Of a stretch of 64,000 nt of DNA, positions 1 through 64,000 are shown one piece after another. Source of the DNA: Affinundibacterium flavidum (lineage in GTDB: Bacteria; Pseudomonadota; Gammaproteobacteria; Burkholderiales; Burkholderiaceae_D). The stretch lies in contig NZ_JACOGA010000005.1 of NCBI RefSeq assembly GCF_014284175.1, forward strand, positions 1 through 64,000, written 5' to 3'. The notes beneath the pieces are model-generated. The model was given only the letters and a program-made list of their open reading frames with translations. It was not told the origin of the DNA and did not search any database. A program made the translations under genes and the position numbers. The first letter of the stretch is position 1. Every line of letters starts with the position of its first letter.

Positions 1-99
<99 letters not shown>

Positions 100-117
100 T
101 GACTCCAAACACAGTTG

Positions 118-139
118 CTTCTCCCGCATACGGGAGAAG
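118..139. repeat. Short palindrome downstream of the first TonB receptor
   Basis: A perfect 9-bp inverted repeat (CTTCTCCCG/CGGGAGAAG, 4-nt loop). A close relative of its core lies at 20351-20374, so it looks like a dispersed REP-like intergenic palindrome. There is no T-run on either side, so a role as terminator of the receptor gene ending at 239 is weak. Positions 1-238 hold no gene I can support. Confidence 0.5.
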
Positions 140-238
140 GGAGATTTAAAGCAAAACGGTTGAGAACATTATTCTGGATAGTAGTGTGCATTAACTGCTA
201 TCCAATCGCATTCGTTGATCGTACTCACAACTTCGCAC

Positions 239-3181
239 TCACAACTTCGCACTCAACTTAATCCCAGCCCAGCGACGATAAGCCTCTGGCGTGTAACTCG
301 CCCAGCCAACTTCATGTGCGTTTTTGTTCGTCAAATTCTTGACTACCAGACTCACATCAAAACTATCGTTCGCTTTACTCAAACCAATCGAGGCATCAAA
401 TAAGGTGTACCCACCGACGCGTCCAAACAGTGAGTTATTGTCAGTGATATTGGTTTCACTGATGTAGGCAGCATTTAAACTGCTATGCAGGTAATGATTG
501 CCAAAGACAGGGATACGATAATCCAGTCCAAGATTGCCAGTGAACTTTGGTGCGCTGGGCAAACGTTGTCCGCTGAGATCTATATATTGCTGCGTTAGAT
601 AATTAAGTTCATCCGTCTTAGGCGCGTTTTTGTAATCTAGATATTTGGCCAAATTGTATACACCGCCAAAACGGATGTTCAAATTCGGAATGCCCGAATA
701 CGAAGCATCTAGCTCCAGGCCATGAATGCCGACTTTATTCACATTGCCCTGTGCACTGATATAAGCGAGTGGATCAGCCAGGCCATTAACAATATTCAGA
801 TCCGTTTGAAATTGATCAACCAAACGCACGGCCTGTTGGTAGTCTTTAATTCTTGCCGCGTAAATATCGGCATTTAAGGTCAGGGTTTTATTGAGTAAGA
901 AGGTTTTAGCGCCAAATTCTACGCCCGACGTGTGCTCTGGTTTGACATTGCGCGATACCCCATTCACGTTATAGCCGGTGCCCGATTTATCACCGTACTG
1001 CACAGAAGCATAGACGCTGATGTCGTCATTAATTCTGTAGTTAGGCGTGAAATTAAATGCATACAAAGTATCTTTGTAAGTGCTTTTGATCGGTTTGATC
1101 AATTGACCAATTTGCGCATTGCGGATCGCACGTGCTGCACCAACCTGCGCTTTTTGCGCGACACTCAATTTATTGTAAGCAGTTCCAGGAAGTTCTCCTG
1201 CATTGAGCGCAATACCGTAGTAACGTGTAGCGATCGCATCAGCGACGGCTAATTGTTGTACCGAATTATTACTAGCTAAAACGCCACTGCCATTGGCCGC
1301 AAAACCACCGAGATCATAACCACGAATCGCAACAGGATTAAAAGCCGCACCACGACCATTATTATCCAGCACAACCACGTCTTCTGAGGAGCGATCTTCT
1401 TTGCTTACACGCAAACCGGAGGTGAGTGTTAGCTGATCATTCAAATGCCAATCTGCCTGTCCGAATAAGGCTAAGCTCTTGGTTTCAACAAAGGTATCAC
1501 CGCGTTTGACAGCATTGTCTAATACTTCAGAAAGTATGGCGCGACCTGCACCGCGATTAGCAGCCGCATTCGTATCGAGTAAATTGTATTGTGCTGCAGT
1601 AGCGAACCAGGCACCAGCATCCGAACCCCATCCGGTTTTGGAGACCACATCATCGCGTGTCTGCAAATAGAATAACCCAGCTTGATAATCCAGTACGCCG
1701 CCAGGTTTAGAGTTAATACGGAACTCCTGACTGTACTGCTTAAAGTAAACACCACCACCGCCATTTAAGCTGATGTCATAAGGTGTTCCCTCGTCGTTGT
1801 GCGCATCAAAGGAATACTTACGCCAAGCAGTTAAAGAGGTAAACGTATGATTGGCGACATCCCAATTGACTTCTGTGGAAGCACCCTTGACAGACACGGT
1901 TTGCCCTTGATTTTCGTTAAAAGCGATAGGATGCTCGGTGCTGCCCGCCAAGGGCACATAGTCGCCATAATATTTATAATCTCTGCCACCAAATTGACGT
2001 CCCACAAACCAATCGCGTGGCCCCGCAGTAATGGCATTATTGGCGTTCTCAAAACCAAATAATTTAGCGCGAGGGCTGGTGCCGTTCGCATCGACCAAAG
2101 TGCCGTTATCATATTTTAGTGGGGTGTCTTTACGGATGGTCAGGCCGTTTTCTAATTGTGGTGCATGTGGATTCACATCTAGGCTAAAGCGTATCCGCAG
2201 ATCAGGATCTGGTGTGAGCAAAAATTGCGTACGTCCAGCGACCCTTGCCCTGTTATAGAAACTATAGTTGCGATCAAATTCATTATAATAAGAACCGCCG
2301 ATTTTATTGATAGAGATTGCACCGCGCCAGGCTAATAAGCCGTCAATCAAAGGGCCGCCTTGAGCAGCCTGTACTAACAATGAATCGCGTTGTCCAAATG
2401 TGAGTGAAAAATCAGAACTGGGAGTGAACGACGGTCGCTTGCTATTGATACTAACCACACCCGAGGTCGCGCCTTTACCGCCTAAAGTGCCTTGTACACC
2501 GCGTGCCGCTTCGACGGAATCAATATCATAGAAATCAAAATTACCTAGTGACGTTAAACCAAAGCTCACACCATCTAGTACGGTCAATACGCTAGGATCT
2601 TGTACTTCAGCAAAAGCCCGCTTACCGATACCACGCACCGATAATGACGCGCCTCGTGTATTGCTTTGATTGAAGGTGATACCAGCAGCACGTCGGGTAA
2701 ATGCACTGTAATCTTGAGATAAATCACGGCTCAGATCTACACCAGAAATAGCGGATATCGCGATCGGTACATCGTGTTGTAGTTCGATAGGTTTTGCGCC
2801 ACGCACGGTGATTGCTCCCAGCGTTTTCGATTCCTCTTGCGGTGCTGTATTGCCTGTACTTGTTGTCGTTGTGCTGGAATTCTGAGTGCTCTGTTCTTTT
2901 TCCACTAATTGCAATAATTGATTCAGGCGCGCGATTTCTTCCTTTATCTGTGCGGGACTGAGCTTGTTTACTTCTTGTGCATTCGCTTTTTGTACGCTCA
3001 CTTCTTGTGCGCTCACTTCTTGTGCACTCACTTCTTGTGCACTCACTGAATTACTGATTGCGCCAGAAACAAGCACTGCGATGATGCTGGCAATTTGTTT
3101 TTTCTGAATGTGTCGTAAAGTGATCGTGCCAGGCGCTCGTGTCGCCTCTGCATCAAGCTGCTGCTTTAAAAATCTGTTCAT
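239..3181 (-). CDS. TonB-dependent outer-membrane receptor (first paralogue)
   Basis: 980-aa TonB-dependent receptor. The first ~48 residues look like a long signal peptide ending near SNSVSA. Then come five pentapeptide-like repeats (SAQEV type, residues ~46-70) and a short predicted coiled coil (QIKEEIARLNQLLQLVEKEQ). The plug domain follows (AITVRGAKPIELQHDVPIAI, RGVQGTLGGKGATSGVVSI), then a long beta-barrel ending in a terminal strand with a final aromatic-rich/Leu pattern (RRWAGIKLSAKL). It resembles the receptor at 20828-23692 throughout (RPSFTP..., GGP-DGL-AWRG, FDVSLVVKN), so the two are paralogues. The substrate cannot be read from sequence; receptors of this OAR/Caulobacter-like type often take up oligosaccharides, siderophores or other bulky molecules. 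Start at 3181 is the only one giving the signal peptide. Confidence 0.9.
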   Translation of the reverse strand: MNRFLKQQLDAEATRAPGTITLRHIQKKQIASIIAVLVSGAISNSVSAQEVSAQEVSAQEVSVQKANAQEVNKLSPAQIKEEIARLNQLLQLVEKEQSTQNSSTTTTSTGNTAPQEESKTLGAITVRGAKPIELQHDVPIAISAISGVDLSRDLSQDYSAFTRRAAGITFNQSNTRGASLSVRGIGKRAFAEVQDPSVLTVLDGVSFGLTSLGNFDFYDIDSVEAARGVQGTLGGKGATSGVVSINSKRPSFTPSSDFSLTFGQRDSLLVQAAQGGPLIDGLLAWRGAISINKIGGSYYNEFDRNYSFYNRARVAGRTQFLLTPDPDLRIRFSLDVNPHAPQLENGLTIRKDTPLKYDNGTLVDANGTSPRAKLFGFENANNAITAGPRDWFVGRQFGGRDYKYYGDYVPLAGSTEHPIAFNENQGQTVSVKGASTEVNWDVANHTFTSLTAWRKYSFDAHNDEGTPYDISLNGGGGVYFKQYSQEFRINSKPGGVLDYQAGLFYLQTRDDVVSKTGWGSDAGAWFATAAQYNLLDTNAAANRGAGRAILSEVLDNAVKRGDTFVETKSLALFGQADWHLNDQLTLTSGLRVSKEDRSSEDVVVLDNNGRGAAFNPVAIRGYDLGGFAANGSGVLASNNSVQQLAVADAIATRYYGIALNAGELPGTAYNKLSVAQKAQVGAARAIRNAQIGQLIKPIKSTYKDTLYAFNFTPNYRINDDISVYASVQYGDKSGTGYNVNGVSRNVKPEHTSGVEFGAKTFLLNKTLTLNADIYAARIKDYQQAVRLVDQFQTDLNIVNGLADPLAYISAQGNVNKVGIHGLELDASYSGIPNLNIRFGGVYNLAKYLDYKNAPKTDELNYLTQQYIDLSGQRLPSAPKFTGNLGLDYRIPVFGNHYLHSSLNAAYISETNITDNNSLFGRVGGYTLFDASIGLSKANDSFDVSLVVKNLTNKNAHEVGWASYTPEAYRRWAGIKLSAKL
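2971..3045. repeat. 15-bp tandem repeat inside the receptor gene
   Basis: Five consecutive 15-bp units (type CTTCTTGTGCACTCA on the + strand). The last three are near-identical and the first two are diverged. Each encodes five residues just after the predicted signal peptide, so copy-number change would keep the reading frame and only lengthen the linker before the plug. Confidence 0.85.
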
Positions 3182-3629
3182 CGTTCTTCTCCGAAAATAG
3201 GTAGGTGAATACGATTTTGCAAATTACATGCCAGCGACTACCTCTAACACAATTGATGTTGAATTAAATTGCGTATTCAAGTCTATTCGGGTGAAGAATT
3301 TTATCTATGAAATATCAGACTAGCATTCTCGCGCTACGGTCATCTTTTTTCCCTTATCAATCACTGCAGAACAGCGATCTCATCAATCTATTTTTATAAA
3401 AATTTGAAATGAATAAGTTGAACGATCATCAGCGCGATGTTTGATTTACCACAAATGCAAAAAGATGACTGTTGATTTAGATTCATAATCGAACTGTATT
3501 CTCTGTTCTATTTTTCATAGACGATATTTCCAGAAAAATAGATCTTGATCGGCCGATAAAATTTTTTGAAGTAGACGCATAAGCTTATCTGAATAAATTC
3601 GCAGACATTTTTTTTTGTGCTCGGTATAG

Positions 3630-3700
3630 TTCATCCGTCTCCTCCCAATTCCCCCAAAGAGTTGGCTTTGCCCACGTCGATCACGTGGGCTATTTTTTTG
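3630..3700 (+). ncRNA. Possible small RNA with anti-Shine-Dalgarno motif
   Basis: A TATAGT -10-like box at 3626-3631 is followed by a C-rich stretch containing CTCCTCCC (3639-3646) and then a perfect terminator hairpin with a T-run. The short spacing from promoter-like box to terminator, with no ORF, suggests a ~65-nt RNA. CUCCUCCC-type motifs occur in the CcsR/'cuckoo' sRNAs of other proteobacteria; assignment to that class is inference. It may instead be an attenuator or the end of an unseen leader for ccmC. Confidence 0.25.
3670..3699 (+). terminator. Intrinsic terminator upstream of ccmC
   Basis: Perfect 8-bp stem GCCCACGT/ACGTGGGC (3670-3677 and 3683-3690), 5-nt loop, followed by TATTTTTTT. 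It stands 57 bp before ccmC with no coding gene ending in front of it on the + strand. It therefore terminates a short RNA or attenuates ccm transcription. Confidence 0.8.
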
Positions 3701-3756
3701 TACGCCTGCTTTTATTTGTAAAGCAGGTATCGATATGCAAATTATGAATGTGATAA

Positions 3757-4656
3757 ATGACTATGGAATATGCGACGCCCGTATCGGCGACTCAATTGTC
3801 GCAAAATAAAAGCAGTACATGGCTGCGCTTTGCTGCTCCGCAAAGTGTATTTCCAGTATTGCGTCCACTGATAGTCATCAGCGCAGTAATAAGCGTGCTT
3901 GCCTTACTACTTGGTTTGTACGTGGGTTTTTTTGTTGCGCCCGAAGATCACCAACAGGGTCAGGTTTATCGCATTATTTTCATTCATGTTCCGGCAGCGT
4001 GGCTATCAATGGTGATTTATCTGGCCATGTGTTTCTGGTCGGTTCTGGGGTTGGTATTGAATACGAAATTGTCGAGCATGATGGCACAAGCACTTGCACC
4101 AACTGGTGCGTTGATGAGCTTCCTGGCACTCTGGACTGGTGCAGTATGGGGGCGTCCAACTTGGGGCGCATGGTGGGTATGGGATGCACGTCTGACGTCC
4201 GAGTTGATTCTCCTCTTTCTGTATTTAGGTTTTATCACTTTACACAACGCGATTGATGATAAACGTAGAGCGGATAAGGCGACTGCATTATTAGCGATCA
4301 TTGGTGTGATCAATGTTCCCATTATTTATTTTTCGGTGGTTTGGTGGAACACCTTACATCAAGGGGCTTCTGTTAGTTTAAAAAATGCACCAAGCATGGC
4401 GAGTAGTATGCTGACAGGAATGCTGATCATGACGGTCGCGCTCTGGTCGTATGCGGTCGCTATCAGTTTAGGGCGCTTACGAGCCATCATTCTTGAACGT
4501 GAATCGCAATCACTCTGGCTCACACAACGAATAAAAAAAACTTGCACATGCACGCAGCGCAAAGCCAACGAAGTTAATGAAGTCGGTGATGAGCAAATCA
4601 GAAAAGAAATAGGCAAGGAAGCAAACGAAGAAAGGATTACACATGAATTGGCTTAG
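3757..4656 (+). CDS. ccmC: Cytochrome c maturation heme-handling protein CcmC
   Basis: Inner-membrane protein of system I cytochrome c maturation that positions heme for loading onto CcmE. It has six hydrophobic segments and the periplasmic tryptophan-rich WWD signature (AVWGRPTWGAWWVWDARLTS, around residues 128-147), flanked by conserved histidines (IIFIHVPAAW; LHNAID). At 299 aa it is longer than the usual ~245: a charged, non-conserved C-terminal tail of about 45 residues rich in Lys/Glu follows the last membrane segment. First gene of ccmCDEFGHI and overlapping ccmD by 14 bp. No good Shine-Dalgarno sequence precedes ATG 3757. Confidence 0.95.
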   Translation: MTMEYATPVSATQLSQNKSSTWLRFAAPQSVFPVLRPLIVISAVISVLALLLGLYVGFFVAPEDHQQGQVYRIIFIHVPAAWLSMVIYLAMCFWSVLGLVLNTKLSSMMAQALAPTGALMSFLALWTGAVWGRPTWGAWWVWDARLTSELILLFLYLGFITLHNAIDDKRRADKATALLAIIGVINVPIIYFSVVWWNTLHQGASVSLKNAPSMASSMLTGMLIMTVALWSYAVAISLGRLRAIILERESQSLWLTQRIKKTCTCTQRKANEVNEVGDEQIRKEIGKEANEERITHELA

Positions 4657-5062
4657 TTGGTCGGATTTTTGGAATATGGGCGGATATGGCTGGTATGTAT
4701 GGACCTCATTCTCTGTCTTCGGCTTCAGCTTAATTGCCGAAATTGGCAATGTGAAGTCACGTCATCGACGTGCTTTGCAATCAATCTGCAAACAACAAAT
4801 AATTTCACCTCAGCGAGCGCTAGAGCAAGATCAGGCATTTGCACTATTAGCGCTGGAAACGCAACGACAACTCAGCGAACAAGCTGAAACTAGAGAACAG
4901 AATATTGACGTCGATCAGCGCTTAAAATCAAGTTTTGAAGATTCAAGTTTAGAAAATTTGAGTTCTATAAATTCAGTTCAACTGAATTTAGGCCCCGCGA
5001 ATTCAAACGTGACGACTACGGCATCAAGAATTCAGTATGAATGGGCGAGTGAAATACGATGA
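4643..5062 (+). CDS. ccmD: CcmD-like small membrane protein with long C-terminal extension
   Basis: The N-terminal ~45 residues match CcmD: a tryptophan/tyrosine-rich start (FWNMGGYGWYVWTSFSVFGF), one membrane helix, then a basic stretch (KSRHRRAL). CcmD stabilises the CcmABC-CcmE complex and releases holo-CcmE. Family members are usually 50-70 aa; this one has 139, the extra ~90 residues being polar, Gln/Glu/Ser-rich and probably disordered. A good AAAGGA ribosome-binding site lies 7 nt before the ATG. The stop overlaps the ccmE start (ATGA), which suggests translational coupling. Confidence 0.85.
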   Translation: MNWLSWSDFWNMGGYGWYVWTSFSVFGFSLIAEIGNVKSRHRRALQSICKQQIISPQRALEQDQAFALLALETQRQLSEQAETREQNIDVDQRLKSSFEDSSLENLSSINSVQLNLGPANSNVTTTASRIQYEWASEIR

Positions 5063-5532
5063 TCAGCCCAACCAAACCACGCTTGAAATCGCGTCATCAA
5101 CGCCTGCTGTTAGTCCTCGCTGCGGTGACGCTGCTGGGATTGGCAACATGGTTTATCTTATCGGCGTTTCAAAAAAATCTGGTGTTCTTTTTTACGCCAT
5201 CGCAAGTGATCGCCGGTGAAGCTCCGCAAAACGCAAACTTCAGGATCGGTGGCATGGTAGAAGCTGGAAGCTTGCAACGAGACGCCGATGGTATCAGCGT
5301 GCAATTTGTCATTACCGATCGAGTACAAAAAGTGTTGGCGCGTTATCGTGGCTCTTTACCAGACTTATTTAAAGAAGGTAAAGGCGTCGTAGCACAAGGA
5401 AAATTAACACAGCAAGGAATTTTTTTAGCCGATCAGGTGCTTGCAAAACACGATGAAAACTATATGCCGCCCGAGGCTAAGTATGCGATCGATCAGGCCA
5501 AACAGGCACGATCACTCGCCAAACCCGAGTAG
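5059..5532 (+). CDS. ccmE: Periplasmic heme chaperone CcmE
   Basis: 157-aa heme chaperone that binds heme covalently and passes it to the CcmF/H lyase. One N-terminal membrane anchor (residues ~16-37) is followed by the OB-fold domain. The heme-attaching histidine is visible in the motif LAKHDENYMPPE (His ~131, Tyr ~135). Length is typical. It starts inside the stop of ccmD and ends immediately before the ccmF reading frame. Confidence 0.97.
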   Translation: MISPTKPRLKSRHQRLLLVLAAVTLLGLATWFILSAFQKNLVFFFTPSQVIAGEAPQNANFRIGGMVEAGSLQRDADGISVQFVITDRVQKVLARYRGSLPDLFKEGKGVVAQGKLTQQGIFLADQVLAKHDENYMPPEAKYAIDQAKQARSLAKPE

Positions 5533-5574
5533 GTGCATTTCGCACTTCCCATTGTTTCACATCTTAAAAAATTT

Positions 5575-7578
5575 ATGCTACCAGAACTAGGTACTTTCTC
5601 TTTAATCCTGGCCTTGTGCCTGGCATCAATCTTAGGTGTCGCACCTTTGATTGGCGCTTGGCGCGCCGACCAGCGCTTGCTCGCTTTGGCTCGTCCATTG
5701 TCTTGGGGGCAATTTGCCTTGGTCAGCATCGCTTTTATTCTGTTGATCATCGCCTTTATCAACAACGATTTTTCTGTCACTTATGTCGCACATAATTCAA
5801 ACTCTCGCCTCCCGCTATTCTTTCGTATTGCCGCGAGTTGGGGTGGACACGAAGGTTCTTTGTTATTGTGGATTTTTGTTCTTACTGCGTGGACAGTGGC
5901 AGTTGCTCGATACGGTCAACAGCTCAGCCACGATGTTCAGGCAAGAGTATTGGCCGTAATGGGTTTAATCAATGTGGGATTTTTAAGTTTCACACTGTTC
6001 ACCTCCAATCCATTTCTGCGTAGCGTGCCAGCCGCCTTAGATGGTCGAGATCTCAATCCCTTATTGCAAGACATAGGAATGATTATTCACCCACCTATGC
6101 TTTACATGGGTTATGTCGGTTTCTCAGTTGCCTTTGCCTTTGCAATCGCTGGCTTATTGAAAGGAGAATTAGACGAGAACTGGGCGAAATGGTCACGCCC
6201 CTGGACATTGGTCGCCTGGGCATTTTTGACTATAGGCATTTTCTTAGGCAGCTTTTGGGCTTATTACGAACTAGGCTGGGGCGGCTGGTGGTTTTGGGAT
6301 GCGGTGGAAAATGCCTCGTTTATGCCGTGGCTGCTTGGTACTGCTTTGATCCACAGCCTGGCTGTTAGTGAAAAGCGTGCCAGCTTTAAGAATTGGGCAG
6401 TATTACTGGCGATCTTATGCTTTTCACTGTCTTTGCTCGGTACCTTTCTGGTTCGCTCTGGTGTACTGACGTCGGTCCATGCATTTGCATCCGACCCCAA
6501 ACGCGGTTTGTTTATTTTAGCTTTTTTGGTGATCGTGGTTGGTGGTTCGCTGAGCTTGTACGCGTGGCGAGCAGGGAAGCTAGAAACCGGCAAAGGCTTC
6601 CATTGGTTTTCACGCGATGCGGGATTACTACTCAATAATTTATTTCTATTTGTGGCCGCTGCGGCAATTCTTTTAGGAACTTTGTATCCCCTCTTCTTAG
6701 ATGCTTTACATTTAGGAAAAATCTCTGTGGGGCCGCCGTATTTCGATACAGTATTTGTCCCGTTGATGTTACCCATTTTATTTTTCGTAGCAATAGGTCC
6801 GTATTTATCTTGGAAACAGACCAATTTTAGGAAACTATTTTCAGCCTTGCAGTGGATAATATTCATTACTTTTCTCACTGCCGCTCTGCTATTTTTCGTG
6901 TTGAAATATTCTGCTTTACTGGTTATCAGCTTAAGCCTGGCAGCGTGGATAGTTCTGGCGACGATCAATCACCTTATACGACGTTTGCGACATCGCACTG
7001 GCGACTTTACTCTCTGGCGTAGCGCGAGGAGCTTTGGTAGTGCCTACTGGGGCATGCTTATCGCCCACCTCGGCATTGCCATTTTTTTGACTGGCGTAAG
7101 TTTGGTCAAAGGATTAGAACAAGGACAGGATCTCAATCTACGCGTAGGTCAACAAGTGGAAATTGCAGGGCTGAGTTTTCGCTTCGACGATTTGCGTAAA
7201 ATCGATGGCCCTAACTACATCGCTGCTAGTGCGCGCTTTTTGGTGACCGACCACGCTGGCAAGATACACATTTTAGAACCCGAACGTCGTATTTATACTG
7301 TACAAAATATGCCGATGACGGAAGCCGCAATCGACCGTGGTTTCGCTCGCGATCTATATGTATCTTTAGGAGAAGCAAATCAAGATCAAAGCTGGATAGT
7401 GAAGATCCAAATCAAACCCTTTATCAGCTGGATCTGGTTTGGTTGCGCGTTCATTGCACTGGGTGGATTGTTTGCTGCTTTTGATGAACGCTATCGCCAC
7501 ACTCGTCAACATTCACGCGTTCCTCAAAGTCTGCCGAGCATCACGGATATGTCAATTTTTTCGAAGGCCGAGATTTAA
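5575..7578 (+). CDS. ccmF: Cytochrome c heme lyase subunit CcmF
   Basis: Large polytopic membrane protein that, with CcmH/I, ligates heme to apocytochrome c. It has many hydrophobic helices, the WWD heme-binding region (ELGWGGWWFWDAVENASFMP) and conserved histidines in the DIGMIIHPPMLYMGYVGF segment. The open frame reaches back to GTG 5533, but ATG 5575 gives the family-typical N-terminus MLPELGTFSLILALCLA, so I use 5575 (667 aa, normal size). Neither start has a strong ribosome-binding site; translation may be coupled to ccmE. It ends in a TAATG overlap with ccmG. Confidence 0.95.
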   Translation: MLPELGTFSLILALCLASILGVAPLIGAWRADQRLLALARPLSWGQFALVSIAFILLIIAFINNDFSVTYVAHNSNSRLPLFFRIAASWGGHEGSLLLWIFVLTAWTVAVARYGQQLSHDVQARVLAVMGLINVGFLSFTLFTSNPFLRSVPAALDGRDLNPLLQDIGMIIHPPMLYMGYVGFSVAFAFAIAGLLKGELDENWAKWSRPWTLVAWAFLTIGIFLGSFWAYYELGWGGWWFWDAVENASFMPWLLGTALIHSLAVSEKRASFKNWAVLLAILCFSLSLLGTFLVRSGVLTSVHAFASDPKRGLFILAFLVIVVGGSLSLYAWRAGKLETGKGFHWFSRDAGLLLNNLFLFVAAAAILLGTLYPLFLDALHLGKISVGPPYFDTVFVPLMLPILFFVAIGPYLSWKQTNFRKLFSALQWIIFITFLTAALLFFVLKYSALLVISLSLAAWIVLATINHLIRRLRHRTGDFTLWRSARSFGSAYWGMLIAHLGIAIFLTGVSLVKGLEQGQDLNLRVGQQVEIAGLSFRFDDLRKIDGPNYIAASARFLVTDHAGKIHILEPERRIYTVQNMPMTEAAIDRGFARDLYVSLGEANQDQSWIVKIQIKPFISWIWFGCAFIALGGLFAAFDERYRHTRQHSRVPQSLPSITDMSIFSKAEI

Positions 7579-8117
7579 TGAAACGATTTCTCCTTCCTCT
7601 GTTGATATTTTTGGGATTAGCAACGCTACTGTGCTTAGCGCTGTTGGGCGCATCGCGAGACGAATCTCAAGCATTACCATCGCCATTAATTGGTAAGCCT
7701 GCGCCATATTATTCTTTGCCGCGTCTAGATCAATTGGAGAAAATCAGTACGCCACAAGATTTGCAGGGGCAAGTCTGGATCTTGAACGTATGGGCATCAT
7801 GGTGTGTATCTTGTCGTGAAGAACACCCAGTGCTCCTGCAATTTTCCCAAAACTATCACATTCCTTTAATCGGCCTTAACTATAAGGATAAGGTCGATGC
7901 CGCCACAGCCTGGCTTATGCAGTATGGCAATCCTTATCAATGGTCAATAGTCGATGCGGAAGGCTTAGTAGGATTGGATTATGGTGTGTATGGTGTACCA
8001 GAAAGTTTTGTGATCGATAAACGTGGCGTAGTTCGCCATAAACACATAGGCATATTGAACGATCAACAGATACGCGAAAAACTATTGCCCTTGATTGAGG
8101 TACTGAAAAATGAATAA
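7578..8117 (+). CDS. ccmG: Thiol:disulfide oxidoreductase CcmG/DsbE
   Basis: 179-aa membrane-anchored thioredoxin-like protein that keeps the CXXCH motif of apocytochrome c reduced. N-terminal anchor (residues ~4-24), AhpC-TSA/redoxin domain, active site WASWCVSCREEHP with the CxxC pair, and the cis-proline region GVYGVPESFVID. The start codon shares its first base with the ccmF stop, and the 3' end overlaps ccmH by 8 bp, both signs of tight coupling. Confidence 0.95.
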   Translation: MKRFLLPLLIFLGLATLLCLALLGASRDESQALPSPLIGKPAPYYSLPRLDQLEKISTPQDLQGQVWILNVWASWCVSCREEHPVLLQFSQNYHIPLIGLNYKDKVDAATAWLMQYGNPYQWSIVDAEGLVGLDYGVYGVPESFVIDKRGVVRHKHIGILNDQQIREKLLPLIEVLKNE

Positions 8118-8610
8118 GTTTTACTTTGCACATTGGATCGCGAATGTTTGCATTGTGAGTGTATGCGCAGTAGGAACGGTGATCGCGGCACCAATATCAA
8201 ACGTAGCGACACTTGAAACACAAGTTCAACGCATTACAGAAGAGTTACGTTGCTTAGTTTGTCAGAATCAAAGCATCGCAGATTCACACGCCGAACTGGC
8301 AGTGCAATTAAAAAATCAGGTGCGTAGTCAATTGCAACAAGGTAAGAGTGAATCGCAAGTGAAAGAGTTTATGGTGCAACGCTATGGCGATTTTGTATTG
8401 TACCGACCTCCAGTGAAGACCTCGACCTGGCTGCTGTGGTTTGGCCCGGCCATTTTATTTTTGCTGGCAAGCCTGGTGCTGGGTCGTCAATATCGACGCG
8501 CACATCAACGCTGGCAGGTCGAGGCGCAAAATGACTCAAATGACTCAGATAGTGAAAATGCTGAAGATACTGAAGGTCATGAACTAGCAAATAAGAACAA
8601 AATTATTTAA
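8110..8610 (+). CDS. ccmH: Cytochrome c maturation protein CcmH
   Basis: 166-aa protein with a signal peptide, the redox motif LRCLVCQNQSIADSHAELA (CxxC) typical of the CcmH/CycL/NrfF family, and one C-terminal membrane helix (STWLLWFGPAILFLLASLVLG). It reduces the heme-binding cysteines of apocytochrome in the lyase complex. The tail after the helix is short and acidic. This is the single-domain CcmH form; the TPR part is a separate gene just downstream. Confidence 0.95.
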   Translation: MNKFYFAHWIANVCIVSVCAVGTVIAAPISNVATLETQVQRITEELRCLVCQNQSIADSHAELAVQLKNQVRSQLQQGKSESQVKEFMVQRYGDFVLYRPPVKTSTWLLWFGPAILFLLASLVLGRQYRRAHQRWQVEAQNDSNDSDSENAEDTEGHELANKNKII

Positions 8611-8626
8611 ACAGAAAGTTAAATCC

Positions 8627-9412
8627 ATGTTGTTATTTTCTCTTGCAGCATTGTCGTTTCTAATCTTGGCCTTGAGTTTTATTCTATTCGGCCTGCGTCA
8701 GACTAGCGATGGAAGTCCACTACTAAGTCCACTACCAAGTCCACTACTAACAGATGAAAACACGCAAGATGCATCGACTCGCGATGCGCAAAGTTTAGGC
8801 CTGATCCTGATGATAGGCGTAGTCATTGGTGCCAGCCTTTTATATGCCTTGCTTGGAAATCCTCAAGCCATCAATGCAAATGAATCGATAGTATCAAACA
8901 ATCTGAATCAAAAACAAGAGCCCCAAAATGCCGGTCTGCCTAAACCCGCCGAAATGAGTCCAGAGAAAATTCTAGCGATGGTCGATGGTTTGGCAAGCAA
9001 GCTACAAAAGAATCCAGATGACGCTGCTGGTTGGCGTAGGTTGGCACGTTCTTACGAAACTTTGCGTCGGTTCCCGGAAGCGGTGCAGGCTTATCAGAGT
9101 CTGTTGAAGCTGCGTCAAAACGATCCCGAAATTCTGACCGATTACGCGGTCACACTCGCTATGAGCAAGAACCAAACCTTGCTAGGAGAACCTGAAGAGT
9201 TGATCGCACAAGCTCTCAAGATAGATCCCACTTATATACAAGCATTAGCACTGTATGGCAGCGCTGCGTTTGAGCGCCAAGACTATTCACTCGCCGCGAG
9301 TACCTGGAAGAAGATCTTGCTAAACACGGATCCCGCTTCCGATTTCGCGCGTTCCATTCAAGCAGGAATCGATAAAGCAGAATCCTTAAACAAGAAACCA
9401 GCGGCACCGTAG
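8627..9412 (+). CDS. ccmI: Cytochrome c-type biogenesis TPR protein CcmI
   Basis: 261-aa protein with two N-terminal membrane segments (residues ~3-24 and ~62-80) and a periplasmic TPR domain (DDAAGWRRLARSYETLRRFP..., ...QALALYGSAAFERQDYSLAA). It corresponds to the apocytochrome-binding chaperone CcmI/CycH. Last gene of the ccm operon, 16 bp after ccmH; the gene beyond it is convergent. A short repeat (three SP-L-SP units, residues ~30-42) lies in the first loop. Confidence 0.9.
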   Translation: MLLFSLAALSFLILALSFILFGLRQTSDGSPLLSPLPSPLLTDENTQDASTRDAQSLGLILMIGVVIGASLLYALLGNPQAINANESIVSNNLNQKQEPQNAGLPKPAEMSPEKILAMVDGLASKLQKNPDDAAGWRRLARSYETLRRFPEAVQAYQSLLKLRQNDPEILTDYAVTLAMSKNQTLLGEPEELIAQALKIDPTYIQALALYGSAAFERQDYSLAASTWKKILLNTDPASDFARSIQAGIDKAESLNKKPAAP

Positions 9413-9450
9413 GTTTATCCAAGAATAGCGCGCCGCCCTGCACTCACAGT

Positions 9451-10014
9451 TCAGGCGGCAAGCTTTGATTCAGCAGTATTCAGTAGGCTACGTAATTCTT
9501 CAAGGCCAGAATTCCACTCCATATGCCCTGATGCGGCATTGATGTGTCCAGCACCGACCAGATAAACTAAATCAGAGCCCCAAGCATTCGCAAATTGTTC
9601 AGCACGTTTGCTATGGCAGAAGGGATCATTGGTGCTAGCAATGATACGACTTGGAAAATCAAATTGACTCAGCGGCAGTGGTGCGAATTTATTTAAAGTG
9701 CTGGGAGCATTTTCTCGTTCAACATCGGCAGGTGCGACCAGCAATGCGGCATGAATTGTGCGTGGGAAGCGTAGTGCATAATGTGCGAGCGTCGCACAAC
9801 CAAGACTATGTGCAATCACGACCACGGGCTTGCTACATGTCTGCACAGCTTGCTCCAAACCGTTAATCCAATCTTCCAACGCCGGCTCATCCCAATTGCT
9901 ATTATTGACCCGCTTGGCCTGCAAGACCCGTTCCCAATGACTTTGCCAATGATCGCGTCCAGAGTTCATCCATCCTGGTTGAATGATGAAATCATATTCC
10001 TCAACATTATTCAT
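9451..10014 (-). CDS. RBBP9/YdeN-family serine hydrolase
   Basis: 187-aa small alpha/beta hydrolase. The nucleophile elbow is IAHSLG (Ser ~68). The acid is in ASTNDPFC and the histidine in GAGHINAASGHMEW, exactly the triad layout of the RBBP9/YdeN family. The N-terminal FIIQPGWMNSGRDHWQSHWE motif is family-typical. Physiological substrate unknown. Convergent with ccmI across a ~38-bp gap. Confidence 0.85.
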   Translation of the reverse strand: MNNVEEYDFIIQPGWMNSGRDHWQSHWERVLQAKRVNNSNWDEPALEDWINGLEQAVQTCSKPVVVIAHSLGCATLAHYALRFPRTIHAALLVAPADVERENAPSTLNKFAPLPLSQFDFPSRIIASTNDPFCHSKRAEQFANAWGSDLVYLVGAGHINAASGHMEWNSGLEELRSLLNTAESKLAA

Positions 10015-10382
10015 TTCTATACTTCCTTAATTTTGCGTCACACCTTGAGGCGTTGCACCTTGAGACCTTGTACAGCCCGTTCTTTGTCAATTTGTAATTG
10101 GTGTGCACTTGATACCGAAGCACTTACTCTAAACAATATCTCATGCTTTGCACAATAAAAAAATCAAAGAAGCAAATTGCAAAAATACGCTAGGCATTCG
10201 CTCATCAATTACATAAATAAAAACTTAAAAAGACATTTGCAGTAAACACACAGTTCTATTTTCTGCATTCGACAAGTGCCGAGATGCGGCGTATATTTAT
10301 TTCCTCAATTCAATCATTTCTCTCACTATCAACCCTCGTCGTAGTTTCAATTTTTTGCCTCACCCCTAAACAGGAGTCGCAC
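10015..10382. other. Intergenic region between hydrolase and chemoreceptor
   Basis: AT-rich divergent promoter region. In-frame codons upstream of the chemoreceptor start (from 10284) exist but encode no recognised domain. An AGGAG ribosome-binding site about 7 nt before ATG 10383 decides the start. No repeats or terminators seen. Confidence 0.5.
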
Positions 10383-11975
10383 ATGAAATTGTTTTATAAC
10401 TTACGCATTGCATCCAAACTCTACGTTGGATTCATTATCTTGCTTTTACTCACCAGCTTTCTTGGCGTTTTTGCGGTGATTCAATTAGCGCGTGTCAATA
10501 ATACCGCTTACGAATTAGGTACCGACTGGATGCCTAGCGTTAACGCTTCTATGGGGATCAAAGAGAGAATGTCACGCCTACGGACACAGGAAATGCAGAT
10601 AGTACTGTCGAGTGGTGATAGCAAGAATATCGACTTTTACTACAAGCGCTGGGTAAGCTATGTCGATGAGATGAAATCGTATCAGGAGAGCTATGTCAAA
10701 CTCATGTCGACTGAAGATGAAAAGAAAAAGTACGCGGAATTTCTGAGCCTGTGGGTGAAGTATGAAATCGAAGCAAAAAAACTCACCGAGCAGGCACGTC
10801 AAGGCTTGTTCGAAGAATCTCGCACCACTTTGCGCGGTGAATCTTCCAAGTTAAATGGCGCTATTTTAAAAATACTCGATGGCTTTGTTGATCTGAATGT
10901 CGATGGCGGTGACAAAGCCTACAAAGAGGGTGAAGCGATTTATCAGTCTTCCAGAAAATGGATTTTGTTAGTTCTCGCTGCGAGTATCGCCTTGGGCTTA
11001 TTGTTAGCGTACCTGATCGCCAAGATCGTCGCTAAACCTTTACAAGCGGCTGTAAGAGTGGCGAAAACGGTAGCGGCTGGCGACCTCACCAGTCAGATCG
11101 AATCAGATACCAGTGATGAAACTGGTGAACTGCTAGATGCATTACGAGATATGAATGCGAAATTATTTGCCGTCGTCAGTGAAGTGCGCACCGGCACCGA
11201 TATGATCACTACCGCCTCCACAGAAATCGCGAATGGCAATATGGATTTATCGGCACGTACCGAAAGCCAGGCTGGTTCACTGGAGGAAACGGCCTCCTCT
11301 ATGGAAGAACTGACCTCCACCGTCAGGCACAATAGTGACAACGCACGGCAAGCGAATCAACTAGCGCATTCAGCCTCGAATGTGGCCGAGAAAGGTGGTC
11401 AGGTGGTATCCGAAGTCGTTGCGACTATGGGTTCTATTCATGAATCATCGAAAAAAATCGTCGATATTATCAGCGTCATTGATGGTATTGCCTTCCAAAC
11501 GAATATCCTCGCGCTCAACGCCGCAGTCGAAGCAGCGCGCGCTGGCGAACAAGGCCGTGGCTTTGCGGTCGTGGCATCCGAAGTAAGAAACCTGGCACAA
11601 AGATCAGCCAGCGCAGCGAAAGAAATTAAAGAGTTAATCAACGATTCAGTAGCAAAAGTTGGCGCTGGCTCAAAACTGGTGGATCAAGCAGGGCAAACCA
11701 TGACTGAAGTAGTCAGCAGCGTCAAACGTGTGAGCGACATGATAGGCGAAATCACTGCCGCCAGCTCAGAGCAAAGCGCGGGTATCGATCAAATCAATAC
11801 CGCGATAGTACAGATGGATGAGATGACGCAACAGAATGCTGCGCTGGTAGAAGAAGCAGCGGCTGCAGCGACTGCTTTACAAGATCAGGCGAGCAATTTA
11901 AGTCGCGTGGTTAGTGTGTTTAAATTAGATCATGGGCAGGCTGGGGGATTGCGTCTTTTGGCTGGAGGGTATTGA
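10383..11975 (+). CDS. Methyl-accepting chemotaxis protein
   Basis: 530-aa transmembrane chemoreceptor. TM1 at residues ~12-33, a periplasmic four-helix-bundle type ligand domain (~35-185), TM2 (~190-212), HAMP (~212-265), and a cytoplasmic signalling domain with the hairpin tip [20 protein letters not shown]. It carries Gln/Glu-rich methylation helices but no C-terminal NWETF-like CheR-binding pentapeptide (it ends LRLLAGGY). A longer frame begins at 10284; ATG 10383 is preceded by AGGAG and gives the normal start [17 protein letters not shown]. No che genes lie nearby, so it is an orphan receptor. Ligand unknown. Confidence 0.93.
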
Positions 11976-12131
11976 GGCTTGAGTTGGTTTATATGTTGTC
12001 GAAGGGTCGGTTTGCTTTTGTGTAGCTGACCTTTTGCGGTTTAAACCACGTGTTCTGTGTCTGTACTTTAGAAGAGTCAGTTGCTGGATTTTGTGTTGCT
12101 AATTTATTTTCTGGCGTACTCATCGTTCACA

Positions 12132-12687
12132 GGTCGGGGGTGGCCCGACAGCCACTTCCTTTCTTTGCTTCGCCAAAGAAAGGAAGCAAAGAAAGGCGAC
12201 CACGCTGCCACTGCCCTTCGGGTTCCCAATTGTGCAGGACAAAAAATGGGAAAGTGTTGAAACTCGCCTTCGGCTCAAACAGCAACACTTTCTTTATCCA
12301 TTTTCTGTCCTGCACAATTGGCAGTGTCAGAAGTGGATGAAATTCAAAAACAAAGTCAAAATCAACGGCAACATCAAAACAAGCAGTACCGATAGACATC
12401 CATTTTTCTATTGGCAGTTGTAGGTCGTTGTTTTTGATTTTGTTGTTGATTTTGATTTTGACCTACCCCCGTTTGAGACGATGTAATTTGTGCGTCACAG
12501 AAAATGGATAAGAAAGTGTTGTTGTTTGAGCCGAAGGCGAGTTTCAACACTTTCCCATTTTTTGTTATGCACAAATTATGCTGGAGCGTAGCGTAAGCAC
12601 CCGCAGGGCGAGTCTACGGTCGCCTTTTTTGGATTACCTTTTTTGGCGAAGCAAAAAAGGTAATTGGCTGTCGGGCCACACCCGACC
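12132..12687. repeat. Large composite palindromic repeat element
   Basis: About 556 bp without coding capacity. The outer arms (12132-12201 and 12618-12687, ~70 bp each) are inverted copies, beginning GGTCGGG-GTGGCCCGACAGCC and ending GGCGACC. Inside sit two long hairpins (12228-12319 and 12485-12577), each with arms like AATTGTGCAGGACA...AAAGTGTTG and a loop containing the CTCGCCTTCGGCTCAAAC segment; the second hairpin carries the loop in the opposite orientation. The structure is therefore nested: two inverted hairpins inside inverted arms. It resembles dispersed REP/BIME-type elements, but no transposase is present. Confidence 0.8.
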
Positions 12688-12726
12688 TGTGACAGAATAA
12701 ATTAGCCCTAAAAAACAATAAGAATA

Positions 12727-12759
12727 GAAAAAATCCCTCCAAAACAAACAGAGGGATTT
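12727..12759 (-). terminator. Intrinsic terminator of the encapsulin operon
   Basis: 9-bp stem AAATCCCTC/GAGGGATTT (12731-12739 and 12751-12759). Read on the minus strand it ends in a run of T. It lies 14 nt beyond the cysteine desulfurase stop codon. Confidence 0.85.
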
Positions 12760-12772
12760 CAAAAAAAACCAA

Positions 12773-14677
12773 CTACTTCCTCGCATTAGCCAATCGCCGC
12801 ACAACAGCAATCAAACGATCAATCTCCTCACAAGTATTATAAAAAGCAAACGAAGGCCTTACCGTCGCCTCCACCCCAAATCGGCGCAAAATGGGCTGTG
12901 CACAATGATGCCCGGAACGCACCGCGATGCCCTCTTCATTTAAAGCTTTACCAACTTCTTCGGTAGAATACCCAGCCAACACAAACGACGCTACACTCGC
13001 TTTCTCGTGCGCGGTACCGATTAGGCGCACACCGGGAATAGTTTTCAAGCCTTGCGTTGCATACTCCAGCAAAGCATGTTCATACAATGCGATTTTCTCC
13101 AACCCCAATTTTTGCACATAATCAATCGCAGCGCCCAAACCAACGGCATCCGCGATATTCCCTGTACCTGCTTCAAAACGTGAAGGTGCATCGTGGTACT
13201 GAGTGCGTTCAAACGTCACATCCACAATCATATTTCCACCACCTTGCCATGGTGGAAGCTGATTGAGTAATGCCTGTTTTCCATACACGACACCGATCCC
13301 GGTTGGACCAAATACTTTGTGTCCAGAGAACACATAGAAATCAGCATCGAGTGCCTGTACATTCACCGCCAAATGCGACACGGCTTGCGCACCATCGATC
13401 AAGACTTTTGCGCCAGCACTATGTGCGATGGCGATAATTTCTTGAACTGGTGTCACTGTACCAAGTGCATTAGAAACCTGCGTGACAGCGACTAGCTTCG
13501 TTCGATGATTGAGCAACTTACGATACTCATCTAACAAAATTTGCCCGCTATCATCTACAGGAATTACCCGAATCACTGCGCCCTTTTCTGCAGCCAATTG
13601 TTGCCACGGCACAATGTTGGCATGATGTTCTAAGTGCGAAACGATAATTTCATCGCCAGCACCAATAAACTTTTTACCGAAAGTTTGCGCCACCAGATTA
13701 ATGGCTTCGGTCGCACCGCGTACAAAGATAATTTCATTAGTCGATGCAGCACCTAGGAAATTCGCGACCTTTTGGCGTGCAGCTTCGTATGCATCAGTCG
13801 CACGTGCGGCTAATTCATGTGCGGCGCGATGAATATTCGAGTTTTCATGTTCGTAAAAATAACTGATACGATCAATCACACTCTGCGGCTTTTGTGTCGT
13901 CGCTGCATTATCAAACCAGACTAATTGCTTACCGTTGACTCGCTCCGACAAAATCGGGAAATCACTGCGTACCGCATTGATATCAAACGGCGCACGTGGC
14001 GCTATTCCCTGCTGTTGCAAGCTTGGTGCCTGATCCCAGTAGAATTTGTTTGCCTGCTCAAAATAGAAACTCGATGCCGGATTTTGCTTAAACGAAACCA
14101 AACTCGGCGTGTAAGCTGTCTGCGCCAAAGACTGAGACTCGCTTCTTGGTTTAGTTTGCCCTTGCACATAACTTTGTCCAGGTAAGCCAAAGCTTTGTGC
14201 CACCACCGATTGATCACCTGTTTTTGTCGCTAAACCTGCCAGCGTGTCTAGCTGATGATCCACACTACCGTATTGATTTTCTGCAGACAGAAAATAATAC
14301 GATTGTTCGCTAGGATGTGCAGCAATACCGTGATGTGGCAAAGCAGCTGCAAAGTCCACAGGCACACCTTGGGCAATTGAGCTTGGTGCATGTGATGTCG
14401 GTAACCCCGAATAAGTCGCTTGTGGCGCTAAAACAGGGGCATTGGCCGATCCATCAACAACATTGCTACGCGGGATTGTCGAACTCGAGCTAGCTGCAGA
14501 GCCACCGATAAAGTGACTCGCCATTTGTGCAGCACCCGGAATATTCGCAAAGAATTCGCCCGCCAAACGATTCAGCGTGGCTTCATCAATCGGCGACCCA
14601 CCTGCCGGTAAAAAATCGCTCGCTTTTTCGCCGCCGTGCTGTTCGCTACGATTATTTATAGGTGTCAGGATAGTCAT
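12773..14677 (-). CDS. Encapsulated cysteine desulfurase (family 2A encapsulin cargo)
   Basis: 634-aa protein in two parts. Residues ~1-225 are low-complexity, Ser/Ala/Gln/Pro-rich and probably disordered; this is the shell-targeting region of family 2A cargo. Residues ~228-634 form a SufS/CsdA-type class V aminotransferase: substrate region FDNAATTQKP, PLP lysine in YVFSGHKVFGPTG, catalytic cysteine in RSGHHCAQP. It removes sulfur from L-cysteine as a persulfide and, by analogy with the Synechococcus SrpI system, delivers it into the shell for storage as elemental sulfur. Its start lies inside the 3' end of the shell gene (26-bp overlap), and a terminator follows. Ordinary SufS has ~405 residues, so the N-terminal extension is the diagnostic feature. 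Confidence 0.93.
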   Translation of the reverse strand: MTILTPINNRSEQHGGEKASDFLPAGGSPIDEATLNRLAGEFFANIPGAAQMASHFIGGSAASSSSTIPRSNVVDGSANAPVLAPQATYSGLPTSHAPSSIAQGVPVDFAAALPHHGIAAHPSEQSYYFLSAENQYGSVDHQLDTLAGLATKTGDQSVVAQSFGLPGQSYVQGQTKPRSESQSLAQTAYTPSLVSFKQNPASSFYFEQANKFYWDQAPSLQQQGIAPRAPFDINAVRSDFPILSERVNGKQLVWFDNAATTQKPQSVIDRISYFYEHENSNIHRAAHELAARATDAYEAARQKVANFLGAASTNEIIFVRGATEAINLVAQTFGKKFIGAGDEIIVSHLEHHANIVPWQQLAAEKGAVIRVIPVDDSGQILLDEYRKLLNHRTKLVAVTQVSNALGTVTPVQEIIAIAHSAGAKVLIDGAQAVSHLAVNVQALDADFYVFSGHKVFGPTGIGVVYGKQALLNQLPPWQGGGNMIVDVTFERTQYHDAPSRFEAGTGNIADAVGLGAAIDYVQKLGLEKIALYEHALLEYATQGLKTIPGVRLIGTAHEKASVASFVLAGYSTEEVGKALNEEGIAVRSGHHCAQPILRRFGVEATVRPSFAFYNTCEEIDRLIAVVRRLANARK

Positions 14678-15581
14678 GGTATTTACCGATCTCTACGTCT
14701 TCCAAAACTGCAATCGCATCGTCTGTCAAAATCGCTAAAGAGCAATACAGAGAAATCAAATACGAAGCAATCGCATTGCGGTTAATTCCCATAAAACGAA
14801 CAGATAGACCCGGACTTTGCTCACCTGCCAGACCAGGTTGAAACAAGCCGACCACGCCTTGACGTTTTTCACCGACACGCAACAAAATAATTTTTGTCTT
14901 ACCATCTTCAATCGGTAACTTATCGGAAGGTACCAGCGGGATGCCGCGCCATGTCAAGAATTGCGAACCGAACAAACTCACAGTCGGTGGTGGCACGCCA
15001 CGGCGCGTACATTCGCGACCAAATGCGGCAATCGCTAATGGGTGTGCGAGGAAAAATCCAGGCTCTTTCCACACTTTGGTAATCAAATCATCAAAATCGT
15101 CAGGTGTAGGAGCCCCTGTCAAAGTCGAGACGCGCTGTTCATCAGCGACGTTCGCTAACAAACCGTAATCAGGATTATTAATTAATTCGCTTTCTTGACG
15201 TTCTTTGATCGTCTCAACGGTTAGACGCAATTGCTCTTTGATCTGATCATGCGGGCTACTGTACAGATCGGAGACACGTGTGTGAACATCAAGAATAGTC
15301 GATACCGCATTTAAGAAGTATTCGCGCGGTTGTTCGTCGTAATCCACATAGGTTTGTGGCAACTCGGATTCATCTCTTTGCGAACAGGCGACGCGTACAT
15401 CACGGGGATTTTTTACTTTATTCAAGCGATAAATACCAGCTTCAACTGGCAACCATTGCAGCAGATGCACCAACCAGCGTGGCGAAATGGTAGAGAGCTG
15501 AGCAACAGTTTTGGTGGCATTGGCTAGCTGCCGCGCAGCGTCGTCACTGAGGGCTTGATTGGGAATCGGTAAATCTGACAT
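14652..15581 (-). CDS. Family 2A encapsulin nanocompartment shell protein (SrpI-like)
   Basis: 309-aa HK97-fold shell protein of the SrpI/family 2A encapsulin type. Family landmarks I recognise are the N-terminal arm, PRWLVHLLQWLPVEAGIYRLN, VYID-like VDYDEQPREY, the central LTVETIKERQESELINNPDYG segment, the GSQFLTWRGIPLVPSDKL E-loop region, and the C-terminal RFMGINRNAIASYLISLYCS. The frame is open to 15653, but ATG 15581 is preceded by AGGAGA and yields the usual start MSDLPIPNQAL. Directly downstream and overlapping is its cargo, a cysteine desulfurase. No phage genes (portal, terminase, tail) are near, so this is not a prophage capsid. Confidence 0.93.
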   Translation of the reverse strand: MSDLPIPNQALSDDAARQLANATKTVAQLSTISPRWLVHLLQWLPVEAGIYRLNKVKNPRDVRVACSQRDESELPQTYVDYDEQPREYFLNAVSTILDVHTRVSDLYSSPHDQIKEQLRLTVETIKERQESELINNPDYGLLANVADEQRVSTLTGAPTPDDFDDLITKVWKEPGFFLAHPLAIAAFGRECTRRGVPPPTVSLFGSQFLTWRGIPLVPSDKLPIEDGKTKIILLRVGEKRQGVVGLFQPGLAGEQSPGLSVRFMGINRNAIASYLISLYCSLAILTDDAIAVLEDVEIGKYHDYPDTYK

Positions 15582-15685
15582 AGGTTCTCCTGGTTGTATT
15601 ACGGTTGTGATAAAAATTTGGGCAAAGTCTCGCCCCTCTTCGAACAAAGTCAAAGATCAGTAAAAAGGAAATAGAAATATAGGAA

Positions 15686-15952
15686 TTAAGCTGCCAGTGT
15701 CACCAGACTGGCATGCGCGAAATTTCTTTGCCTTAGTTTTTCATAACGGAGGATCAGGTCGCTGAGATTGGTATTCAAAGCAACCGCCAATTTGTCCATC
15801 GTAATGATGGAAGGAACCACTTTTCCGCACTCTATTTCGCTGATGTAAGAACGATTGAGTTTGGATTTTTCTGCCAACTCTTCTTGCGAAATAGCGTGAT
15901 AGGTTCTGAGTTGCCGAACCGCGATACCGAAGCTGTCACAAATGCTATGCAT
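15686..15952 (-). CDS. Small XRE-family HTH regulator of the encapsulin operon
   Basis: 88-aa protein, almost entirely a Cro/C1-type helix-turn-helix (AVRQLRTYHAISQEELAEKS, NRSYISEIECGKVVPSI). Its ATG overlaps the stop codon of the serine acetyltransferase gene (TAATG), and it lies 104 bp before the shell gene, so it is co-transcribed with the sulfur-storage genes. No sensory domain is visible. I infer local or autoregulation; the dyad at 17497-17512 is one candidate site. Confidence 0.85.
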   Translation of the reverse strand: MHSICDSFGIAVRQLRTYHAISQEELAEKSKLNRSYISEIECGKVVPSIITMDKLAVALNTNLSDLILRYEKLRQRNFAHASLVTLAA

Positions 15953-16950
15953 TATGCTGTCGCCTCATCGACTGGATCAGTTTGATCCTGCCTACCACCG
16001 TGTTTATGGTCGTGCCTGTCGTCATGTTTGAGATTCGCCTGACTAACATGACTGCCAGCGGCAACATCGTTTGTGATCCAAACATTCCCGCCGATCACCG
16101 CACCGCGCCCTAAAGTCACACGCCCGAGCACGGTCGCGCCGGCATAAATCACGACTTCATCTTCCACTATGGGGTGACGTGCCAGACCTTTATGCAAATG
16201 TCCCTCTTCATCCGCAGGAAAGCGCTTTGCACCTAAAGTGACGGCTTGATAAATCCTCACGCGCTCACCTATGATAGTAGTTTCACCTATCACTACGCCG
16301 GTACCATGATCGATAAAAAATCCCGCACCTATCCTCGCGCCCGGATGTATGTCGATACCAGTTTGCGCATGCGCAATTTCAGCCACAATGCGCGCCAATA
16401 AGGGGACGTCTAATTGATAAAGTTGGTGCGCGATCCGGTGATGTATCATCGCCAGCACACCCGGGTAACAAAGCAAGACTTCATCAACACTGCGCGCTGC
16501 AGGATCTCCTTGATAGGCCGCGATCACATCGCTATCGAGCAAGCGGCGTATCGCTGGTAAAGCACGCGAAAACTGCTGCACAATGTGCACCGCTTTGTCC
16601 TCTAGCTGCAGTTCAATTTCTTGTCGATATCGGGATACATAACTCAGCTCCAAACGAACCTGTCCCAATAAAGAATGCAATACCGTATCGAGCGTATGCC
16701 CTACATAAAAATCTTCGCTCTCCTGGCGTAACTCTGGTGGCCCCAGTCGCATAGGAAATAAGGCACCGCGCAAATCTGCAATAATTTTTCCTAAGGCATC
16801 ACGCGAAGGCAACTCACGACCACCAGGTTCGGTGGAGCGTTGTTGCGACGCGCGCCAATTTTTACGAACTTGTGCCAACTCACTGACCACGTCTTCAATC
16901 GCAAATAAGGATGTGCGCAGTTCTTTGGCTGGATGCGTTAATGCATTCAT
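15952..16950 (-). CDS. cysE: Serine O-acetyltransferase (EpsC/CysE type)
   Basis: 332-aa serine acetyltransferase: an N-terminal helical SATase domain and a left-handed beta-helix of hexapeptide repeats (IDIHPGARIGAGFFIDHGTG, VIGETTIIGERVRIYQAVTL). Catalytic histidine and acetyl-CoA site are in the DHGTGVVIGE stretch. It makes O-acetylserine, the precursor of cysteine, the substrate of the desulfurase two genes downstream. The frame is open to 16995, but ATG 16950 follows AAGGA and lies just past the rhodanese stop. The C-terminus has a His/Asp-rich tail (KHDDRHDHKHGG) absent from ordinary CysE, perhaps metal-binding. The length and EpsC-like N-terminal domain match the version found in encapsulin operons. 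Confidence 0.9.
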   Translation of the reverse strand: MNALTHPAKELRTSLFAIEDVVSELAQVRKNWRASQQRSTEPGGRELPSRDALGKIIADLRGALFPMRLGPPELRQESEDFYVGHTLDTVLHSLLGQVRLELSYVSRYRQEIELQLEDKAVHIVQQFSRALPAIRRLLDSDVIAAYQGDPAARSVDEVLLCYPGVLAMIHHRIAHQLYQLDVPLLARIVAEIAHAQTGIDIHPGARIGAGFFIDHGTGVVIGETTIIGERVRIYQAVTLGAKRFPADEEGHLHKGLARHPIVEDEVVIYAGATVLGRVTLGRGAVIGGNVWITNDVAAGSHVSQANLKHDDRHDHKHGGRQDQTDPVDEATA

Positions 16951-16958
16951 GGCTATCC

Positions 16959-17477
16959 TTAATCCTGTATCCAAGGCAAAGAACGAACACGCCACCCACC
17001 AACATGGCCGCGTTGTTGTGCGTCATCCAAATCGCCCTCAAAACCTTCCGCGATGTTAAATGCATTGGTATACCCAGCCTTAGTCAGTGCTTCTGCGGCA
17101 AGATAAGAGCGTTTTCCACTACGACATAGAAGCAAAACCAAAGTACTTTTATCCTTGATTTTCGCCTCCACTTCTTTCACAAAACGCGGATTGCGATTCA
17201 TCGCGGTACCGGTAGCCCAAGCCACGTGTACAGTGTCGGGTATATAGCCAACAAAGCTGCGTTCTTCATTGGTACGGACATCAATAATAATAGCCTGCTG
17301 ATCATTGAAAAGACGCCAAGCATCAATCGGCGGCAAGGTACCCGCAAATGGGATTTGCTGTTCTTGTGCTTGCTGACGTGCCTGCAAGATGGTCGTATCT
17401 TCGACGCCTAAAGGAAGAATAATTTCAGTGTGATGAAATTCAGGTTTAAAACGTTCAAGTTGTGCTGTGGATGTCAT
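16959..17477 (-). CDS. Rhodanese-like sulfurtransferase
   Basis: 172-aa single-domain rhodanese. The active-site loop is LLLCRSGKRS (persulfide-forming Cys), with DVRTNEERSFVGYIPDTVHV upstream and GFEGDLDD near the end. First gene of the encapsulin operon; rhodaneses recur in these operons and are presumed to carry persulfide to or from the compartment. The frame is open to 17519, but ATG 17477 gives the natural N-terminus MTSTAQLERF; its ribosome-binding site (GAAAGAA) is modest. Confidence 0.88.
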   Translation of the reverse strand: MTSTAQLERFKPEFHHTEIILPLGVEDTTILQARQQAQEQQIPFAGTLPPIDAWRLFNDQQAIIIDVRTNEERSFVGYIPDTVHVAWATGTAMNRNPRFVKEVEAKIKDKSTLVLLLCRSGKRSYLAAEALTKAGYTNAFNIAEGFEGDLDDAQQRGHVGGWRVRSLPWIQD

Positions 17478-17496
17478 AAAAATTCTTTCAAACGAA

Positions 17497-17512
17497 GCAG
17501 ATAAGGATCTGC
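17497..17512. promoter_or_regulatory. Dyad in the leader of the encapsulin operon
   Basis: Perfect 6-bp inverted repeat GCAGAT-AAGG-ATCTGC located 20-35 bp before the rhodanese start codon. Its size and position fit a repressor operator, for example for the XRE protein encoded in the operon; that link is inference. Confidence 0.35.
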
Positions 17513-17609
17513 AAAACAATAAATGCCAATGTATCGAAAATTTTCACAACGCAAAACGAATTAAATTGATGAACGATCATCGGAAAATGTATAAGCCTCG
17601 TTCACCAAC

Positions 17610-17634
17610 AAAAAAGCCATCCCTTAAGATGGCT
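17610..17634 (-). terminator. Intrinsic terminator of tonB-exbBD
   Basis: 7-bp stem AGCCATC/GATGGCT (17615-17621 and 17628-17634) followed on the minus strand by T6. It lies ~100 bp downstream of exbD and just upstream of the encapsulin operon, so it separates the two transcription units. Confidence 0.85.
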
Positions 17635-17731
17635 GTTCTGGTGTGGTGTGTGTGCTTATTTTGAATCTAATATAAATCTAGTTTAAATCCGAATTGAATT
17701 GGATTCGAATTCAATTCGGATCTATTTTTGT

Positions 17732-18145
17732 TCAGCCACCTGTCGGCGAAGTAACAACAGATAATTTTGTCACTCCCGAACGCTGTATACCAGCGATCGC
17801 TTTTGCGACCGAACGATATGGCACACCTTCATCCGCCTGAAAATTTACAGGAACATCCGGCGTTGCCGTCACGCGCGATTTCAAATCACTCTCCAAACCT
17901 TCCACCGAAACTTCCTGCTTATTGATATACACCTTAGAGTCAGAATCCACACTCACCGTAATCGGTTTGACTTCCGTCAGTGGCGCGGTGGCGGCCGTCT
18001 TAGGTAAATTAATCTTCACTGCATTTTGCACGGCAGGAATAGTGATAATAAATGCGACCAATAATACCAACATCACATCCACCATTGGTGTGACATTAAT
18101 TTCACTATTCAAATCGCCAGCACTTTTTCCAGTTGAGAATCCCAT
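17732..18145 (-). CDS. exbD: ExbD/TolR-family energy transducer
   Basis: 137-aa inner-membrane protein: short cytoplasmic N-terminus, one membrane helix with the proton-path aspartate (INVTPMVDVMLVLLVAFII), and a periplasmic domain of the ExbD/TolR fold. Works with ExbB to drive TonB. Its start overlaps the exbB stop by one base; a terminator follows. Confidence 0.93.
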   Translation of the reverse strand: MGFSTGKSAGDLNSEINVTPMVDVMLVLLVAFIITIPAVQNAVKINLPKTAATAPLTEVKPITVSVDSDSKVYINKQEVSVEGLESDLKSRVTATPDVPVNFQADEGVPYRSVAKAIAGIQRSGVTKLSVVTSPTGG

Positions 18146-18879
18146 TATGCGGCCGCTCCCAAAGCTTGATTTGCTGCATTGGCAGTGGCTCCTGTAACAC
18201 GTTGATTGCCCACTGTTTTACTGAGAGGTTTAGTCACACGGAAGCCACTCTTTTGCGCCAAATTCACGAAGTCGGTTGCGTAATTATCTAAATCCGCAGA
18301 AGCTAGTTTCAAACGACGCAAATAGAAGTTATACGCCAACACCGCAGGTACCGCGACCGCAATGCCAACGCCAGTCGCAATCAAGGCTTCACCAAGCGGA
18401 CCAGCCACAATATCAATACTTGGGGAGGCCGCTTTGCTTAGGGCGGACAGCGCGTGAATAATACCGAACACTGTTCCAAACAAACCAACAAAAGGTGAGG
18501 TACTACCTATCGATGCGAGTACCGCCAAACCAGACTCTAAAGATTCATATTCTTTTTGAATTTGTTGGCGCAAATGGCGCTCTAGTAATTCTTGCCTGTC
18601 CCAGCTATGTTCTAAGTCTGGACTCTCACCGTCTACAACATACAGCGCGCTAAATCCAGAAGCCGCCAAACGTGCTTTCGCTCCGGTTGTTTCAGGCAGG
18701 CTTGCAGCGGCTTCGAGATTACTTGCGCTCCAAAATTTCTTGGTGAAAATTTTGTTTTGGCGCCCCAAACGATAATGCTGAACGCCTTTTGCAATAATTA
18801 AAATCCAGGTAATTACGGAAAAAAATACCAGGCCGTAGAGCGTGCCATCGACGATCAGTTTCTGTATATGTTCATTCAT
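18145..18879 (-). CDS. exbB: ExbB/MotA-TolQ-family proton channel protein
   Basis: 244-aa protein with three membrane segments (~12-30, ~118-140, ~160-185) and the family motifs ASIGSTSPFVGLFGTVFGI and GPLGEALIATGVGIAVAVPA. Forms the pentameric proton channel with ExbD inside. Middle gene of tonB-exbB-exbD; the C-terminus carries an Ala/Thr-rich tail. Confidence 0.93.
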   Translation of the reverse strand: MNEHIQKLIVDGTLYGLVFFSVITWILIIAKGVQHYRLGRQNKIFTKKFWSASNLEAAASLPETTGAKARLAASGFSALYVVDGESPDLEHSWDRQELLERHLRQQIQKEYESLESGLAVLASIGSTSPFVGLFGTVFGIIHALSALSKAASPSIDIVAGPLGEALIATGVGIAVAVPAVLAYNFYLRRLKLASADLDNYATDFVNLAQKSGFRVTKPLSKTVGNQRVTGATANAANQALGAAA

Positions 18880-18965
18880 AGTGTTAAATCTTTCTGAAAA
18901 AATAAATGGAAAATTAAATTAAGAATTAAATTAAGAATTAAATTAGGGATAGAAAAGTAAGGAAT

Positions 18966-19745
18966 TTAAATTTTAAAAATGATCGGTACCGAAACCACGC
19001 CATCAATCGCGGTCTTACCGCGCTTAGCGGGGTCAAAAGTCCAACTCAATACAGCTTTGATCGCCGCTTCGTCTAGCACGCTATGCCCACTGGATTTGGA
19101 AACTTGTACGTCATCAGGAAAGCCCGTCGCCAATACTTTTACCCGTAATACGACCGTTCCCTCCAGACCTCGGCGTTGCGCAACGGCTGGATAGTTCGGT
19201 GCTGGATTATTTTTGTAACCAGCAAAGCCGCGCGGTTCTGTCACCGGCTCGGGTGCTGGCGGCGGCGCAGGTGGTGTAGGCGGTGGCGCGACTGCGACAG
19301 CTACCGTATTTGCCGAAGTCGCATTCGTCTCGACTGGGTTGTTGACGACAGGCACATTGTTTGGAATCGGCACAGCTTTTTGCGGAGTCACTTTAACGAT
19401 TTTAGGCTCAGGTGGTTTTGGTTTTTCGACCGGCGGTGGTGGCGCGATCTCTATCGTAATCGGGCTAAATTTTGCCAATGCTTCTTTGTTACCTGGAATA
19501 TTGATCCAGTAATAGCCATACGCATGCAGTCCCAAAATCGCAGCCGTTAATACGGCGAGCGACACTTTAGATTTCTTTGGCGCAGCAGCTTCTGCTTGTC
19601 GACGCAACACAGATTCATCCACCAATGCCACGGCAACGGCAGGAATGCTTTTCTTAGTGTGCACGTTTTGATTGACTTGATATTGGCGTCTGGCGACAGT
19701 GCGGCGACTATAAGCGCCTGCACTTTCAAATGTTAAACTCGTCAT
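18966..19745 (-). CDS. tonB: TonB-family energy transducer
   Basis: 259-aa protein with a basic N-terminus of ~60 residues, one membrane helix (VSLAVLTAAILGLHAYGYYW), a proline-rich periplasmic spacer (PPPPVEKPKPPEPK; PPPTPPAPPPAPEP), and a C-terminal TonB domain (YPAVAQRRGLEGTVVLRVKV, WTFDPAKRG). The frame is open to 19841, but ATG 19745 has GAGAGG in front and I use it. The cytoplasmic part is long for TonB, which normally starts almost at the helix. Divergent from the receptor at 20828 and likely its partner; an 18-bp dyad lies ~80 bp upstream. Confidence 0.9.
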   Translation of the reverse strand: MTSLTFESAGAYSRRTVARRQYQVNQNVHTKKSIPAVAVALVDESVLRRQAEAAAPKKSKVSLAVLTAAILGLHAYGYYWINIPGNKEALAKFSPITIEIAPPPPVEKPKPPEPKIVKVTPQKAVPIPNNVPVVNNPVETNATSANTVAVAVAPPPTPPAPPPAPEPVTEPRGFAGYKNNPAPNYPAVAQRRGLEGTVVLRVKVLATGFPDDVQVSKSSGHSVLDEAAIKAVLSWTFDPAKRGKTAIDGVVSVPIIFKI

Positions 19746-19826
19746 GATGCATCCTCTCGAAAAAATAAAACAAACTAATGTGAGAGAAGCTTTAGCAGAA
19801 ACTATGCCAGTGTTTTTGCGTATTTT

Positions 19827-19844
19827 CTGTTGAAAATTCAACAG
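19827..19844. promoter_or_regulatory. Dyad operator candidate upstream of tonB
   Basis: CTGTTGAAAATTCAACAG, an 8-bp perfect inverted repeat around AA. The identical 18-bp sequence recurs at 20548-20565, upstream of the TonB-dependent receptor. Shared sites before a receptor and its energising system suggest one regulator controls both. Confidence 0.55.
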
Positions 19845-20122
19845 TTCAATGAATTAAACCGCATACAAGGTTTGAAAATTTGCGGATATCTGCACAAGCA
19901 AAAAAGTGCGCTGTGGAAGAATCCGCAAACAAAAAAATCACACCAATTTCTCTTCTATCAGCATGTGATTTCCAACTATGAACCGAGATGTATTTTGTAG
20001 AAAAATTCGTCGTTCCTGATTACTTGAAACGTACGCAAAACCGATGCTGACGTAGATATGCTCCCTAGTCGTCCACGACAAAGATGAAAACAGTATTGAC
20101 CGCAAGAATGGATGGAGCAAGG

Positions 20123-20184
20123 TAGGGTGCGCCGTGCGCACCGAGACAGCAAACTATGTGTGTGGTGCGCGCGGCGCACCCTAC
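20123..20184. repeat. REP-like inverted repeat
   Basis: Arms TAGGGTGCGCCGTGCGCACC and GGTGCGCGCGGCGCACCCTA face each other across ~21 bp. Palindromes of the GGTGCGCC type are dispersed in many proteobacterial genomes; this copy is in the tonB/receptor intergenic region. Confidence 0.75.
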
Positions 20185-20350
20185 GCGATGAGCTTTAGTC
20201 AGTGTAATTTTTCGTAGGTAACATCAAAAAATATCCTAGACAGAAAAATTATAGGATGGATATGACCCGCGCCACCTAAACACCGGCCTCTTGAGCAACA
20301 CGACTTGCACCCGCCTTACTAAAATTGTTTCTGAACCTCCCTCACCCTAA

Positions 20351-20374
20351 CCCTCTCCCGCATGCGGGAGAGGG
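20351..20374. repeat. Perfect 24-bp palindrome
   Basis: The two halves CCCTCTCCCGCA and TGCGGGAGAGGG join without a loop. Its left flank is the CCTCACCCTAA type often seen with this repeat. Related to the palindrome at 118-139. Confidence 0.75.
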
Positions 20375-20547
20375 ACTTGTTCACGATATTTTTGAAAGTC
20401 TACAGTCATCAATATCGGACGCGACATCGATCGTAACTGCGGTCGCAATTTCGGTTGCAACTGCGGTTACAACTTCCAACAACGTCATATTTGAAAATCA
20501 AATGGCAAAACATTTCTTATGTCGTTTTTCAAACAAAGAACGCACAA

Positions 20548-20580
20548 CTGTTGAAAATTCAACAGGAAAATCTGTTTAAT
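20548..20580 (+). promoter_or_regulatory. Dyad overlapping a promoter candidate of the receptor
   Basis: The 18-bp dyad (20548-20565) is identical to the one upstream of tonB. A TTGAAA -35-like hexamer lies inside it (20551-20556), and TTTAAT (20575-20580) sits 18 bp further as a possible -10. A protein bound at the dyad would cover the -35 box. The box assignment is inference. Confidence 0.4.
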
Positions 20581-20827
20581 TTCGACCAAACAGATGCAAA
20601 TCTGCACCTTTAGAATCCTCAATAAAATACGCCGATAAGCGCCCACAGAACCTGGCTTTCTCATAGGAGGATTTTCCCCTATTACAAGGCAAAATAATGA
20701 TCAAAAAAATGAAGTGGCACGCTAGTTGCAATGCTTAGCTTTTTCTTTAGCACTTGGTTTGCGCTTAGTTTGAATTTTCGTATTACTAATGAAAGCGCGC
20801 CTTATTTCATCGATCAGGAGTATGTTT

Positions 20828-23692
20828 ATGTCGTCCCATTCTGTTTCTCAATTATCTGTATCGCCGTCGCGAGCGCGCACCCCCAAGCTGGCGCGACCGT
20901 CATTTCAACTCTCCCCTATCGCCGCCGTCTTTGCCACGGTTTTTACCGGTTTCGCACTCTTAAGTTCAGGGGCAGTACATGCTCAGCAAAGCACACAAAC
21001 TGTCGAAGAATTGCAAGCTGAAGTCGCTAGATTAAAAGAGATCATTGCGAAGCAAGCACTCAGCAATGCTGGGAAAACGACGACGGAAAATAACACCAGC
21101 AGCACCAACAACACGGCAATAAACAACCCCACGCTACCGACTAACAATAAAGCGGATGCAGAAGAACCAGAACTTTTAGGAGCAGTCACCGTACGTAGTC
21201 GCAATCGTATAGAGCGCTTGCAAGACGTACCTTTATCAGTTTCGGTTGTTACCGGTAAAGAACTCGATCGTTTGCAAGCGACCGATATTGGCGCTATTTC
21301 ACAACGTGTATCGAATGTGTCGTGGAATCAAGGCAATCAACGCACCAGTAGCTTGTCAATACGCGGGATTGGTAAACAAGGCCAAACCGAGGCACAAGAT
21401 CCTAGCGTTGGCTTGATCGTCGATGGTGTGAACTATGCCTATAACGCACTTTCTTCCAGCTATGATTTTACTGACGTCGAAGCGGTAGAAGTGACACGTG
21501 GCCCACAAGGTACGCTATTAGGAAAAAACACTAGTGTTGGCGTCATCAATGTCACCACGCGCCGCCCTTCTTTCACGCCTGATGCCAATTACGCTGTCAC
21601 TTTAGGTCAGTTGGATACCGTACAAGGTCGCTTTTCCGCTGGTGGTCCTATCGTTGACGGTTTAATCGCTTGGCGTGGCAGTTTAAGTGTCAGTAAAGCG
21701 CGCGGCGATGTCGACAATTTATACAACAGAGATTTTACTTACACCAATAAAGATCGTGTCTCGGGTCGGGCGCAGTTCTTGATCACACCGAGTAAAGACT
21801 TCAGCGCCCGCTTCGCGTTTGACGCACAACCTCGTGGTGGAGAAGCCACCAACGGTCGTGTATTCAATACCCCTACGCCAATTACCTATTCAAACGGTAG
21901 CCCCAATACCTTGGGTACCGATGCCAAAACCCGTTTGAATCGCCGCTGGTTTAATCAAGATCCACTCTACACCTATGACAATACTTATTTGTATGGCGCA
22001 GGTCAGGGTGCTGTTTCGAATGATGCCGCACGGGCTTTAGTTACAGGCAGCAATGGCGCTACCGCCGAATTGAATTGGAATCTTGGTACGCATACCTTAA
22101 CCTCCATCACTGCCTACAAGGACTATCACTTCAATGCAGTCAATGACGAAGGCACACCTTTCGATATCAATCGCAATTCAGGTGGTTTCTGGAATGATTA
22201 CAAACAACGCAGTCAAGAAATTCGTTTAACTTCTCAACCCGGTGGATTCGTTGATTATCAAGTCGGCCTATTCTTACTTCAAGTCGATAATAGCTCCGAG
22301 TATCAAAAGGTCTGGGGTAATGATGCGGGCGCATGGTTTGCATCCAATGCGCAATACACGACTTTAGATAAAGATGGTGCTGGCCGCTATCTTTTACAAA
22401 ACTCTCTGGCTGGTTTGAAAATGGCATTTAACAGCCCAACCGGCTTACAAAAAATTCAGAACAAGAGCTCTGCCCTATTTTCACAAGCTGACTGGCACCT
22501 GAGCGATACATTGACCCTCACAACAGGTCTCCGTTACACCTATGAAAATCGCCGTAATAAAGCCAGTAGCTTCATTCGCGATCAGGGCAATGCGCCTGAG
22601 CTTAATCCTGTTCTCGTGAATGGCGTACAACTAGGTGGCTTTAATTCAAATAGCGCAGGTGTACTGGTTGCAGGAAATAGTGTTGCCCAATTAGCATTAG
22701 CAGATCGTTTGGCGAATAAATACTTTGGTAGCGTAATCTCAGGCGATGCAGGGGCAACTTACAATAATTTGACTGCCGCACAAAAAGCACAAGTCGCTGC
22801 CGCTAAGGCCATACGTCAATCACAAATCGGCGTTATCTTTAACGAAATTGACGCAGAACCATTCAAAGGTGGTTTACCGTCTTTTGTAATCAGCCCCTCC
22901 TACCGCATCAACGACAATCTGACTTCGTATTTCTCATGGCAGTATGGTGAAAAAGCCGGGATCTCTCAGGTCACTAACGGTGTATCCAATAAAGTCAAAG
23001 CGGAAAAAACGAATGCTTTCGAACTCGGCGCAAAATCGTCACTGCTCGATGGCAATTTGATTTTGAATGCGGCTTTGTTCGTGATGGATATTAAAGATTA
23101 CCAACAAGGTGTACGGGTACTGGATGTCTATACGACCAACCTGAACAACGACGGGCAAAATTACTACACATCTGCCACGGGTAACGTCCCTAAAGTACGT
23201 GCTCAAGGTTTAGAAATTGACGGTGTCTACACAGGTATTCAAAACACCAGCATCCGCTTCTCTGGCGCGTACAACGATGCGAAGTTTAAAGACTTTCCTA
23301 ACTCTGCCCAACCAGCGGAAAATGGCTACACCGGAGCTGCAGCGTATCGCAGCTTAACGGGAGAAAGTCTGCCTGGTGCAGCGAAGTTTACCTTCAATAT
23401 TGGTGTCGACTATCGCTTACCGATCTTTGGGAATAAAGAATTCCACACCAGCGTCAACACGCAATACAGCAGCAAGTACAACTCCGACAATGCCTTATCC
23501 AGCTATGCGGTGATTCCAGCGCGTTACCTAACCGATCTGGCAATTGGAGTTGGCACCAAGAGCCAATCCTTCGATGTCAGTCTGGTAGTTAAAAATGCCT
23601 TTAACGACAAGACCGATATTCTGCGTACCTGGAATAGTTATACGCCAGCCGTGCCACGTTGGGTTGGTGTGACCTTGAGTGGCAAATTGTAA
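20828..23692 (+). CDS. TonB-dependent outer-membrane receptor (second paralogue)
   Basis: 954-aa TonB-dependent receptor. Signal peptide (~residues 1-51, ending GAVHAQQ), then a coiled-coil-like stretch (TVEELQAEVARLKEIIAKQ) and an Asn/Thr-rich linker. The plug follows (GAVTVRSRNRIERLQDVPLS, EVTRGPQGTLLGKNTSVGV), then a long barrel with a final strand RWVGVTLSGKL. The frame is open to 20789; ATG 20828 is preceded by AGGAG with 7-nt spacing and is my choice. It is a clear paralogue of the receptor at 239-3181, including the unusual N-terminal coiled coil. Divergent from tonB-exbBD, which probably powers it. The substrate is not readable. Confidence 0.92.
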   Translation: MSSHSVSQLSVSPSRARTPKLARPSFQLSPIAAVFATVFTGFALLSSGAVHAQQSTQTVEELQAEVARLKEIIAKQALSNAGKTTTENNTSSTNNTAINNPTLPTNNKADAEEPELLGAVTVRSRNRIERLQDVPLSVSVVTGKELDRLQATDIGAISQRVSNVSWNQGNQRTSSLSIRGIGKQGQTEAQDPSVGLIVDGVNYAYNALSSSYDFTDVEAVEVTRGPQGTLLGKNTSVGVINVTTRRPSFTPDANYAVTLGQLDTVQGRFSAGGPIVDGLIAWRGSLSVSKARGDVDNLYNRDFTYTNKDRVSGRAQFLITPSKDFSARFAFDAQPRGGEATNGRVFNTPTPITYSNGSPNTLGTDAKTRLNRRWFNQDPLYTYDNTYLYGAGQGAVSNDAARALVTGSNGATAELNWNLGTHTLTSITAYKDYHFNAVNDEGTPFDINRNSGGFWNDYKQRSQEIRLTSQPGGFVDYQVGLFLLQVDNSSEYQKVWGNDAGAWFASNAQYTTLDKDGAGRYLLQNSLAGLKMAFNSPTGLQKIQNKSSALFSQADWHLSDTLTLTTGLRYTYENRRNKASSFIRDQGNAPELNPVLVNGVQLGGFNSNSAGVLVAGNSVAQLALADRLANKYFGSVISGDAGATYNNLTAAQKAQVAAAKAIRQSQIGVIFNEIDAEPFKGGLPSFVISPSYRINDNLTSYFSWQYGEKAGISQVTNGVSNKVKAEKTNAFELGAKSSLLDGNLILNAALFVMDIKDYQQGVRVLDVYTTNLNNDGQNYYTSATGNVPKVRAQGLEIDGVYTGIQNTSIRFSGAYNDAKFKDFPNSAQPAENGYTGAAAYRSLTGESLPGAAKFTFNIGVDYRLPIFGNKEFHTSVNTQYSSKYNSDNALSSYAVIPARYLTDLAIGVGTKSQSFDVSLVVKNAFNDKTDILRTWNSYTPAVPRWVGVTLSGKL

Positions 23693-23712
23693 TAATTGCT
23701 TAAGAAGAAAAC

Positions 23713-23895
23713 TTGACCAGAGTGGAAATGCCGTTCAGTTAGCTCAAAAAACGAGGTGTCATCCCTGCGTAGGCAGGGATCCAGCGTCTTTAGGCTCTTA
23801 CGCCACCGGATTCCCGCCTTCGCGGGAATGACGAGACATAAGACAAGTGTTTAACTGAACGGATTAAACCAGAAGGATTAGTTTTCTCTGGTCAA
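23713..23895. repeat. Outer inverted repeat around a MITE-like element
   Basis: TTGACCAGAG (23713-23722) and CTCTGGTCAA (23886-23895) are perfect complements just after the receptor stop. They look like the two arms of one hairpin, perhaps the receptor's terminator, pushed apart by the element at 23731-23862. Confidence 0.5.
23731..23862. mobile_element. MITE-like palindromic insertion
   Basis: 132 bp bounded by perfect 11-bp terminal inverted repeats CCGTTCAGTTA/TAACTGAACGG. The inside is the familiar intergenic repeat with ATCCCTGCGTAGGCAGGGAT and ATTCCCGCCTTCGCGGGAAT hairpins. No coding capacity. Presumably mobilised in trans, if at all. Confidence 0.6.
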
Positions 23896-24073
23896 AATTC
23901 CACATATGACCCGAATTTTTATTTCTGAAAACTATCCTGCAAAGTGCAGAATTTATGTGTATCTTAGCGTTTGCAAGGCCATGACCAAACGCTGCCAATA
24001 CATGGAAAAATAGACGACAACCGCTCAATCAGTATCAGCAATACCAATCTACCCTATTCGCAAGGAGACTTGA

Positions 24074-24955
24074 ATGCAAACTGCTAAAGATTTTCATCCT
24101 GAAGTATTAAAACTATTTGATCAATATGTACATGGTGGTATCAGTCGCCGTGGCTTTTTAAGTTCTGCTGGTAAGTATGCAGCGGGTGCGGTTACTGCAG
24201 AAGGATTATTGCTCGCTTTGAGTCCCAATTTCGCGCAGGCACAGCAAGTCAAAGCTGATGATGCACGCATAGTCGCCAGTTATGTCGAGTATCCATCGCC
24301 TAACGGTTATGGTACTTTGCGTGGCTATCTGGTCAAACCAGCGAATGCTAAAGGTCCTTTGCCAACCGTGTTAGTCGTGCATGAAAACCGCGGATTGAAT
24401 CCACATATCGAAGACGTGGCGCGCCGACTGGCGTTGGATAACTTTATCGCCTTTGCTCCTGATGCATTGTTTCCTCTTGGCGGCTACCCTGGCACAGAAG
24501 ACAAAGCGCGTGAATTATTCCCTAAACTCGATCAGGTTAAGACCCGTGAAGACTTCATCACTGCGGCTGGCATACTAAAAACGATCGCGGGTGGTAATGG
24601 TAAAGTCGGCGTGGTAGGGTTTTGCTATGGGGGTTCAATTGCGAATTTCCTCGCCAGCAAAATTCCTGATCTCGCTGCAGCAGTACCTTTCTATGGCGGC
24701 GCTCCGGCACTCGATGCCGTGCCTAATATCAAAGCCGAAGTCTTAGTGCACCATGCAAGCAAAGACGAACGTCTGGTGGCGGCTTGGCCTAAATACGAAG
24801 AAGCGCTAAAAGCAGCTGGCGTGAAGTATCAAGGCTTTATCTATGAGGGTGTCGAGCACGGGTTCAATAACGACACCACACCACGTTTTGATGCAAACGC
24901 AGCGCAATTAGCGTGGAGCAGGACCTTGGAATTAATTAATCGCCGCTTACGTTAA
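24074..24955 (+). CDS. Tat-exported dienelactone hydrolase family protein
   Basis: 293-aa alpha/beta hydrolase of the dienelactone hydrolase family. The N-terminus carries a twin-arginine signal (SRRGFLSSAGKYAAGAVTAE...) with cleavage near FAQAQ. Catalytic cysteine is in VGFCYGG; acid and histidine are in HHASKDERL and GVEHGFNN. An AAGGAG ribosome-binding site precedes the ATG. Family members cleave lactones and esters in the periplasm or cytosol; the substrate here is unknown. Confidence 0.9.
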   Translation: MQTAKDFHPEVLKLFDQYVHGGISRRGFLSSAGKYAAGAVTAEGLLLALSPNFAQAQQVKADDARIVASYVEYPSPNGYGTLRGYLVKPANAKGPLPTVLVVHENRGLNPHIEDVARRLALDNFIAFAPDALFPLGGYPGTEDKARELFPKLDQVKTREDFITAAGILKTIAGGNGKVGVVGFCYGGSIANFLASKIPDLAAAVPFYGGAPALDAVPNIKAEVLVHHASKDERLVAAWPKYEEALKAAGVKYQGFIYEGVEHGFNNDTTPRFDANAAQLAWSRTLELINRRLR

Positions 24956-24988
24956 GTCTAAGAAAATTATTGTTTAAATGTCCGATTG

Positions 24989-25019
24989 GCGGGATGCAAG
25001 TAAGAATCATGCATCCCGC
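24989..25019. terminator. Hairpin between convergent genes
   Basis: 10-bp perfect stem GCGGGATGCA/TGCATCCCGC with an 11-nt loop, lying between the hydrolase stop and the pssA stop. It probably terminates in one or both directions, although there is no good T-run. Confidence 0.5.
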
Positions 25020-25039
25020 ACTTAGCAAGAAATACTAGC

Positions 25040-26413
25040 TCACAGTACGCGATAGGCTAAATGATCTAAACGCACCCGACTTAAGCGGCTCAAGAGCTGA
25101 CGCACTTTTGGCGGGTAGTCTGATAATTTCTCAAGTTGGGCATAGTTCGCTAACAAACTAGTGTGCTGCATGATAGCTGCAAATTCCGTCTCAGATTGCT
25201 GAAGAAGCTCTCCTTGCGGATCGGTAAATATCAGCGCATTTTCCAAATCTAAGCGAAACGCACGTGGATTCAAATTGTTTCCTGTGACGACAGTGTAAAG
25301 CTGGTCTATCCATAAACCTTTCAAGTGATAGCTATTTTCAGCATGCTTCCATAAGTGAATTTGCAAACGGCCATCTGCCATCTCGGTCTGGTGCTTTTTA
25401 GCGAAGCGCCGTAAATTCATTTCATACAAGTAGGGCAAACATCCTATCGCTTTAAATTCCTGCTCGGGCGGAATGTAAAAATCATTCGCAGTTTTATCTC
25501 CTAGAATAATCTGCACTTGCACGCCACGTTTTAAGGCGCGATTGACTTCTCTGGTTATCGCCAAGGGAAAATTAAAATACGGTGTACAAATTCTGATCTG
25601 CGTTTTTGCGGCGGCAATTAACTGGCAAAGATGACGATTCAGAGCATTATTTTTTCCAACGCCAGACAGACTAGCGACGCTCAGGCTCTGCGCTTGTTGC
25701 AATGTGCTATCAGCTGGTAATGTGTAAGTGGCCGTTTTCAACATCTCGCGCATTTCACGGATCTCAGTGCGCATCTCAGCACGTGCAGCACGAGTCTGCG
25801 GCACGGCATTTTGATCTAAACGATGCACAGCGGGGTTGGATAAAAAATATTGACGTAACCACGCGGCCATACTATCGGCTAGGCGTTGCTCCCTAATAAG
25901 CCAATAACGATCATGTCGATATCTTTCAAATTGCTGCAGATAGACATTATTCATACTGGCGCCACTGTAGGTCACCACATCGTCAATCACAAAGCCCTTT
26001 AAATGCAGAACACCAAACAGTTCGCGTGTTTGTACTGGCACGCCATAGATCGGTACGGCGACATCATGTAACTGACTTTGGCTTTGGTACCAGGCGGCAT
26101 TCCCAGCCACTTGCCCGGGCACTTTCTTTTCACCAATCAGGCCGCGTTGCGCTCTGTGCCAATCGACAAATACGGCGATTTCTAGCGCTGGATTACTGCG
26201 TTTTGCGGCATACAGGGCATCCAGCACTTGCTGACCTGCATCGTCGTGTTGCAAATACAAACTACATAAAAAAATCCTGCTTTTGGCATCAGCGATTTGT
26301 TGCAATAAACTTTCTTTAAAAGCAATCGCAGAAGTGAGAATATCAATTGCCTGAGCAGGCAAGCCAATGACAGGGAGATCTAGAAAAGAGCTACGAGGTT
26401 TTAAGAAGCGCAT
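25040..26413 (-). CDS. pssA: CDP-diacylglycerol-serine O-phosphatidyltransferase, PLD type
   Basis: 457-aa protein with two phospholipase-D HKD motifs (LHLKGFVIDD around residue 137; YHLKGLWID around residue 365), each followed by a conserved Asn/Gly segment (SGASMNN; TGNNLNPRAFRLD). This is the architecture of the E. coli-type phosphatidylserine synthase PssA, which condenses CDP-diacylglycerol with L-serine at the inner membrane. Length matches the family (~450). No clear ribosome-binding site before ATG 26413. Confidence 0.88.
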   Translation of the reverse strand: MRFLKPRSSFLDLPVIGLPAQAIDILTSAIAFKESLLQQIADAKSRIFLCSLYLQHDDAGQQVLDALYAAKRSNPALEIAVFVDWHRAQRGLIGEKKVPGQVAGNAAWYQSQSQLHDVAVPIYGVPVQTRELFGVLHLKGFVIDDVVTYSGASMNNVYLQQFERYRHDRYWLIREQRLADSMAAWLRQYFLSNPAVHRLDQNAVPQTRAARAEMRTEIREMREMLKTATYTLPADSTLQQAQSLSVASLSGVGKNNALNRHLCQLIAAAKTQIRICTPYFNFPLAITREVNRALKRGVQVQIILGDKTANDFYIPPEQEFKAIGCLPYLYEMNLRRFAKKHQTEMADGRLQIHLWKHAENSYHLKGLWIDQLYTVVTGNNLNPRAFRLDLENALIFTDPQGELLQQSETEFAAIMQHTSLLANYAQLEKLSDYPPKVRQLLSRLSRVRLDHLAYRVL

Positions 26414-26523
26414 GAAGTTAATATCATTAAATTACACCGAATTAAGAAATCGCTAATAGTTATACCAGCTCACGCTAATGTTATGGGGTGGTCTTGGGAT
26501 TATTCAAGTGATGTAGCCTGTGG

Positions 26524-27144
26524 CTACCCCGCAAAGTCAGAGTTTCCATTCACTGGTATTCTGCGCAACTTTCGTAAACCTGCAATGGATAAGAGGCCTG
26601 CGCCCAATAAAGCAAAGAACAGGATCATGACATTGGCAGATTCTTGCTTATACTCTGCCAACAAGCGTTCGGCTCTTTGTGTTTCATTGAGATCTAAAAT
26701 CACTTGTCCATCTTTTTGAATCTTCCAGATTCTGCGTAGATCATTGTGCTGATTTTCTGCGGCGACAAAGATCACCAGTTGCTGGTTTTCGTGCAACGCT
26801 AACAATTGAACTTGCGTTGTTTCCTTTTGCAGAAAATCCCAACCACGCACAGTCCCCTGCACTTGCGCCTGCACCTGAGCTTGTACCTGAACCGGCATGA
26901 CATCACCAAGTTGCAGCGAATCGGTATCACGTAACGATAATCGAAGATAAGGTGAACGATCTCCGCCTCTGACGGGCACGATGATTTCTGGTGGCTGCAG
27001 CAATTGCACGCTCATTGGTATCAAATCGCGCTCGGCAATGAATACGGGACTATTCACCAGATTAGACAACCAATAGGCAACTGGCACAAACAATAGAAAA
27101 ATCCAAGCAATCAGCGACAAAGATAAGCCTGATTTTCTTGTCAT
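26524..27144 (-). CDS. Membrane protein of unknown function, two helices
   Basis: 206-aa protein I do not recognise. One membrane helix is near the N-terminus (LSLIAWIFLLFVPVAYWL), a soluble middle part of ~130 residues follows, and a second helix is near the C-terminus (VMILFFALLGAGLLSIAGL). The middle contains a short alternating repeat (VQVQAQVQAQVQ). Both termini are likely cytoplasmic, with the middle domain periplasmic. It lies between pssA and a small VOC gene on the same strand, but the spacing does not prove an operon. Confidence 0.65.
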   Translation of the reverse strand: MTRKSGLSLSLIAWIFLLFVPVAYWLSNLVNSPVFIAERDLIPMSVQLLQPPEIIVPVRGGDRSPYLRLSLRDTDSLQLGDVMPVQVQAQVQAQVQGTVRGWDFLQKETTQVQLLALHENQQLVIFVAAENQHNDLRRIWKIQKDGQVILDLNETQRAERLLAEYKQESANVMILFFALLGAGLLSIAGLRKLRRIPVNGNSDFAG

Positions 27145-27203
27145 CGGTCTTGCGTTAGTATCTGGCGATGTCCCGATTGATGCATGGCTTGGTTCAAAAA
27201 TTC

Positions 27204-27542
27204 TTAGTCTCCCTGCATAAAGGCGAGGTAGTAGCCATTACAATCTCTGAGCGCAAATTCTCGCGTGCCATAGGGCATGTCTTGCAACTCCCAGGCCAAA
27301 TCAACTCTGTCTTGAACCTCAGCAAAATATTGATCAACATCAGGCACGCTGATATAGATCGTGCCCGACATCTGTAAATCGTTTTCCCACAGATTAAGTT
27401 CGGTGAACATGATGCTCACGTCGAAACGACTGACGACCAAGGAAAGTTCGCTAGTTTCGACCACATCAAATGCCAAGACGTCGCGATAGTAATCTCGCGT
27501 GTGAATTAAATTTTGACATCTGAGAAGTAAGGATAGCGACAA
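27204..27542 (-). CDS. VOC-superfamily (glyoxalase/bleomycin-resistance fold) protein
   Basis: 112-aa protein with one VOC domain (DYYRDVLAFDVVETSE, GTIYISVPDVDQYFAEVQDR, EFALRDCNGYYLAF). Start is TTG 27542 preceded by GAGG with 5-nt spacing. It sits 12 bp after the upstream hypothetical gene, so the two are probably co-transcribed. Metal ligands are not obvious. Function could be an isomerase, dioxygenase or drug-binding protein. Confidence 0.75.
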   Translation of the reverse strand: MSLSLLLRCQNLIHTRDYYRDVLAFDVVETSELSLVVSRFDVSIMFTELNLWENDLQMSGTIYISVPDVDQYFAEVQDRVDLAWELQDMPYGTREFALRDCNGYYLAFMQGD

Positions 27543-27554
27543 CTTGACCTCGCG

Positions 27555-28115
27555 CTATTGTGGCGTAATCGCCAGATTTTTTTGCTTGAATGAATCCGCC
27601 AGACGCTGCGCGATAGCATGATTGACGGCATCGTGCTCAGTAAAAGAAACATACACTTGCTTTGCCCATTCCCACACTAGCGCGACATACTCGTCATCAT
27701 CATGACTAGCGTCGACATCAATTACAGTCAACTTTGCTTTGTGTACTGGATCTGGTTCTGTAATTTTTTCGTTGGGATGCAGCTTTTTATATTCATCCAA
27801 CACTTCATTTAAGATCGTGGTCAGATCATATGTCCATTGAATATGATCTACCAAGATGAGATGTAATCGAGCGAGGTGGAAGTGATTATTCCAGCGACCA
27901 TGAATCAAGGTATGTTGTAAGGCATGCGCATCTACACAGAGGAAAATCGTTTGCTGCTGTATGCCTTTTTCTTGGCTGATTTTATGCGTAATCTTACCCG
28001 CAGTGCTCACACATTCGGTGATGCCATGAAAAGTATCTGATCCACAAAGCTGGCACTGGCCATCTTCGAGTATCTCTAACTCATTCTTCGCTGCCTGTTC
28101 TAACCATTTCGGCAT
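27555..28115 (-). CDS. Conserved protein of unknown function, possible DUF5946
   Basis: 186-aa cytoplasmic protein. The N-terminus has a cysteine pair (CQLCGSD), and the middle has a His-rich stretch (CVDAHALQHTLIHGRWNNHF HLARLHL, written here with a break). These features recall the uncharacterised DUF5946 family, but I could not check. An excellent GGAGG ribosome-binding site precedes the ATG. The following VOC gene is 12 bp away. Confidence 0.65.
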   Translation of the reverse strand: MPKWLEQAAKNELEILEDGQCQLCGSDTFHGITECVSTAGKITHKISQEKGIQQQTIFLCVDAHALQHTLIHGRWNNHFHLARLHLILVDHIQWTYDLTTILNEVLDEYKKLHPNEKITEPDPVHKAKLTVIDVDASHDDDEYVALVWEWAKQVYVSFTEHDAVNHAIAQRLADSFKQKNLAITPQ

Positions 28116-28320
28116 AATCCACCTCCATTGCTATGAAGCACCTTGAGACTTCATGGTCATCATAAAACAGGCTGCAAAATTTAACTAGGAAATCTCTGAT
28201 AAAGTGTAGCGAGCGCATCAAGTTTGGATCCGCATTTTATCCATCTGCGGAATTGTACAATTAGCACAATGAGCATCGCAGATACAAAATTGCTGCGCGC
28301 AGTAGCTTAATCAGGGATTT

Positions 28321-28872
28321 CTAGCGTTGTCGCTCTTTTTCCCACAAGACATCGCTGCCACCCGCGAAGCGATTGAGTACACGTGATAACACGAACAACA
28401 AATCCGACAGGCGATTCATATATTGGCGCGGTGCTTCGTTAATTTGTTCCGCTTTTCCAACACTAACGATCGCCCGCTCAGCACGACGACAGACAGTACG
28501 ACACACATTGGCCATCGATGCCGCACGTGAGCCACCCGGCAAAATAAAATCTTTTAAAGGTGGCAAATCAGCATTATATTTGGCTAGCAAAGCATCCAAA
28601 CGTTCAACTTGTGCCTCGGTCACCATCGTGTAGCCAGGAATACACAATTCCCCGCCCATATCGAACAAATCATGCTGAATAGAAAACAATTCCTGTTTCA
28701 TTGCTTCGGGAATATCTTCACATATCAGCGCACCAATATGCGAATTGAGTTCGTCCACATCGCCCATCGCATGTACGCGCAAAGCATCTTTATCGATACG
28801 CGTGCCATCTCCCAAGCCTGTGGTACCTTTATCACCCGTACGCGTGGCAATTTTTGAAAGTCGATTACCCAT
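28321..28872 (-). CDS. Cob(I)alamin adenosyltransferase, PduO type
   Basis: 183-aa ATP:corrinoid adenosyltransferase. The N-terminal signature is KIATRTGDKGTTGLGDGTRI, then GDVDELNSHIG, the ATP/cobalamin region LPGGSRAA, CRTVCRRAERAI and a terminal LSDLLFVLSRVLNR. It makes adenosylcobalamin from reduced cobalamin. The frame opens at 28908; ATG 28872 follows AAGGGA and gives the standard N-terminus, so it is used. No cobalamin riboswitch is visible upstream. Confidence 0.93.
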   Translation of the reverse strand: MGNRLSKIATRTGDKGTTGLGDGTRIDKDALRVHAMGDVDELNSHIGALICEDIPEAMKQELFSIQHDLFDMGGELCIPGYTMVTEAQVERLDALLAKYNADLPPLKDFILPGGSRAASMANVCRTVCRRAERAIVSVGKAEQINEAPRQYMNRLSDLLFVLSRVLNRFAGGSDVLWEKERQR

Positions 28873-29092
28873 AGATCTATCCCTTTTCCAACAGCAAGAA
28901 AATGTCAACTATAGCAAGTGCACCTGCACTTACACCTAGAAAAAAGAACATTTTAACAGGCAAATTTTAAAGAGATGTTGATACCACTATTGCTGGCAAT
29001 GGTAATGAATGTTTCAGCTTATGAAATACAAGTTAAGAAACACATCGCCAGCCTCACTGAAGGCGCAGCAATCACATATTCGGAAATAAAAA

Positions 29093-30493
29093 TTAAACCG
29101 GCAAAATCAGGCTGACTGTCAGACCACCACCGTCGCGATTATTCAGCATAATGCGCCCGCCATGCGCTTCAATGATTTCACGCGCCAACGCCAGACCCAA
29201 GCCTGTGCCATGCCGCTTAGTGGAATAGAAAGGAACCAAAGCGTTCGACATCACCGTATCGCTCATGCCGCTACCCTGATCGCTGACTTCGATACGAACG
29301 CCTTCGACCATAGGCTTCACTTCTAGCGTCACGCCAGAGGGAGCAGAACCTGATTCGAGCGCATTTTTTAAGAGATTCAACAGCGCCTGCTCCATTTGTG
29401 CTACGTCTAACATGGCTGGCTCTTCCGGTAGGCGACCGACTACTTGGAAATTCAGCTGTGATTGCAAACGGCCAATAAAACTATGCCAGTGTATGCTCTC
29501 CAAACGCGGAGTTGGGAGTTTGGCAAAGCGGGCATAGCCATGTATAAAGCTTTCAAGATGCTGCGCACGTTCTTCAATAGTCCGCATAATCTCAGGCAAA
29601 CGTTCGTATTGCCCGCGGCTGATTAAGGCACCAGCAGAATTCGCCAAGGAAGCCACGGGCGCCAAAGAATTATTCAACTCGTGGCTAATCACGCGTATCA
29701 CTTTTTTCCAAGTCTGCACTTCTTGCCGGCGTAGCTCTACTGTTAAATGACGAATCAAAAACAACTCGTGTTCAGTACCATTTAAAGTGAAACTGCGACG
29801 TGACAGGTGATAAATTTCATCTTCATCACTATCGTCAGCGGCATGCTCTACGACAGGTAATTTGCTGGCACTCACTGTAAATAATCCATCACCACCGTGC
29901 CCCATCGCTTCTCGTAAAGAATGCGAGACTTGTTGCAATATTTCTTCCAGCGTCAAACCTTCAAGCTTACGTCCATTATTCAATAATTGTCTTGCGGTGA
30001 TATTGCCAAACACCACATGCCCACGTAAACCAACCAAGAGCATCGCTACCGGCGTATTTTGCAGCATGCTATCGAGTAGCAATTCACGTTGTACCAAATC
30101 CAAACGCTGCTCCCGCAAAACATGCCCAAGATCATTATGCGCATCAACTAAATCGGCCAATTCATCATTGCGCTGCCAATGTAAGCCGAAGGAAAAATCT
30201 CTGTCTTGATAGCTGAGTACCGTGCCGCTCATTGCCCGAAATAATTCCAATGCCGGGCGTAATTGTGTCCGCACCAAGGCAATCGAGATGGGGACAAAAA
30301 TCATTAAACAAATTCCCGCCACCAGTAAGAGTTCGTGAGGAAAAAAATAATCGAGAATAGCGGCGCAAGATAGCGCCGCTATGCACACCAAGATCATCAG
30401 CATAGACCAACGCGCAGCCAAGGACACACGCCAACCGCGACGTGGTTTATTGACGGACGAGTTGTTATGAGAATTACCGGAAGGCAGGTTCAT
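29093..30493 (-). CDS. NtrY-like sensor histidine kinase
   Basis: 466-aa membrane histidine kinase: two N-terminal helices (~28-50 and ~55-75), a HAMP-like linker, a PAS-type domain (~130-240), the dimerisation/phosphoacceptor motif VISHELNNSLAPVASLANSA, then the ATPase core with LLNLLKNALESG, SDQGSGMSD and HGTGLGLALAREIIEAHGG. It lies 72 bp downstream of its cognate response regulator gene, in the order regulator-kinase. A TTG start two codons earlier is possible; ATG 30493 preferred. By context it senses a signal for the exporter operon upstream. Confidence 0.9.
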   Translation of the reverse strand: MNLPSGNSHNNSSVNKPRRGWRVSLAARWSMLMILVCIAALSCAAILDYFFPHELLLVAGICLMIFVPISIALVRTQLRPALELFRAMSGTVLSYQDRDFSFGLHWQRNDELADLVDAHNDLGHVLREQRLDLVQRELLLDSMLQNTPVAMLLVGLRGHVVFGNITARQLLNNGRKLEGLTLEEILQQVSHSLREAMGHGGDGLFTVSASKLPVVEHAADDSDEDEIYHLSRRSFTLNGTEHELFLIRHLTVELRRQEVQTWKKVIRVISHELNNSLAPVASLANSAGALISRGQYERLPEIMRTIEERAQHLESFIHGYARFAKLPTPRLESIHWHSFIGRLQSQLNFQVVGRLPEEPAMLDVAQMEQALLNLLKNALESGSAPSGVTLEVKPMVEGVRIEVSDQGSGMSDTVMSNALVPFYSTKRHGTGLGLALAREIIEAHGGRIMLNNRDGGGLTVSLILPV

Positions 30494-30565
30494 AGCCAAG
30501 AGAAATGGTGCGAAAAGCTGATTATGCCGCGGATCGCTAGTTTATGGAAACGGCAGTTACTGGAT

Positions 30566-31903
30566 TCAAGAACGGCTAATATTCAATCTTTCCATGCGTC
30601 GATACAAGGCCTGACGGCTCAAGCCTAATTCAGCAGCCGCCTGCGCCACGACACCTCGCGCATTACTCAATGCCTGCTCTATCGCTTCACGATCAGGCTC
30701 AGCATCGCTATTGCTTGCCAATGCCGAAGAAACAGGCAAACCCAAATCGCCAGCTTTGATATCATCATTGCTCGCTAACAGGCAGGCTCTTTGCATCACA
30801 TTCTTTAATTCTCTGACATTGCCGGGCCAGGTATGCGCGAGCAAACTACTTTGCGCGGTCGTATGTAGTGTCTTCCCTTCTTCCAAGAAGGCATGTGCCA
30901 AAGGCAGAATATCGTCAGGGCGTTCTGCCAGTGCAGGTAAATTCAGTTGAATCACATTTAAGCGATAAAACAAATCTTCTCTGAATTGACCTGCCTTGAT
31001 CATGGCCGGCAAATCCGCATTGGTCGCACTGATGACTCGCACCTTGACTTGCCGCTCTTTATTAGAGCCGAGTCGTTCAAAACGCCCAGTTTCCAATACG
31101 CGCAATAACTTAATTTGTCCGGCTAAAGGCAAGTTACCAATCTCATCCAAAAACAATGTACCGCCATCTGCAGCTTCAAACTTACCCTCTCGCGCTTTGG
31201 TCGCACCCGTGTAAGCACCGGCCTCGGCACCAAATAATTCTGCTTCAATTAATTCGGCGGGTATGGCGCCACAATTAAGTATCACAAAGGGGCCATCTTT
31301 GACCTTTGAATTAGCCTGCACAATTTCAGCAATCCGTTCTTTACCAGCACCATTCGGGCCGGTAATCAAAATCGACACATCCGATTTCGCGACCTGACAT
31401 GCCATTCCCAAAACGCGCTCAGTCGCTGGGTCTTGCCACACAAAATCGTGCAAATTATATTTAGTTTCTAATTCGCGTTTTTGCTTACGTTCACGTTGCA
31501 CCCGCTGCTGCAAAGCGCGATTGACTTGCCCTAGTTCGATCAAATTCTTAACACTAGCGACCAGACGTTGATCATGCCATGGCTTAGCCAGATAATCGGC
31601 TGCACCGGCTTTAATCAAATCCACCGCAGCATCCAGATGCGTCCAGGCCGTCAACAAAATCACCGGCAAATCGGGATGGCGGGCGCGGATTTTATTGAAT
31701 AAGGCAACTCCCTCTTCACCCGAAGTTGTGTCTTCGGTAAAGTTCATATCCTGTATCACTAAATCAATCGCATGTTGCTCCAGCAAAGCTAAACCTTGCT
31801 CGGGCGATTGCGCACTAAAACTGCTGATATCGTGTAAAGACAACAGGACATCGAGAGCCATCGCGATGGACGGATTATCATCAATAATTAAGACACTGGG
31901 CAT
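30566..31903 (-). CDS. NtrC-family sigma-54 response regulator
   Basis: 445-aa regulator. Receiver domain (residues ~3-120; phospho-acceptor Asp52 in VIQDMNF, phosphate-signal Thr in LLTAWTH, Lys in YLAKPW). AAA+ domain (~145-370) with Walker A GPNGAGKE, the sigma-54 contact loop as GAYTGA instead of the commoner GAFTGA, and Walker B GGTLFLDEIGN. C-terminal Fis-type helix-turn-helix (AAAELGLSRQALYRRM). Together with the kinase downstream it probably activates the sigma-54 promoter at 36787-36804. Confidence 0.93.
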   Translation of the reverse strand: MPSVLIIDDNPSIAMALDVLLSLHDISSFSAQSPEQGLALLEQHAIDLVIQDMNFTEDTTSGEEGVALFNKIRARHPDLPVILLTAWTHLDAAVDLIKAGAADYLAKPWHDQRLVASVKNLIELGQVNRALQQRVQRERKQKRELETKYNLHDFVWQDPATERVLGMACQVAKSDVSILITGPNGAGKERIAEIVQANSKVKDGPFVILNCGAIPAELIEAELFGAEAGAYTGATKAREGKFEAADGGTLFLDEIGNLPLAGQIKLLRVLETGRFERLGSNKERQVKVRVISATNADLPAMIKAGQFREDLFYRLNVIQLNLPALAERPDDILPLAHAFLEEGKTLHTTAQSSLLAHTWPGNVRELKNVMQRACLLASNDDIKAGDLGLPVSSALASNSDAEPDREAIEQALSNARGVVAQAAAELGLSRQALYRRMERLNISRS

Positions 31904-32119
31904 GAGTTCACATCAAAAAACAAAAGGCTGATATCAGCGGGTAATTACTTCACTTAGACAAAGGTCTGGACAAAGGAGAAAGGATGCCAGAACACACTGA
32001 CATCCTCTCAATTTAAGGCGCTATCGCGGCACTAATTTGCACTAAATTGCACCAAACATCACCGATGCTGTAACTTAGGTTCAGCATCAGAGCCAATGCC
32101 ATATTAGCAAATCGCATTA

Positions 32120-33367
32120 CTATACGCCACGCGTTGCCGTTGCAGGTGAAATACTTGCAGCACGCCAGGCTGGTGCATAGACGGCCAGTACACCTAGCAA
32201 CCAGAACACCAAAGGCGACAACAATAAATAGCTGACCGGCAATTTAGGCAATTCAAATTGCCCAACTAATACATGATTTAAACCGACCGCCAAGGCAATT
32301 CCAAACGCAATACCGAAAGTCGTAATCAACCAGTTCTCTGCAATAAAATAGGCCAATACGTCGATCCGTCTCGCGCCTAAAGCACGGCGGATACCAATTT
32401 GCTTGCGGCGTTGCGCCACCCACAAAGTACTCATTCCGACGATGCCACTGGCAGTCACGACCACTAATAAAGCGCTCACCGCGAGCAACATCCACGCCAA
32501 ACCTTTCTCACTACGATAACGATCTGCACGGAATTCTTCCACACTCTTAGCTTTCACATAAATAGGTGTGGCAGATGCTTTGCGCAATGCTTCTTCCACC
32601 TCTTTCATGACGCGGTCACGTTGTCCAGGTTCGGCACGTACAGTGTAACCATCATAAATCTGACCGGATAAACGGGCAGGCAAGATCGTACTCAATTCGC
32701 CACGTTGACCTGCCTGTGCGCCAGATGTCTGCAGGGTCTCGACCACGCCGACGATAGTCACACCATTTGCATTACTGCCCGTGCCAAAGAAGTATTCTTT
32801 GCCAACATAGCTGGTTTGCCCCGGAAACAACTTCTCAGCCAATGCTTTACTAACGATGACTTTTTTAACGAAATCATTACTCACATTTGGATTCAATTCC
32901 ACGTAGTCGTCGGGCTGAAAATCTTTACCTTCGATTAAGCGTAATTTCCAGCTTTTTACCAAAGAGTCCGCTGACACATACATCCCTGTTACCGCAGTTG
33001 GTACTTCTTGCTTACGATCGACTGACACCGAAGTGTTACTACCGGAACGCGATACAGGAAAAGAGCTAACACGCGCCACTGACACTACACCAGGAACTGC
33101 ACGAATAGTATCGGCTTCGCGTTTTTGCAAAGCAACCTGATCTTCATGTCCTCCCAACACTTGATTACTGATATGTGTGCGGAACACTTCTAACTCATCG
33201 CCTATACCGCTTGGACGTGCTGCCACGTCGAGGCGCAGATTGACGATATAAATCGCATTCGCCAATATCGCCAAACTCAAAGCAACTTGCATTGCTACCA
33301 ATACAGGACCTAGCTTATTCCGCATCAAGGCGGAGAAAATTGGTCTTAATTCAAATAATGTTTTCAT
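32120..33367 (-). CDS. MacB/FtsX-type ABC transporter permease (second)
   Basis: 415-aa permease: one N-terminal helix (~residues 18-44), a large periplasmic MacB_PCD domain (~45-290), and three C-terminal helices with the FtsX signature (RRKQIGIRRALGARRIDVLA). Lacks an ATPase. Lies 18 bp after a second, different permease gene, so the exporter uses a heterodimeric membrane part. Last gene of the transporter operon; the two-component genes follow after ~215 bp. Confidence 0.88.
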   Translation of the reverse strand: MKTLFELRPIFSALMRNKLGPVLVAMQVALSLAILANAIYIVNLRLDVAARPSGIGDELEVFRTHISNQVLGGHEDQVALQKREADTIRAVPGVVSVARVSSFPVSRSGSNTSVSVDRKQEVPTAVTGMYVSADSLVKSWKLRLIEGKDFQPDDYVELNPNVSNDFVKKVIVSKALAEKLFPGQTSYVGKEYFFGTGSNANGVTIVGVVETLQTSGAQAGQRGELSTILPARLSGQIYDGYTVRAEPGQRDRVMKEVEEALRKASATPIYVKAKSVEEFRADRYRSEKGLAWMLLAVSALLVVVTASGIVGMSTLWVAQRRKQIGIRRALGARRIDVLAYFIAENWLITTFGIAFGIALAVGLNHVLVGQFELPKLPVSYLLLSPLVFWLLGVLAVYAPAWRAASISPATATRGV

Positions 33368-33385
33368 GATCTTAAGCTTCCATCT

Positions 33386-34699
33386 TTATTGAGATTTCAG
33401 TTGGATTGCGGGCGTAACCTGACAAGCACGCCAAGTCGGCAGCAATCCCGCTAACATCGCTGCACTAACCGACATAAAGAAAGTCAATCCCAGCATCGCC
33501 CAATCCATATGCGCTACTACCGCCAGTGCCTTCGATTGCAAGGCGATTAATTGCAATGCCCCCATCGCCAGCAAGACACCGAGCAAGGCACCAACTAAAC
33601 CAACGACCGCGGTCTCAATCAAAAATTGTGTAAAAATTTCTCTGCGCGAAGCACCCAGTGCACGACGCACACCGACTTCCGAAGCGCGCACTGAAAATTT
33701 CGCTAATAATAGGCCAACCGTGTTCACCAAACATAACAACAAGAAGCCAAAAGCCAGCCAAGCAGAGAGACGGCTGTCATCACCGATCACTCGCATTTCA
33801 ACCAAAAATTCACGCACATTGAATAAGCGATTTTTTGCCTGACGTTGAAAGCGCCCCAATTTGAATTGTTCAGCAACATAGCTATCGATATAGTTTTGCA
33901 AATCTGCGCGCTGTGCTGGCGATTTCAATTCAAACCAAAAATGAAACCATGTGCATTCAGAATTCAAACGCCCTTCCCAACCCGGTTCAGAACGACTAGT
34001 ACAACCCATACTGCCACTATGTGCAGTCTCACGGCGAATCGCATTACTCATCGGCAGCAAGAAATCTGGCTCATCCATAAACGCGCCTTCACGGCCGTTA
34101 AAGATGTAAAACTTTGGTTTCGGTGCCCAATTATCGCTCACGCCGACTACCGTGAAATCGCCCTTAAGCATACGGACTTTCTTGCCGACAGGATTCGTCG
34201 CACCAAAAATCTTTTCCGCCATTTGCTTGCTCAGCACCACCACATCGGCAGAGCTTTTATCTTCCGTTGCTTGCCATCCTTGACCATGAAGAAACGGAAT
34301 TTCAAACATAGGAAAAGTATCCGCCGTCACCGCCAAGCCTTCCATCGAGATCGCACCTAAATCTTTGCGCTCTGGCTCTAAGGTGGTTTGTATGCCATAC
34401 ATTGCGGCACGTCGCACACCTTGCTGGCTAGCGAGCAAATTAGTGACGTCTTTGTAGGTAAATTGGTGATCATTTGGCTCTTCGCCTGGCGTGTAACCTT
34501 CTTTCTGACCCGGATCAATGATCGCGGTAAATAAACGATCACTCTTTTGTGGAATCGGATCACCCGACATCACATGCAAGATCGTTAAAGTTGACACACT
34601 TGCTGCAACACCAATCGCGAGCGTCAACACCATCAGTGCAGTCAGAGCGGGATTGCGCCGCAGGCTTTTAATGCCTAATAAAAAATAGTATCGAAACAT
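33386..34699 (-). CDS. MacB/FtsX-type ABC transporter permease (first)
   Basis: 437-aa permease: N-terminal helix (LTALMVLTLAIGVAASVSTL), periplasmic MacB_PCD domain, three C-terminal helices with SVRASEVGVRRALGASRREI. Its first ~25 residues (RYYFLLGIKSLRRNPALTAL) are typical of MacB-like permeases. It is followed by the partner permease and preceded by the ATPase gene (17 bp). Confidence 0.88.
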   Translation of the reverse strand: MFRYYFLLGIKSLRRNPALTALMVLTLAIGVAASVSTLTILHVMSGDPIPQKSDRLFTAIIDPGQKEGYTPGEEPNDHQFTYKDVTNLLASQQGVRRAAMYGIQTTLEPERKDLGAISMEGLAVTADTFPMFEIPFLHGQGWQATEDKSSADVVVLSKQMAEKIFGATNPVGKKVRMLKGDFTVVGVSDNWAPKPKFYIFNGREGAFMDEPDFLLPMSNAIRRETAHSGSMGCTSRSEPGWEGRLNSECTWFHFWFELKSPAQRADLQNYIDSYVAEQFKLGRFQRQAKNRLFNVREFLVEMRVIGDDSRLSAWLAFGFLLLCLVNTVGLLLAKFSVRASEVGVRRALGASRREIFTQFLIETAVVGLVGALLGVLLAMGALQLIALQSKALAVVAHMDWAMLGLTFFMSVSAAMLAGLLPTWRACQVTPAIQLKSQ

Positions 34700-34716
34700 G
34701 ATGATTCCTGATGAAT

Positions 34717-35445
34717 TTAAGCGATATGCAAATTGGTTTCTACATTGTGATGCTCCACCACCAGACTCGGTGTCTTGCGCACCAAATCCGATACCTGACC
34801 ATCGATAATGTGCACATTGCGTTGTGAACGTAATGCCAATTCAGGATCATGCGTGACCATCAAAATCGTCGTTCCTTTGGCGTTAATTTCTTCCAGCAAT
34901 TCCATCACGCTGCGCGCCATTTGCGTATCTAAGTTACCTGTCGGTTCATCGGCCAACAACAAGCGTGGTGATCCGGCTAAGGCACGCGCAATCGCTACCC
35001 TTTGTTGCTGTCCGCCGGACAATTCCGCCGGATAATGCTTCATACGAGAAGACAAGCCAACTTGCGCCAATGCGTCTTCGATACGTTCTTTACGTTCTTT
35101 CGCCGCAAAGCCACGATAACGCAAAGGCACATCCACGTTATCGAATAAATTCAAATCGGGAATTAAATTAAAACCTTGAAAAATAAAGCCCAGCTTTTCA
35201 TTACGCAAACGGGTACGGGCATTGTCATCCATGCCTGTCACATTCACGCCATCCAAGAAATATTCACCGCCTGTGTATTCTTCCAGCAAACCTGCGATAT
35301 TCAAGAAGGTGGTTTTACCCGAACCCGATGGCCCAGTCACGGTGACGAACTCACCTTGCTTGACGTGGATTTCAAAACCACGCAAAGCATGGGTTTCTAT
35401 CATGTGTGTACGATAAACTTTGCTGAGATTTTTCATGTGTAACAT
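34717..35445 (-). CDS. MacB/LolD-type ABC transporter ATPase
   Basis: 242-aa nucleotide-binding subunit: Walker A GPSGSGKTT, Q-loop FIFQGFNLIPDLN, signature LSGGQQQRVAIARAL, Walker B RLLLADEPTGNLD, switch His in MVTHDPE. The frame is open to 35535; ATG 35445 after AAAGGA gives the usual start MLHMKNLSKVY. It sits between the adaptor gene and the two permeases. Confidence 0.93.
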   Translation of the reverse strand: MLHMKNLSKVYRTHMIETHALRGFEIHVKQGEFVTVTGPSGSGKTTFLNIAGLLEEYTGGEYFLDGVNVTGMDDNARTRLRNEKLGFIFQGFNLIPDLNLFDNVDVPLRYRGFAAKERKERIEDALAQVGLSSRMKHYPAELSGGQQQRVAIARALAGSPRLLLADEPTGNLDTQMARSVMELLEEINAKGTTILMVTHDPELALRSQRNVHIIDGQVSDLVRKTPSLVVEHHNVETNLHIA

Positions 35446-35479
35446 AGCGTTTCCTTTATTCTTGTTGAGGGCAATAAGA

Positions 35480-36748
35480 TTAATTATTGAGAGAGACTTT
35501 TTCTGCGTTTTCAAACTGATCGGTACCGGCGACAACCACCTTATCGCCCACTTTCAAACCGTCTACGACTTCTACTGCTGAGATACTGGTAGCACCTAAT
35601 TTGAAGGGGCGGCGGATCGCCATATTATTGTCAACGACGTAGACAAAACGACCGCCTTCGCTTTCAACAAACGGGCCACGTGCCAACATCAATACATTGG
35701 GTTTTTCTTCGATTAAGAGACGAGCGGAAACGCGTTGGCTTTGACGCAAACCCGATGGCTGCGCACCATCAAAACGAACCCGCGCCAATACCTGATTCTT
35801 CACGACCTCAGGTGACAAGGCAGATAATTTTCCTTTAGTCGTGACGCCGTTAATGGTGATTTCTGCTGTCATCCCCAAACCCAAATCAGCAACATAAGTT
35901 TCTGGAATTTCTAACTCGACTTCTAACTGCGATAAATCGACCAAAGTCATCAAAGCAGTATTCGCTGCAACCACACTGCGATTGGCAACCGACAAAGTAC
36001 CGACCATGCCATCCACCGGGGCTTTTAAGCGCAGCTCTTCCACTTTACGTTTTGCATCATCACGTACCAGACGCTGCTGTTCTAATTGTGCACTCTTGGT
36101 TTTCAGGTTCAGATCAACATCTTCATTTTCCAAACTGGTGGCGGCTTCTGCATGTTTAGCGCGGATTTCTGCCGTTTTCAAAGCATCTTGGGCGCGCATA
36201 TAATCGATCTTGGAAATCACACCAGATGGACCAGCTTTTTCAAAGCGCTCGAAAGTTCTAGCCGCGGTAACGCGTTCAATTTCCGCCTGATCAGCATCAC
36301 GTCGGGCAATCAGTTTTTGCTTACGTGCCAGAATTTTTTGACGACCAACTTCCGCTTCTAATTGGTCGTAATTAGCTTGTTCGCGTTTGAGTAAATTGGT
36401 GAGGTCGGGCGATTCCAGTTCGGCGACGATATCGCCTTTTTTTACCATATCGCCCGCTTTGACTTTCAAGGTTACGGTGCTCGACGCGGTCGAATACAAG
36501 GTAGGACTAATCGCCGCAACCATACGACCATTCACCGCGACATCACGCACCAAAGTGCCGCGAGTCACTTGAGCGATTTTGATACGTGATGCATTAATAG
36601 ATTTACTACCGTTAGCAAAAGCACGAAATAAGAAGAAACAAGCGATCACTAAAACGAGTGCCAGCACCATACCAGCAACTAATTTCTTTTGACGCCAGAC
36701 TGGCACTGCGGCAATAACCGCATCTTGACCTGATGTATCACGAATCAT
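35480..36748 (-). CDS. MacA/HlyD-like periplasmic adaptor of an ABC exporter
   Basis: 422-aa membrane-fusion protein: N-terminal anchor (LVAGMVLALVLVIACFFLF), a lipoyl/biotinyl half-motif (VTLKVKAGDMVKKGDIVAEL), an alpha-helical hairpin of ~110 residues, the second lipoyl half (LKAPVDGMVGTLSV), beta-barrel, and a C-terminal membrane-proximal domain (VVDGLKVGDKVVVAG). First gene of the adaptor-ATPase-permease-permease operon; AAGGA precedes the ATG and a sigma-54 promoter lies 39-56 bp upstream. MacAB-type pumps export peptides, lipids or macrolides; the cargo here is unknown, and no outer-membrane TolC gene is adjacent. Confidence 0.9.
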   Translation of the reverse strand: MIRDTSGQDAVIAAVPVWRQKKLVAGMVLALVLVIACFFLFRAFANGSKSINASRIKIAQVTRGTLVRDVAVNGRMVAAISPTLYSTASSTVTLKVKAGDMVKKGDIVAELESPDLTNLLKREQANYDQLEAEVGRQKILARKQKLIARRDADQAEIERVTAARTFERFEKAGPSGVISKIDYMRAQDALKTAEIRAKHAEAATSLENEDVDLNLKTKSAQLEQQRLVRDDAKRKVEELRLKAPVDGMVGTLSVANRSVVAANTALMTLVDLSQLEVELEIPETYVADLGLGMTAEITINGVTTKGKLSALSPEVVKNQVLARVRFDGAQPSGLRQSQRVSARLLIEEKPNVLMLARGPFVESEGGRFVYVVDNNMAIRRPFKLGATSISAVEVVDGLKVGDKVVVAGTDQFENAEKVSLNN

Positions 36749-36786
36749 GGAACTTCCTTAGCAAGGTGTGTCGAATACCATAGCTT

Positions 36787-36804
36787 TAGCAGGAAGTGTG
36801 CCAA
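36787..36804 (-). promoter_or_regulatory. Sigma-54 promoter of the exporter operon
   Basis: On the minus strand the sequence TTGGCACACTTCCTGCT has GG and GC separated by exactly 10 bases, close to the TGGCAC-N5-TTGC consensus. It ends ~39 bp before the adaptor start codon. The operon is followed by an NtrC-family activator gene, as expected for sigma-54 dependence. Confidence 0.7.
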
Positions 36805-36880
36805 GTTAAAAAATTACGGTAAGTACTTGATTTTAATCAAATTTACACTTTTTACTTAAGAAAATCAAAAGCGTCCGCAG

Positions 36881-36914
36881 TGTCCGATTCAAGGTTTGGC
36901 TACGAACTCGGACA
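36881..36914. promoter_or_regulatory. Possible upstream activator site for the sigma-54 promoter
   Basis: Inverted repeat TGTCCGA...TCGGACA with a 20-bp spacer, plus an additional GTCCG at 36873-36877. It lies ~90 bp upstream of the sigma-54 promoter, a distance usual for enhancer sites of NtrC-type activators. It is also close to the end of the neighbouring gene at 36928, so a terminator role is the alternative. Confidence 0.4.
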
Positions 36915-36927
36915 GCACCTTACGTAT

Positions 36928-38220
36928 TCAATTTTCCAAAGGAAATGGGTGCAATTGCCTTAATACTTTATTCAGCTCAATGGGACAATAATTAAGCGAA
37001 CGGCTAAAGCAGCTAATTGAGTAATCATGGAATAGATACAGAACCTGCTGTGGCGCAAAGTTTGCGAAGTTTGCCCGCAGAGTTGTCATTTCTTGTTCTG
37101 ACAATTGTCCTGAACTATTAATAGAGATGTGCCAGACTTCAGAAAAATAGGGAGAAAAATAACCTGCACCGCCATTTCCAAACGAATCGGAAATGATCAA
37201 TAATTTTTTACCTGATGTCGGTGTCGGGGACTGCCAACGGTAACGTGAAACATCACCCAACTTTGCAGCGCTAGGCAACTCGGGGAAGCAATCTGGTCCA
37301 ACACAGGCGGTAATATTCGACGCCCCATAATCAGGGCTCTCTATCTGGGCGACCAAAGGCACGCCGGGCATGAAGCGCTGCAAATCAGAACTGACTGTTT
37401 CAGGATGAAAGCGTAAACTTCGGGCAGCGTCCATATGCCACTGCTGCTCAGCCAGCTCTCGAGCAAAAACTTGCGCACCACGTCCATGCCAATGAAAATT
37501 CACTGCTGGATATAATTGCATTTCTGCCTTTTGTTTTTGCATCGCTGCTAAAGGATAAAAGACAGTATTGGAAACTTCGGGACTGGTTAGTGCAATTTGC
37601 TGCAAGATTGCAGGTAGCGTCGGTATCTGATGCGCACATTCTGCTTGCATCCAGGCTGGTAGCAATTCCGAATATAAAATCGGTTTGGTCGGGACGAATG
37701 CGATCGCAGTTGCTTGCTTTTCGTCCGCTTCTTTACTTTCGGTCTTCGATGTTTGTGTCACAACTTGCATAAAGCTGGTGACGCTCGTCGCCAATTCCTG
37801 AACGACAGCAGGCGTGACGCCTTTTCCACATAAAAATTGACGCATACGTTGAGGGTGAGCAGCGTCATGGGAAGTGAAGAACAGTGTCTGCTCGCCGCCC
37901 ATCGCTAATTGTAGCGATGCAGTTTCACCTAAACCATAGAAGCGCAATTGATTATTCCACGCGATCATCGATTGGCGCAGTCCAAAATGATCGTTCAGAT
38001 AAGCATCCATCTGATTGGTCCAAGCCAGCACCGCAGCCAAATTATTCGGACGCTGTGGCAGCGCTGCCAATTCCCGATTTTCCAATGCTGGATCAGCTTG
38101 GTCTAATTTCAACACCTGTATAACTGCGGGTAGCAGCAAAATTACAAACCAAAAACACAGGAAACCGTGCCGACGAACCATGCGGATAGGTTCAAACAAA
38201 ATAGACAAAAATCGCATCAT
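36928..38220 (-). CDS. AlgX/AlgJ-like SGNH-type acetyltransferase partner
   Basis: 430-aa protein with one N-terminal membrane segment (FLCFWFVILLLPAVIQVLKL) and a periplasmic SGNH-like domain. The N-terminal ENRELAALP...NDHFGLRQSMI block and the catalytic-serine motif LLIISDSFGNGG are those of AlgX/AlgJ-type proteins that transfer acetyl groups onto an exopolysaccharide. Its partner, the MBOAT protein upstream, supplies acetyl groups across the membrane. The genes are 10 bp apart. No polymerase or glycosyltransferase gene is adjacent, so the acceptor polysaccharide cannot be named. Confidence 0.83.
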   Translation of the reverse strand: MMRFLSILFEPIRMVRRHGFLCFWFVILLLPAVIQVLKLDQADPALENRELAALPQRPNNLAAVLAWTNQMDAYLNDHFGLRQSMIAWNNQLRFYGLGETASLQLAMGGEQTLFFTSHDAAHPQRMRQFLCGKGVTPAVVQELATSVTSFMQVVTQTSKTESKEADEKQATAIAFVPTKPILYSELLPAWMQAECAHQIPTLPAILQQIALTSPEVSNTVFYPLAAMQKQKAEMQLYPAVNFHWHGRGAQVFARELAEQQWHMDAARSLRFHPETVSSDLQRFMPGVPLVAQIESPDYGASNITACVGPDCFPELPSAAKLGDVSRYRWQSPTPTSGKKLLIISDSFGNGGAGYFSPYFSEVWHISINSSGQLSEQEMTTLRANFANFAPQQVLYLFHDYSISCFSRSLNYCPIELNKVLRQLHPFPLEN

Positions 38221-38230
38221 CTGTTCTCAC

Positions 38231-39655
38231 TCAAAACCGGAAATAGATAAATGGGTTATAGGCACCACTCGCCAAGCTGATCATGCACAATACAAATAGC
38301 CCAAGCAGGGATATTTGTCGAATTAGTGTCACACTACGACTAGCTGGAAATCTAGCCTGAACAGCGCTCAGCAACATTGATTGAGCGGGCGTTGCCAACA
38401 CAATTCCTGCTATGATTGCCAACAACAAGCTGGGGTGAAGATATGCTGCTAAAGGCGTCGCCTGCGCCATATCCAAGTTACCAATGCCAAACATACTCAA
38501 GGCAAAATTTCCTGCGGATTGGATAGATTCAGATCGAAATAAAACCCAAGCCAGCATCACCACCAACATCGTGTAGAGATGACGCATAGGTTTCCAACAG
38601 CTTGCTATCCACGCTGATAAACCTAGACGTTCTGCGACCAAAAACAAGCCGTGATATATACCCCAGACAACAAATGTCCAGTTAGCACCATGCCACAATC
38701 CACACAGTACGAACACGCTGAATAAATTGACCGCTGTGCGCAACGACGTGCCGCGATTTCCACCTAAAGGTATATACACATAATCACGGAACCAGCGTGA
38801 CAAACTCATGTGCCAGCGGCGCCAAAATTCAGTAATCGATTGTGCGATATAGGGGAAGTGAAAATTACGCGGAAAGGTAAATCCGCAGACTATTCCGAGG
38901 CCTATCGCCATCAAAGAATAGCCGCCAAAATCAAAATAGATTTGCAAGGTGTAACTCAGTGCCCCTAACCAGGCAACACTGCTCAATAGCTGGTCAGAGC
39001 TCAATCCAAAAATTTGATCAGCACTCAATGCAAAGGTATTGGCCAATAATATTTTTTGGGCTAACCCCAAAATAAAAAAACGCACCCCAGTCTCAGCACG
39101 CGCCCACGACCAGCGTCTTTGATGCAGTTGCCGCGCGACCGTCGAAAAGCGAACGATGGGTCCGGCCACCAATTGTGGAAACATGATGATGTACGTAAAT
39201 AGCGCGACAAAGCTTTTTTCTGGTGCCGTTTTCTTGCGATAAATATCGACCAGATAGGAAATAGCGTGAAAGATGAAAAACGAGATACCCAAAGGTAAGC
39301 TGACTTGCTCGGGCCGTGTGATTTGAAAATGCAAAGCCGAGCCCGCCTGCATCACAGTATCCATCGCAAAATTAAAATATTTGTAGTACGCCAGGCCGCC
39401 TAGATTGAAACCTACTGCCAGTACGAAGGCTAGTTTGGCAGAAGCTCCGCGCTGTTGCGCATTCGCTATCCACAAACCAAAACCATAGTTTGCAACGATA
39501 CAAATCAGCAGCAAAGGCAAATTCGCTGGCTCGCCCCAGGTATAAAAAATCAAACTGGCAATCGCGAGTACCGCATTTTTCCATGGCAGTACACGATATA
39601 ACACGAGGAATATCGGCAAAAAATAAAATAAAAAACTGATTGAACTAAAAACCAT
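38231..39655 (-). CDS. MBOAT-family membrane O-acyltransferase (AlgI-like)
   Basis: 474-aa polytopic membrane protein. The start MVFSSISFLFYFLPIFLVLY, the FDFGGYSLMAIGLG block, the FWRRWHMSLSRWFRDYVYIP block and the catalytic histidine in GLWHGANWTFVVWGIYHG are diagnostic of AlgI/DltB-type MBOAT proteins. It moves an acyl (probably acetyl) group across the inner membrane for polysaccharide modification with the AlgX-like protein encoded 10 bp downstream. Confidence 0.92.
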   Translation of the reverse strand: MVFSSISFLFYFLPIFLVLYRVLPWKNAVLAIASLIFYTWGEPANLPLLLICIVANYGFGLWIANAQQRGASAKLAFVLAVGFNLGGLAYYKYFNFAMDTVMQAGSALHFQITRPEQVSLPLGISFFIFHAISYLVDIYRKKTAPEKSFVALFTYIIMFPQLVAGPIVRFSTVARQLHQRRWSWARAETGVRFFILGLAQKILLANTFALSADQIFGLSSDQLLSSVAWLGALSYTLQIYFDFGGYSLMAIGLGIVCGFTFPRNFHFPYIAQSITEFWRRWHMSLSRWFRDYVYIPLGGNRGTSLRTAVNLFSVFVLCGLWHGANWTFVVWGIYHGLFLVAERLGLSAWIASCWKPMRHLYTMLVVMLAWVLFRSESIQSAGNFALSMFGIGNLDMAQATPLAAYLHPSLLLAIIAGIVLATPAQSMLLSAVQARFPASRSVTLIRQISLLGLFVLCMISLASGAYNPFIYFRF

Positions 39656-39713
39656 GCGAGACTTTTTTCTTAATAGTGAAGGTTAAATTTCCAATGAAAA
39701 TCATCAAAGGCAA

Positions 39714-40160
39714 TCAAACTTCTGGCGTGGCAATCACCTTGCCAGCCACATGCGTCGTCAGCACAATTGCCGTCGAAGTCGAGCCAAAGGCATTGAGTTG
39801 ATTAATAATACGCTGCAGATGTTCGACGTCCGTCGCCAGTACCTTCATCACTGCGCCATCTTCGCCAGTTACGGTATAGCAATCGATAATCTCAGGGCAA
39901 TTCGCGACGAATTGTGCGTACGGCCGGCCTTGTTGGGTAGAGACGCGTATCATTGCTGTAATGTCATAGCCGAGAGCCTTGGGATTAATGTCGGCACGAT
40001 AACCACGGATGATATTGCTGCTTTCAAGGCGCTTGATACGTTCGGAGACTGCGGGTTGACTCAGGTGCACCTGACGGCCAATTTCAGCATGCGACATGCG
40101 AGCATCTTCTTGCAATAATTGCAGGATTTTTTTGTCAAATTGGTCGATTTTTTGATTCAT
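39714..40160 (-). CDS. Lrp/AsnC-family transcriptional regulator
   Basis: 148-aa regulator: N-terminal winged helix (DKKILQLLQEDARMSHAEIG, LSQPAVSERIKRLES) and a C-terminal RAM ligand-binding domain (CYTVTGEDGAVMKVLATD). The frame is open to 40265; ATG 40160 follows GAGG and gives the usual start MNQKIDQFDKKIL. Divergent from lysA with ~105 bp between the starts, so it may control lysine synthesis or itself in response to an amino acid. Confidence 0.92.
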   Translation of the reverse strand: MNQKIDQFDKKILQLLQEDARMSHAEIGRQVHLSQPAVSERIKRLESSNIIRGYRADINPKALGYDITAMIRVSTQQGRPYAQFVANCPEIIDCYTVTGEDGAVMKVLATDVEHLQRIINQLNAFGSTSTAIVLTTHVAGKVIATPEV

Positions 40161-40265
40161 AAGCAAAACCTCGTGATTTTTAGTGAATCCACGGTGAAAG
40201 TGCGATTTCACCTTTGAACACCCATTTAGTTTTGGCATTGTACGCGTTACAGTAGTGCATCTCAA

Positions 40266-41540
40266 ATGTCCTTACCTGATCTGGAATTCTTTATGCCTAA
40301 CGCCATCTCCGCAGCACAAATACATCACATCGCGCAAACTTATCAAACACCGTGCTGGGCATATGATGCGGCTTTGATTCGCGCCCAGATTGCGCAGTTA
40401 CGCCAGTTTGACGTAATTCGCTTTGCGCAAAAGTCCTGCAGCAATCTTCACATTTTGCGTTTGATGCGCGAACAAGGTGTGTTAGTGGATTCAGTGTCTC
40501 TGGGAGAAGTCGAACGCGCGCTCGTAGCAGGATTTGATCCTAGCTCGGCATCGGCGCATGCACCTATCGTGTTCACGGCGGACTTACTCGATCAGCATGC
40601 ATTAAAACGCGTAGTGGAATTAAATATCCCGGTCAATTGCGGCTCACCACAAATGTTAGAACAGCTCGGTGAAGCGCATCCGGGTCACCCAGTTTGGTTA
40701 CGTATCAATCCTGGCTTCGGACATGGTCATAGCCGCAAAACGAATACCGGTGGCGAACAAAGTAAGCACGGCATCTGGCATGAAGAACTACCGCAAGCCT
40801 ATGCTCTGATCCGTAAATATGGTCTGCAATTAGTTGGCTTACACATGCATATCGGTTCGGGCGTCGATTACGACCATTTACAAAGTGTGTGCGATGCCAT
40901 GATCACACAAGTCAAAAACTGCCCGCTAGATCTGCAAGCCATTTCTATCGGTGGTGGCTTATCTATCCCGTATCAAGCTGGCGAACCCGAAGTCGATACT
41001 GCACATTACTTCGAGATTTGGGATGTAGCACGTCAGCAGATCGAAGCGCATCTCGGTCACAAGATCAGTATGGAAATCGAACCAGGGCGCTTTTTAGTCG
41101 CACAATCGGGCATCTTGATTTCTGAACTGCGCGCACAAAAACAAGTTGGTAGCAACTTCTTCGCCTTCGTCGATGCCGGTTTCAATGATCTGGTACGTCC
41201 TTCCATGTATGGCAGCTTCCACCGCATCAGCGCCCACATTACCAATGGCGAACTACGCACAGGCAATACCCGCCCTACTGTCGTCGCTGGCCCGCTCTGC
41301 GAATCTGGCGATGTCTTCACCCAAGAAGAAGGTGGCGTCGTCACGCATCAAGATTTACCTGCCTGCGAAGTCGGTGATTTATTGGTATTTCACGACGCTG
41401 GCGCTTACGGAGCCAGCATGTCGTCGAATTACAATTCACGACCATTGATTCCTGAGGTGTTGGTGGATGGCGATGAGGTGCGATTGATACGTCGTCGGCA
41501 GACTATTCAGGAGTTGATGGGCTTGGAAGTAATAGATTAG
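40266..41540 (+). CDS. lysA: Diaminopimelate decarboxylase
   Basis: 424-aa fold-type III PLP enzyme that converts meso-diaminopimelate to L-lysine. PLP lysine in VIRFAQKSCSNLHILRLM, then VSLGEVERAL, HMHIGSGVDY, the glycine loop ISIGGGLSIPY, EPGRFLVA, and the substrate motif GPLCESGDVF with the partner-subunit cysteine. It matches the E. coli LysA type closely, including SKHGIWHEELP and YGASMSSNYNSRPL. An alternative start at 40293 has a better GGAA spacing; 40266 keeps the E. coli-like N-terminal length. E. coli lysA is divergent from lysR, whereas here the divergent gene is an Lrp/AsnC regulator. Confidence 0.95.
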   Translation: MSLPDLEFFMPNAISAAQIHHIAQTYQTPCWAYDAALIRAQIAQLRQFDVIRFAQKSCSNLHILRLMREQGVLVDSVSLGEVERALVAGFDPSSASAHAPIVFTADLLDQHALKRVVELNIPVNCGSPQMLEQLGEAHPGHPVWLRINPGFGHGHSRKTNTGGEQSKHGIWHEELPQAYALIRKYGLQLVGLHMHIGSGVDYDHLQSVCDAMITQVKNCPLDLQAISIGGGLSIPYQAGEPEVDTAHYFEIWDVARQQIEAHLGHKISMEIEPGRFLVAQSGILISELRAQKQVGSNFFAFVDAGFNDLVRPSMYGSFHRISAHITNGELRTGNTRPTVVAGPLCESGDVFTQEEGGVVTHQDLPACEVGDLLVFHDAGAYGASMSSNYNSRPLIPEVLVDGDEVRLIRRRQTIQELMGLEVID

Positions 41541-41788
41541 TAAGTAGCCAATTAGCGCTGATCGAATCAAACAAATTTGTATGCGTTTCACTCTCTAGTT
41601 CTCTACTTCAAGCTATGCCAATCAAAGAATTAGATGCAGGCTATCTGGCTAGAGCACCAATCATTTTGTTTGACGCTTTTGAATGACACATCAATTGTTT
41701 CACGACTTATCTTGCGACTGTTGCAATATGAAAGACGAAGTCAAGCGGAAATTGGATTTGCTACTTAGATCCCGAAGAGCAGAGAATA

Positions 41789-42643
41789 CTAACTCTCATT
41801 CATTCGCTTGGTCATCTGTTCAATTTTTATTGGTGAAGTAAGCACATCATGCAATTGATCATGCTTTACTTTCCCTAAGTGAAATTGCTTTATCCATTCG
41901 GAACAAATTTTCACTTTTGCACAATTTTTGGAAGCCAATATTGCTGGTATAAGCGAAACACCTTTTGCGTCGACACCGTTTTTTTCCAGTTTCAGCATTA
42001 CGTCGGCCTGATATTCTTCTAAGTCTTGAACAGTAGATCTCCACACCCCTAATTGTGGTAGTTCTCGCTCCACACCACCTCTATCAAATTCACTTACCGC
42101 CATTAAACTTGCACGTGCACTTTTATGACCTATTAGTGCCTTTTTTAGAAGTCGGTCTATTTTCTCCAATTCATTTAAGAGGGTAATATCTTCGTCTGCA
42201 TAATCAGAAATGGAGCTCCTCTCGAATAGCACTTTTTCTTGATCGTACAAACAAAGGAAAACCAAATTTCCCGTTTCCCAAAGTTTTTTGGCTTCAGTAA
42301 CGGCTATATCAATATGGTACGTTTCTACTTTTGCTGTGCGTTCTACTTGCTTTTCATTAACGCAGGTGATGCGAATTCCTTCAAGCATTTCCAGACGTTT
42401 CTCCATAGCAATGTGTGTTCCCAACACGATATCATCACCATTGCCTTTACTGTTATCGCGCAGACCAAGGAAACTCTGACTCTCAAAAAAATGAGCACGA
42501 ACAGGTACTACATTCACACTATTATTTGAATCATCGTCGTCAGATGCCCCCATTTGGCTCATACGATTCTGTTCGCTCGCGCAATACGCATCATTATTTG
42601 GATTCATGCTATCGCTACGATCATCATTTGAACTTCGACTCAT
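41789..42643 (-). CDS. Unrecognised acidic protein
   Basis: 284 aa, no recognised domain. The first ~45 residues are low-complexity and acidic (SNDDRSDSMNPNNDAY; ASDDDDSNNS), then a mixed alpha/beta region (~50-140) with VETYHIDIAVTEAKKLWETG, and a helical, charged C-terminal half. No signal peptide or membrane segment. A clear AAAGGA precedes the ATG. It lies 78 bp downstream of the HTH gene at 42722 on the same strand, probably as one unit. The local DNA is visibly AT-richer than the flanking core genes, which suggests acquired DNA. Confidence 0.7.
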   Translation of the reverse strand: MSRSSNDDRSDSMNPNNDAYCASEQNRMSQMGASDDDDSNNSVNVVPVRAHFFESQSFLGLRDNSKGNGDDIVLGTHIAMEKRLEMLEGIRITCVNEKQVERTAKVETYHIDIAVTEAKKLWETGNLVFLCLYDQEKVLFERSSISDYADEDITLLNELEKIDRLLKKALIGHKSARASLMAVSEFDRGGVERELPQLGVWRSTVQDLEEYQADVMLKLEKNGVDAKGVSLIPAILASKNCAKVKICSEWIKQFHLGKVKHDQLHDVLTSPIKIEQMTKRMNES

Positions 42644-42721
42644 ATATGTATTCCTTTACAGAAAAATTAAACTTTCAAAATTGCCGCTAATCACGCAAAC
42701 ACGTGATGCTGATCGGATACT

Positions 42722-43993
42722 TTAGGCTAACTCACTCTCGGTTCGTCGAAGCTCAATAAATTGTTTGCGTCTAACTTCCGCCCAAGGCGCTTGATTAAAT
42801 TGATTGCTTTCATCGATCCAGCCCAAATCAATTTCAAATTTCTTTAATTTACGCCTTACCGCAAAAAAACTGCCTTTAGCTTTTTCAGTTAAAGTCAATT
42901 CAACACCGCGCATTGCCAAGAAGAAGCCATATTCTTCCGTATTTAAACCATCACAAATATCTTGAAGATATTCCTCAATCTCATGGTTAAAACTAAAATT
43001 GCGCTTCTCCACACACTCCCAATCCTCATCATTTCTTCCCACACCTCTATTTTCAAAAACAAGAATTTGAATTATTGGTGCACTCCCTACTGCGGGTGCG
43101 ACTTTACCGTAAATGTCAACGGAATCAGCATATTGCCAAGCGAATTTCTCCAGATCTCTCGACACATATTCATCCTCCCAAACGTCGGCGTGAATCCATG
43201 ACATTCCATCTTCGCGGGAGACTCTACATGCGACACATTCAAATACATTTTTGCGCGTATTATTGCTAAATTCACCTGTCAGACGATGATGAAATTTACT
43301 TTTCTCCAAGGTGAACTTCAAACTCCCTTGGCAATGGCTTGATAAATATTTTCGGCTATCTTCCAAAAAATAATTGATACTCGCTGAACCAAGTAAGAGT
43401 TTTCCAAGTACATGTTCCAAATGAAAGAAATCAGAATAAATCCACCAATAACATGCGTCGCTTCCATTCATCGGAAAGTCGTCTCTTTCCAATAAAAGGC
43501 AAGCGTAAATTTTACGAATTTCCTTTCCATTGCCATGAAAAGAAAATTTTTCAAAATCACGCAACAATTCAGACGCCAAACTCCTATATGCCCAATCTTT
43601 GTCTGCCATATCCCATGACATCAATTCACCAAGCTCAAACTTTAGCAATGTAGAAATTTCCTCTAACAGAAAGGTATTCTCACTTAACTTCAAATAGCGA
43701 ATTCGATTCCTTAGTTTCTTTCCCAGTGCTTCACCATACTCAAAATAATCACGATTCAAAAGATGTTCAATCGTCACCCCTAAGACTTTAGCAAGCGACT
43801 TAGCTCTAACTAAACTTACCTTGCCAGTTTCTTCAATTTTTTGATACATACGCAATCGTGATTCCTCGTTTGCCTTACTTAAAATAGAAAAAGCCTGGTC
43901 AGCCAAAGCCTTTTGCGACATCGGCACTGCTTTACGACACACTTGAAGACGCTCATTATCGATTTGAATTAATTTCGCCACGTTTTGCACCAT
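42722..43993 (-). CDS. Unrecognised protein with N-terminal HTH domain
   Basis: 423 aa. Residues ~10-80 look like a Cro/C1-type helix-turn-helix (VPMSQKALADQAFSILSKA; GKVSLVRAKSLAKVLGVTIE), with an unusual insertion between the helices. The remaining ~340 residues match nothing I know; they contain several Trp/Tyr-rich segments (SDACYWWIYSDFFHLEHVLG). There is no transmembrane helix. Together with the downstream acidic protein it forms an isolated two-gene unit next to a decayed nucleotidyltransferase gene. It could be a regulator with a ligand domain or part of a defence or stress module; the function is open. No strong ribosome-binding site before the ATG. Confidence 0.7.
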   Translation of the reverse strand: MVQNVAKLIQIDNERLQVCRKAVPMSQKALADQAFSILSKANEESRLRMYQKIEETGKVSLVRAKSLAKVLGVTIEHLLNRDYFEYGEALGKKLRNRIRYLKLSENTFLLEEISTLLKFELGELMSWDMADKDWAYRSLASELLRDFEKFSFHGNGKEIRKIYACLLLERDDFPMNGSDACYWWIYSDFFHLEHVLGKLLLGSASINYFLEDSRKYLSSHCQGSLKFTLEKSKFHHRLTGEFSNNTRKNVFECVACRVSREDGMSWIHADVWEDEYVSRDLEKFAWQYADSVDIYGKVAPAVGSAPIIQILVFENRGVGRNDEDWECVEKRNFSFNHEIEEYLQDICDGLNTEEYGFFLAMRGVELTLTEKAKGSFFAVRRKLKKFEIDLGWIDESNQFNQAPWAEVRRKQFIELRRTESELA

Positions 43994-44155
43994 GTTTTAA
44001 CTGAATAATTCATATTAGCACTGGTAAAAAATCGTAACAATGTGACTTTTACGACTTTTTGAGATTTATTTTATATACCTACGTAAACACAATACAAAGA
44101 TGCTCAAACGATGCTTAAAATAGCACTCAGCTTTAAAAATCCAAGTTAATCCAGC

Positions 44156-44193
44156 TTTTTTGCCACATAATATTAAAAAATATGTGGCAAAAA
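44156..44193. repeat. AT-rich inverted repeat near the HTH gene
   Basis: TTTTTGCCACATA and TATGTGGCAAAAA face each other over ~12 bp, and a third TGCCACACA-like half-site follows at ~44214. It lies between the divergent HTH gene (starts 43993) and the nucleotidyltransferase remnant (starts 44260). It may be an operator of the HTH protein, or a bidirectional terminator. Confidence 0.5.
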
Positions 44194-44259
44194 TTTACTG
44201 CACAAACCACCATTGCCACACATTTTTTAAATTTATGTGATAAGCAAGGAGTTGACAGA

Positions 44260-45250
44260 GTGAAACAGCTCTACTCGACCCTTCAAGCAACCCACCACAC
44301 CGAATTCGACAATCTCAAAAACGCAGGAAGTCATTCATATTGGAACACCGGGTCGCATTGAAGATCGATTGCGAGGATCTGATACATTTTTTATCATCGT
44401 TTTTACGATGCAAAGAGCAAGCCATCGGAGAAATAATTTGGTGACCCGTCAGGGAATCCTGAAGCGGACATCCTTCTTAGGAATGCACTCGATAATATCC
44501 AAAGTGCAGAAATGGTTGTACGAAGCGTCAGGGAACTCCGTAAACTTGGTTTTGCGGTGATTGAAGACAAGGCAGGTGCCACATTAGCGGCATTACATAA
44601 CCACAAACTTTTTGCCGGTGGACTCACATTAATTGGAAGTCATGCCTACGGCGTAATTCTTAATCACCTTAGTGTGAAGGCAGCAAGTTACCTAACAGAG
44701 GACATTGATGCAATGCGATAAACTCATTGAGCCTTGCTACAGCGCCGCAAATGAGTCTGCTCGAAATCCTGCAGCAGCAGGGCTGCCATTTATCAAAGCG
44801 AAGACAGGCTTAAAGCCTGGAGGAAAATCAGAAACCTACAAGCTGCCAGGCAAAGAAAAACTCTTAGTTGACCTCTTAGTGAACGGATCTGATACAGGGA
44901 CACCCGTTTTGATCCCTGAATTGAACGCCTATGCCCAATCGGTACTTCATCTGGATTATTTAGTCGACGAAAAAATGGAATCCGTCATTTTTAGTAAAAC
45001 CTACACAGTGCCCGTCTACACGCCCAATCCTGCTCGCTTTGCCATTCACAAATTATTTTCAGCTCTTTCGCGTATCAATCAATCTGCAAAAAGTGATAAA
45101 GACATCCTGCAAGCCGCTACTGTGATATGTGCGACGGAGGATAAATATCCTGGAGATATTGAAGATGCCTTGCTCGCTTCCTCATGCGGGAAAGACAATC
45201 ATGTTGCAAGGCATGAGGCGAGCCTTGCCGTTCATAAAATCACATTCTGA
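44260..45250 (+). pseudogene. Decayed GSU2403-type nucleotidyltransferase gene
   Basis: Starts at GTG 44260 behind AAGGAG, as VKQLYSTLQATHHTEFDNL, but meets in-frame stops near 44359 and in the following ~100 bp. The same frame resumes (RSVRELRKLGFAVIEDK ... LTLIGSHAYGVILNHLSV ... LTEDID) until 44721. The rest of the protein continues in another frame from ~44705 (KLLVDLLVNGS; NPARFAIHKLFSALSRI; SDKDILQAATVI). The GSHAYG / TEDID / VDLL / FAIHKL pattern is that of the GSU2403-family nucleotidyltransferase fold proteins. At least two stops and one frameshift make it a remnant, unless sequencing errors are involved. Confidence 0.7.
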
Positions 45251-45327
45251 AGAATATGCCAGCAATTTGATGACATTGATTAAAGAAATAAACCTAGGGG
45301 CACTGATATACCATTTTTTCTCCCTGA

Positions 45328-46377
45328 TTAAGGTTTGATCTTGAGCCAATTGTTATAGTCATGAATCGCAAATGCATATTTGGCCGTTTTGGTCGCACTT
45401 GTATTGTCAATTTTGGTTCTCAAGCCATTTAAAACATTCAACATGGCAGCTTCGCCTTCTTCATAAAAAGTGATGTAAGTAGGATCGGTTCCTTTGACTG
45501 GAGAAACATCGGCGCTGACGATGGTTTTTTTGCTGTATCTGACACCAAGAATCAGGTCTTTAGATGCGACTCCCCACATGCCACCACCTTGGCCTTCCAG
45601 AGAATCGCGATACGTCATCACGGCTAATGCCGCAATCTTAGTATTGGCATACAACCACTCGGCAAGATTATTCGGTAAGGGAAGCGAGGGGTTATACGCA
45701 TACGGCAGGATAGCCTTGTCGATATAGGTTTCTCCATCGAACCAGAAGGGAATCGCAAAGCTTAAGGGTAAATCACCTGGCAATCGGGCAGGAACACCAA
45801 TTCCAGATTTCGCATCTTCTACACGTTTTATCGCGTCATTAATGAAGCCCTGATAGGCTGCGATGGCTTTGTCATGATGTACTTCACTTCTCCACAAAGC
45901 GGAGGTGTACGGTTCTACATCCAGATGAATGCCTGCTAACCGTTGGTTCATGTTTGCTTTGGTCTGGTAAGCGAAAACCCAATCAAAAAAAGCTTTTTTA
46001 TTACTTGCACCATCGGGAGTAATCCAATTATCCGCACCATCGAGGGCATGTACTTTGATAGGATAAGAACGATTCTCGACGATCACTTGTGCAGCGCCTA
46101 AACTAGCTACCAGATATTGATATTTTTCAACTCGAATATCGCGGTTAATTTGAAGATAAATTTCAGTAACGCGTTTATTTTTGCAAAAAGCAATCAAATT
46201 ATTAATCTGAACTTTATCTGCGGTCGTAATGGTTTTTGAGGTAGAAATAAGTGCGCTGGTATCCCAAAGCCAAGTCGTTTTTCCGCTATCAACGGCACTA
46301 GCATTGAAGGAAAAAAAACATGATGCAGCAAACGCGATTGCTAAAGAAATTTTTCGTAAATGCATGATAGGAGTCAT
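45328..46377 (-). CDS. Secreted protein of unknown function, TIM-barrel-like
   Basis: 349 aa with a clear signal peptide (hydrophobic core AIAFAASCFFSFNASA, cleavage near ASA-VD). The mature part begins TTWLWDTSALIS and contains EIYLQINRDI, a conserved-looking GIHLDVEPYTSALW segment, and KIAALAVMTYRDS. Alternating strands with acidic residues at strand ends, as in the DVEP motif, suggest a glycoside-hydrolase-like (beta/alpha)8 barrel, but I cannot name a family. ATG 46365 (MHLRKIS) is an alternative start. It lies next to the peptide-export genes but has its own spacing, so a link is uncertain. Confidence 0.75.
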   Translation of the reverse strand: MTPIMHLRKISLAIAFAASCFFSFNASAVDSGKTTWLWDTSALISTSKTITTADKVQINNLIAFCKNKRVTEIYLQINRDIRVEKYQYLVASLGAAQVIVENRSYPIKVHALDGADNWITPDGASNKKAFFDWVFAYQTKANMNQRLAGIHLDVEPYTSALWRSEVHHDKAIAAYQGFINDAIKRVEDAKSGIGVPARLPGDLPLSFAIPFWFDGETYIDKAILPYAYNPSLPLPNNLAEWLYANTKIAALAVMTYRDSLEGQGGGMWGVASKDLILGVRYSKKTIVSADVSPVKGTDPTYITFYEEGEAAMLNVLNGLRTKIDNTSATKTAKYAFAIHDYNNWLKIKP

Positions 46378-46698
46378 CCATAGAGGTTAAAGAACAATCT
46401 CTAAATAGTAATACTTTTTTTCATGCACCAAGCAAACTGTTTTGTAAAGAAGTGTAAGGATTAAAAATACTTATTTTTAATAATAAAAAATATTAGATTT
46501 ATATTTTTGGCGTTTTAGCAGTTTAGTCGCCGCGAAAAAAGTGATTCTCATGCTGAGAACAACTAACGAGCAAAGCTTGAAGTCAGTTCCAACATACACA
46601 ATAAAATCAGAAACAGCGCGACAACAATGTGCTACTTTTTGCGATTACTTTGCTTCAAAAATCCGCCAAGATTTACCATTGTCTAATTGTTATAGCGA
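46378..46698. other. AT-rich intergenic stretch
   Basis: About 320 bp between the secreted protein gene and the end of the HlyD-type gene. It should hold the promoter of the secreted protein. No terminator hairpin or credible small gene was seen; the + strand frame from 46541 overlaps the HlyD gene and has no recognisable features. I looked for a second double-glycine peptide here and did not find one. Confidence 0.5.
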
Positions 46699-48000
46699 TC
46701 AAACACGGTTAACAATACTTCTAAATTTTCCTAATAGCCTGCTCAATAAACTATGGTTATCGGTAATCACTTCTCCCAAACCTGTCATTTCATTTCTATA
46801 GTTAAGCTCTTTGTTATAGGAGGTCTTTAAGCCATTAGGAAGCTCGACATCAATCGCATAACTATTATTATTAATTACCAAGGAAATATTTTTTACTCGT
46901 CCTTTTAAAATTCCATATTCTGCGTATGGATAATTTTCCAATTTAATATTGACCAGTTGCCCAAGCTTTAACTTACCAGAATTTTGTATCGGTAAAATAA
47001 GGCGTGCGATACAGTTGGGTTTATCCAGTGGTACGACGCTAAATGCCTCTTCACCTGCCTTGATATTTTGATTCGCTATCCAGAAATTAAAAAACGAAAC
47101 CTTACCGTCAATGGGAGAAATTAATAAAAAATCCTGTCGCCATGTCTCGATGGATGACTGCAAATTTTTCATCGACTGTTCAAGCTCAATCTTATATTTA
47201 CTGGATTGCTCCATATGTAGCATGTTTAATTGCAGTTTATTTTTCTCAATATTGTTGATCGTAATTCTTGTGCTCGCATGGGTAATTTTCAAACTTTCAA
47301 AAGCACTTTGTGCACGAAGAAAGTCCTTCTTTTTATTTTCAAAATCACGTGCTGAAATAAGTCCATCTCTATATAGACCCTGATCTCTGAAATAATCCTT
47401 TTCTGTCAATGCGAGCTCATCACTATACAATTTCACTTGTTGTTCATATTTCGCTAGCAATTGATTTTGGCTTGCAACCTCTCGCTCTAACAGTACAATT
47501 TCCTTATGTTGAGGATTCATATCTACAAATAATTGATAGTCTTTATAGGCCTTCAAAAATTGTAAATAGTCTGCTGTGAGGTCTCCCATTTTAAGCGCAT
47601 CGTTAAAACTAAAATTGGGCAGAGAATTGCCTGGCCTCATCTTGGATACTAGTACTTGTATGTCCTCACTTACTTTCAATACATTGTGATAATCGGCCGT
47701 ATTTTCCAAGATCGCTAAAACACTACCTTTGCGAACCTCTTGATTATCTTTCACCAATAAACTCGCCAACTTGCCGCTAGTACGCGCAACCACCGTAACA
47801 GAAGGATTTAAGGTTGTGACTGTGGCTTTGGCAACTAATATGTCTGGGTAACTAATAAAATAGGTCAGTGCGACACCAAGTGCCATCATAGAAAAAATAA
47901 TCAGCATTCCCCAATTGAATAACCAACTTGGTGATGACTCTAAAATTTCTGTCACTTCGTCGGTACGAAGTTCAATTTCCCTGTCGAGATGATCAGTCAT
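46699..48000 (-). CDS. HlyD-family adaptor of a peptide exporter
   Basis: 433-aa membrane-fusion protein: cytoplasmic N-terminus of ~30 residues, one helix (WGMLIIFSMMALGVALTYFI), lipoyl half-motifs (SGKLASLLVKDNQEVRKGSV; LISPIDGKVSFFNFW), a long coiled-coil hairpin (~95-265) and a C-terminal beta domain (ILKGRVKNISLVINNNSYAI). It connects the C39-type ABC exporter to an outer-membrane channel. Its ATG overlaps the exporter stop (TAATG), so the two are translationally coupled. The last ~25 residues are unusual for HlyD and may be a family trait of bacteriocin adaptors. Confidence 0.9.
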   Translation of the reverse strand: MTDHLDREIELRTDEVTEILESSPSWLFNWGMLIIFSMMALGVALTYFISYPDILVAKATVTTLNPSVTVVARTSGKLASLLVKDNQEVRKGSVLAILENTADYHNVLKVSEDIQVLVSKMRPGNSLPNFSFNDALKMGDLTADYLQFLKAYKDYQLFVDMNPQHKEIVLLEREVASQNQLLAKYEQQVKLYSDELALTEKDYFRDQGLYRDGLISARDFENKKKDFLRAQSAFESLKITHASTRITINNIEKNKLQLNMLHMEQSSKYKIELEQSMKNLQSSIETWRQDFLLISPIDGKVSFFNFWIANQNIKAGEEAFSVVPLDKPNCIARLILPIQNSGKLKLGQLVNIKLENYPYAEYGILKGRVKNISLVINNNSYAIDVELPNGLKTSYNKELNYRNEMTGLGEVITDNHSLLSRLLGKFRSIVNRV

Positions 48001-50192
48001 TAATTTCCTAACTCCAGCTGATTCTTAACTAAGCTATAGTAGGCTCCTTTTGCAGCCGTCAGATCCGCATGGTTTCCAATTTCAACAATATGACCTTTAT
48101 CTAAAACGATAATCTGATCCGCATTTTTGACTGTGCTTAGGCGATGCGCAACCACCACCACTGTTTTACCTTTACAAAACTCATCCAAATTATTCATGAT
48201 GGTTTTTTCATTGTTCGCATCCAATGCACTTGTTGCTTCATCAAAAAACAAATAGTCAGGATTTTTATAAACTGCTCTGGCAATCAATATCCTTTGCTTC
48301 TGACCAGTACTGAGGCCAATTCCCTCTGCACCTATTTTCGTATTGAAACCCAAGGGCAAACCATCGATATACTCTTTGATATTCGCGGTAATAGCGGCAT
48401 GTTTAAGTTTATGTTTGTCGATAGACTCATCACCAATCGCAATATTATTGGCAATCGTATCGGAAAAAATATAGCCTTCCTGCATCACCACACCACATTT
48501 TGAGCGCCACAAACTAGATGAGAGTTGCTTTAAATTATTCTCGTTAAGCGTAATCTCTCCTTGGCTTGGTTCATAAAACTTTAATAAAATTTTGAGCAAG
48601 CTTGTCTTGCCACTTCCACTTGCGCCAACAATGGCGGTGATTTTATTGGCGGGAATAGTGAAGTTAAGATTATTCAGCACCAGTTCTTCAGAGACCCCTG
48701 GATAGCGAAAATGAACCCCTTTAATATGAAGCGCCGCATTTGCTTCTAGTTCGAGAATAAGTTCTTTGTGAATTGACTCTTCGTCCTCCCGACCGTGAAT
48801 GTCACCCAACCTTTGCAGGCTCAATTTCGCATCTTGCCAGTGTTGAATAAATTGGACGAGTTCCATAATCGGTGCGTTCAGTTGCCCCGTGATATAACTT
48901 ACTGACAGCATCATTCCCAAAGTAATATTTCCATCCAACACCAGCTTCGCAGTCAGAAAGGTAATCGTAATATTCTTAAGTTCATTAATAACTGCTGAGC
49001 CAGAATTTTGCCATTGCGTCAGCGTCAGGCCTTGCAAATTGATTTTATATAATTTGACTTGTAAACTTTCCCATTGCCAGCGCTTTTGTCGCTCGGCATT
49101 ATGTAACTTGATTTCTTGCATGCCATTAACGATCTCTATCACTTTGCTTTGATTCAAGCTACTTTGGCTAAACCGTTTAAAATCAAGATCAGCTCTATAC
49201 TTCAAGAAAAAAATAACCCATCCAATATAAGCAAAACTTCCTAATGTGAAAACCAGGAAGATAGACAGGTCATACCAAGCCAATACCAAACTAAAGGTGA
49301 TCAGGTTGAACATTGAGAATAATACGCTCAATGAACTGCTTGTTAGAAAACTCTCAATACGGTAATGATCACCAATACGCTGCATAATGTCGCCAGTCAT
49401 CTTGGTATCAAAAAACGCAATGGGTAGTTTCATCAATTTGACAAAAAAATCTGATACCAAAGCAATATTAATGCGGCTACTCATATGCAGCAAAATCCAA
49501 CCACGAAGGATTTCTATTGATGTTTTTCCCAAAAAAACCATCAATTGAGCAAATAGGATCAGGTAGATGAAATTCAAATCGTGCGTCTGAATACCAATAT
49601 CCACGATACTCTGCGTCAAGAATGGAAACAGCAATTGCAAAAGACTGCCAGCAAGTAATCCAATCATCAACTGGACAACCAGTCTGCGATGTTGAACTAG
49701 GTATTTTGAAAGAAACAGAAATCCATTTTTATCATTTTTTTGACGATCCGCACCCGCTAAATTTTCATCAAAAAATTCTGGCGTGGTTTCAAAAAATAAA
49801 ACCACACCTTCATCTATGCCATCGCCAACCCAGCCTTTGATGAACTCCGCTTTTGAGTATTTGAGCAGGCCATGGCTAGGATCCGCCACATAAACAAAAT
49901 TCTTACTAATTTTATAGATGACGACGAAATGATTTTGGTTCCAATGCGCGATACAAGGAAGGGGCGCATCATTAGCAAGCTTGTCAAACGCTAATTTGAC
50001 ACCTAAAGTCCGAAAGCCTATTTTTTCTGCAGCATCGCTTAAACCTAATAAGCTAGCGCCTTCGCGCGTCGTTTGCGTCGCTTGTCTCAAATCGTGCAAT
50101 GAATAGCTTTTGCCAAAATGCTTCGCAATCATACGAAGACAAGTGGCGCCACAATCCATCTGATCTGGTTGTTTATAAAAAGTGAATTTCAT
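48000..50192 (-). CDS. Peptidase-containing ABC exporter (C39 domain)
   Basis: 730 aa. Residues ~1-140 form a C39 cysteine peptidase: catalytic Cys14 in DQMDCGATCLRMIAKHFGK, His in HWNQNHFVVIY, Asp in VADPSHG. Then six membrane helices (~170-440) and an ATPase (~480-730) with Walker A GASGSGKTS, signature LSTGQKQRILIARAV, Walker B YLFFDEATSALD and AHRLSTV. It cuts double-glycine leaders and exports the core peptide. The likely substrate is the 53-aa precursor at 52142-52303. No Shine-Dalgarno sequence is visible before ATG 50192. Followed directly by its HlyD-type adaptor. Confidence 0.95.
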   Translation of the reverse strand: MKFTFYKQPDQMDCGATCLRMIAKHFGKSYSLHDLRQATQTTREGASLLGLSDAAEKIGFRTLGVKLAFDKLANDAPLPCIAHWNQNHFVVIYKISKNFVYVADPSHGLLKYSKAEFIKGWVGDGIDEGVVLFFETTPEFFDENLAGADRQKNDKNGFLFLSKYLVQHRRLVVQLMIGLLAGSLLQLLFPFLTQSIVDIGIQTHDLNFIYLILFAQLMVFLGKTSIEILRGWILLHMSSRINIALVSDFFVKLMKLPIAFFDTKMTGDIMQRIGDHYRIESFLTSSSLSVLFSMFNLITFSLVLAWYDLSIFLVFTLGSFAYIGWVIFFLKYRADLDFKRFSQSSLNQSKVIEIVNGMQEIKLHNAERQKRWQWESLQVKLYKINLQGLTLTQWQNSGSAVINELKNITITFLTAKLVLDGNITLGMMLSVSYITGQLNAPIMELVQFIQHWQDAKLSLQRLGDIHGREDEESIHKELILELEANAALHIKGVHFRYPGVSEELVLNNLNFTIPANKITAIVGASGSGKTSLLKILLKFYEPSQGEITLNENNLKQLSSSLWRSKCGVVMQEGYIFSDTIANNIAIGDESIDKHKLKHAAITANIKEYIDGLPLGFNTKIGAEGIGLSTGQKQRILIARAVYKNPDYLFFDEATSALDANNEKTIMNNLDEFCKGKTVVVVAHRLSTVKNADQIIVLDKGHIVEIGNHADLTAAKGAYYSLVKNQLELGN

Positions 50193-50362
50193 CTATTTTT
50201 TATTATTATGTGAGCCTTTATCTTGCAATAGCGAAGACAATAAATTGGTATCTATTTGTACTAAAATCTACGAATGAACAACAGTCCTCTAAAAAGAAAA
50301 CAGCCAAGTTGGAATACACATTGGACTATTCTAGGTAACGGGGAAAATATCAGGAGCACACA

Positions 50363-50389
50363 AACGCACAGACTTATCACCTGTGCGTT
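50363..50389 (-). terminator. Weak hairpin after the VKOR-fusion gene
   Basis: 9-bp stem AACGCACAG/CTGTGCGTT with a 9-nt loop, 12 nt beyond the stop codon at 50401; on the minus strand only a short TT-rich tail follows. It suggests that the VKOR gene and the exporter genes downstream form separate or partly separate transcripts. Confidence 0.45.
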
Positions 50390-50400
50390 TTCAAACTTGA

Positions 50401-51984
50401 TTAACGACTTGATTGTGCCTTCAAGAGCAAAGGAATTAATTCACGCAAGTCTTCCACTCTGTATAGGTCGGGATAATGATATCCATCTATAAGAATCGCT
50501 GGCGTCCGTCTGATATTTGCATATATCGCCCATTCTTCATGCGGGACTAAGCTTGAATAAGTGTCCACCTCACTATCACCTGGATACTGCTTTGCAAACT
50601 GATCTAGCTTGGGATTTGCAAACCAAGCGTTTAACACTTTCCTGCAATATTTACGATCTGCCAAATGCGGAATCAGATTCCGTAATATTTGTTGAACTAC
50701 CTTGGTTCTATCATCAGCAGCATCCGTCGCGCTCAATACAAACCGTACTTGCAAACCAAAATCATAAACATCCAACAATTCATCCAGTTGTTGATGCGCA
50801 TGTGCGCACGGTCCGCAGAACGGATTAGATATCACAGTTATTTGTAATGCTGCATCCTTATTTCCAACTTGGATTTCGTTTTCAAAAGGACTGACATCCA
50901 AGGGTGCAGATGTTCTTAACAGAGAGGTAAATATGTCTTTATTGAAGTAAAGTTTGTAAGCTTGATTTTTTTCAGCCGACTCTTTTAGCTGTTTCTCTTT
51001 GATCGTACGATATGAATTCCATATCAACACCGTGCTTAAGCATGTCAACGCAAAAAATACTACTTCATCGAACTTTGGCCACACCAATCCAGAGGTTTGA
51101 ATGCCAAATGAGAGTACAAGAAATTGACAAAAAACGCTTCCTAAAATTGCCAGACATATTGGGCACCACTCCTTCTGAATGCGCCACTGCAAATATACTG
51201 ACACCGGAATGACGAGTAAGGAAAATACACTGGCAACAAATAAGATGCTAGCTAGGCCCAGCATTTGTGCAGCATTCATTATTATCAGAATGATGAATGA
51301 AACCAAAAACCAAGACATCGCCAGGTCACTAAATCCCAGGCCTAAAATTTTCTTCGTTTTTTCAGTGCCTGAGTTTCTGCAAGTAGTTAAACTTCCACAA
51401 AACTGTTCTGCCACTTTATTACTAATGCCTAGTTCATTACAGGCACCAGACCATGCAAACATCAAACCGAAACCACTCACCAAGAATGCAAGAAATAAGA
51501 TCCAGTTAAAATTTAGTAAGAAATAAGTTGTCGCAAGAGCTGAGAAAGTGAGCAGGCTATAGTTTCTGAGCTGGGTATTCTTGATCTTATTCGCTAGCTG
51601 TTCTTCACCCGTAGAGTGTTGCCAACCATCAGGCGCTTCTACAGCTAATACAATACCATCCCAAATTTCCTCAAAATTTTTCCGTACTTTCCTTAATTTT
51701 TTGAGACTATCAATTAAAACAAATTCCCCGCCATTCGTTTTAACATGCGCCAAAAAAGGGAATGGGATTTCATCCAAAAGATGTTTTTCAATTTTGACGA
51801 CTACACTCTCTAATCCCAAGTCATTAAGTACTTCACTCACGCACCATGCCGATGGATAGTCTGGGTGACGCATTAATTTTTCTGCGACGTAATCGCCGGC
51901 AATATCGATTTCCTTACTCGACAATAAGCGTTGTACGCTCTGATACAAAGATGCATCCAAATTTTTCCCCTTCAGAACTTCCAA
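50401..51984 (-). CDS. VKOR-thioredoxin fusion with N-terminal C39-like domain
   Basis: 527 aa. Residues ~5-110 resemble a C39-type domain (MRHPDYPSAWCVSEVLNDLG, PFPFLAHVKTNGGEFVLID) but lack the catalytic DCG cysteine of a working peptidase, so it is probably a binding module. Residues ~135-310 carry four to five membrane helices with the VKOR cysteines (GACNEL; QFCGSLTTC; active pair WCPICL). Residues ~365-527 are a DsbA/thioredoxin-like domain with FCGPCAHAHQ. VKOR proteins regenerate disulfide donors, so it probably oxidises the cysteine-rich peptide encoded by the divergent gene 157 bp away. Start is TTG 51984, behind GGAAAC. Confidence 0.85.
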   Translation of the reverse strand: MEVLKGKNLDASLYQSVQRLLSSKEIDIAGDYVAEKLMRHPDYPSAWCVSEVLNDLGLESVVVKIEKHLLDEIPFPFLAHVKTNGGEFVLIDSLKKLRKVRKNFEEIWDGIVLAVEAPDGWQHSTGEEQLANKIKNTQLRNYSLLTFSALATTYFLLNFNWILFLAFLVSGFGLMFAWSGACNELGISNKVAEQFCGSLTTCRNSGTEKTKKILGLGFSDLAMSWFLVSFIILIIMNAAQMLGLASILFVASVFSLLVIPVSVYLQWRIQKEWCPICLAILGSVFCQFLVLSFGIQTSGLVWPKFDEVVFFALTCLSTVLIWNSYRTIKEKQLKESAEKNQAYKLYFNKDIFTSLLRTSAPLDVSPFENEIQVGNKDAALQITVISNPFCGPCAHAHQQLDELLDVYDFGLQVRFVLSATDAADDRTKVVQQILRNLIPHLADRKYCRKVLNAWFANPKLDQFAKQYPGDSEVDTYSSLVPHEEWAIYANIRRTPAILIDGYHYPDLYRVEDLRELIPLLLKAQSSR

Positions 51985-52070
51985 AATGTTTCCAATATTG
52001 ATGTAGCATAAACATACACATTAGAGAAACAATAAGTAGTAATTTAACTAAATTTATTTTATCATTAAAT

Positions 52071-52106
52071 TGAAAATTGACGCGCAAGCGACTTAATCAA
52101 TTTTCA
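52071..52106. promoter_or_regulatory. Inverted repeat between VKOR gene and peptide gene
   Basis: Perfect 10-bp arms TGAAAATTGA and TCAATTTTCA separated by 16 bp, 36-71 bp before the peptide start codon. A possible -35-like TTGAAA overlaps its left arm. Good candidate operator controlling the precursor, and perhaps the divergent VKOR gene. Confidence 0.5.
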
Positions 52107-52141
52107 CTTCATGTTCACTAATTCAAAAAGGAAAAGATGTC

Positions 52142-52303
52142 ATGCAAAAATTAAAAGATCTGGGACAAACGCTCACCAAACAACAGCAGCAACAAATATT
52201 GGGTGGGATTGCTAAGAATTGCAATAGCTGTTCAGTTCCCGGCTACTGCGATCCTGATCTGCCAATGTGTCCTAGTTGCGGTGGAAGAACTTGCTATAAC
52301 TAA
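52142..52303 (+). CDS. Double-glycine-leader cysteine-rich peptide precursor
   Basis: 53-aa small gene. Residues 1-22 form a leader (MQKLKDLGQTLTKQQQQQ, then ILGG) with the pattern hydrophobic-x-x-LG-x-x-L-x-x-x-Q...GG recognised by C39 peptidase exporters. Cleavage after Gly21-Gly22 would release a 31-residue core beginning IAKNC, with six cysteines (27, 30, 36, 43, 46, 51) in two CxxC-containing clusters, plus Gly/Pro/Asp and a Tyr-Asn end. AAGGAA lies ~9 nt upstream, and an inverted repeat is further upstream. Neighbours include a C39 exporter, a HlyD adaptor and a VKOR disulfide machine on the other strand. The product could be a bacteriocin, signal or metal-binding peptide; activity is not readable. 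Confidence 0.8.
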   Translation: MQKLKDLGQTLTKQQQQQILGGIAKNCNSCSVPGYCDPDLPMCPSCGGRTCYN

Positions 52304-52429
52304 GCTTAGCAATAGACTGATAAATAAACGCTAATCAAAAAAACAGCCGATTTGATAGTAGCTCCGATACAGACTTCTGAGTATCGCGTCTGAGTGGCTT
52401 GATAGCTTGCATCGATTAGCATTTTCACT

Positions 52430-52461
52430 CCGCCGGACATGCAGTTTCTCGCATCCGGCGG
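52430..52461. terminator. GC-rich hairpin after the peptide gene
   Basis: 8-bp stem CCGCCGGA/TCCGGCGG with additional complementary bases near the loop, ~125 bp downstream of the peptide gene. No T-run follows, so it may be a Rho-assisted terminator or a dispersed palindrome. The rest of 52304-52578 shows nothing else. Confidence 0.35.
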
Positions 52462-52578
52462 TTGAAATCAGCGATCTGAATCACACTGCATCGATACTTA
52501 CCCAAAATTCATATTGCGCATCACAATCATTGTCCATAGATAAGACTCGATAAATGCATGCCATCCCCTTTTAACAGC

Positions 52579-53331
52579 CTAAATGCTCACCTCAGCTAGG
52601 CTGGCAGAACGACTACCTACTTGCGGCAAGTTGTCCTGAGCCCGATATGTGAACACCATAGAAAACTTAGTCTGCCCAGTCTGATTACAACCAGCCGCAT
52701 GAAATAAATTGCTTGAAAATAGCAAGACGTCGCCTTGCTGCAAAGGTACGGCTTGGGCTTGCGCCAGCAGGTCTTGATTGCGTTGCAGGTCGGCGCGTAG
52801 AAATTGCGCGCTATCTAATTGCTCTGCATCGATCTGCCATTGATGTGATCCCGGCAAAACTAGCAGGCAGCCATTTTCAATTCTTTCGTCGCGCAATGCC
52901 AGCCAAACGCTGATCAGTTCTGGCTTTTGAAAATTCCAATAACGGCTATCTCGGTGCCAACCAGTCAAACTAGAAAATCGCGCTTGTTTGGTCATGATGC
53001 AGTTATGGTGAACTTGCGACATCTTCGCGCCTTCACCCAATAGCTGCTTCAACACGACGCTTAAGTTAGTTTGCGTCGCCCAATCTGCCAACAACGGGGC
53101 ACGTGCATAGGCTTGCAATAAACGTCTTGCAGTTTGCCCTCCCTCTGCATCACGAGACACAGGTGCACCCGGATAACGGGTATCGGCTTCGTACTCGATT
53201 GGCAGCACAACTTGATCTAACTGTTGCTGGGCGAGGTCAAGCACTTGTTGGCAATATTCGGGCGAACTAAAAGCTGGCAACACCAAGTAGCCTTGCTGTT
53301 GGAATTGCGCGATTTGAGTGGGGCTTAGCAT
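52579..53331 (-). CDS. Phytanoyl-CoA dioxygenase (PhyH) family protein
   Basis: 250-aa Fe(II)/2-oxoglutarate-dependent oxygenase. Iron ligands are visible as HxD in LTGWHRDSRYWNFQKP and His in SSNLFHAAGCNQTG. A 2-oxoglutarate-binding Arg is probably in FTYRAQ. N-terminal Q..GYLVLP.F typical of the family. The reaction substrate is unknown; bacterial members hydroxylate a wide range of small molecules. ATG 53331 is the first start of the frame. Confidence 0.85.
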   Translation of the reverse strand: MLSPTQIAQFQQQGYLVLPAFSSPEYCQQVLDLAQQQLDQVVLPIEYEADTRYPGAPVSRDAEGGQTARRLLQAYARAPLLADWATQTNLSVVLKQLLGEGAKMSQVHHNCIMTKQARFSSLTGWHRDSRYWNFQKPELISVWLALRDERIENGCLLVLPGSHQWQIDAEQLDSAQFLRADLQRNQDLLAQAQAVPLQQGDVLLFSSNLFHAAGCNQTGQTKFSMVFTYRAQDNLPQVGSRSASLAEVSI

Positions 53332-53499
53332 GGACGTAAAAGATCAAACTAAAAACAGCATTATAGTAGTAAGTTGTATCCACATCGTGCTGTGTTCGCG
53401 TCTTCATTGTCGAAGCACTCTAAAGAAAAATTAATAGAAAGTACGCAAGCAGACAGATACCCGTTAGAATTTCTTATCTTTGTTTTTGATCGCCAGAAC

Positions 53500-54144
53500 A
53501 TGCAGAATCGCCGCCAGTTTTTTAAGAAATCGCTGTTATTGACTGCCAGTGGATTATTGATCGGCAGCCGCCCACTATCAGGATTGGCACAAGACGGTGA
53601 CAACAAAGCGAGCAAATTGACCCCGCCGCCAGATCTATTCGATGCACAGGTGTTGGATGTTGATTTTTGGCTGAAACCCCGCACGCTCGATTTGATCAGA
53701 CCAGCCAGCGGTGAACGCATTAAATTATTGTATTGGAAGGACGGCGATATGCTCGATTCGGCCTACCAACAATTTTGCCATTTGCTGCGTGATGTGAATG
53801 GAAAAAAAAGCGCACCTATTGACCCCAAATTATTAGAAACCTTGTGGGCGACGCAAGCCTTCATTGCACGCTTCGGCATGACCAAGCCACTCGAAGTATT
53901 GTCTGGCTATCGCACCCCAGAATCAAATCAACGATTGCGTGAAGAAGGGATTCCCGCTGCTCGTAAGTCTTTGCATTTAGAAGGAAGAGCTGCGGACATT
54001 CGAATTGGCGACTTGCATGAAGAAGTTTTAGGCGAATTGATCCAAAGCTTTAAGCAAGGTGGCGTGGGATTTTATTTCCGCGCCAGTAGCAAAGGTGGCT
54101 GGATACATACGGATACAGGTTTGCAAAGAACTTGGACAGGCTGA
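53500..54144 (+). CDS. Tat-exported DUF882/YcbK-like peptidase M15 family protein
   Basis: 214 aa. N-terminal signal with a twin-arginine-like start (NRRQFFKKSLLLTASGLLIG), cleavage near GLAQ. The mature domain has the DUF882/YcbK layout: SGYRTPESNQRLREEG, the metal-binding HLEGRAADIRI and WIHTDTG. Zinc-dependent LD- or DD-peptidase-type fold, presumably acting on peptidoglycan in the periplasm. The frame is open from 53374; ATG 53500 starts the signal peptide and is preferred. Confidence 0.85.
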   Translation: MQNRRQFFKKSLLLTASGLLIGSRPLSGLAQDGDNKASKLTPPPDLFDAQVLDVDFWLKPRTLDLIRPASGERIKLLYWKDGDMLDSAYQQFCHLLRDVNGKKSAPIDPKLLETLWATQAFIARFGMTKPLEVLSGYRTPESNQRLREEGIPAARKSLHLEGRAADIRIGDLHEEVLGELIQSFKQGGVGFYFRASSKGGWIHTDTGLQRTWTG

Positions 54145-54223
54145 CGCGGCTCAGCGTAGATTAATCCGAGGTAGTAAGAATTGCTTTGGAGTTGATATTA
54201 GTCAGACTAGCTTGACTGCTGCT

Positions 54224-54499
54224 CTATTTTTTCTTACGACTACGATCAGCGGATTCACGCAAGATGGTGAAGTTCCAATCGTGTTCATTAGTGACGCCAT
54301 TATGTATTGTCGTAATTCGAAATAATTCAGGCGTTGCTTTTAGTCTTTGACCAGTCGCTTCCAGTTTAAGAGCGAGGTCATTTCTATCATAGACGTCCAA
54401 TTCAACCAATGAACCTTCTATCGCCGCTGGCGACAATAGGGAGGCGATGGTTTTTGGTGTGAATTCCAACATATACACTGGCATCGCAAAGGCACCCAT
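54224..54499 (-). CDS. Small protein of unknown function
   Basis: 91 aa from ATG 54499 (GGAG 5 nt upstream); an in-frame ATG at 54523 would add 8 residues. Mixed, probably folded sequence (IEGSLVELDVYDRNDLALKL; ITTIHNGVTNEHDWNFTI) ending in a basic tail RSRKKK. No signal peptide or known domain. Convergent with the DUF882 gene. The codon pattern looks ordinary, but with no recognised relatives the call is tentative. Confidence 0.45.
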   Translation of the reverse strand: MGAFAMPVYMLEFTPKTIASLLSPAAIEGSLVELDVYDRNDLALKLEATGQRLKATPELFRITTIHNGVTNEHDWNFTILRESADRSRKKK

Positions 54500-54590
54500 G
54501 GCGGCTCCAAGTTTGTAGCACATAGAATCGAAGTGAATTCTTTGATTCTACTCGCGCAACTTCAATTAAGGAAATTTATTTCCACTTGGG

Positions 54591-54636
54591 AAAATAAAAT
54601 GGGCGACAAAACCACAGGGTTTTGTCGCCCATTTTT
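54591..54636 (-). terminator. Strong terminator after the DUF885 gene
   Basis: 13-bp perfect stem GGGCGACAAAACC/GGTTTTGTCGCCC (54601-54613 and 54618-54630) with a 4-nt loop. AT-rich tails on both sides (ATTTTATTTT on the minus strand, ATTTTTATAT on the plus strand) allow termination in both directions; the gene it serves is the DUF885 gene on the minus strand. Confidence 0.9.
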
Positions 54637-54688
54637 ATATAATTTCAATTAACTTACTTACAATTCGGTCTTTTCAAGGACTTTGCAA

Positions 54689-56521
54689 TTACTTCTTGGT
54701 GGCGACCCATGCTTTAATCCGGCTTTCCAATACATCTAGCGGCAACGCACCTGCACCTAGCACTTCATCATGAAACTCCTTCAGGCTGAAGCGAGCTCCT
54801 AATGTTTTGCTAGCGTAATCACGCAATTCCAAGATCTTCAACTGACCAATTTTGTAGCCTAATGCCTGACCCGGCCAGACGATGTAACGATCAGTTTCGC
54901 TCTGAATTTCAACTTCTTCTATACCAGAATGATTACGGAAGAAATCGACGACTTGTTGTCTATCCCATTTTTTATAGTGCAAGCCTGTGTCTACCACCAA
55001 GCGAATCGCGCGCAGCATTTCATCTTGCAAATGTCCATAGTAGCTGTAAGGATCTTTAAAGAATCCTAATTCACGCCCCAATCGTTCAGAATACAAAGCC
55101 CAGCCCTCTACATAGGCGTTATTGCCGCCTTGTTGACGGTAAGGAGGCAAGCCTTCCAGCTCTTGTGCAATCGCGATTTGCATGTGGTGTCCAGGCACGC
55201 CTTCATGCAGGGCTGTGGTTTCTATCGACAAAGTCATGCGATTCGCAAAGTCACCGGTATTGACCATCACGTGACCAGGACGTGACCCATCCGCTGCACC
55301 GGGATTATACGAAGCACCTGCTGCTTCTTTCTCGCGGAATTCTTCCACTGCCATGATCTTCACTTTGGCCTTAGGCAAACGACCGAATAACTCTGGAATC
55401 TTGGTGTACATTTGATCGGTGTACTTGTTGTACAAATCCAGAATTTCTTGACGTGACTTTGGATGCAAATCAGGATTTTTTTCCATCGAGGCATTGAAGG
55501 ATTTCAGATCTGCGAAACCTAATTTTTTTGCCACTTCTAACATCTGTCCTTCAATACGAGCAACTTCACGCAAACCTATCTGATGAATTTCTTCCGGCGT
55601 TTTGTTCGTTGTCGTTTGTGTTTTCACTTGCAACTTGTAACGCGCCGCTCCATCCGGCAAAGACCACAGACCTACGTCTTTACGACCGTACGGCGCGTAA
55701 TCGCTGCGTACAAAGTTGGAGAAATTTTGATAAGCAGGTAGCACTTTTGTTTTGATCGCATCCAATACTGCGCTTTTCAAACGCTGTTGATCAGCCTCAG
55801 AGATATCTGCAGGAAATTGTGCCACTGGTTTAGCGAAAGGCGAAGTCTCCATGCTCATCGCAATCAGGTCATCACACTGTCTGGCAATTTTTGGCAATAA
55901 AAATTGTGGTGGCATGATTTTGTTTTTCACACCCAACCGCATCTGAGCGATGGTTTGCTCAAACAACGCTGGCAGTTTGTGCAAACGCGCAATATAGTCT
56001 TCGTAATCTTTGACCGAAGTAAAACTCAGCATGGTGACTAATTCTGGCGTATCTAAATGCAAGCCGGAATTTTGCAGCACTGGCATTTGCCAAGACTTGA
56101 AGCGGGCACCTTCTAATTCTTCTTGTAATTGGCGCACCATTAAGTCTTTATTGAGTTTTTGTTGGACGTTAAATCCCTTAGTATCAATTGCTTGAAAGCG
56201 TTTCAAAAAATCACGCGTCATCTTGAGATTTTGATCAATCGCTGCTTGCGAAAAATCGCGCAACTGATCGTTATAGCGTTTGTCGCCCAACATAGAAGCA
56301 TATTCTGGACTTGTGCGTAGACCATACTCCCATTGCTCAGCTAGTAACTTCTCTAAGGCTTGCAGACGCGCTGCCAAAGTCGCATCTTGACGATCCGCCT
56401 TAGCAACGACGACCGCAGGTGTACTTGTTTCTGCTTGCGCCGTCACAGCGAATACCGGAGCGCTTAAAATGCCGATACTGATCAATAATCCATGCAAATT
56501 GTTAGTCGCAAATTTCTTCAT
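54689..56521 (-). CDS. DUF885-family secreted metallopeptidase-like protein
   Basis: 610-aa protein with signal peptide (~1-30; APVFAVTAQAETS). The DUF885 domain follows, with the zinc-type motif TTALHEGVPGHHMQIAIAQE (HExxxGHH) and the downstream EGWALYSERLGRELGF, where a further Glu may be a metal ligand. Family members are periplasmic or lipoprotein peptidase-like enzymes of unknown substrate. The frame is open to 56641, but ATG 56521 has a clear AGGGGAA site in front and gives the signal peptide MKKFATNN; the upstream part is a tandem repeat. Confidence 0.88.
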   Translation of the reverse strand: MKKFATNNLHGLLISIGILSAPVFAVTAQAETSTPAVVVAKADRQDATLAARLQALEKLLAEQWEYGLRTSPEYASMLGDKRYNDQLRDFSQAAIDQNLKMTRDFLKRFQAIDTKGFNVQQKLNKDLMVRQLQEELEGARFKSWQMPVLQNSGLHLDTPELVTMLSFTSVKDYEDYIARLHKLPALFEQTIAQMRLGVKNKIMPPQFLLPKIARQCDDLIAMSMETSPFAKPVAQFPADISEADQQRLKSAVLDAIKTKVLPAYQNFSNFVRSDYAPYGRKDVGLWSLPDGAARYKLQVKTQTTTNKTPEEIHQIGLREVARIEGQMLEVAKKLGFADLKSFNASMEKNPDLHPKSRQEILDLYNKYTDQMYTKIPELFGRLPKAKVKIMAVEEFREKEAAGASYNPGAADGSRPGHVMVNTGDFANRMTLSIETTALHEGVPGHHMQIAIAQELEGLPPYRQQGGNNAYVEGWALYSERLGRELGFFKDPYSYYGHLQDEMLRAIRLVVDTGLHYKKWDRQQVVDFFRNHSGIEEVEIQSETDRYIVWPGQALGYKIGQLKILELRDYASKTLGARFSLKEFHDEVLGAGALPLDVLESRIKAWVATKK

Positions 56522-56553
56522 AATTTCCCCTTTTCTTGTTAATTGATTTCGAC

Positions 56554-56598
56554 TTATTTCTGTCGTTCTTATTTCTGTCGTTCTTATTTCTGTTGCTG
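56554..56598. repeat. 15-bp tandem repeat upstream of the DUF885 gene
   Basis: Three units of TTATTTCTGTCGTTC type (two identical, the third with changes), 33-77 bp before the DUF885 start and just after the hutF stop. It could tune the spacing between promoter elements or be a relic of slippage. Confidence 0.7.
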
Positions 56599-56613
56599 CT
56601 ATTTCCACCACGA

Positions 56614-57999
56614 TCAAAGTTGTCGCAATTGCTGCATGCAACGCACGTAGTTAGCATTGATTTGTGTCTGCTCACGATGCCGCCCTGCTTCTACCACTTG
56701 CTGACCACCAACATACACATCACGAATCAAATTGTCGTTACCGGTAAACACCACGCTACTTAAAACATCCGCCGCATCAATGTTTTGCAAATTTGGATGC
56801 TGATCATCAAAGATAATGAAATCAGCGCGACAACCATTCTGCAAATATCCGACATTGCGCCCCGATGCTTGCGCACCGCCAAGCAAACATTGCTGCCACA
56901 AGAAATCGGCAACCCGTCGCTGCCCCTTAACACTCGCGATGTTACGACCTTGCTGCTTTAATCGTTGTCCATATTCTAGCCATCGAATTTCTTCCACCAC
57001 ACTTTGCGAAGCATGACTATCAGTACCTATGCCGAAGCGTCCATGCGCAGCAATATAATCGGGCAACTCAAAAAATCCGTCGCCGAGATTGCCTTCGGTC
57101 GAAGTGCAAATACCCGCCACAGATTTGCTAACTGCCATGCTTGCCACTTCGTGTTGCGTCAAATGGGTTGCATGCACTAAACACCAACGCTCATCCACTG
57201 TTTGCGTATCGAATAACAACTCCACCGGACGCTTACCTGTAGCCGCCACGCAAGCATTCACCTCACGCATTTGCTCGGCGATATGAATATGAATTGGACG
57301 TCCGGCTGGCATTGCGGCGACGAGCTCACGAATCTGATCTGTACTGGCGGCACGCAATGAGTGTGGTGCGACGCCGACTTCGACCTGTGCATTGCGTTGC
57401 CCATCAAGCGCACTGATGATATTTAGGATTTGTTCTACATTGGTATTGAAACGGCGTTGATCTTCACGCAAAGGCAATTGCTTAAAATCGGCATAGCTGT
57501 AAAGCACAGGCAACATGCTGATACCCATCCCCGTCAGATTTGCCGCGGCAATCACTTGCTTTGCTGTCTCTGCTATATCCGCGTAAAACGCGCCATCCGG
57601 CGCCCTATGCACGTAATGGAATTCACATACAGAAGTGTAGCCATGACGCAGGCATTCGGAATATAACTGCGCGGCGATGGCCTGCATTTGTTCAGGCGAA
57701 ATCGCTAATGCATAGCGGTACATCAAATCACGCCATGTCCAGAAACTATCTGGTCCTTCACCAGCGATTTCCGTCATACCGGCCATCGCACGCTGAAACG
57801 CGTGTGAATGCAAATTCGTCATACCCGGCGACACGAAGCCGTGTTGTACTTCGTAAGCCGACGGAATTGCATCGGTTTCTATGTGTGTGAAATTGCCAGA
57901 TGCATCCCAATGCAGACGCACCTGGCTCACCCAACCAGTCGGTAATAAAGCCTGTTTTGCAAACAGCGTCTGCGCCATGTTAGATGTTGATGTACTCAT
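56614..57999 (-). CDS. hutF: Formimidoylglutamate deiminase
   Basis: 461-aa amidohydrolase that converts N-formimidoyl-L-glutamate to N-formyl-L-glutamate and ammonia in the five-step histidine degradation route. Metal ligands in FVSPGMTNLHSHAFQRAMAG, HIHIAEQ and CLVHATHLT, and the late Asp in RFGIGTDSHAS, fit HutF rather than other amidohydrolases. Start ATG 57999 follows GGAAAA. It lies 2 bp after hutG, which uses its product. Confidence 0.93.
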   Translation of the reverse strand: MSTSTSNMAQTLFAKQALLPTGWVSQVRLHWDASGNFTHIETDAIPSAYEVQHGFVSPGMTNLHSHAFQRAMAGMTEIAGEGPDSFWTWRDLMYRYALAISPEQMQAIAAQLYSECLRHGYTSVCEFHYVHRAPDGAFYADIAETAKQVIAAANLTGMGISMLPVLYSYADFKQLPLREDQRRFNTNVEQILNIISALDGQRNAQVEVGVAPHSLRAASTDQIRELVAAMPAGRPIHIHIAEQMREVNACVAATGKRPVELLFDTQTVDERWCLVHATHLTQHEVASMAVSKSVAGICTSTEGNLGDGFFELPDYIAAHGRFGIGTDSHASQSVVEEIRWLEYGQRLKQQGRNIASVKGQRRVADFLWQQCLLGGAQASGRNVGYLQNGCRADFIIFDDQHPNLQNIDAADVLSSVVFTGNDNLIRDVYVGGQQVVEAGRHREQTQINANYVRCMQQLRQL

Positions 58000-58001
58000 G
58001 A

Positions 58002-58835
58002 TTATTTTCCGGCATTAGCCGTTTGTGCTGCCCAGTTCAGGCAAGTTTGTAAGAGTTGTTTGAGTAGAGGTTGCACTTGCGCCGCCAGATCAGCGCGATA
58101 CGCAAATGGCGATTGCTCATTCATGTACACACATTGACTCATTTCTAACTGCACTGCATGAATATTCTGCGCAGGCTGTCCGTAATGACGAGTGATATGT
58201 CCACCTTTAAATCGCCCGTTGAAGATATAGCTAAAAGGTTTGCTGTTCCCGTTACTATTACTGTGGCTGTTCATCACATCATGCAGCCCATTTTGCAGTC
58301 CCAGATCGCAAGATTTTTGATCAGCCGTACCAAAATTCAAATCAGGCAATCTTCCCTCAAAAAAACGTGGTACTTGCGAAGCGATAGAGTGCGCATCCCA
58401 CAATATCGCGATACCGTGCTGATCACGCATACGCTGCAACTCAGCGTGTAGTTGTTGGTGATAGGGTTGCCAGTATTGTTGTATGCGGTTTTGTACTTCC
58501 GCAGCATCTGGCCCTTGACCGTTTTTATATAAAGGTTCTTTCGCAAAAGTATCGACCGGACACAAACCCGTCGTATCTTGCCCTGGATATAAATTCATAT
58601 CATCGGAAGGGCGATTCAGATCGACGACGTAGCGCGAATATCGCGCATGAATACACGAAGCGCCTAGCTCATCTAGCATATTGTATAGCAAGGGCAAATG
58701 CCAATCCGTATCGGCTTTAACCTGAGCGACAGGATTGAGTTGAGCGAGTACTTGTTCTGGAATCTCGGTGCCGACATGCGGCATAGAGATCAACAAAGGA
58801 AGGCTTCCTTGTTTGAAATGAAAAGCGGCAGACAT
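58002..58835 (-). CDS. hutG: N-formylglutamate deformylase
   Basis: 277-aa N-formylglutamate amidohydrolase, which splits N-formylglutamate to glutamate and formate. The start FKQGSLPLLISMPHVGTEIP, TDWHLPLLYNMLDELGASC, RYVVDLNRP and LWDAHSIASQVPRFFEGRLP are family-typical. Operon hutG-hutF: the last two steps of histidine breakdown. hutH, hutU and hutI are not in this window and must lie elsewhere. Confidence 0.93.
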   Translation of the reverse strand: MSAAFHFKQGSLPLLISMPHVGTEIPEQVLAQLNPVAQVKADTDWHLPLLYNMLDELGASCIHARYSRYVVDLNRPSDDMNLYPGQDTTGLCPVDTFAKEPLYKNGQGPDAAEVQNRIQQYWQPYHQQLHAELQRMRDQHGIAILWDAHSIASQVPRFFEGRLPDLNFGTADQKSCDLGLQNGLHDVMNSHSNSNGNSKPFSYIFNGRFKGGHITRHYGQPAQNIHAVQLEMSQCVYMNEQSPFAYRADLAAQVQPLLKQLLQTCLNWAAQTANAGK

Positions 58836-58908
58836 GATAGTTTCTCTGATAGTCGATAGGGTTGCGAGTGCAGAAAATGGGGAATCAAATTAAGCAACGT
58901 GGTAGTGT

Positions 58909-59580
58909 CTACTCCGTCTTTGCCTTGCATTCATGACTTTGTACGCTGGCAAATGCCACCTTAATTTGATCTACTGTTTGTTTTTCTTCTGGGCTGAGAT
59001 CTTGTAGTCGATAATTGATTTTCTCGGCGCTGACCGTGCGTGGCGCTAGCTTTGCTTCTTTCAAGCCTTTTTTCTGCAAATTGGCTAAATGAGCTTTGGC
59101 TGCTTCTGGCGTCTTAAACACACCCATAGAAATCGCCCAACGCATAGGCGTTTGATCTTGTACGATATAAAACTCCGTAAAGCCCAATTTACGTATCTGC
59201 GCGGCTTTTTTATCCGCTGCGTCCTTACTACCGAGCGAAGGAATATAAACCATATTCGTCGCGACCTCGGCCAATTCGGTGCGCGTCAAACGTGCAGCTA
59301 AAGACAGCGAATTAATCTTTTCATCAAAGCTCTTACTGTCTGCCGTCGTGAAACCATTTAACTCCAAACATGCCAATGCAGGTTCAACTTTTTTGGTCTG
59401 CGCATCGATTAAATCTTGTGCTGCGTTGGCAGTCATCAATTTAATTTTGTCCGCATTTTTTTCTAGTTTCATGCGTGATGGTTCGCGTTCTTCACCTGAC
59501 CATTTTCCCAAAAATCCAAAATTCAAAGCCAGTAACAAGGCGTTGACGATCAGTAATATCCAAAAGAAAAATCTCAACAT
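58909..59580 (-). CDS. SPOR-domain inner-membrane protein
   Basis: 223-aa protein: one N-terminal helix (FFFWILLIVNALLLALNFGFL) and a periplasmic SPOR-like domain (residues ~115-190: NMVYIPSLGSKDAADKKAAQ, GFTEFYIVQDQTPMRWAISM, GVFKTPEAAKAHLANLQKKG). SPOR domains bind denuded peptidoglycan, often at the septum. A TTG codon at 59595 also opens the frame, but ATG 59580 is preferred. Follows coaX within ~30 bp, so it is the third gene of birA-coaX-SPOR, an order seen in related genera. Confidence 0.85.
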   Translation of the reverse strand: MLRFFFWILLIVNALLLALNFGFLGKWSGEEREPSRMKLEKNADKIKLMTANAAQDLIDAQTKKVEPALACLELNGFTTADSKSFDEKINSLSLAARLTRTELAEVATNMVYIPSLGSKDAADKKAAQIRKLGFTEFYIVQDQTPMRWAISMGVFKTPEAAKAHLANLQKKGLKEAKLAPRTVSAEKINYRLQDLSPEEKQTVDQIKVAFASVQSHECKAKTE

Positions 59581-59608
59581 AATATATTTTCTCAATGAGA
59601 GTCTTGCA

Positions 59609-60418
59609 CTAAGATGACTTGGCGGCTATCCATAAACCCGTCAACACCAGATTTTCTACTTCTTGCCAATGCAGTTGCTGAACTTTCTGCGTTTGCTGAA
59701 TTTTCCGTATTTGCGGCACCAGATAAGGTGCTGCTCCACCCGATACAATCAACTTGACTGGCTTACCACGCTGATGCTCCAGACGTTGTACAGCACACTG
59801 CATGGCACCGATTTGCGCATGCAGACATCCACTAGCAATCGCCTGATCAGTCTGTGTGGCGAACACATCAAGTGAGTCAGCATGAAGCGCTATTTGCGGG
59901 AGTTGTGCGGTATTCTTTGCCAGCGCACTTGCCATCAATTGCAAACCAGGCAAAATCATCCCGCCTAAAAAATCCCCCTGTGCCGTCATCGCATCGATCG
60001 TCGTTGCGGTGCCGCAAGTCGCTACGACTAAATCATGATCAGGAAAACAATGGTGTGCAGCAATCGCCGAAGCGAAACGGTCGGAGCCCAATTTGGCAGG
60101 GTCACGATAAAGATTTTGCACGCCAACAGCAGTGTCAGCCGCACTGAATTTTTCTATTTTTAATTCGGGGTATTGAGCCAGCAATAGTTTGTCTACGCTT
60201 TGTTGCAGCTCCGCGCCAGCAACATTGGAGATCTTACAACGAACGATATGATGATGGCTAAAGGCTTGCACCAGTTGCGTCATTTCTTGATGCGATACCG
60301 AGCCTATGGCTTCCCACGTTGCTGGAAACTGCAAGGGCGCATCTATCGGAATACATGCCCACTTTACTCGGGTATTACCGGCATCGATCAATAGCAGCAT
60401 GGGGCGCTTTTCAGTCAT
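59609..60418 (-). CDS. coaX: Type III pantothenate kinase
   Basis: 269-aa ASKHA-fold kinase for the first step of coenzyme A synthesis. The phosphate loop is LLIDAGNTRVKWA, then NLYRDPAKLGSDRFASAIAA, the adenosine motif VATCGTATTIDA, GGMILPGLQLMASALAKNTA and VSGGAAPYL. Length is normal. Lies 39 bp after birA on the same strand; the BirA-CoaX fusion or pair is common in betaproteobacteria. Confidence 0.95.
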   Translation of the reverse strand: MTEKRPMLLLIDAGNTRVKWACIPIDAPLQFPATWEAIGSVSHQEMTQLVQAFSHHHIVRCKISNVAGAELQQSVDKLLLAQYPELKIEKFSAADTAVGVQNLYRDPAKLGSDRFASAIAAHHCFPDHDLVVATCGTATTIDAMTAQGDFLGGMILPGLQLMASALAKNTAQLPQIALHADSLDVFATQTDQAIASGCLHAQIGAMQCAVQRLEHQRGKPVKLIVSGGAAPYLVPQIRKIQQTQKVQQLHWQEVENLVLTGLWIAAKSS

Positions 60419-60457
60419 CTTGATTTATCGCCAAGTGGAGAAATAGAAATAGGCATT

Positions 60458-61261
60458 TTACGGCAAAGGCCGCAAAGAGACATCCCCAGAATGAATCAAT
60501 ACTGTGCCATTTTCTGTTTGCAGAATTAAACAACCCTGATGATCGACACCCAATGCGATACCTTGTTGCACGATTGTTTGCTGATCAATAATCATCACTG
60601 CCTGATTGACGTGCGCATGCAAACGATTCCAGCGCTCAACAAACGCAGCGAAACCCTGCAAGGAAAACTCGGTCAAAGCGGCTTGTAAAGCCTGCAGCAA
60701 TTGCGCGACCAATTGATTTCTATCCATCTGAGCTAACCAAGTAGCATCGGCAACGGCTTGCCCTATACTTTGCTCAAGCTCATCAGGAACGCGCAAATTC
60801 AATCCTATGCCGATGATAGCCCAGCTGCTGCCAGTCGGGCTCATTTGCGATTCCACCAAGATCCCTGCCAGCTTTTTGGACTCTTTAAGAATATCGTTAG
60901 GCCATTTTAATTTCACCGGCACCCCGAGTTGTTGCAAACGCTCAGCGATTGCTACGCCAACCGCTAAGGGCAAGCCCATTAAAGCTTGTGCACCAGCAGG
61001 GAATTCCCACGCTAAAGAGAAGGTCAGCACGCCATCTGGTGTCGACAACCAACTACGCCCCGCTCTACCTTTGCCTGCAGTCTGATCACGCGCCACAAGC
61101 AAAGTCGGCGTATTTAAATTTTTCGCTCTTTGCATCAAATCGGCGTTAGTCGAGCCAGTTCGCTCCACTACCTCTATCGAGATCGCTGGATATTCATTCG
61201 CTTGATTAAGTTGATATAGAGCTTGCTCAATCGCCTTCTCTTCTAAGCGCATACTTTCCAT
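60458..61261 (-). CDS. birA: Biotin-acetyl-CoA-carboxylase ligase
   Basis: 267-aa biotin protein ligase without the N-terminal DNA-binding domain of bifunctional BirA. Signature TGSTNADLMQRA, the biotinyl-AMP loop DQTAGKGRAGRSWLSTPDGV, KWPNDILKESKKLAGILVES, IGIGLNLRVP and a C-terminal SH3-like domain. It attaches biotin to the carboxyl carrier protein. Separate from rpoC upstream by the rpoC terminator. Confidence 0.95.
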   Translation of the reverse strand: MESMRLEEKAIEQALYQLNQANEYPAISIEVVERTGSTNADLMQRAKNLNTPTLLVARDQTAGKGRAGRSWLSTPDGVLTFSLAWEFPAGAQALMGLPLAVGVAIAERLQQLGVPVKLKWPNDILKESKKLAGILVESQMSPTGSSWAIIGIGLNLRVPDELEQSIGQAVADATWLAQMDRNQLVAQLLQALQAALTEFSLQGFAAFVERWNRLHAHVNQAVMIIDQQTIVQQGIALGVDHQGCLILQTENGTVLIHSGDVSLRPLP

Positions 61262-61342
61262 ATATTCTTTTCTGACTCTGTGTTTTGCTTTGCTGATTGC
61301 TTTGTGATTACTTACTGATTACTTGCGGATTCTTAATCCTAC

Positions 61343-61379
61343 AAACAAAAACGGCACCGCAGAAATTCTACGGTGCCGT
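61343..61379 (-). terminator. Intrinsic terminator of rpoC
   Basis: 9-bp stem ACGGCACCG/CGGTGCCGT (61351-61359 and 61371-61379), then TTTTTGTTTG on the minus strand. It ends the rpoBC transcript 30 bp after the rpoC stop. Confidence 0.9.
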
Positions 61380-61408
61380 CTTCAAGTCTAACAGACTCGC
61401 GCTACAAA

Positions 61409-64000
61409 TTACGCTTCGTCTGTATTCACATCAGTTGCAACAACTTCTGCTGCTGGTGTGAAGATTTCTTTTTCCGCTTGCAACAAGGCTGCACGTTCGT
61501 CCGCTTCCCAAGACTCTTTCATCTTGCGTGCACGGTGATAGGCCAAACCTGTACCAGCTGGAATCAAACGACCAACAATGACGTTTTCTTTCAAGCCGCG
61601 CAGAGTATCTTTCTTGCCCATGATCGCTGCTTCTGTGAGAACACGTGTGGTCTCTTGGAAGGAAGCGGCAGAGATGAAAGAATCTGTCGACAAGGATGCT
61701 TTAGTAATACCCAACAAAATATTTTCATACGTTGCAGGGATACCGCCAGCAGCAACAACGCGATCGTTCTCGCCCAACAAATCAGAACGTTCAACTTGTT
61801 CGCCCATGATGTAGTTAGCATCGCCTGGATTCACAACAACAACGCGACGCAACATTTGACGTACGATCACTTCAATGTGCTTGTCATTGATCTTAACGCC
61901 CTGTAAGCGATAAACGTCTTGAACTTCATCAACGATGTAACGTGCCAAAGCTTCGATACCCAACAAACGCAAGATGTCTTGTGGATCAGCTGGGCCGTCA
62001 ACAATCATTTCACCTTTATTCACAACCTGACCGTCATGCACCAAGACTTGTTTGTCTTTGGTGATCAAGAACTCATGCTTCTCGCCGTCCATGTCAGTGA
62101 TTTCGAGACGTTGCTTACCTTTGGTTTCTTTACCAAACGCCACCGTACCAGTCACTTCAGCCAACATACCAGCATCTTTTGGTGAACGAGCTTCGAACAA
62201 CTCAGCAACACGTGGGAGACCACCGGTAATATCACGCGTTTTTTGTGATTCAGTTGGGATACGCGCCAACACTTCACCAACGTGAACTTGTTGACCGTCT
62301 TTCACTGTAATCAAAGCGCCGACTTGGAAACCGATCGTTACCGCGTGCTCAGTGCCAGAAATTTTCACTTCTTCACCAGCTTCGTTCAACAATTTAACTT
62401 GTGGACGCAAGCTCTTACCAGCCGCAGAACCACGACGTTTCGCATCGATAACGACCAGAGTGGACAAGCCTGTTACATCATCAACCTGCTTAGCAACAGT
62501 CACGCCTTCTTCGACGTTTTCAAACTTCACCTGACCGGTGTATTCGGTAATGATAGGACGTGTCAATGGATCCCAAGTCGCTAAATCCGTACCGGCTTTG
62601 ATCGTCATACCATCTTTAACGATCAAGGTTGCACCGTAAGGGACTTTATGACGTTCACGTTCACGGCCATGATCATCCGTGATCAAGACTTCACCAGAAC
62701 GGGAAATCACAATTTGATCGCCTTTACCATTCGTCACGTAACGCATGGTTGCTGTGAAACGGATCGTACCGTTGGATTTTGCTTCAACAGAAGACGCAAT
62801 CGCTGCACGAGAAGCCGCACCACCGATGTGGAACGTACGCATCGTCAACTGAGTACCTGGTTCACCAATGGACTGCGCAGCGATAACACCGACTGCTTCA
62901 CCAGCATTGACCATCTGACCGCGTCCTAAGTCACGGCCGTAACACATCGCGCACAAACCGTAGCGTGTGTCACATGTCAATGGCGTACGAACTTTGACTT
63001 CATCGATACCCAGTGCTTCGATTTCTTCAACCATGAATTCATCGAGCAAAGTACCCGCTGGCAACAAAGTTTCTTGTGTTTCTGGATTAACGATATCGTT
63101 CGCTGCAACACGACCCAAGATCAAATCACGCAAAGGCACGTTAACTTCACCGCCTTCAACAATCGCTTTCATGGACGCGCCGTTCGCTGTGCCGCAATCG
63201 TCTTCGATCACAACCAGATCTTGCGTAACGTCCACCAGACGACGTGTCAGGTAACCGGAGTTCGCTGTCTTCAACGCCGTATCTGCCAGACCTTTACGTG
63301 CACCGTGAGTGGAAATAAAGTACTGAAGAACGTTCAGACCTTCGCGGAAGTTCGCGGTAATCGGTGTTTCGATAATCGAGCCGTCTGGTTTCGCCATCAG
63401 ACCGCGCATACCAGCTAACTGACGAATCTGGGCTGCAGAACCACGCGCACCGGAATCGGCCATCATGTAAATTGCATTGAAAGATTCTTGCGTACCGACT
63501 GTGCCGTCACGACGTGTAACTGGTTCAACTTTGAGTTGTTCCATCATCGCCTTACCGACTTCATCACCGGTCTTACCCCAAATATCAACAACCTTGTTGT
63601 AACGTTCGCCAGCAGTCACCAAACCGGACGCGTATTGCTGCTCGATTTGTTTAACTTCATGCTCAGCCGCTGCCAACAAGGTGACTTTTTGTGGTGGTAC
63701 CAACATATCGTCGATACAGATAGAAATACCAGCACGCGTCGCCAAACGGAAACCAGACTGCATCAATTGATCAGCAAATACCACCGTTGCGCGCAAGCCG
63801 CACTTACGGAAGGAAGTATCGATCAACTTAGAAATTTCTTTCTTTTTCAAAGGACGATTCAAGACGGAGAATGGCAAGCCTTTAGGCAAGATCTCAGACA
63901 AGATCGCACGACCGACTGTGGTTTCGTAACGTTTGATTGTCTTAACGAATTCACCAGTCGCTTTATCTTTTGGATACTCGGTAATACGTACCGTAATACG
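61409..64000 (-). CDS. rpoC: RNA polymerase beta' subunit, 3' part
   Basis: C-terminal ~863 residues of RpoC; the gene continues past the right edge of the window. Recognisable parts: bridge-helix/trigger-loop region ([40 protein letters not shown]), the second zinc cluster (DCGT... [20 protein letters not shown]), [20 protein letters not shown], and the C-terminal [20 protein letters not shown], then [10 protein letters not shown]. An apparent TTG start at 63901 is internal: the frame stays open to 64000 ([19 protein letters not shown]). Confidence 0.98.

What the first reader, a model, noticed from the sequence alone, without database searches (positions are those of the whole stretch)
52142..52303. 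Overlooked six-cysteine double-glycine peptide beside a C39 exporter and a VKOR oxidase
A 53-aa frame on the + strand has a Gly-Gly leader and a 31-residue core with six cysteines. Around it on the other strand are a C39-peptidase ABC exporter, its HlyD adaptor and a VKOR-thioredoxin fusion. Leader cleavage by C39 exporters and disulfide regeneration by VKOR are established for these families; that they act on this peptide is inference from position. The core matches no bacteriocin class I know (not a microcin V, lactococcin or lasso pattern). It could be a disulfide-rich bacteriocin or signal peptide of a gram-negative host.
Basis: partly seen in the sequence, partly recalled or inferred. Interest (0 to 1): 0.88.

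Follow-up and report, generated by a model that had tools for sequence, protein, structure and literature searches.

The report
Exported six-cysteine peptide with dedicated oxidase
A small gene makes a cysteine-rich peptide that is probably cut, exported and disulfide-bonded by its three neighbour genes; the same gene set is common in another bacterial phylum, so this looks like a borrowed, still untested peptide-weapon or signal system.

Summary
Window 52142-52303 (+) encodes a 53-aa peptide: a 22-aa leader ending in Gly-Gly and a 31-aa core with six cysteines. Opposite it lie a C39 ABC exporter, an HlyD adaptor and a VKOR-thioredoxin protein. A profile of 56 peptides from distant VKOR-fusion loci (window peptide left out) picks it out of 1005 window ORFs (E 7.6e-7; next 0.37). 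Of 86 VKOR-fusion loci surveyed, nearly all Bacteroidota, 52 carry Gly-Gly peptides with at least four cysteines: 91 peptides, 62 with exactly six, 86 with an even number. New here: the VKOR protein starts with a C39-fold domain whose catalytic residues are missing. The peptide was found in 1 of 43 genus genomes, the oxidase in 1 of 294 family, 1 of 399 order and 1 of 398 phylum genomes sampled, always the window's own. The exporter groups with Bacteroidota exporters, so lateral transfer is likely. Best reading: a Bacteroidota-type, disulfide-bonded exported peptide in a Pseudomonadota host, bacteriocin-like or signalling. Cleavage, disulfides and activity are untested; two CxxC motifs leave a metal-binding reading open. 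Closest characterised system: bacteroidetocins.

The parts
52142..52303 (+). 53-aa precursor peptide gene: 22-aa double-glycine leader and 31-aa six-Cys core
   Evidence: ORF list; HMM E 7.6e-7 with the window peptide left out
52142..52207 (+). leader, predicted cleavage after Gly21-Gly22
   Evidence: leader matrix 25.9 bits, top of 113 Gly-Gly sites
52208..52300 (+). core IAKNCNSCSVPGYCDPDLPMCPSCGGRTCYN, Cys gaps 2-5-6-2-4; monoisotopic mass 3267.304 reduced, 3261.257 with three disulfides
50401..51984 (-). 527-aa fusion: C39-like domain without catalytic residues, VKOR, DsbA-like thioredoxin; TTG start
51610..51984 (-). N-terminal C39-like domain (residues 1-125)
   Evidence: AF2 pLDDT 82; VIA Z 12.5 to PCAT1; hhalign 98.6% to the exporters' C39 domains
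50950..51609 (-). membrane VKOR part (residues 126-345, boundaries approximate) with Cys196, 202, 274, 277
   Evidence: all four Cys in 82 of 82 full-length homologues; helices in the model
50434..50880 (-). thioredoxin/DsbA-like domain, CGPC at 390-393 and TP at 494-495
   Evidence: Pfam Thioredoxin_4 E 1e-6, residues 369-517; DsbA/ScsC structures
48000..50192 (-). peptidase-containing ABC exporter (PCAT), 730 aa, with Cys14, His88 and Asp104, the presumed catalytic triad
   Evidence: these residues invariant in 25 of 25 aligned C39 domains
46699..48000 (-). HlyD-type periplasmic adaptor, 433 aa
   Evidence: HlyD_3 E 1.2e-10
51985..52141 (.). 157-bp stretch between the divergent oxidase and peptide genes; expected to hold both promoters, none recognised
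   Evidence: sigma-70-type scan found 0
41541..52578 (.). variable insertion site between a conserved decarboxylase-like gene and a PhyH gene

Best explanation
A laterally acquired Bacteroidota-type exported-peptide cassette. The 53-aa precursor is made in the cytosol. Its Gly-Gly leader is bound and cut by the C39 domain of the ABC exporter, and the 31-aa core leaves through exporter, HlyD and a host TolC (not checked). The VKOR-thioredoxin protein oxidises the six cysteines to three disulfides on the periplasmic side (side recalled from known VKORs, not tested); its non-catalytic C39 domain probably docks the leader or the exporter, so that export and oxidation are coupled. The product is most likely a small bacteriocin, less likely a signal. 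Shown by sequence: peptide, leader type, domains, kept active-site residues of exporter and oxidase, recurrence with the oxidase in other genomes, foreign origin of the exporter. Inferred: cleavage, export, disulfides, docking, killing.
For: The peptide, above all its leader, matches the peptides of distant VKOR-fusion loci. 91 such peptides in 52 of 86 loci, even Cys number in 86 of 91, first peptide per locus even in 49 of 52; the same search on reversed DNA gives 3 hits, one with four Cys. The six redox cysteines of the oxidase are kept in 82 of 82 full-length homologues. The presumed PCAT triad is intact; the matching residues of the oxidase's C39-like domain are not kept, yet its fold is C39. 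The host has its own DsbB and no other VKOR match, so the oxidase looks dedicated. The 15 best exporter matches, all at the VKOR-fusion loci, are 54-61% identical to the window's; seven PCATs of genus and order relatives are 28-29%, and the tree parts the latter at 100/100. In 27 of 27 loci with several peptides leaders are more alike than cores (mean 68% against 35%), as in diversifying weapons or signals, though leaders were picked by a shared pattern, which inflates this. Bacteroidetocins, with a comparable gene set, kill bacteria and have no obvious immunity gene (PMC6671954).
Against: No transcript, peptide or activity is known. The core is neutral (median of others -3) and has two CxxC motifs and a CPxCG knuckle; none of 62 six-Cys family cores has two CxxC and none of 91 has the knuckle. 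The peptide gene is divergent from the oxidase; none of the 91 others is. A TlpA-like gene, present in 44 of 86 loci, was not seen among the eight window proteins scanned. 34 of 86 loci showed no such peptide, among them 18 of 58 loci of at least 17 kb. No immunity candidate recognised. If PCAT, HlyD and TolC form a closed channel, the core may never meet a periplasmic oxidase.
Confidence: 0.72

Rival explanations
1. The same export and folding route, but the product is a secreted signal (pheromone-like) rather than a killer.
For: No immunity gene recognised in the window. A LytTR-type regulator lies in 7 of 86 loci, next to a histidine kinase in the Emticicia plasmids. Gly-Gly peptides of PCATs include signals (PMC7018657, start of abstract in a listing).
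Against: No kinase or receptor recognised beside the window cluster. Core divergence within single genomes is more natural for weapons. Bacteroidetocins also have no obvious immunity gene and kill (PMC6671954).
Confidence: 0.15
2. The core is an exported metal-binding (zinc-ribbon or metallothionein-like) peptide whose thiols stay reduced.
For: Two CxxC motifs and CPSCGG, a zinc-knuckle-like motif (motif recalled); the only NCBIfam match, E 0.27, is to the C-terminal part of the anaerobic ribonucleotide reductase NrdD model, perhaps for that reason. No other six-Cys family core has two CxxC (0 of 62).
Against: It lies beside an oxidase with all redox cysteines kept. Family-wide even Cys counts without fixed spacing (58 spacings in 62 cores) fit disulfides.
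Confidence: 0.1
3. The ORF or the whole cluster is silent or decaying after transfer.
For: Found in one genome only, no sigma-70-type promoter found, a nucleotidyltransferase in the same insert looks broken, no TlpA partner seen.
Against: All four genes are open, with kept active-site residues and leader.
Confidence: 0.1

Closest known systems
Bacteroidetocins (class IIf bacteriocins; Coyne et al. 2019, PMC6671954; sections 7, 14, 15 and passages read)
   Same: Gly-Gly leader, cysteines thought to be paired, PCAT and thiol oxidoreductase genes beside the peptide; no obvious immunity gene; Bacteroidetes
   Different: Leader 15-16 aa there, 22 here; four Cys in the type members, six here; a separate five-TM protein and a thiol oxidoreductase there, one C39-like-VKOR-thioredoxin fusion here; no HlyD in the four-gene set there; known killers there, untested here. 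Homology of their five-TM protein to VKOR was not testable (no sequence at hand).
NCBIfam leader families TIGR04149 and NF047798 (bacteriocin-like protein), NF047792
   Same: Match 23, 15 and 4 of the 57 rows of A3: the same kind of leader
   Different: None matches the window peptide; TIGR04149 is named for radical-SAM targets, and none of the eight window proteins scanned is such an enzyme
PCAT-exported Gly-Gly peptides in general (PCAT1, ComA; class II microcins, the last recalled)
   Same: C39 exporter with Cys, His and Asp kept; Gly-Gly leader; HlyD adaptor as in Gram-negative type I export
   Different: A VKOR oxidase with its own C39-like domain; core without known relatives
Bacterial VKOR-thioredoxin proteins (PDB 3kp9, 4nv6)
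   Same: VKOR and thioredoxin parts with the redox cysteine pairs
   Different: An extra N-terminal C39-like domain; membership of a peptide-export cluster

Membership tests
Double-glycine peptides exported by PCATs | leader ending in Gly-Gly with the conserved leader positions | tested here: met
Double-glycine peptides exported by PCATs | PCAT with intact catalytic residues beside it | tested here: met
   Cys14, His88, Asp104 invariant in 25 of 25 aligned C39 domains
Double-glycine peptides exported by PCATs | cleavage after Gly-Gly | not testable with these tools
   needs mass spectrometry
VKOR-linked even-Cys Gly-Gly peptides of Bacteroidota (set defined here) | C39-like-VKOR-thioredoxin fusion within a few kb | tested here: met
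   157 bp away; six redox Cys as in 82 of 82 homologues
VKOR-linked even-Cys Gly-Gly peptides of Bacteroidota (set defined here) | even number of core cysteines, four or more | tested here: met
   six; family 86 of 91 even
VKOR-linked even-Cys Gly-Gly peptides of Bacteroidota (set defined here) | TlpA-like gene near the peptide (common, not universal) | tested here: not met
   44 of 86 loci hold one; none among the eight window proteins scanned
Bacteroidetocins (class IIf) | leader of 15-16 aa | tested here: not met
   22 aa against PMC6671954
Bacteroidetocins (class IIf) | at least two Cys, four in the type members | tested here: inconclusive
   six Cys; their sequences were not compared
Bacteroidetocins (class IIf) | orthologues of the five-TM protein and thiol oxidoreductase | not tested
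   their sequences were not at hand
Bacteroidetocins (class IIf) | kills Bacteroidales | not testable with these tools
   needs an assay
NCBIfam TIGR04149 / NF047798 | match to the leader model | tested here: not met
   no such match up to E 10 (HMMER's filters drop most weak matches)
VKOR family oxidases | loop Cys pair and CxxC in the membrane part | tested here: met
   Cys196, 202, 274, 277; Pfam VKOR E 0.00035, below its cut-off
Peptidase C39 (the fusion's N-terminal domain) | C39 fold | tested here: met
   Z 12.5 to PCAT1 over 110 residues, rmsd 2.5
Peptidase C39 (the fusion's N-terminal domain) | catalytic Cys and His | tested here: not met
   hhalign sets the exporter's Cys14 and His88 against Ser and Glu of the window protein; Asp104 faces a gap

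The most novel reading that the evidence does not exclude
A leader-guided oxidase: the non-catalytic C39 domain of the VKOR-thioredoxin fusion binds the Gly-Gly leader or the exporter, so that a large, undescribed and hypervariable family of Bacteroidota disulfide peptides is exported and oxidised in one coupled step; the cassette can move as a unit into another phylum.
Probability: 0.4. Interest if true: 0.75.

Novelty: new variant of a known kind. Interest (0 to 1): 0.6.

Why it matters
It links three known parts (C39 exporter, VKOR-thioredoxin oxidase, Gly-Gly leader) into a recurring system with a leader-binding-type domain on the oxidase, which I did not find described in the held open library (subscription papers and preprints not covered). 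It makes testable how Gram-negative bacteria fold disulfide peptides during type I export, gives a signature for mining Cys-rich peptides, and shows the cassette in a Pseudomonadota host. If the products are bacteriocins, it is a large untapped set with hypervariable cores.

Tried and rejected
Close relatives of the peptide by sequence: tblastn in plasmids and phages gave only short pieces at E 2 or worse. The viral-contig hit L004 covers residues 1-28 and lies in a 153-aa ORF without a Cys-rich core; judged chance. Rfam gave nothing in 40000-55000. PADLOC gave nothing for peptide, HlyD, oxidase and nucleotidyltransferase; the exporter's 18 matches look like general ATPase matches.

Chance ORF: rejected on the leader and HMM tests. 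Caveat: the leader pattern was partly inspired by the window's leader and the 91 peptides were picked by it, so leave-one-out scores and leader identities are flattered; the 91 may include false rows (for example L090:18123-18425).

Radical-SAM RiPP: TIGR04149 matches 23 of 57 rows, but no such enzyme was found among eight window proteins; not tested at the other loci. Lanthipeptide: not supported in the window; a LanC-like gene is annotated in L011, and a possibly LanC-like family is in 8 loci (family 4; the name is my guess).

Cys spacing: nearest is Emticicia L006:9703 (3-5-7-2-4 against 2-5-6-2-4); 65 of 5000 random spacings come as close to some family member, so weak. TlpA, DUF6734, LytTR and TolC genes by tblastn: 30, 7, 7 and 3 of 86 loci; the four window neighbours tried match at none of the 86.

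Rows dropped: A3 uses 56 of 91 peptides; A4 65 and A5 56 of 75 oxidases offered; A6 24 of the first 30 C39 domains listed (redundant, odd-length or arbitrary, to keep jobs small). The 82 homologues leave out three short ones (L012, L059, L063) and one locus without an ORF. The exporter tree has 51 of 62 loci, by a length filter. In some searches at most three candidates per genome were scored. Part of the table was cut from view; counts come.

Host name: from gene content I think of Undibacterium (recall only). A search for Undibacterium with bacteriocin gave 11 papers, none relevant by the eight titles shown.

Full report
What is there. The 53-aa ORF lies exactly where stated, with a 22-aa leader ending LTKQQQQQILGG and a six-Cys core. 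The minus-strand neighbours are as described. Pfam and PADLOC know nothing of the peptide and NCBIfam gives one chance-level match (E 0.27, NrdD).

A family outside the phylum. tblastn of the VKOR fusion in plasmids found 8 records, all Bacteroidota, 21-27% identical; a scan of the species-genome collection with a five-row alignment gave 78 further loci (best 80 of 158 kept), by record title nearly all Bacteroidota, the exceptions being the MAG contigs L069 and L073. In these 86 loci I searched short ORFs for Gly-Gly leaders: 118 hits, 91 with at least four core Cys, in 52 of 86 loci; Cys number 6 in 62, 8 in 14, 4 in 8, 10 in 2, odd in 5. Reversed DNA gave 3 hits, one with four Cys. 39 of 86 loci have a peptide starting within 1 kb downstream of the oxidase on the same strand. 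62 loci hold an ABC match of over 40% identity that begins in the C39 domain; 43 hold this and a peptide. Against: 34 loci, 18 of them among the 58 of at least 17 kb, showed no such peptide. Loci were fetched by the oxidase, so nothing is said about peptides without it. Four loci (three Aquimarina) have a more distant exporter and Gly-Gly peptides with two or no Cys.

The window peptide belongs to it. The leader matrix favours L at -12, S/T at -11, M (then Q) at -7, V/I at -4 and Gly-Gly; the window leader scores 25.9 bits, the lower quartile of leave-one-out scores, and far above all other window sites. The HMM without it finds it at E 7.6e-7. A3, which includes it, finds no second peptide in the genome up to E 10.

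The oxidase. Its three parts are seen by profile against the PDB: PCAT1 C39 (7e-12), VKOR (4nv6, 3kp9) and DsbA-like. Residues 1-125 fold as C39 (pLDDT 82), Z 12.5 to PCAT1 and 12.4 to a leader-bound C39 protease, 6mpz. Profile comparison with the exporters' C39 (98.6%) sets Ser and Glu of the window protein against the presumed catalytic Cys14 and His88, and a gap against Asp104. Non-catalytic C39-like domains occur on HlyB-type exporters (recalled); a structure titled 'A C39-like domain' (3zua) is among the matches. Docking is my inference. The full model has mean pLDDT 87.8; its best Foldseek matches are to the thioredoxin part.

Exporter. The presumed triad Cys14, His88, Asp104 is invariant in 25 of 25 domains. 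The 15 best matches, all at VKOR-fusion loci, are 54-61% identical; seven PCATs of genus (six) and order (one) relatives are 28-29%. In the tree it sits with Algoriphagus, Gilvibacter, Aureibacter and a Flavobacteriaceae bacterium, with weak support for that spot (86/47) and full support for the split from the relatives. The tree holds no other outgroup.

Transfer. The oxidase occurs in 1 of 294 family, 1 of 399 order and 1 of 398 phylum genomes, its own each time; samples, not censuses. A contig binned as Beijerinckiaceae (L069) also carries the set but groups with Chitinophagaceae, so it may be misbinned. The flanking decarboxylase-like and PhyH genes are each found in 40 of 42 genus genomes; in 34 other genomes they share a contig. 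In the 15 of these 34 that I took, the gap holds other genes or is nearly empty (about 140 and 160 bp in G027 and G023), and no ORF matches the four cluster genes. GC is 0.387 for the cluster and 0.465 for the window outside the insert.

How it works, most likely. Precursor, leader recognition and cleavage by the PCAT, export via HlyD and a host TolC (not checked), oxidation by the VKOR fusion. The host has DsbB and no other VKOR match. Thiol chemistry is further suggested at other loci by a TlpA-like family in 44 of 86 loci, the next gene after 34 of 91 peptides; it was not seen in the window. Leaders are more alike than cores in 56 of 56 within-locus pairs, as expected for fast-changing products, though the shared search pattern for leaders favours this.

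What speaks against. Two CxxC and a CPxCG in the core, unlike the rest, and a divergent gene order seen with none of the 91 others; no promoter recognised; no activity data.

Known work. Bacteroidetocins (PMC6671954, sections 7, 14, 15 and passages read) are the nearest characterised system: there deletion of the five-TM protein, thiol oxidoreductase or peptide gene attenuates activity, the four genes with the PCAT suffice in E. coli, and no obvious immunity gene exists. A later title says that they target BamA (PMC8546649, listing only). PMC10352776 (abstract and passages) reports PCAT and Gly-Gly precursors together in Bacteroidales; a search of its text finds no VKOR. Searches for vitamin K epoxide reductase or VKOR with bacteriocin gave one paper each, unrelated by title, VKOR with C39 none, VKOR with Bacteroidetes, thioredoxin and fusion none. 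Subscription papers and preprints are not covered.

Noticed in passing
44182-45250 (+): A nucleotidyltransferase (NTP_transf_8) gene seems broken over several frames; a 350-aa ORF 92.5% identical over the matched part lies at the same site in G018 (L162:11888-12940) and a 107-aa piece in G019 (L161:3471-3794).
   Followed up: partly
41541-52578: The gap between the decarboxylase-like gene and the PhyH gene is a variable-content site in the genus: 0.14 to about 14 kb, with different genes in many genomes.
   Followed up: partly
45328-46377 (-): 349-aa protein, apparently with a signal peptide (by eye), no Pfam match and no relative at the 86 loci; may be cargo of the same insert.
   Followed up: no
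L069: Contig binned as Beijerinckiaceae (Pseudomonadota) with oxidase, exporter, HlyD and peptide; its exporter nests among Chitinophagaceae: misbinning or a second transfer.
   Followed up: no
L068, L077, L082, L087: Three Aquimarina loci and one Bacteroidia MAG with the VKOR fusion, a more distant exporter (30-31%) and short Gly-Gly peptides with two or no Cys.
   Followed up: no
L005, L006, L009, L010: Plasmids of Emticicia, Hymenobacter and Spirosoma carry the same cassette; recombinase or transposase genes lie near it in L009 and L010, a KwaA gene in L005, a kinase and LytTR pair in L005 and L006.
   Followed up: partly
L018, L006, L041: Several Gly-Gly peptides per locus with similar leaders and dissimilar cores; peptide-sized genes and TlpA-like genes alternate in L006.
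   Followed up: partly
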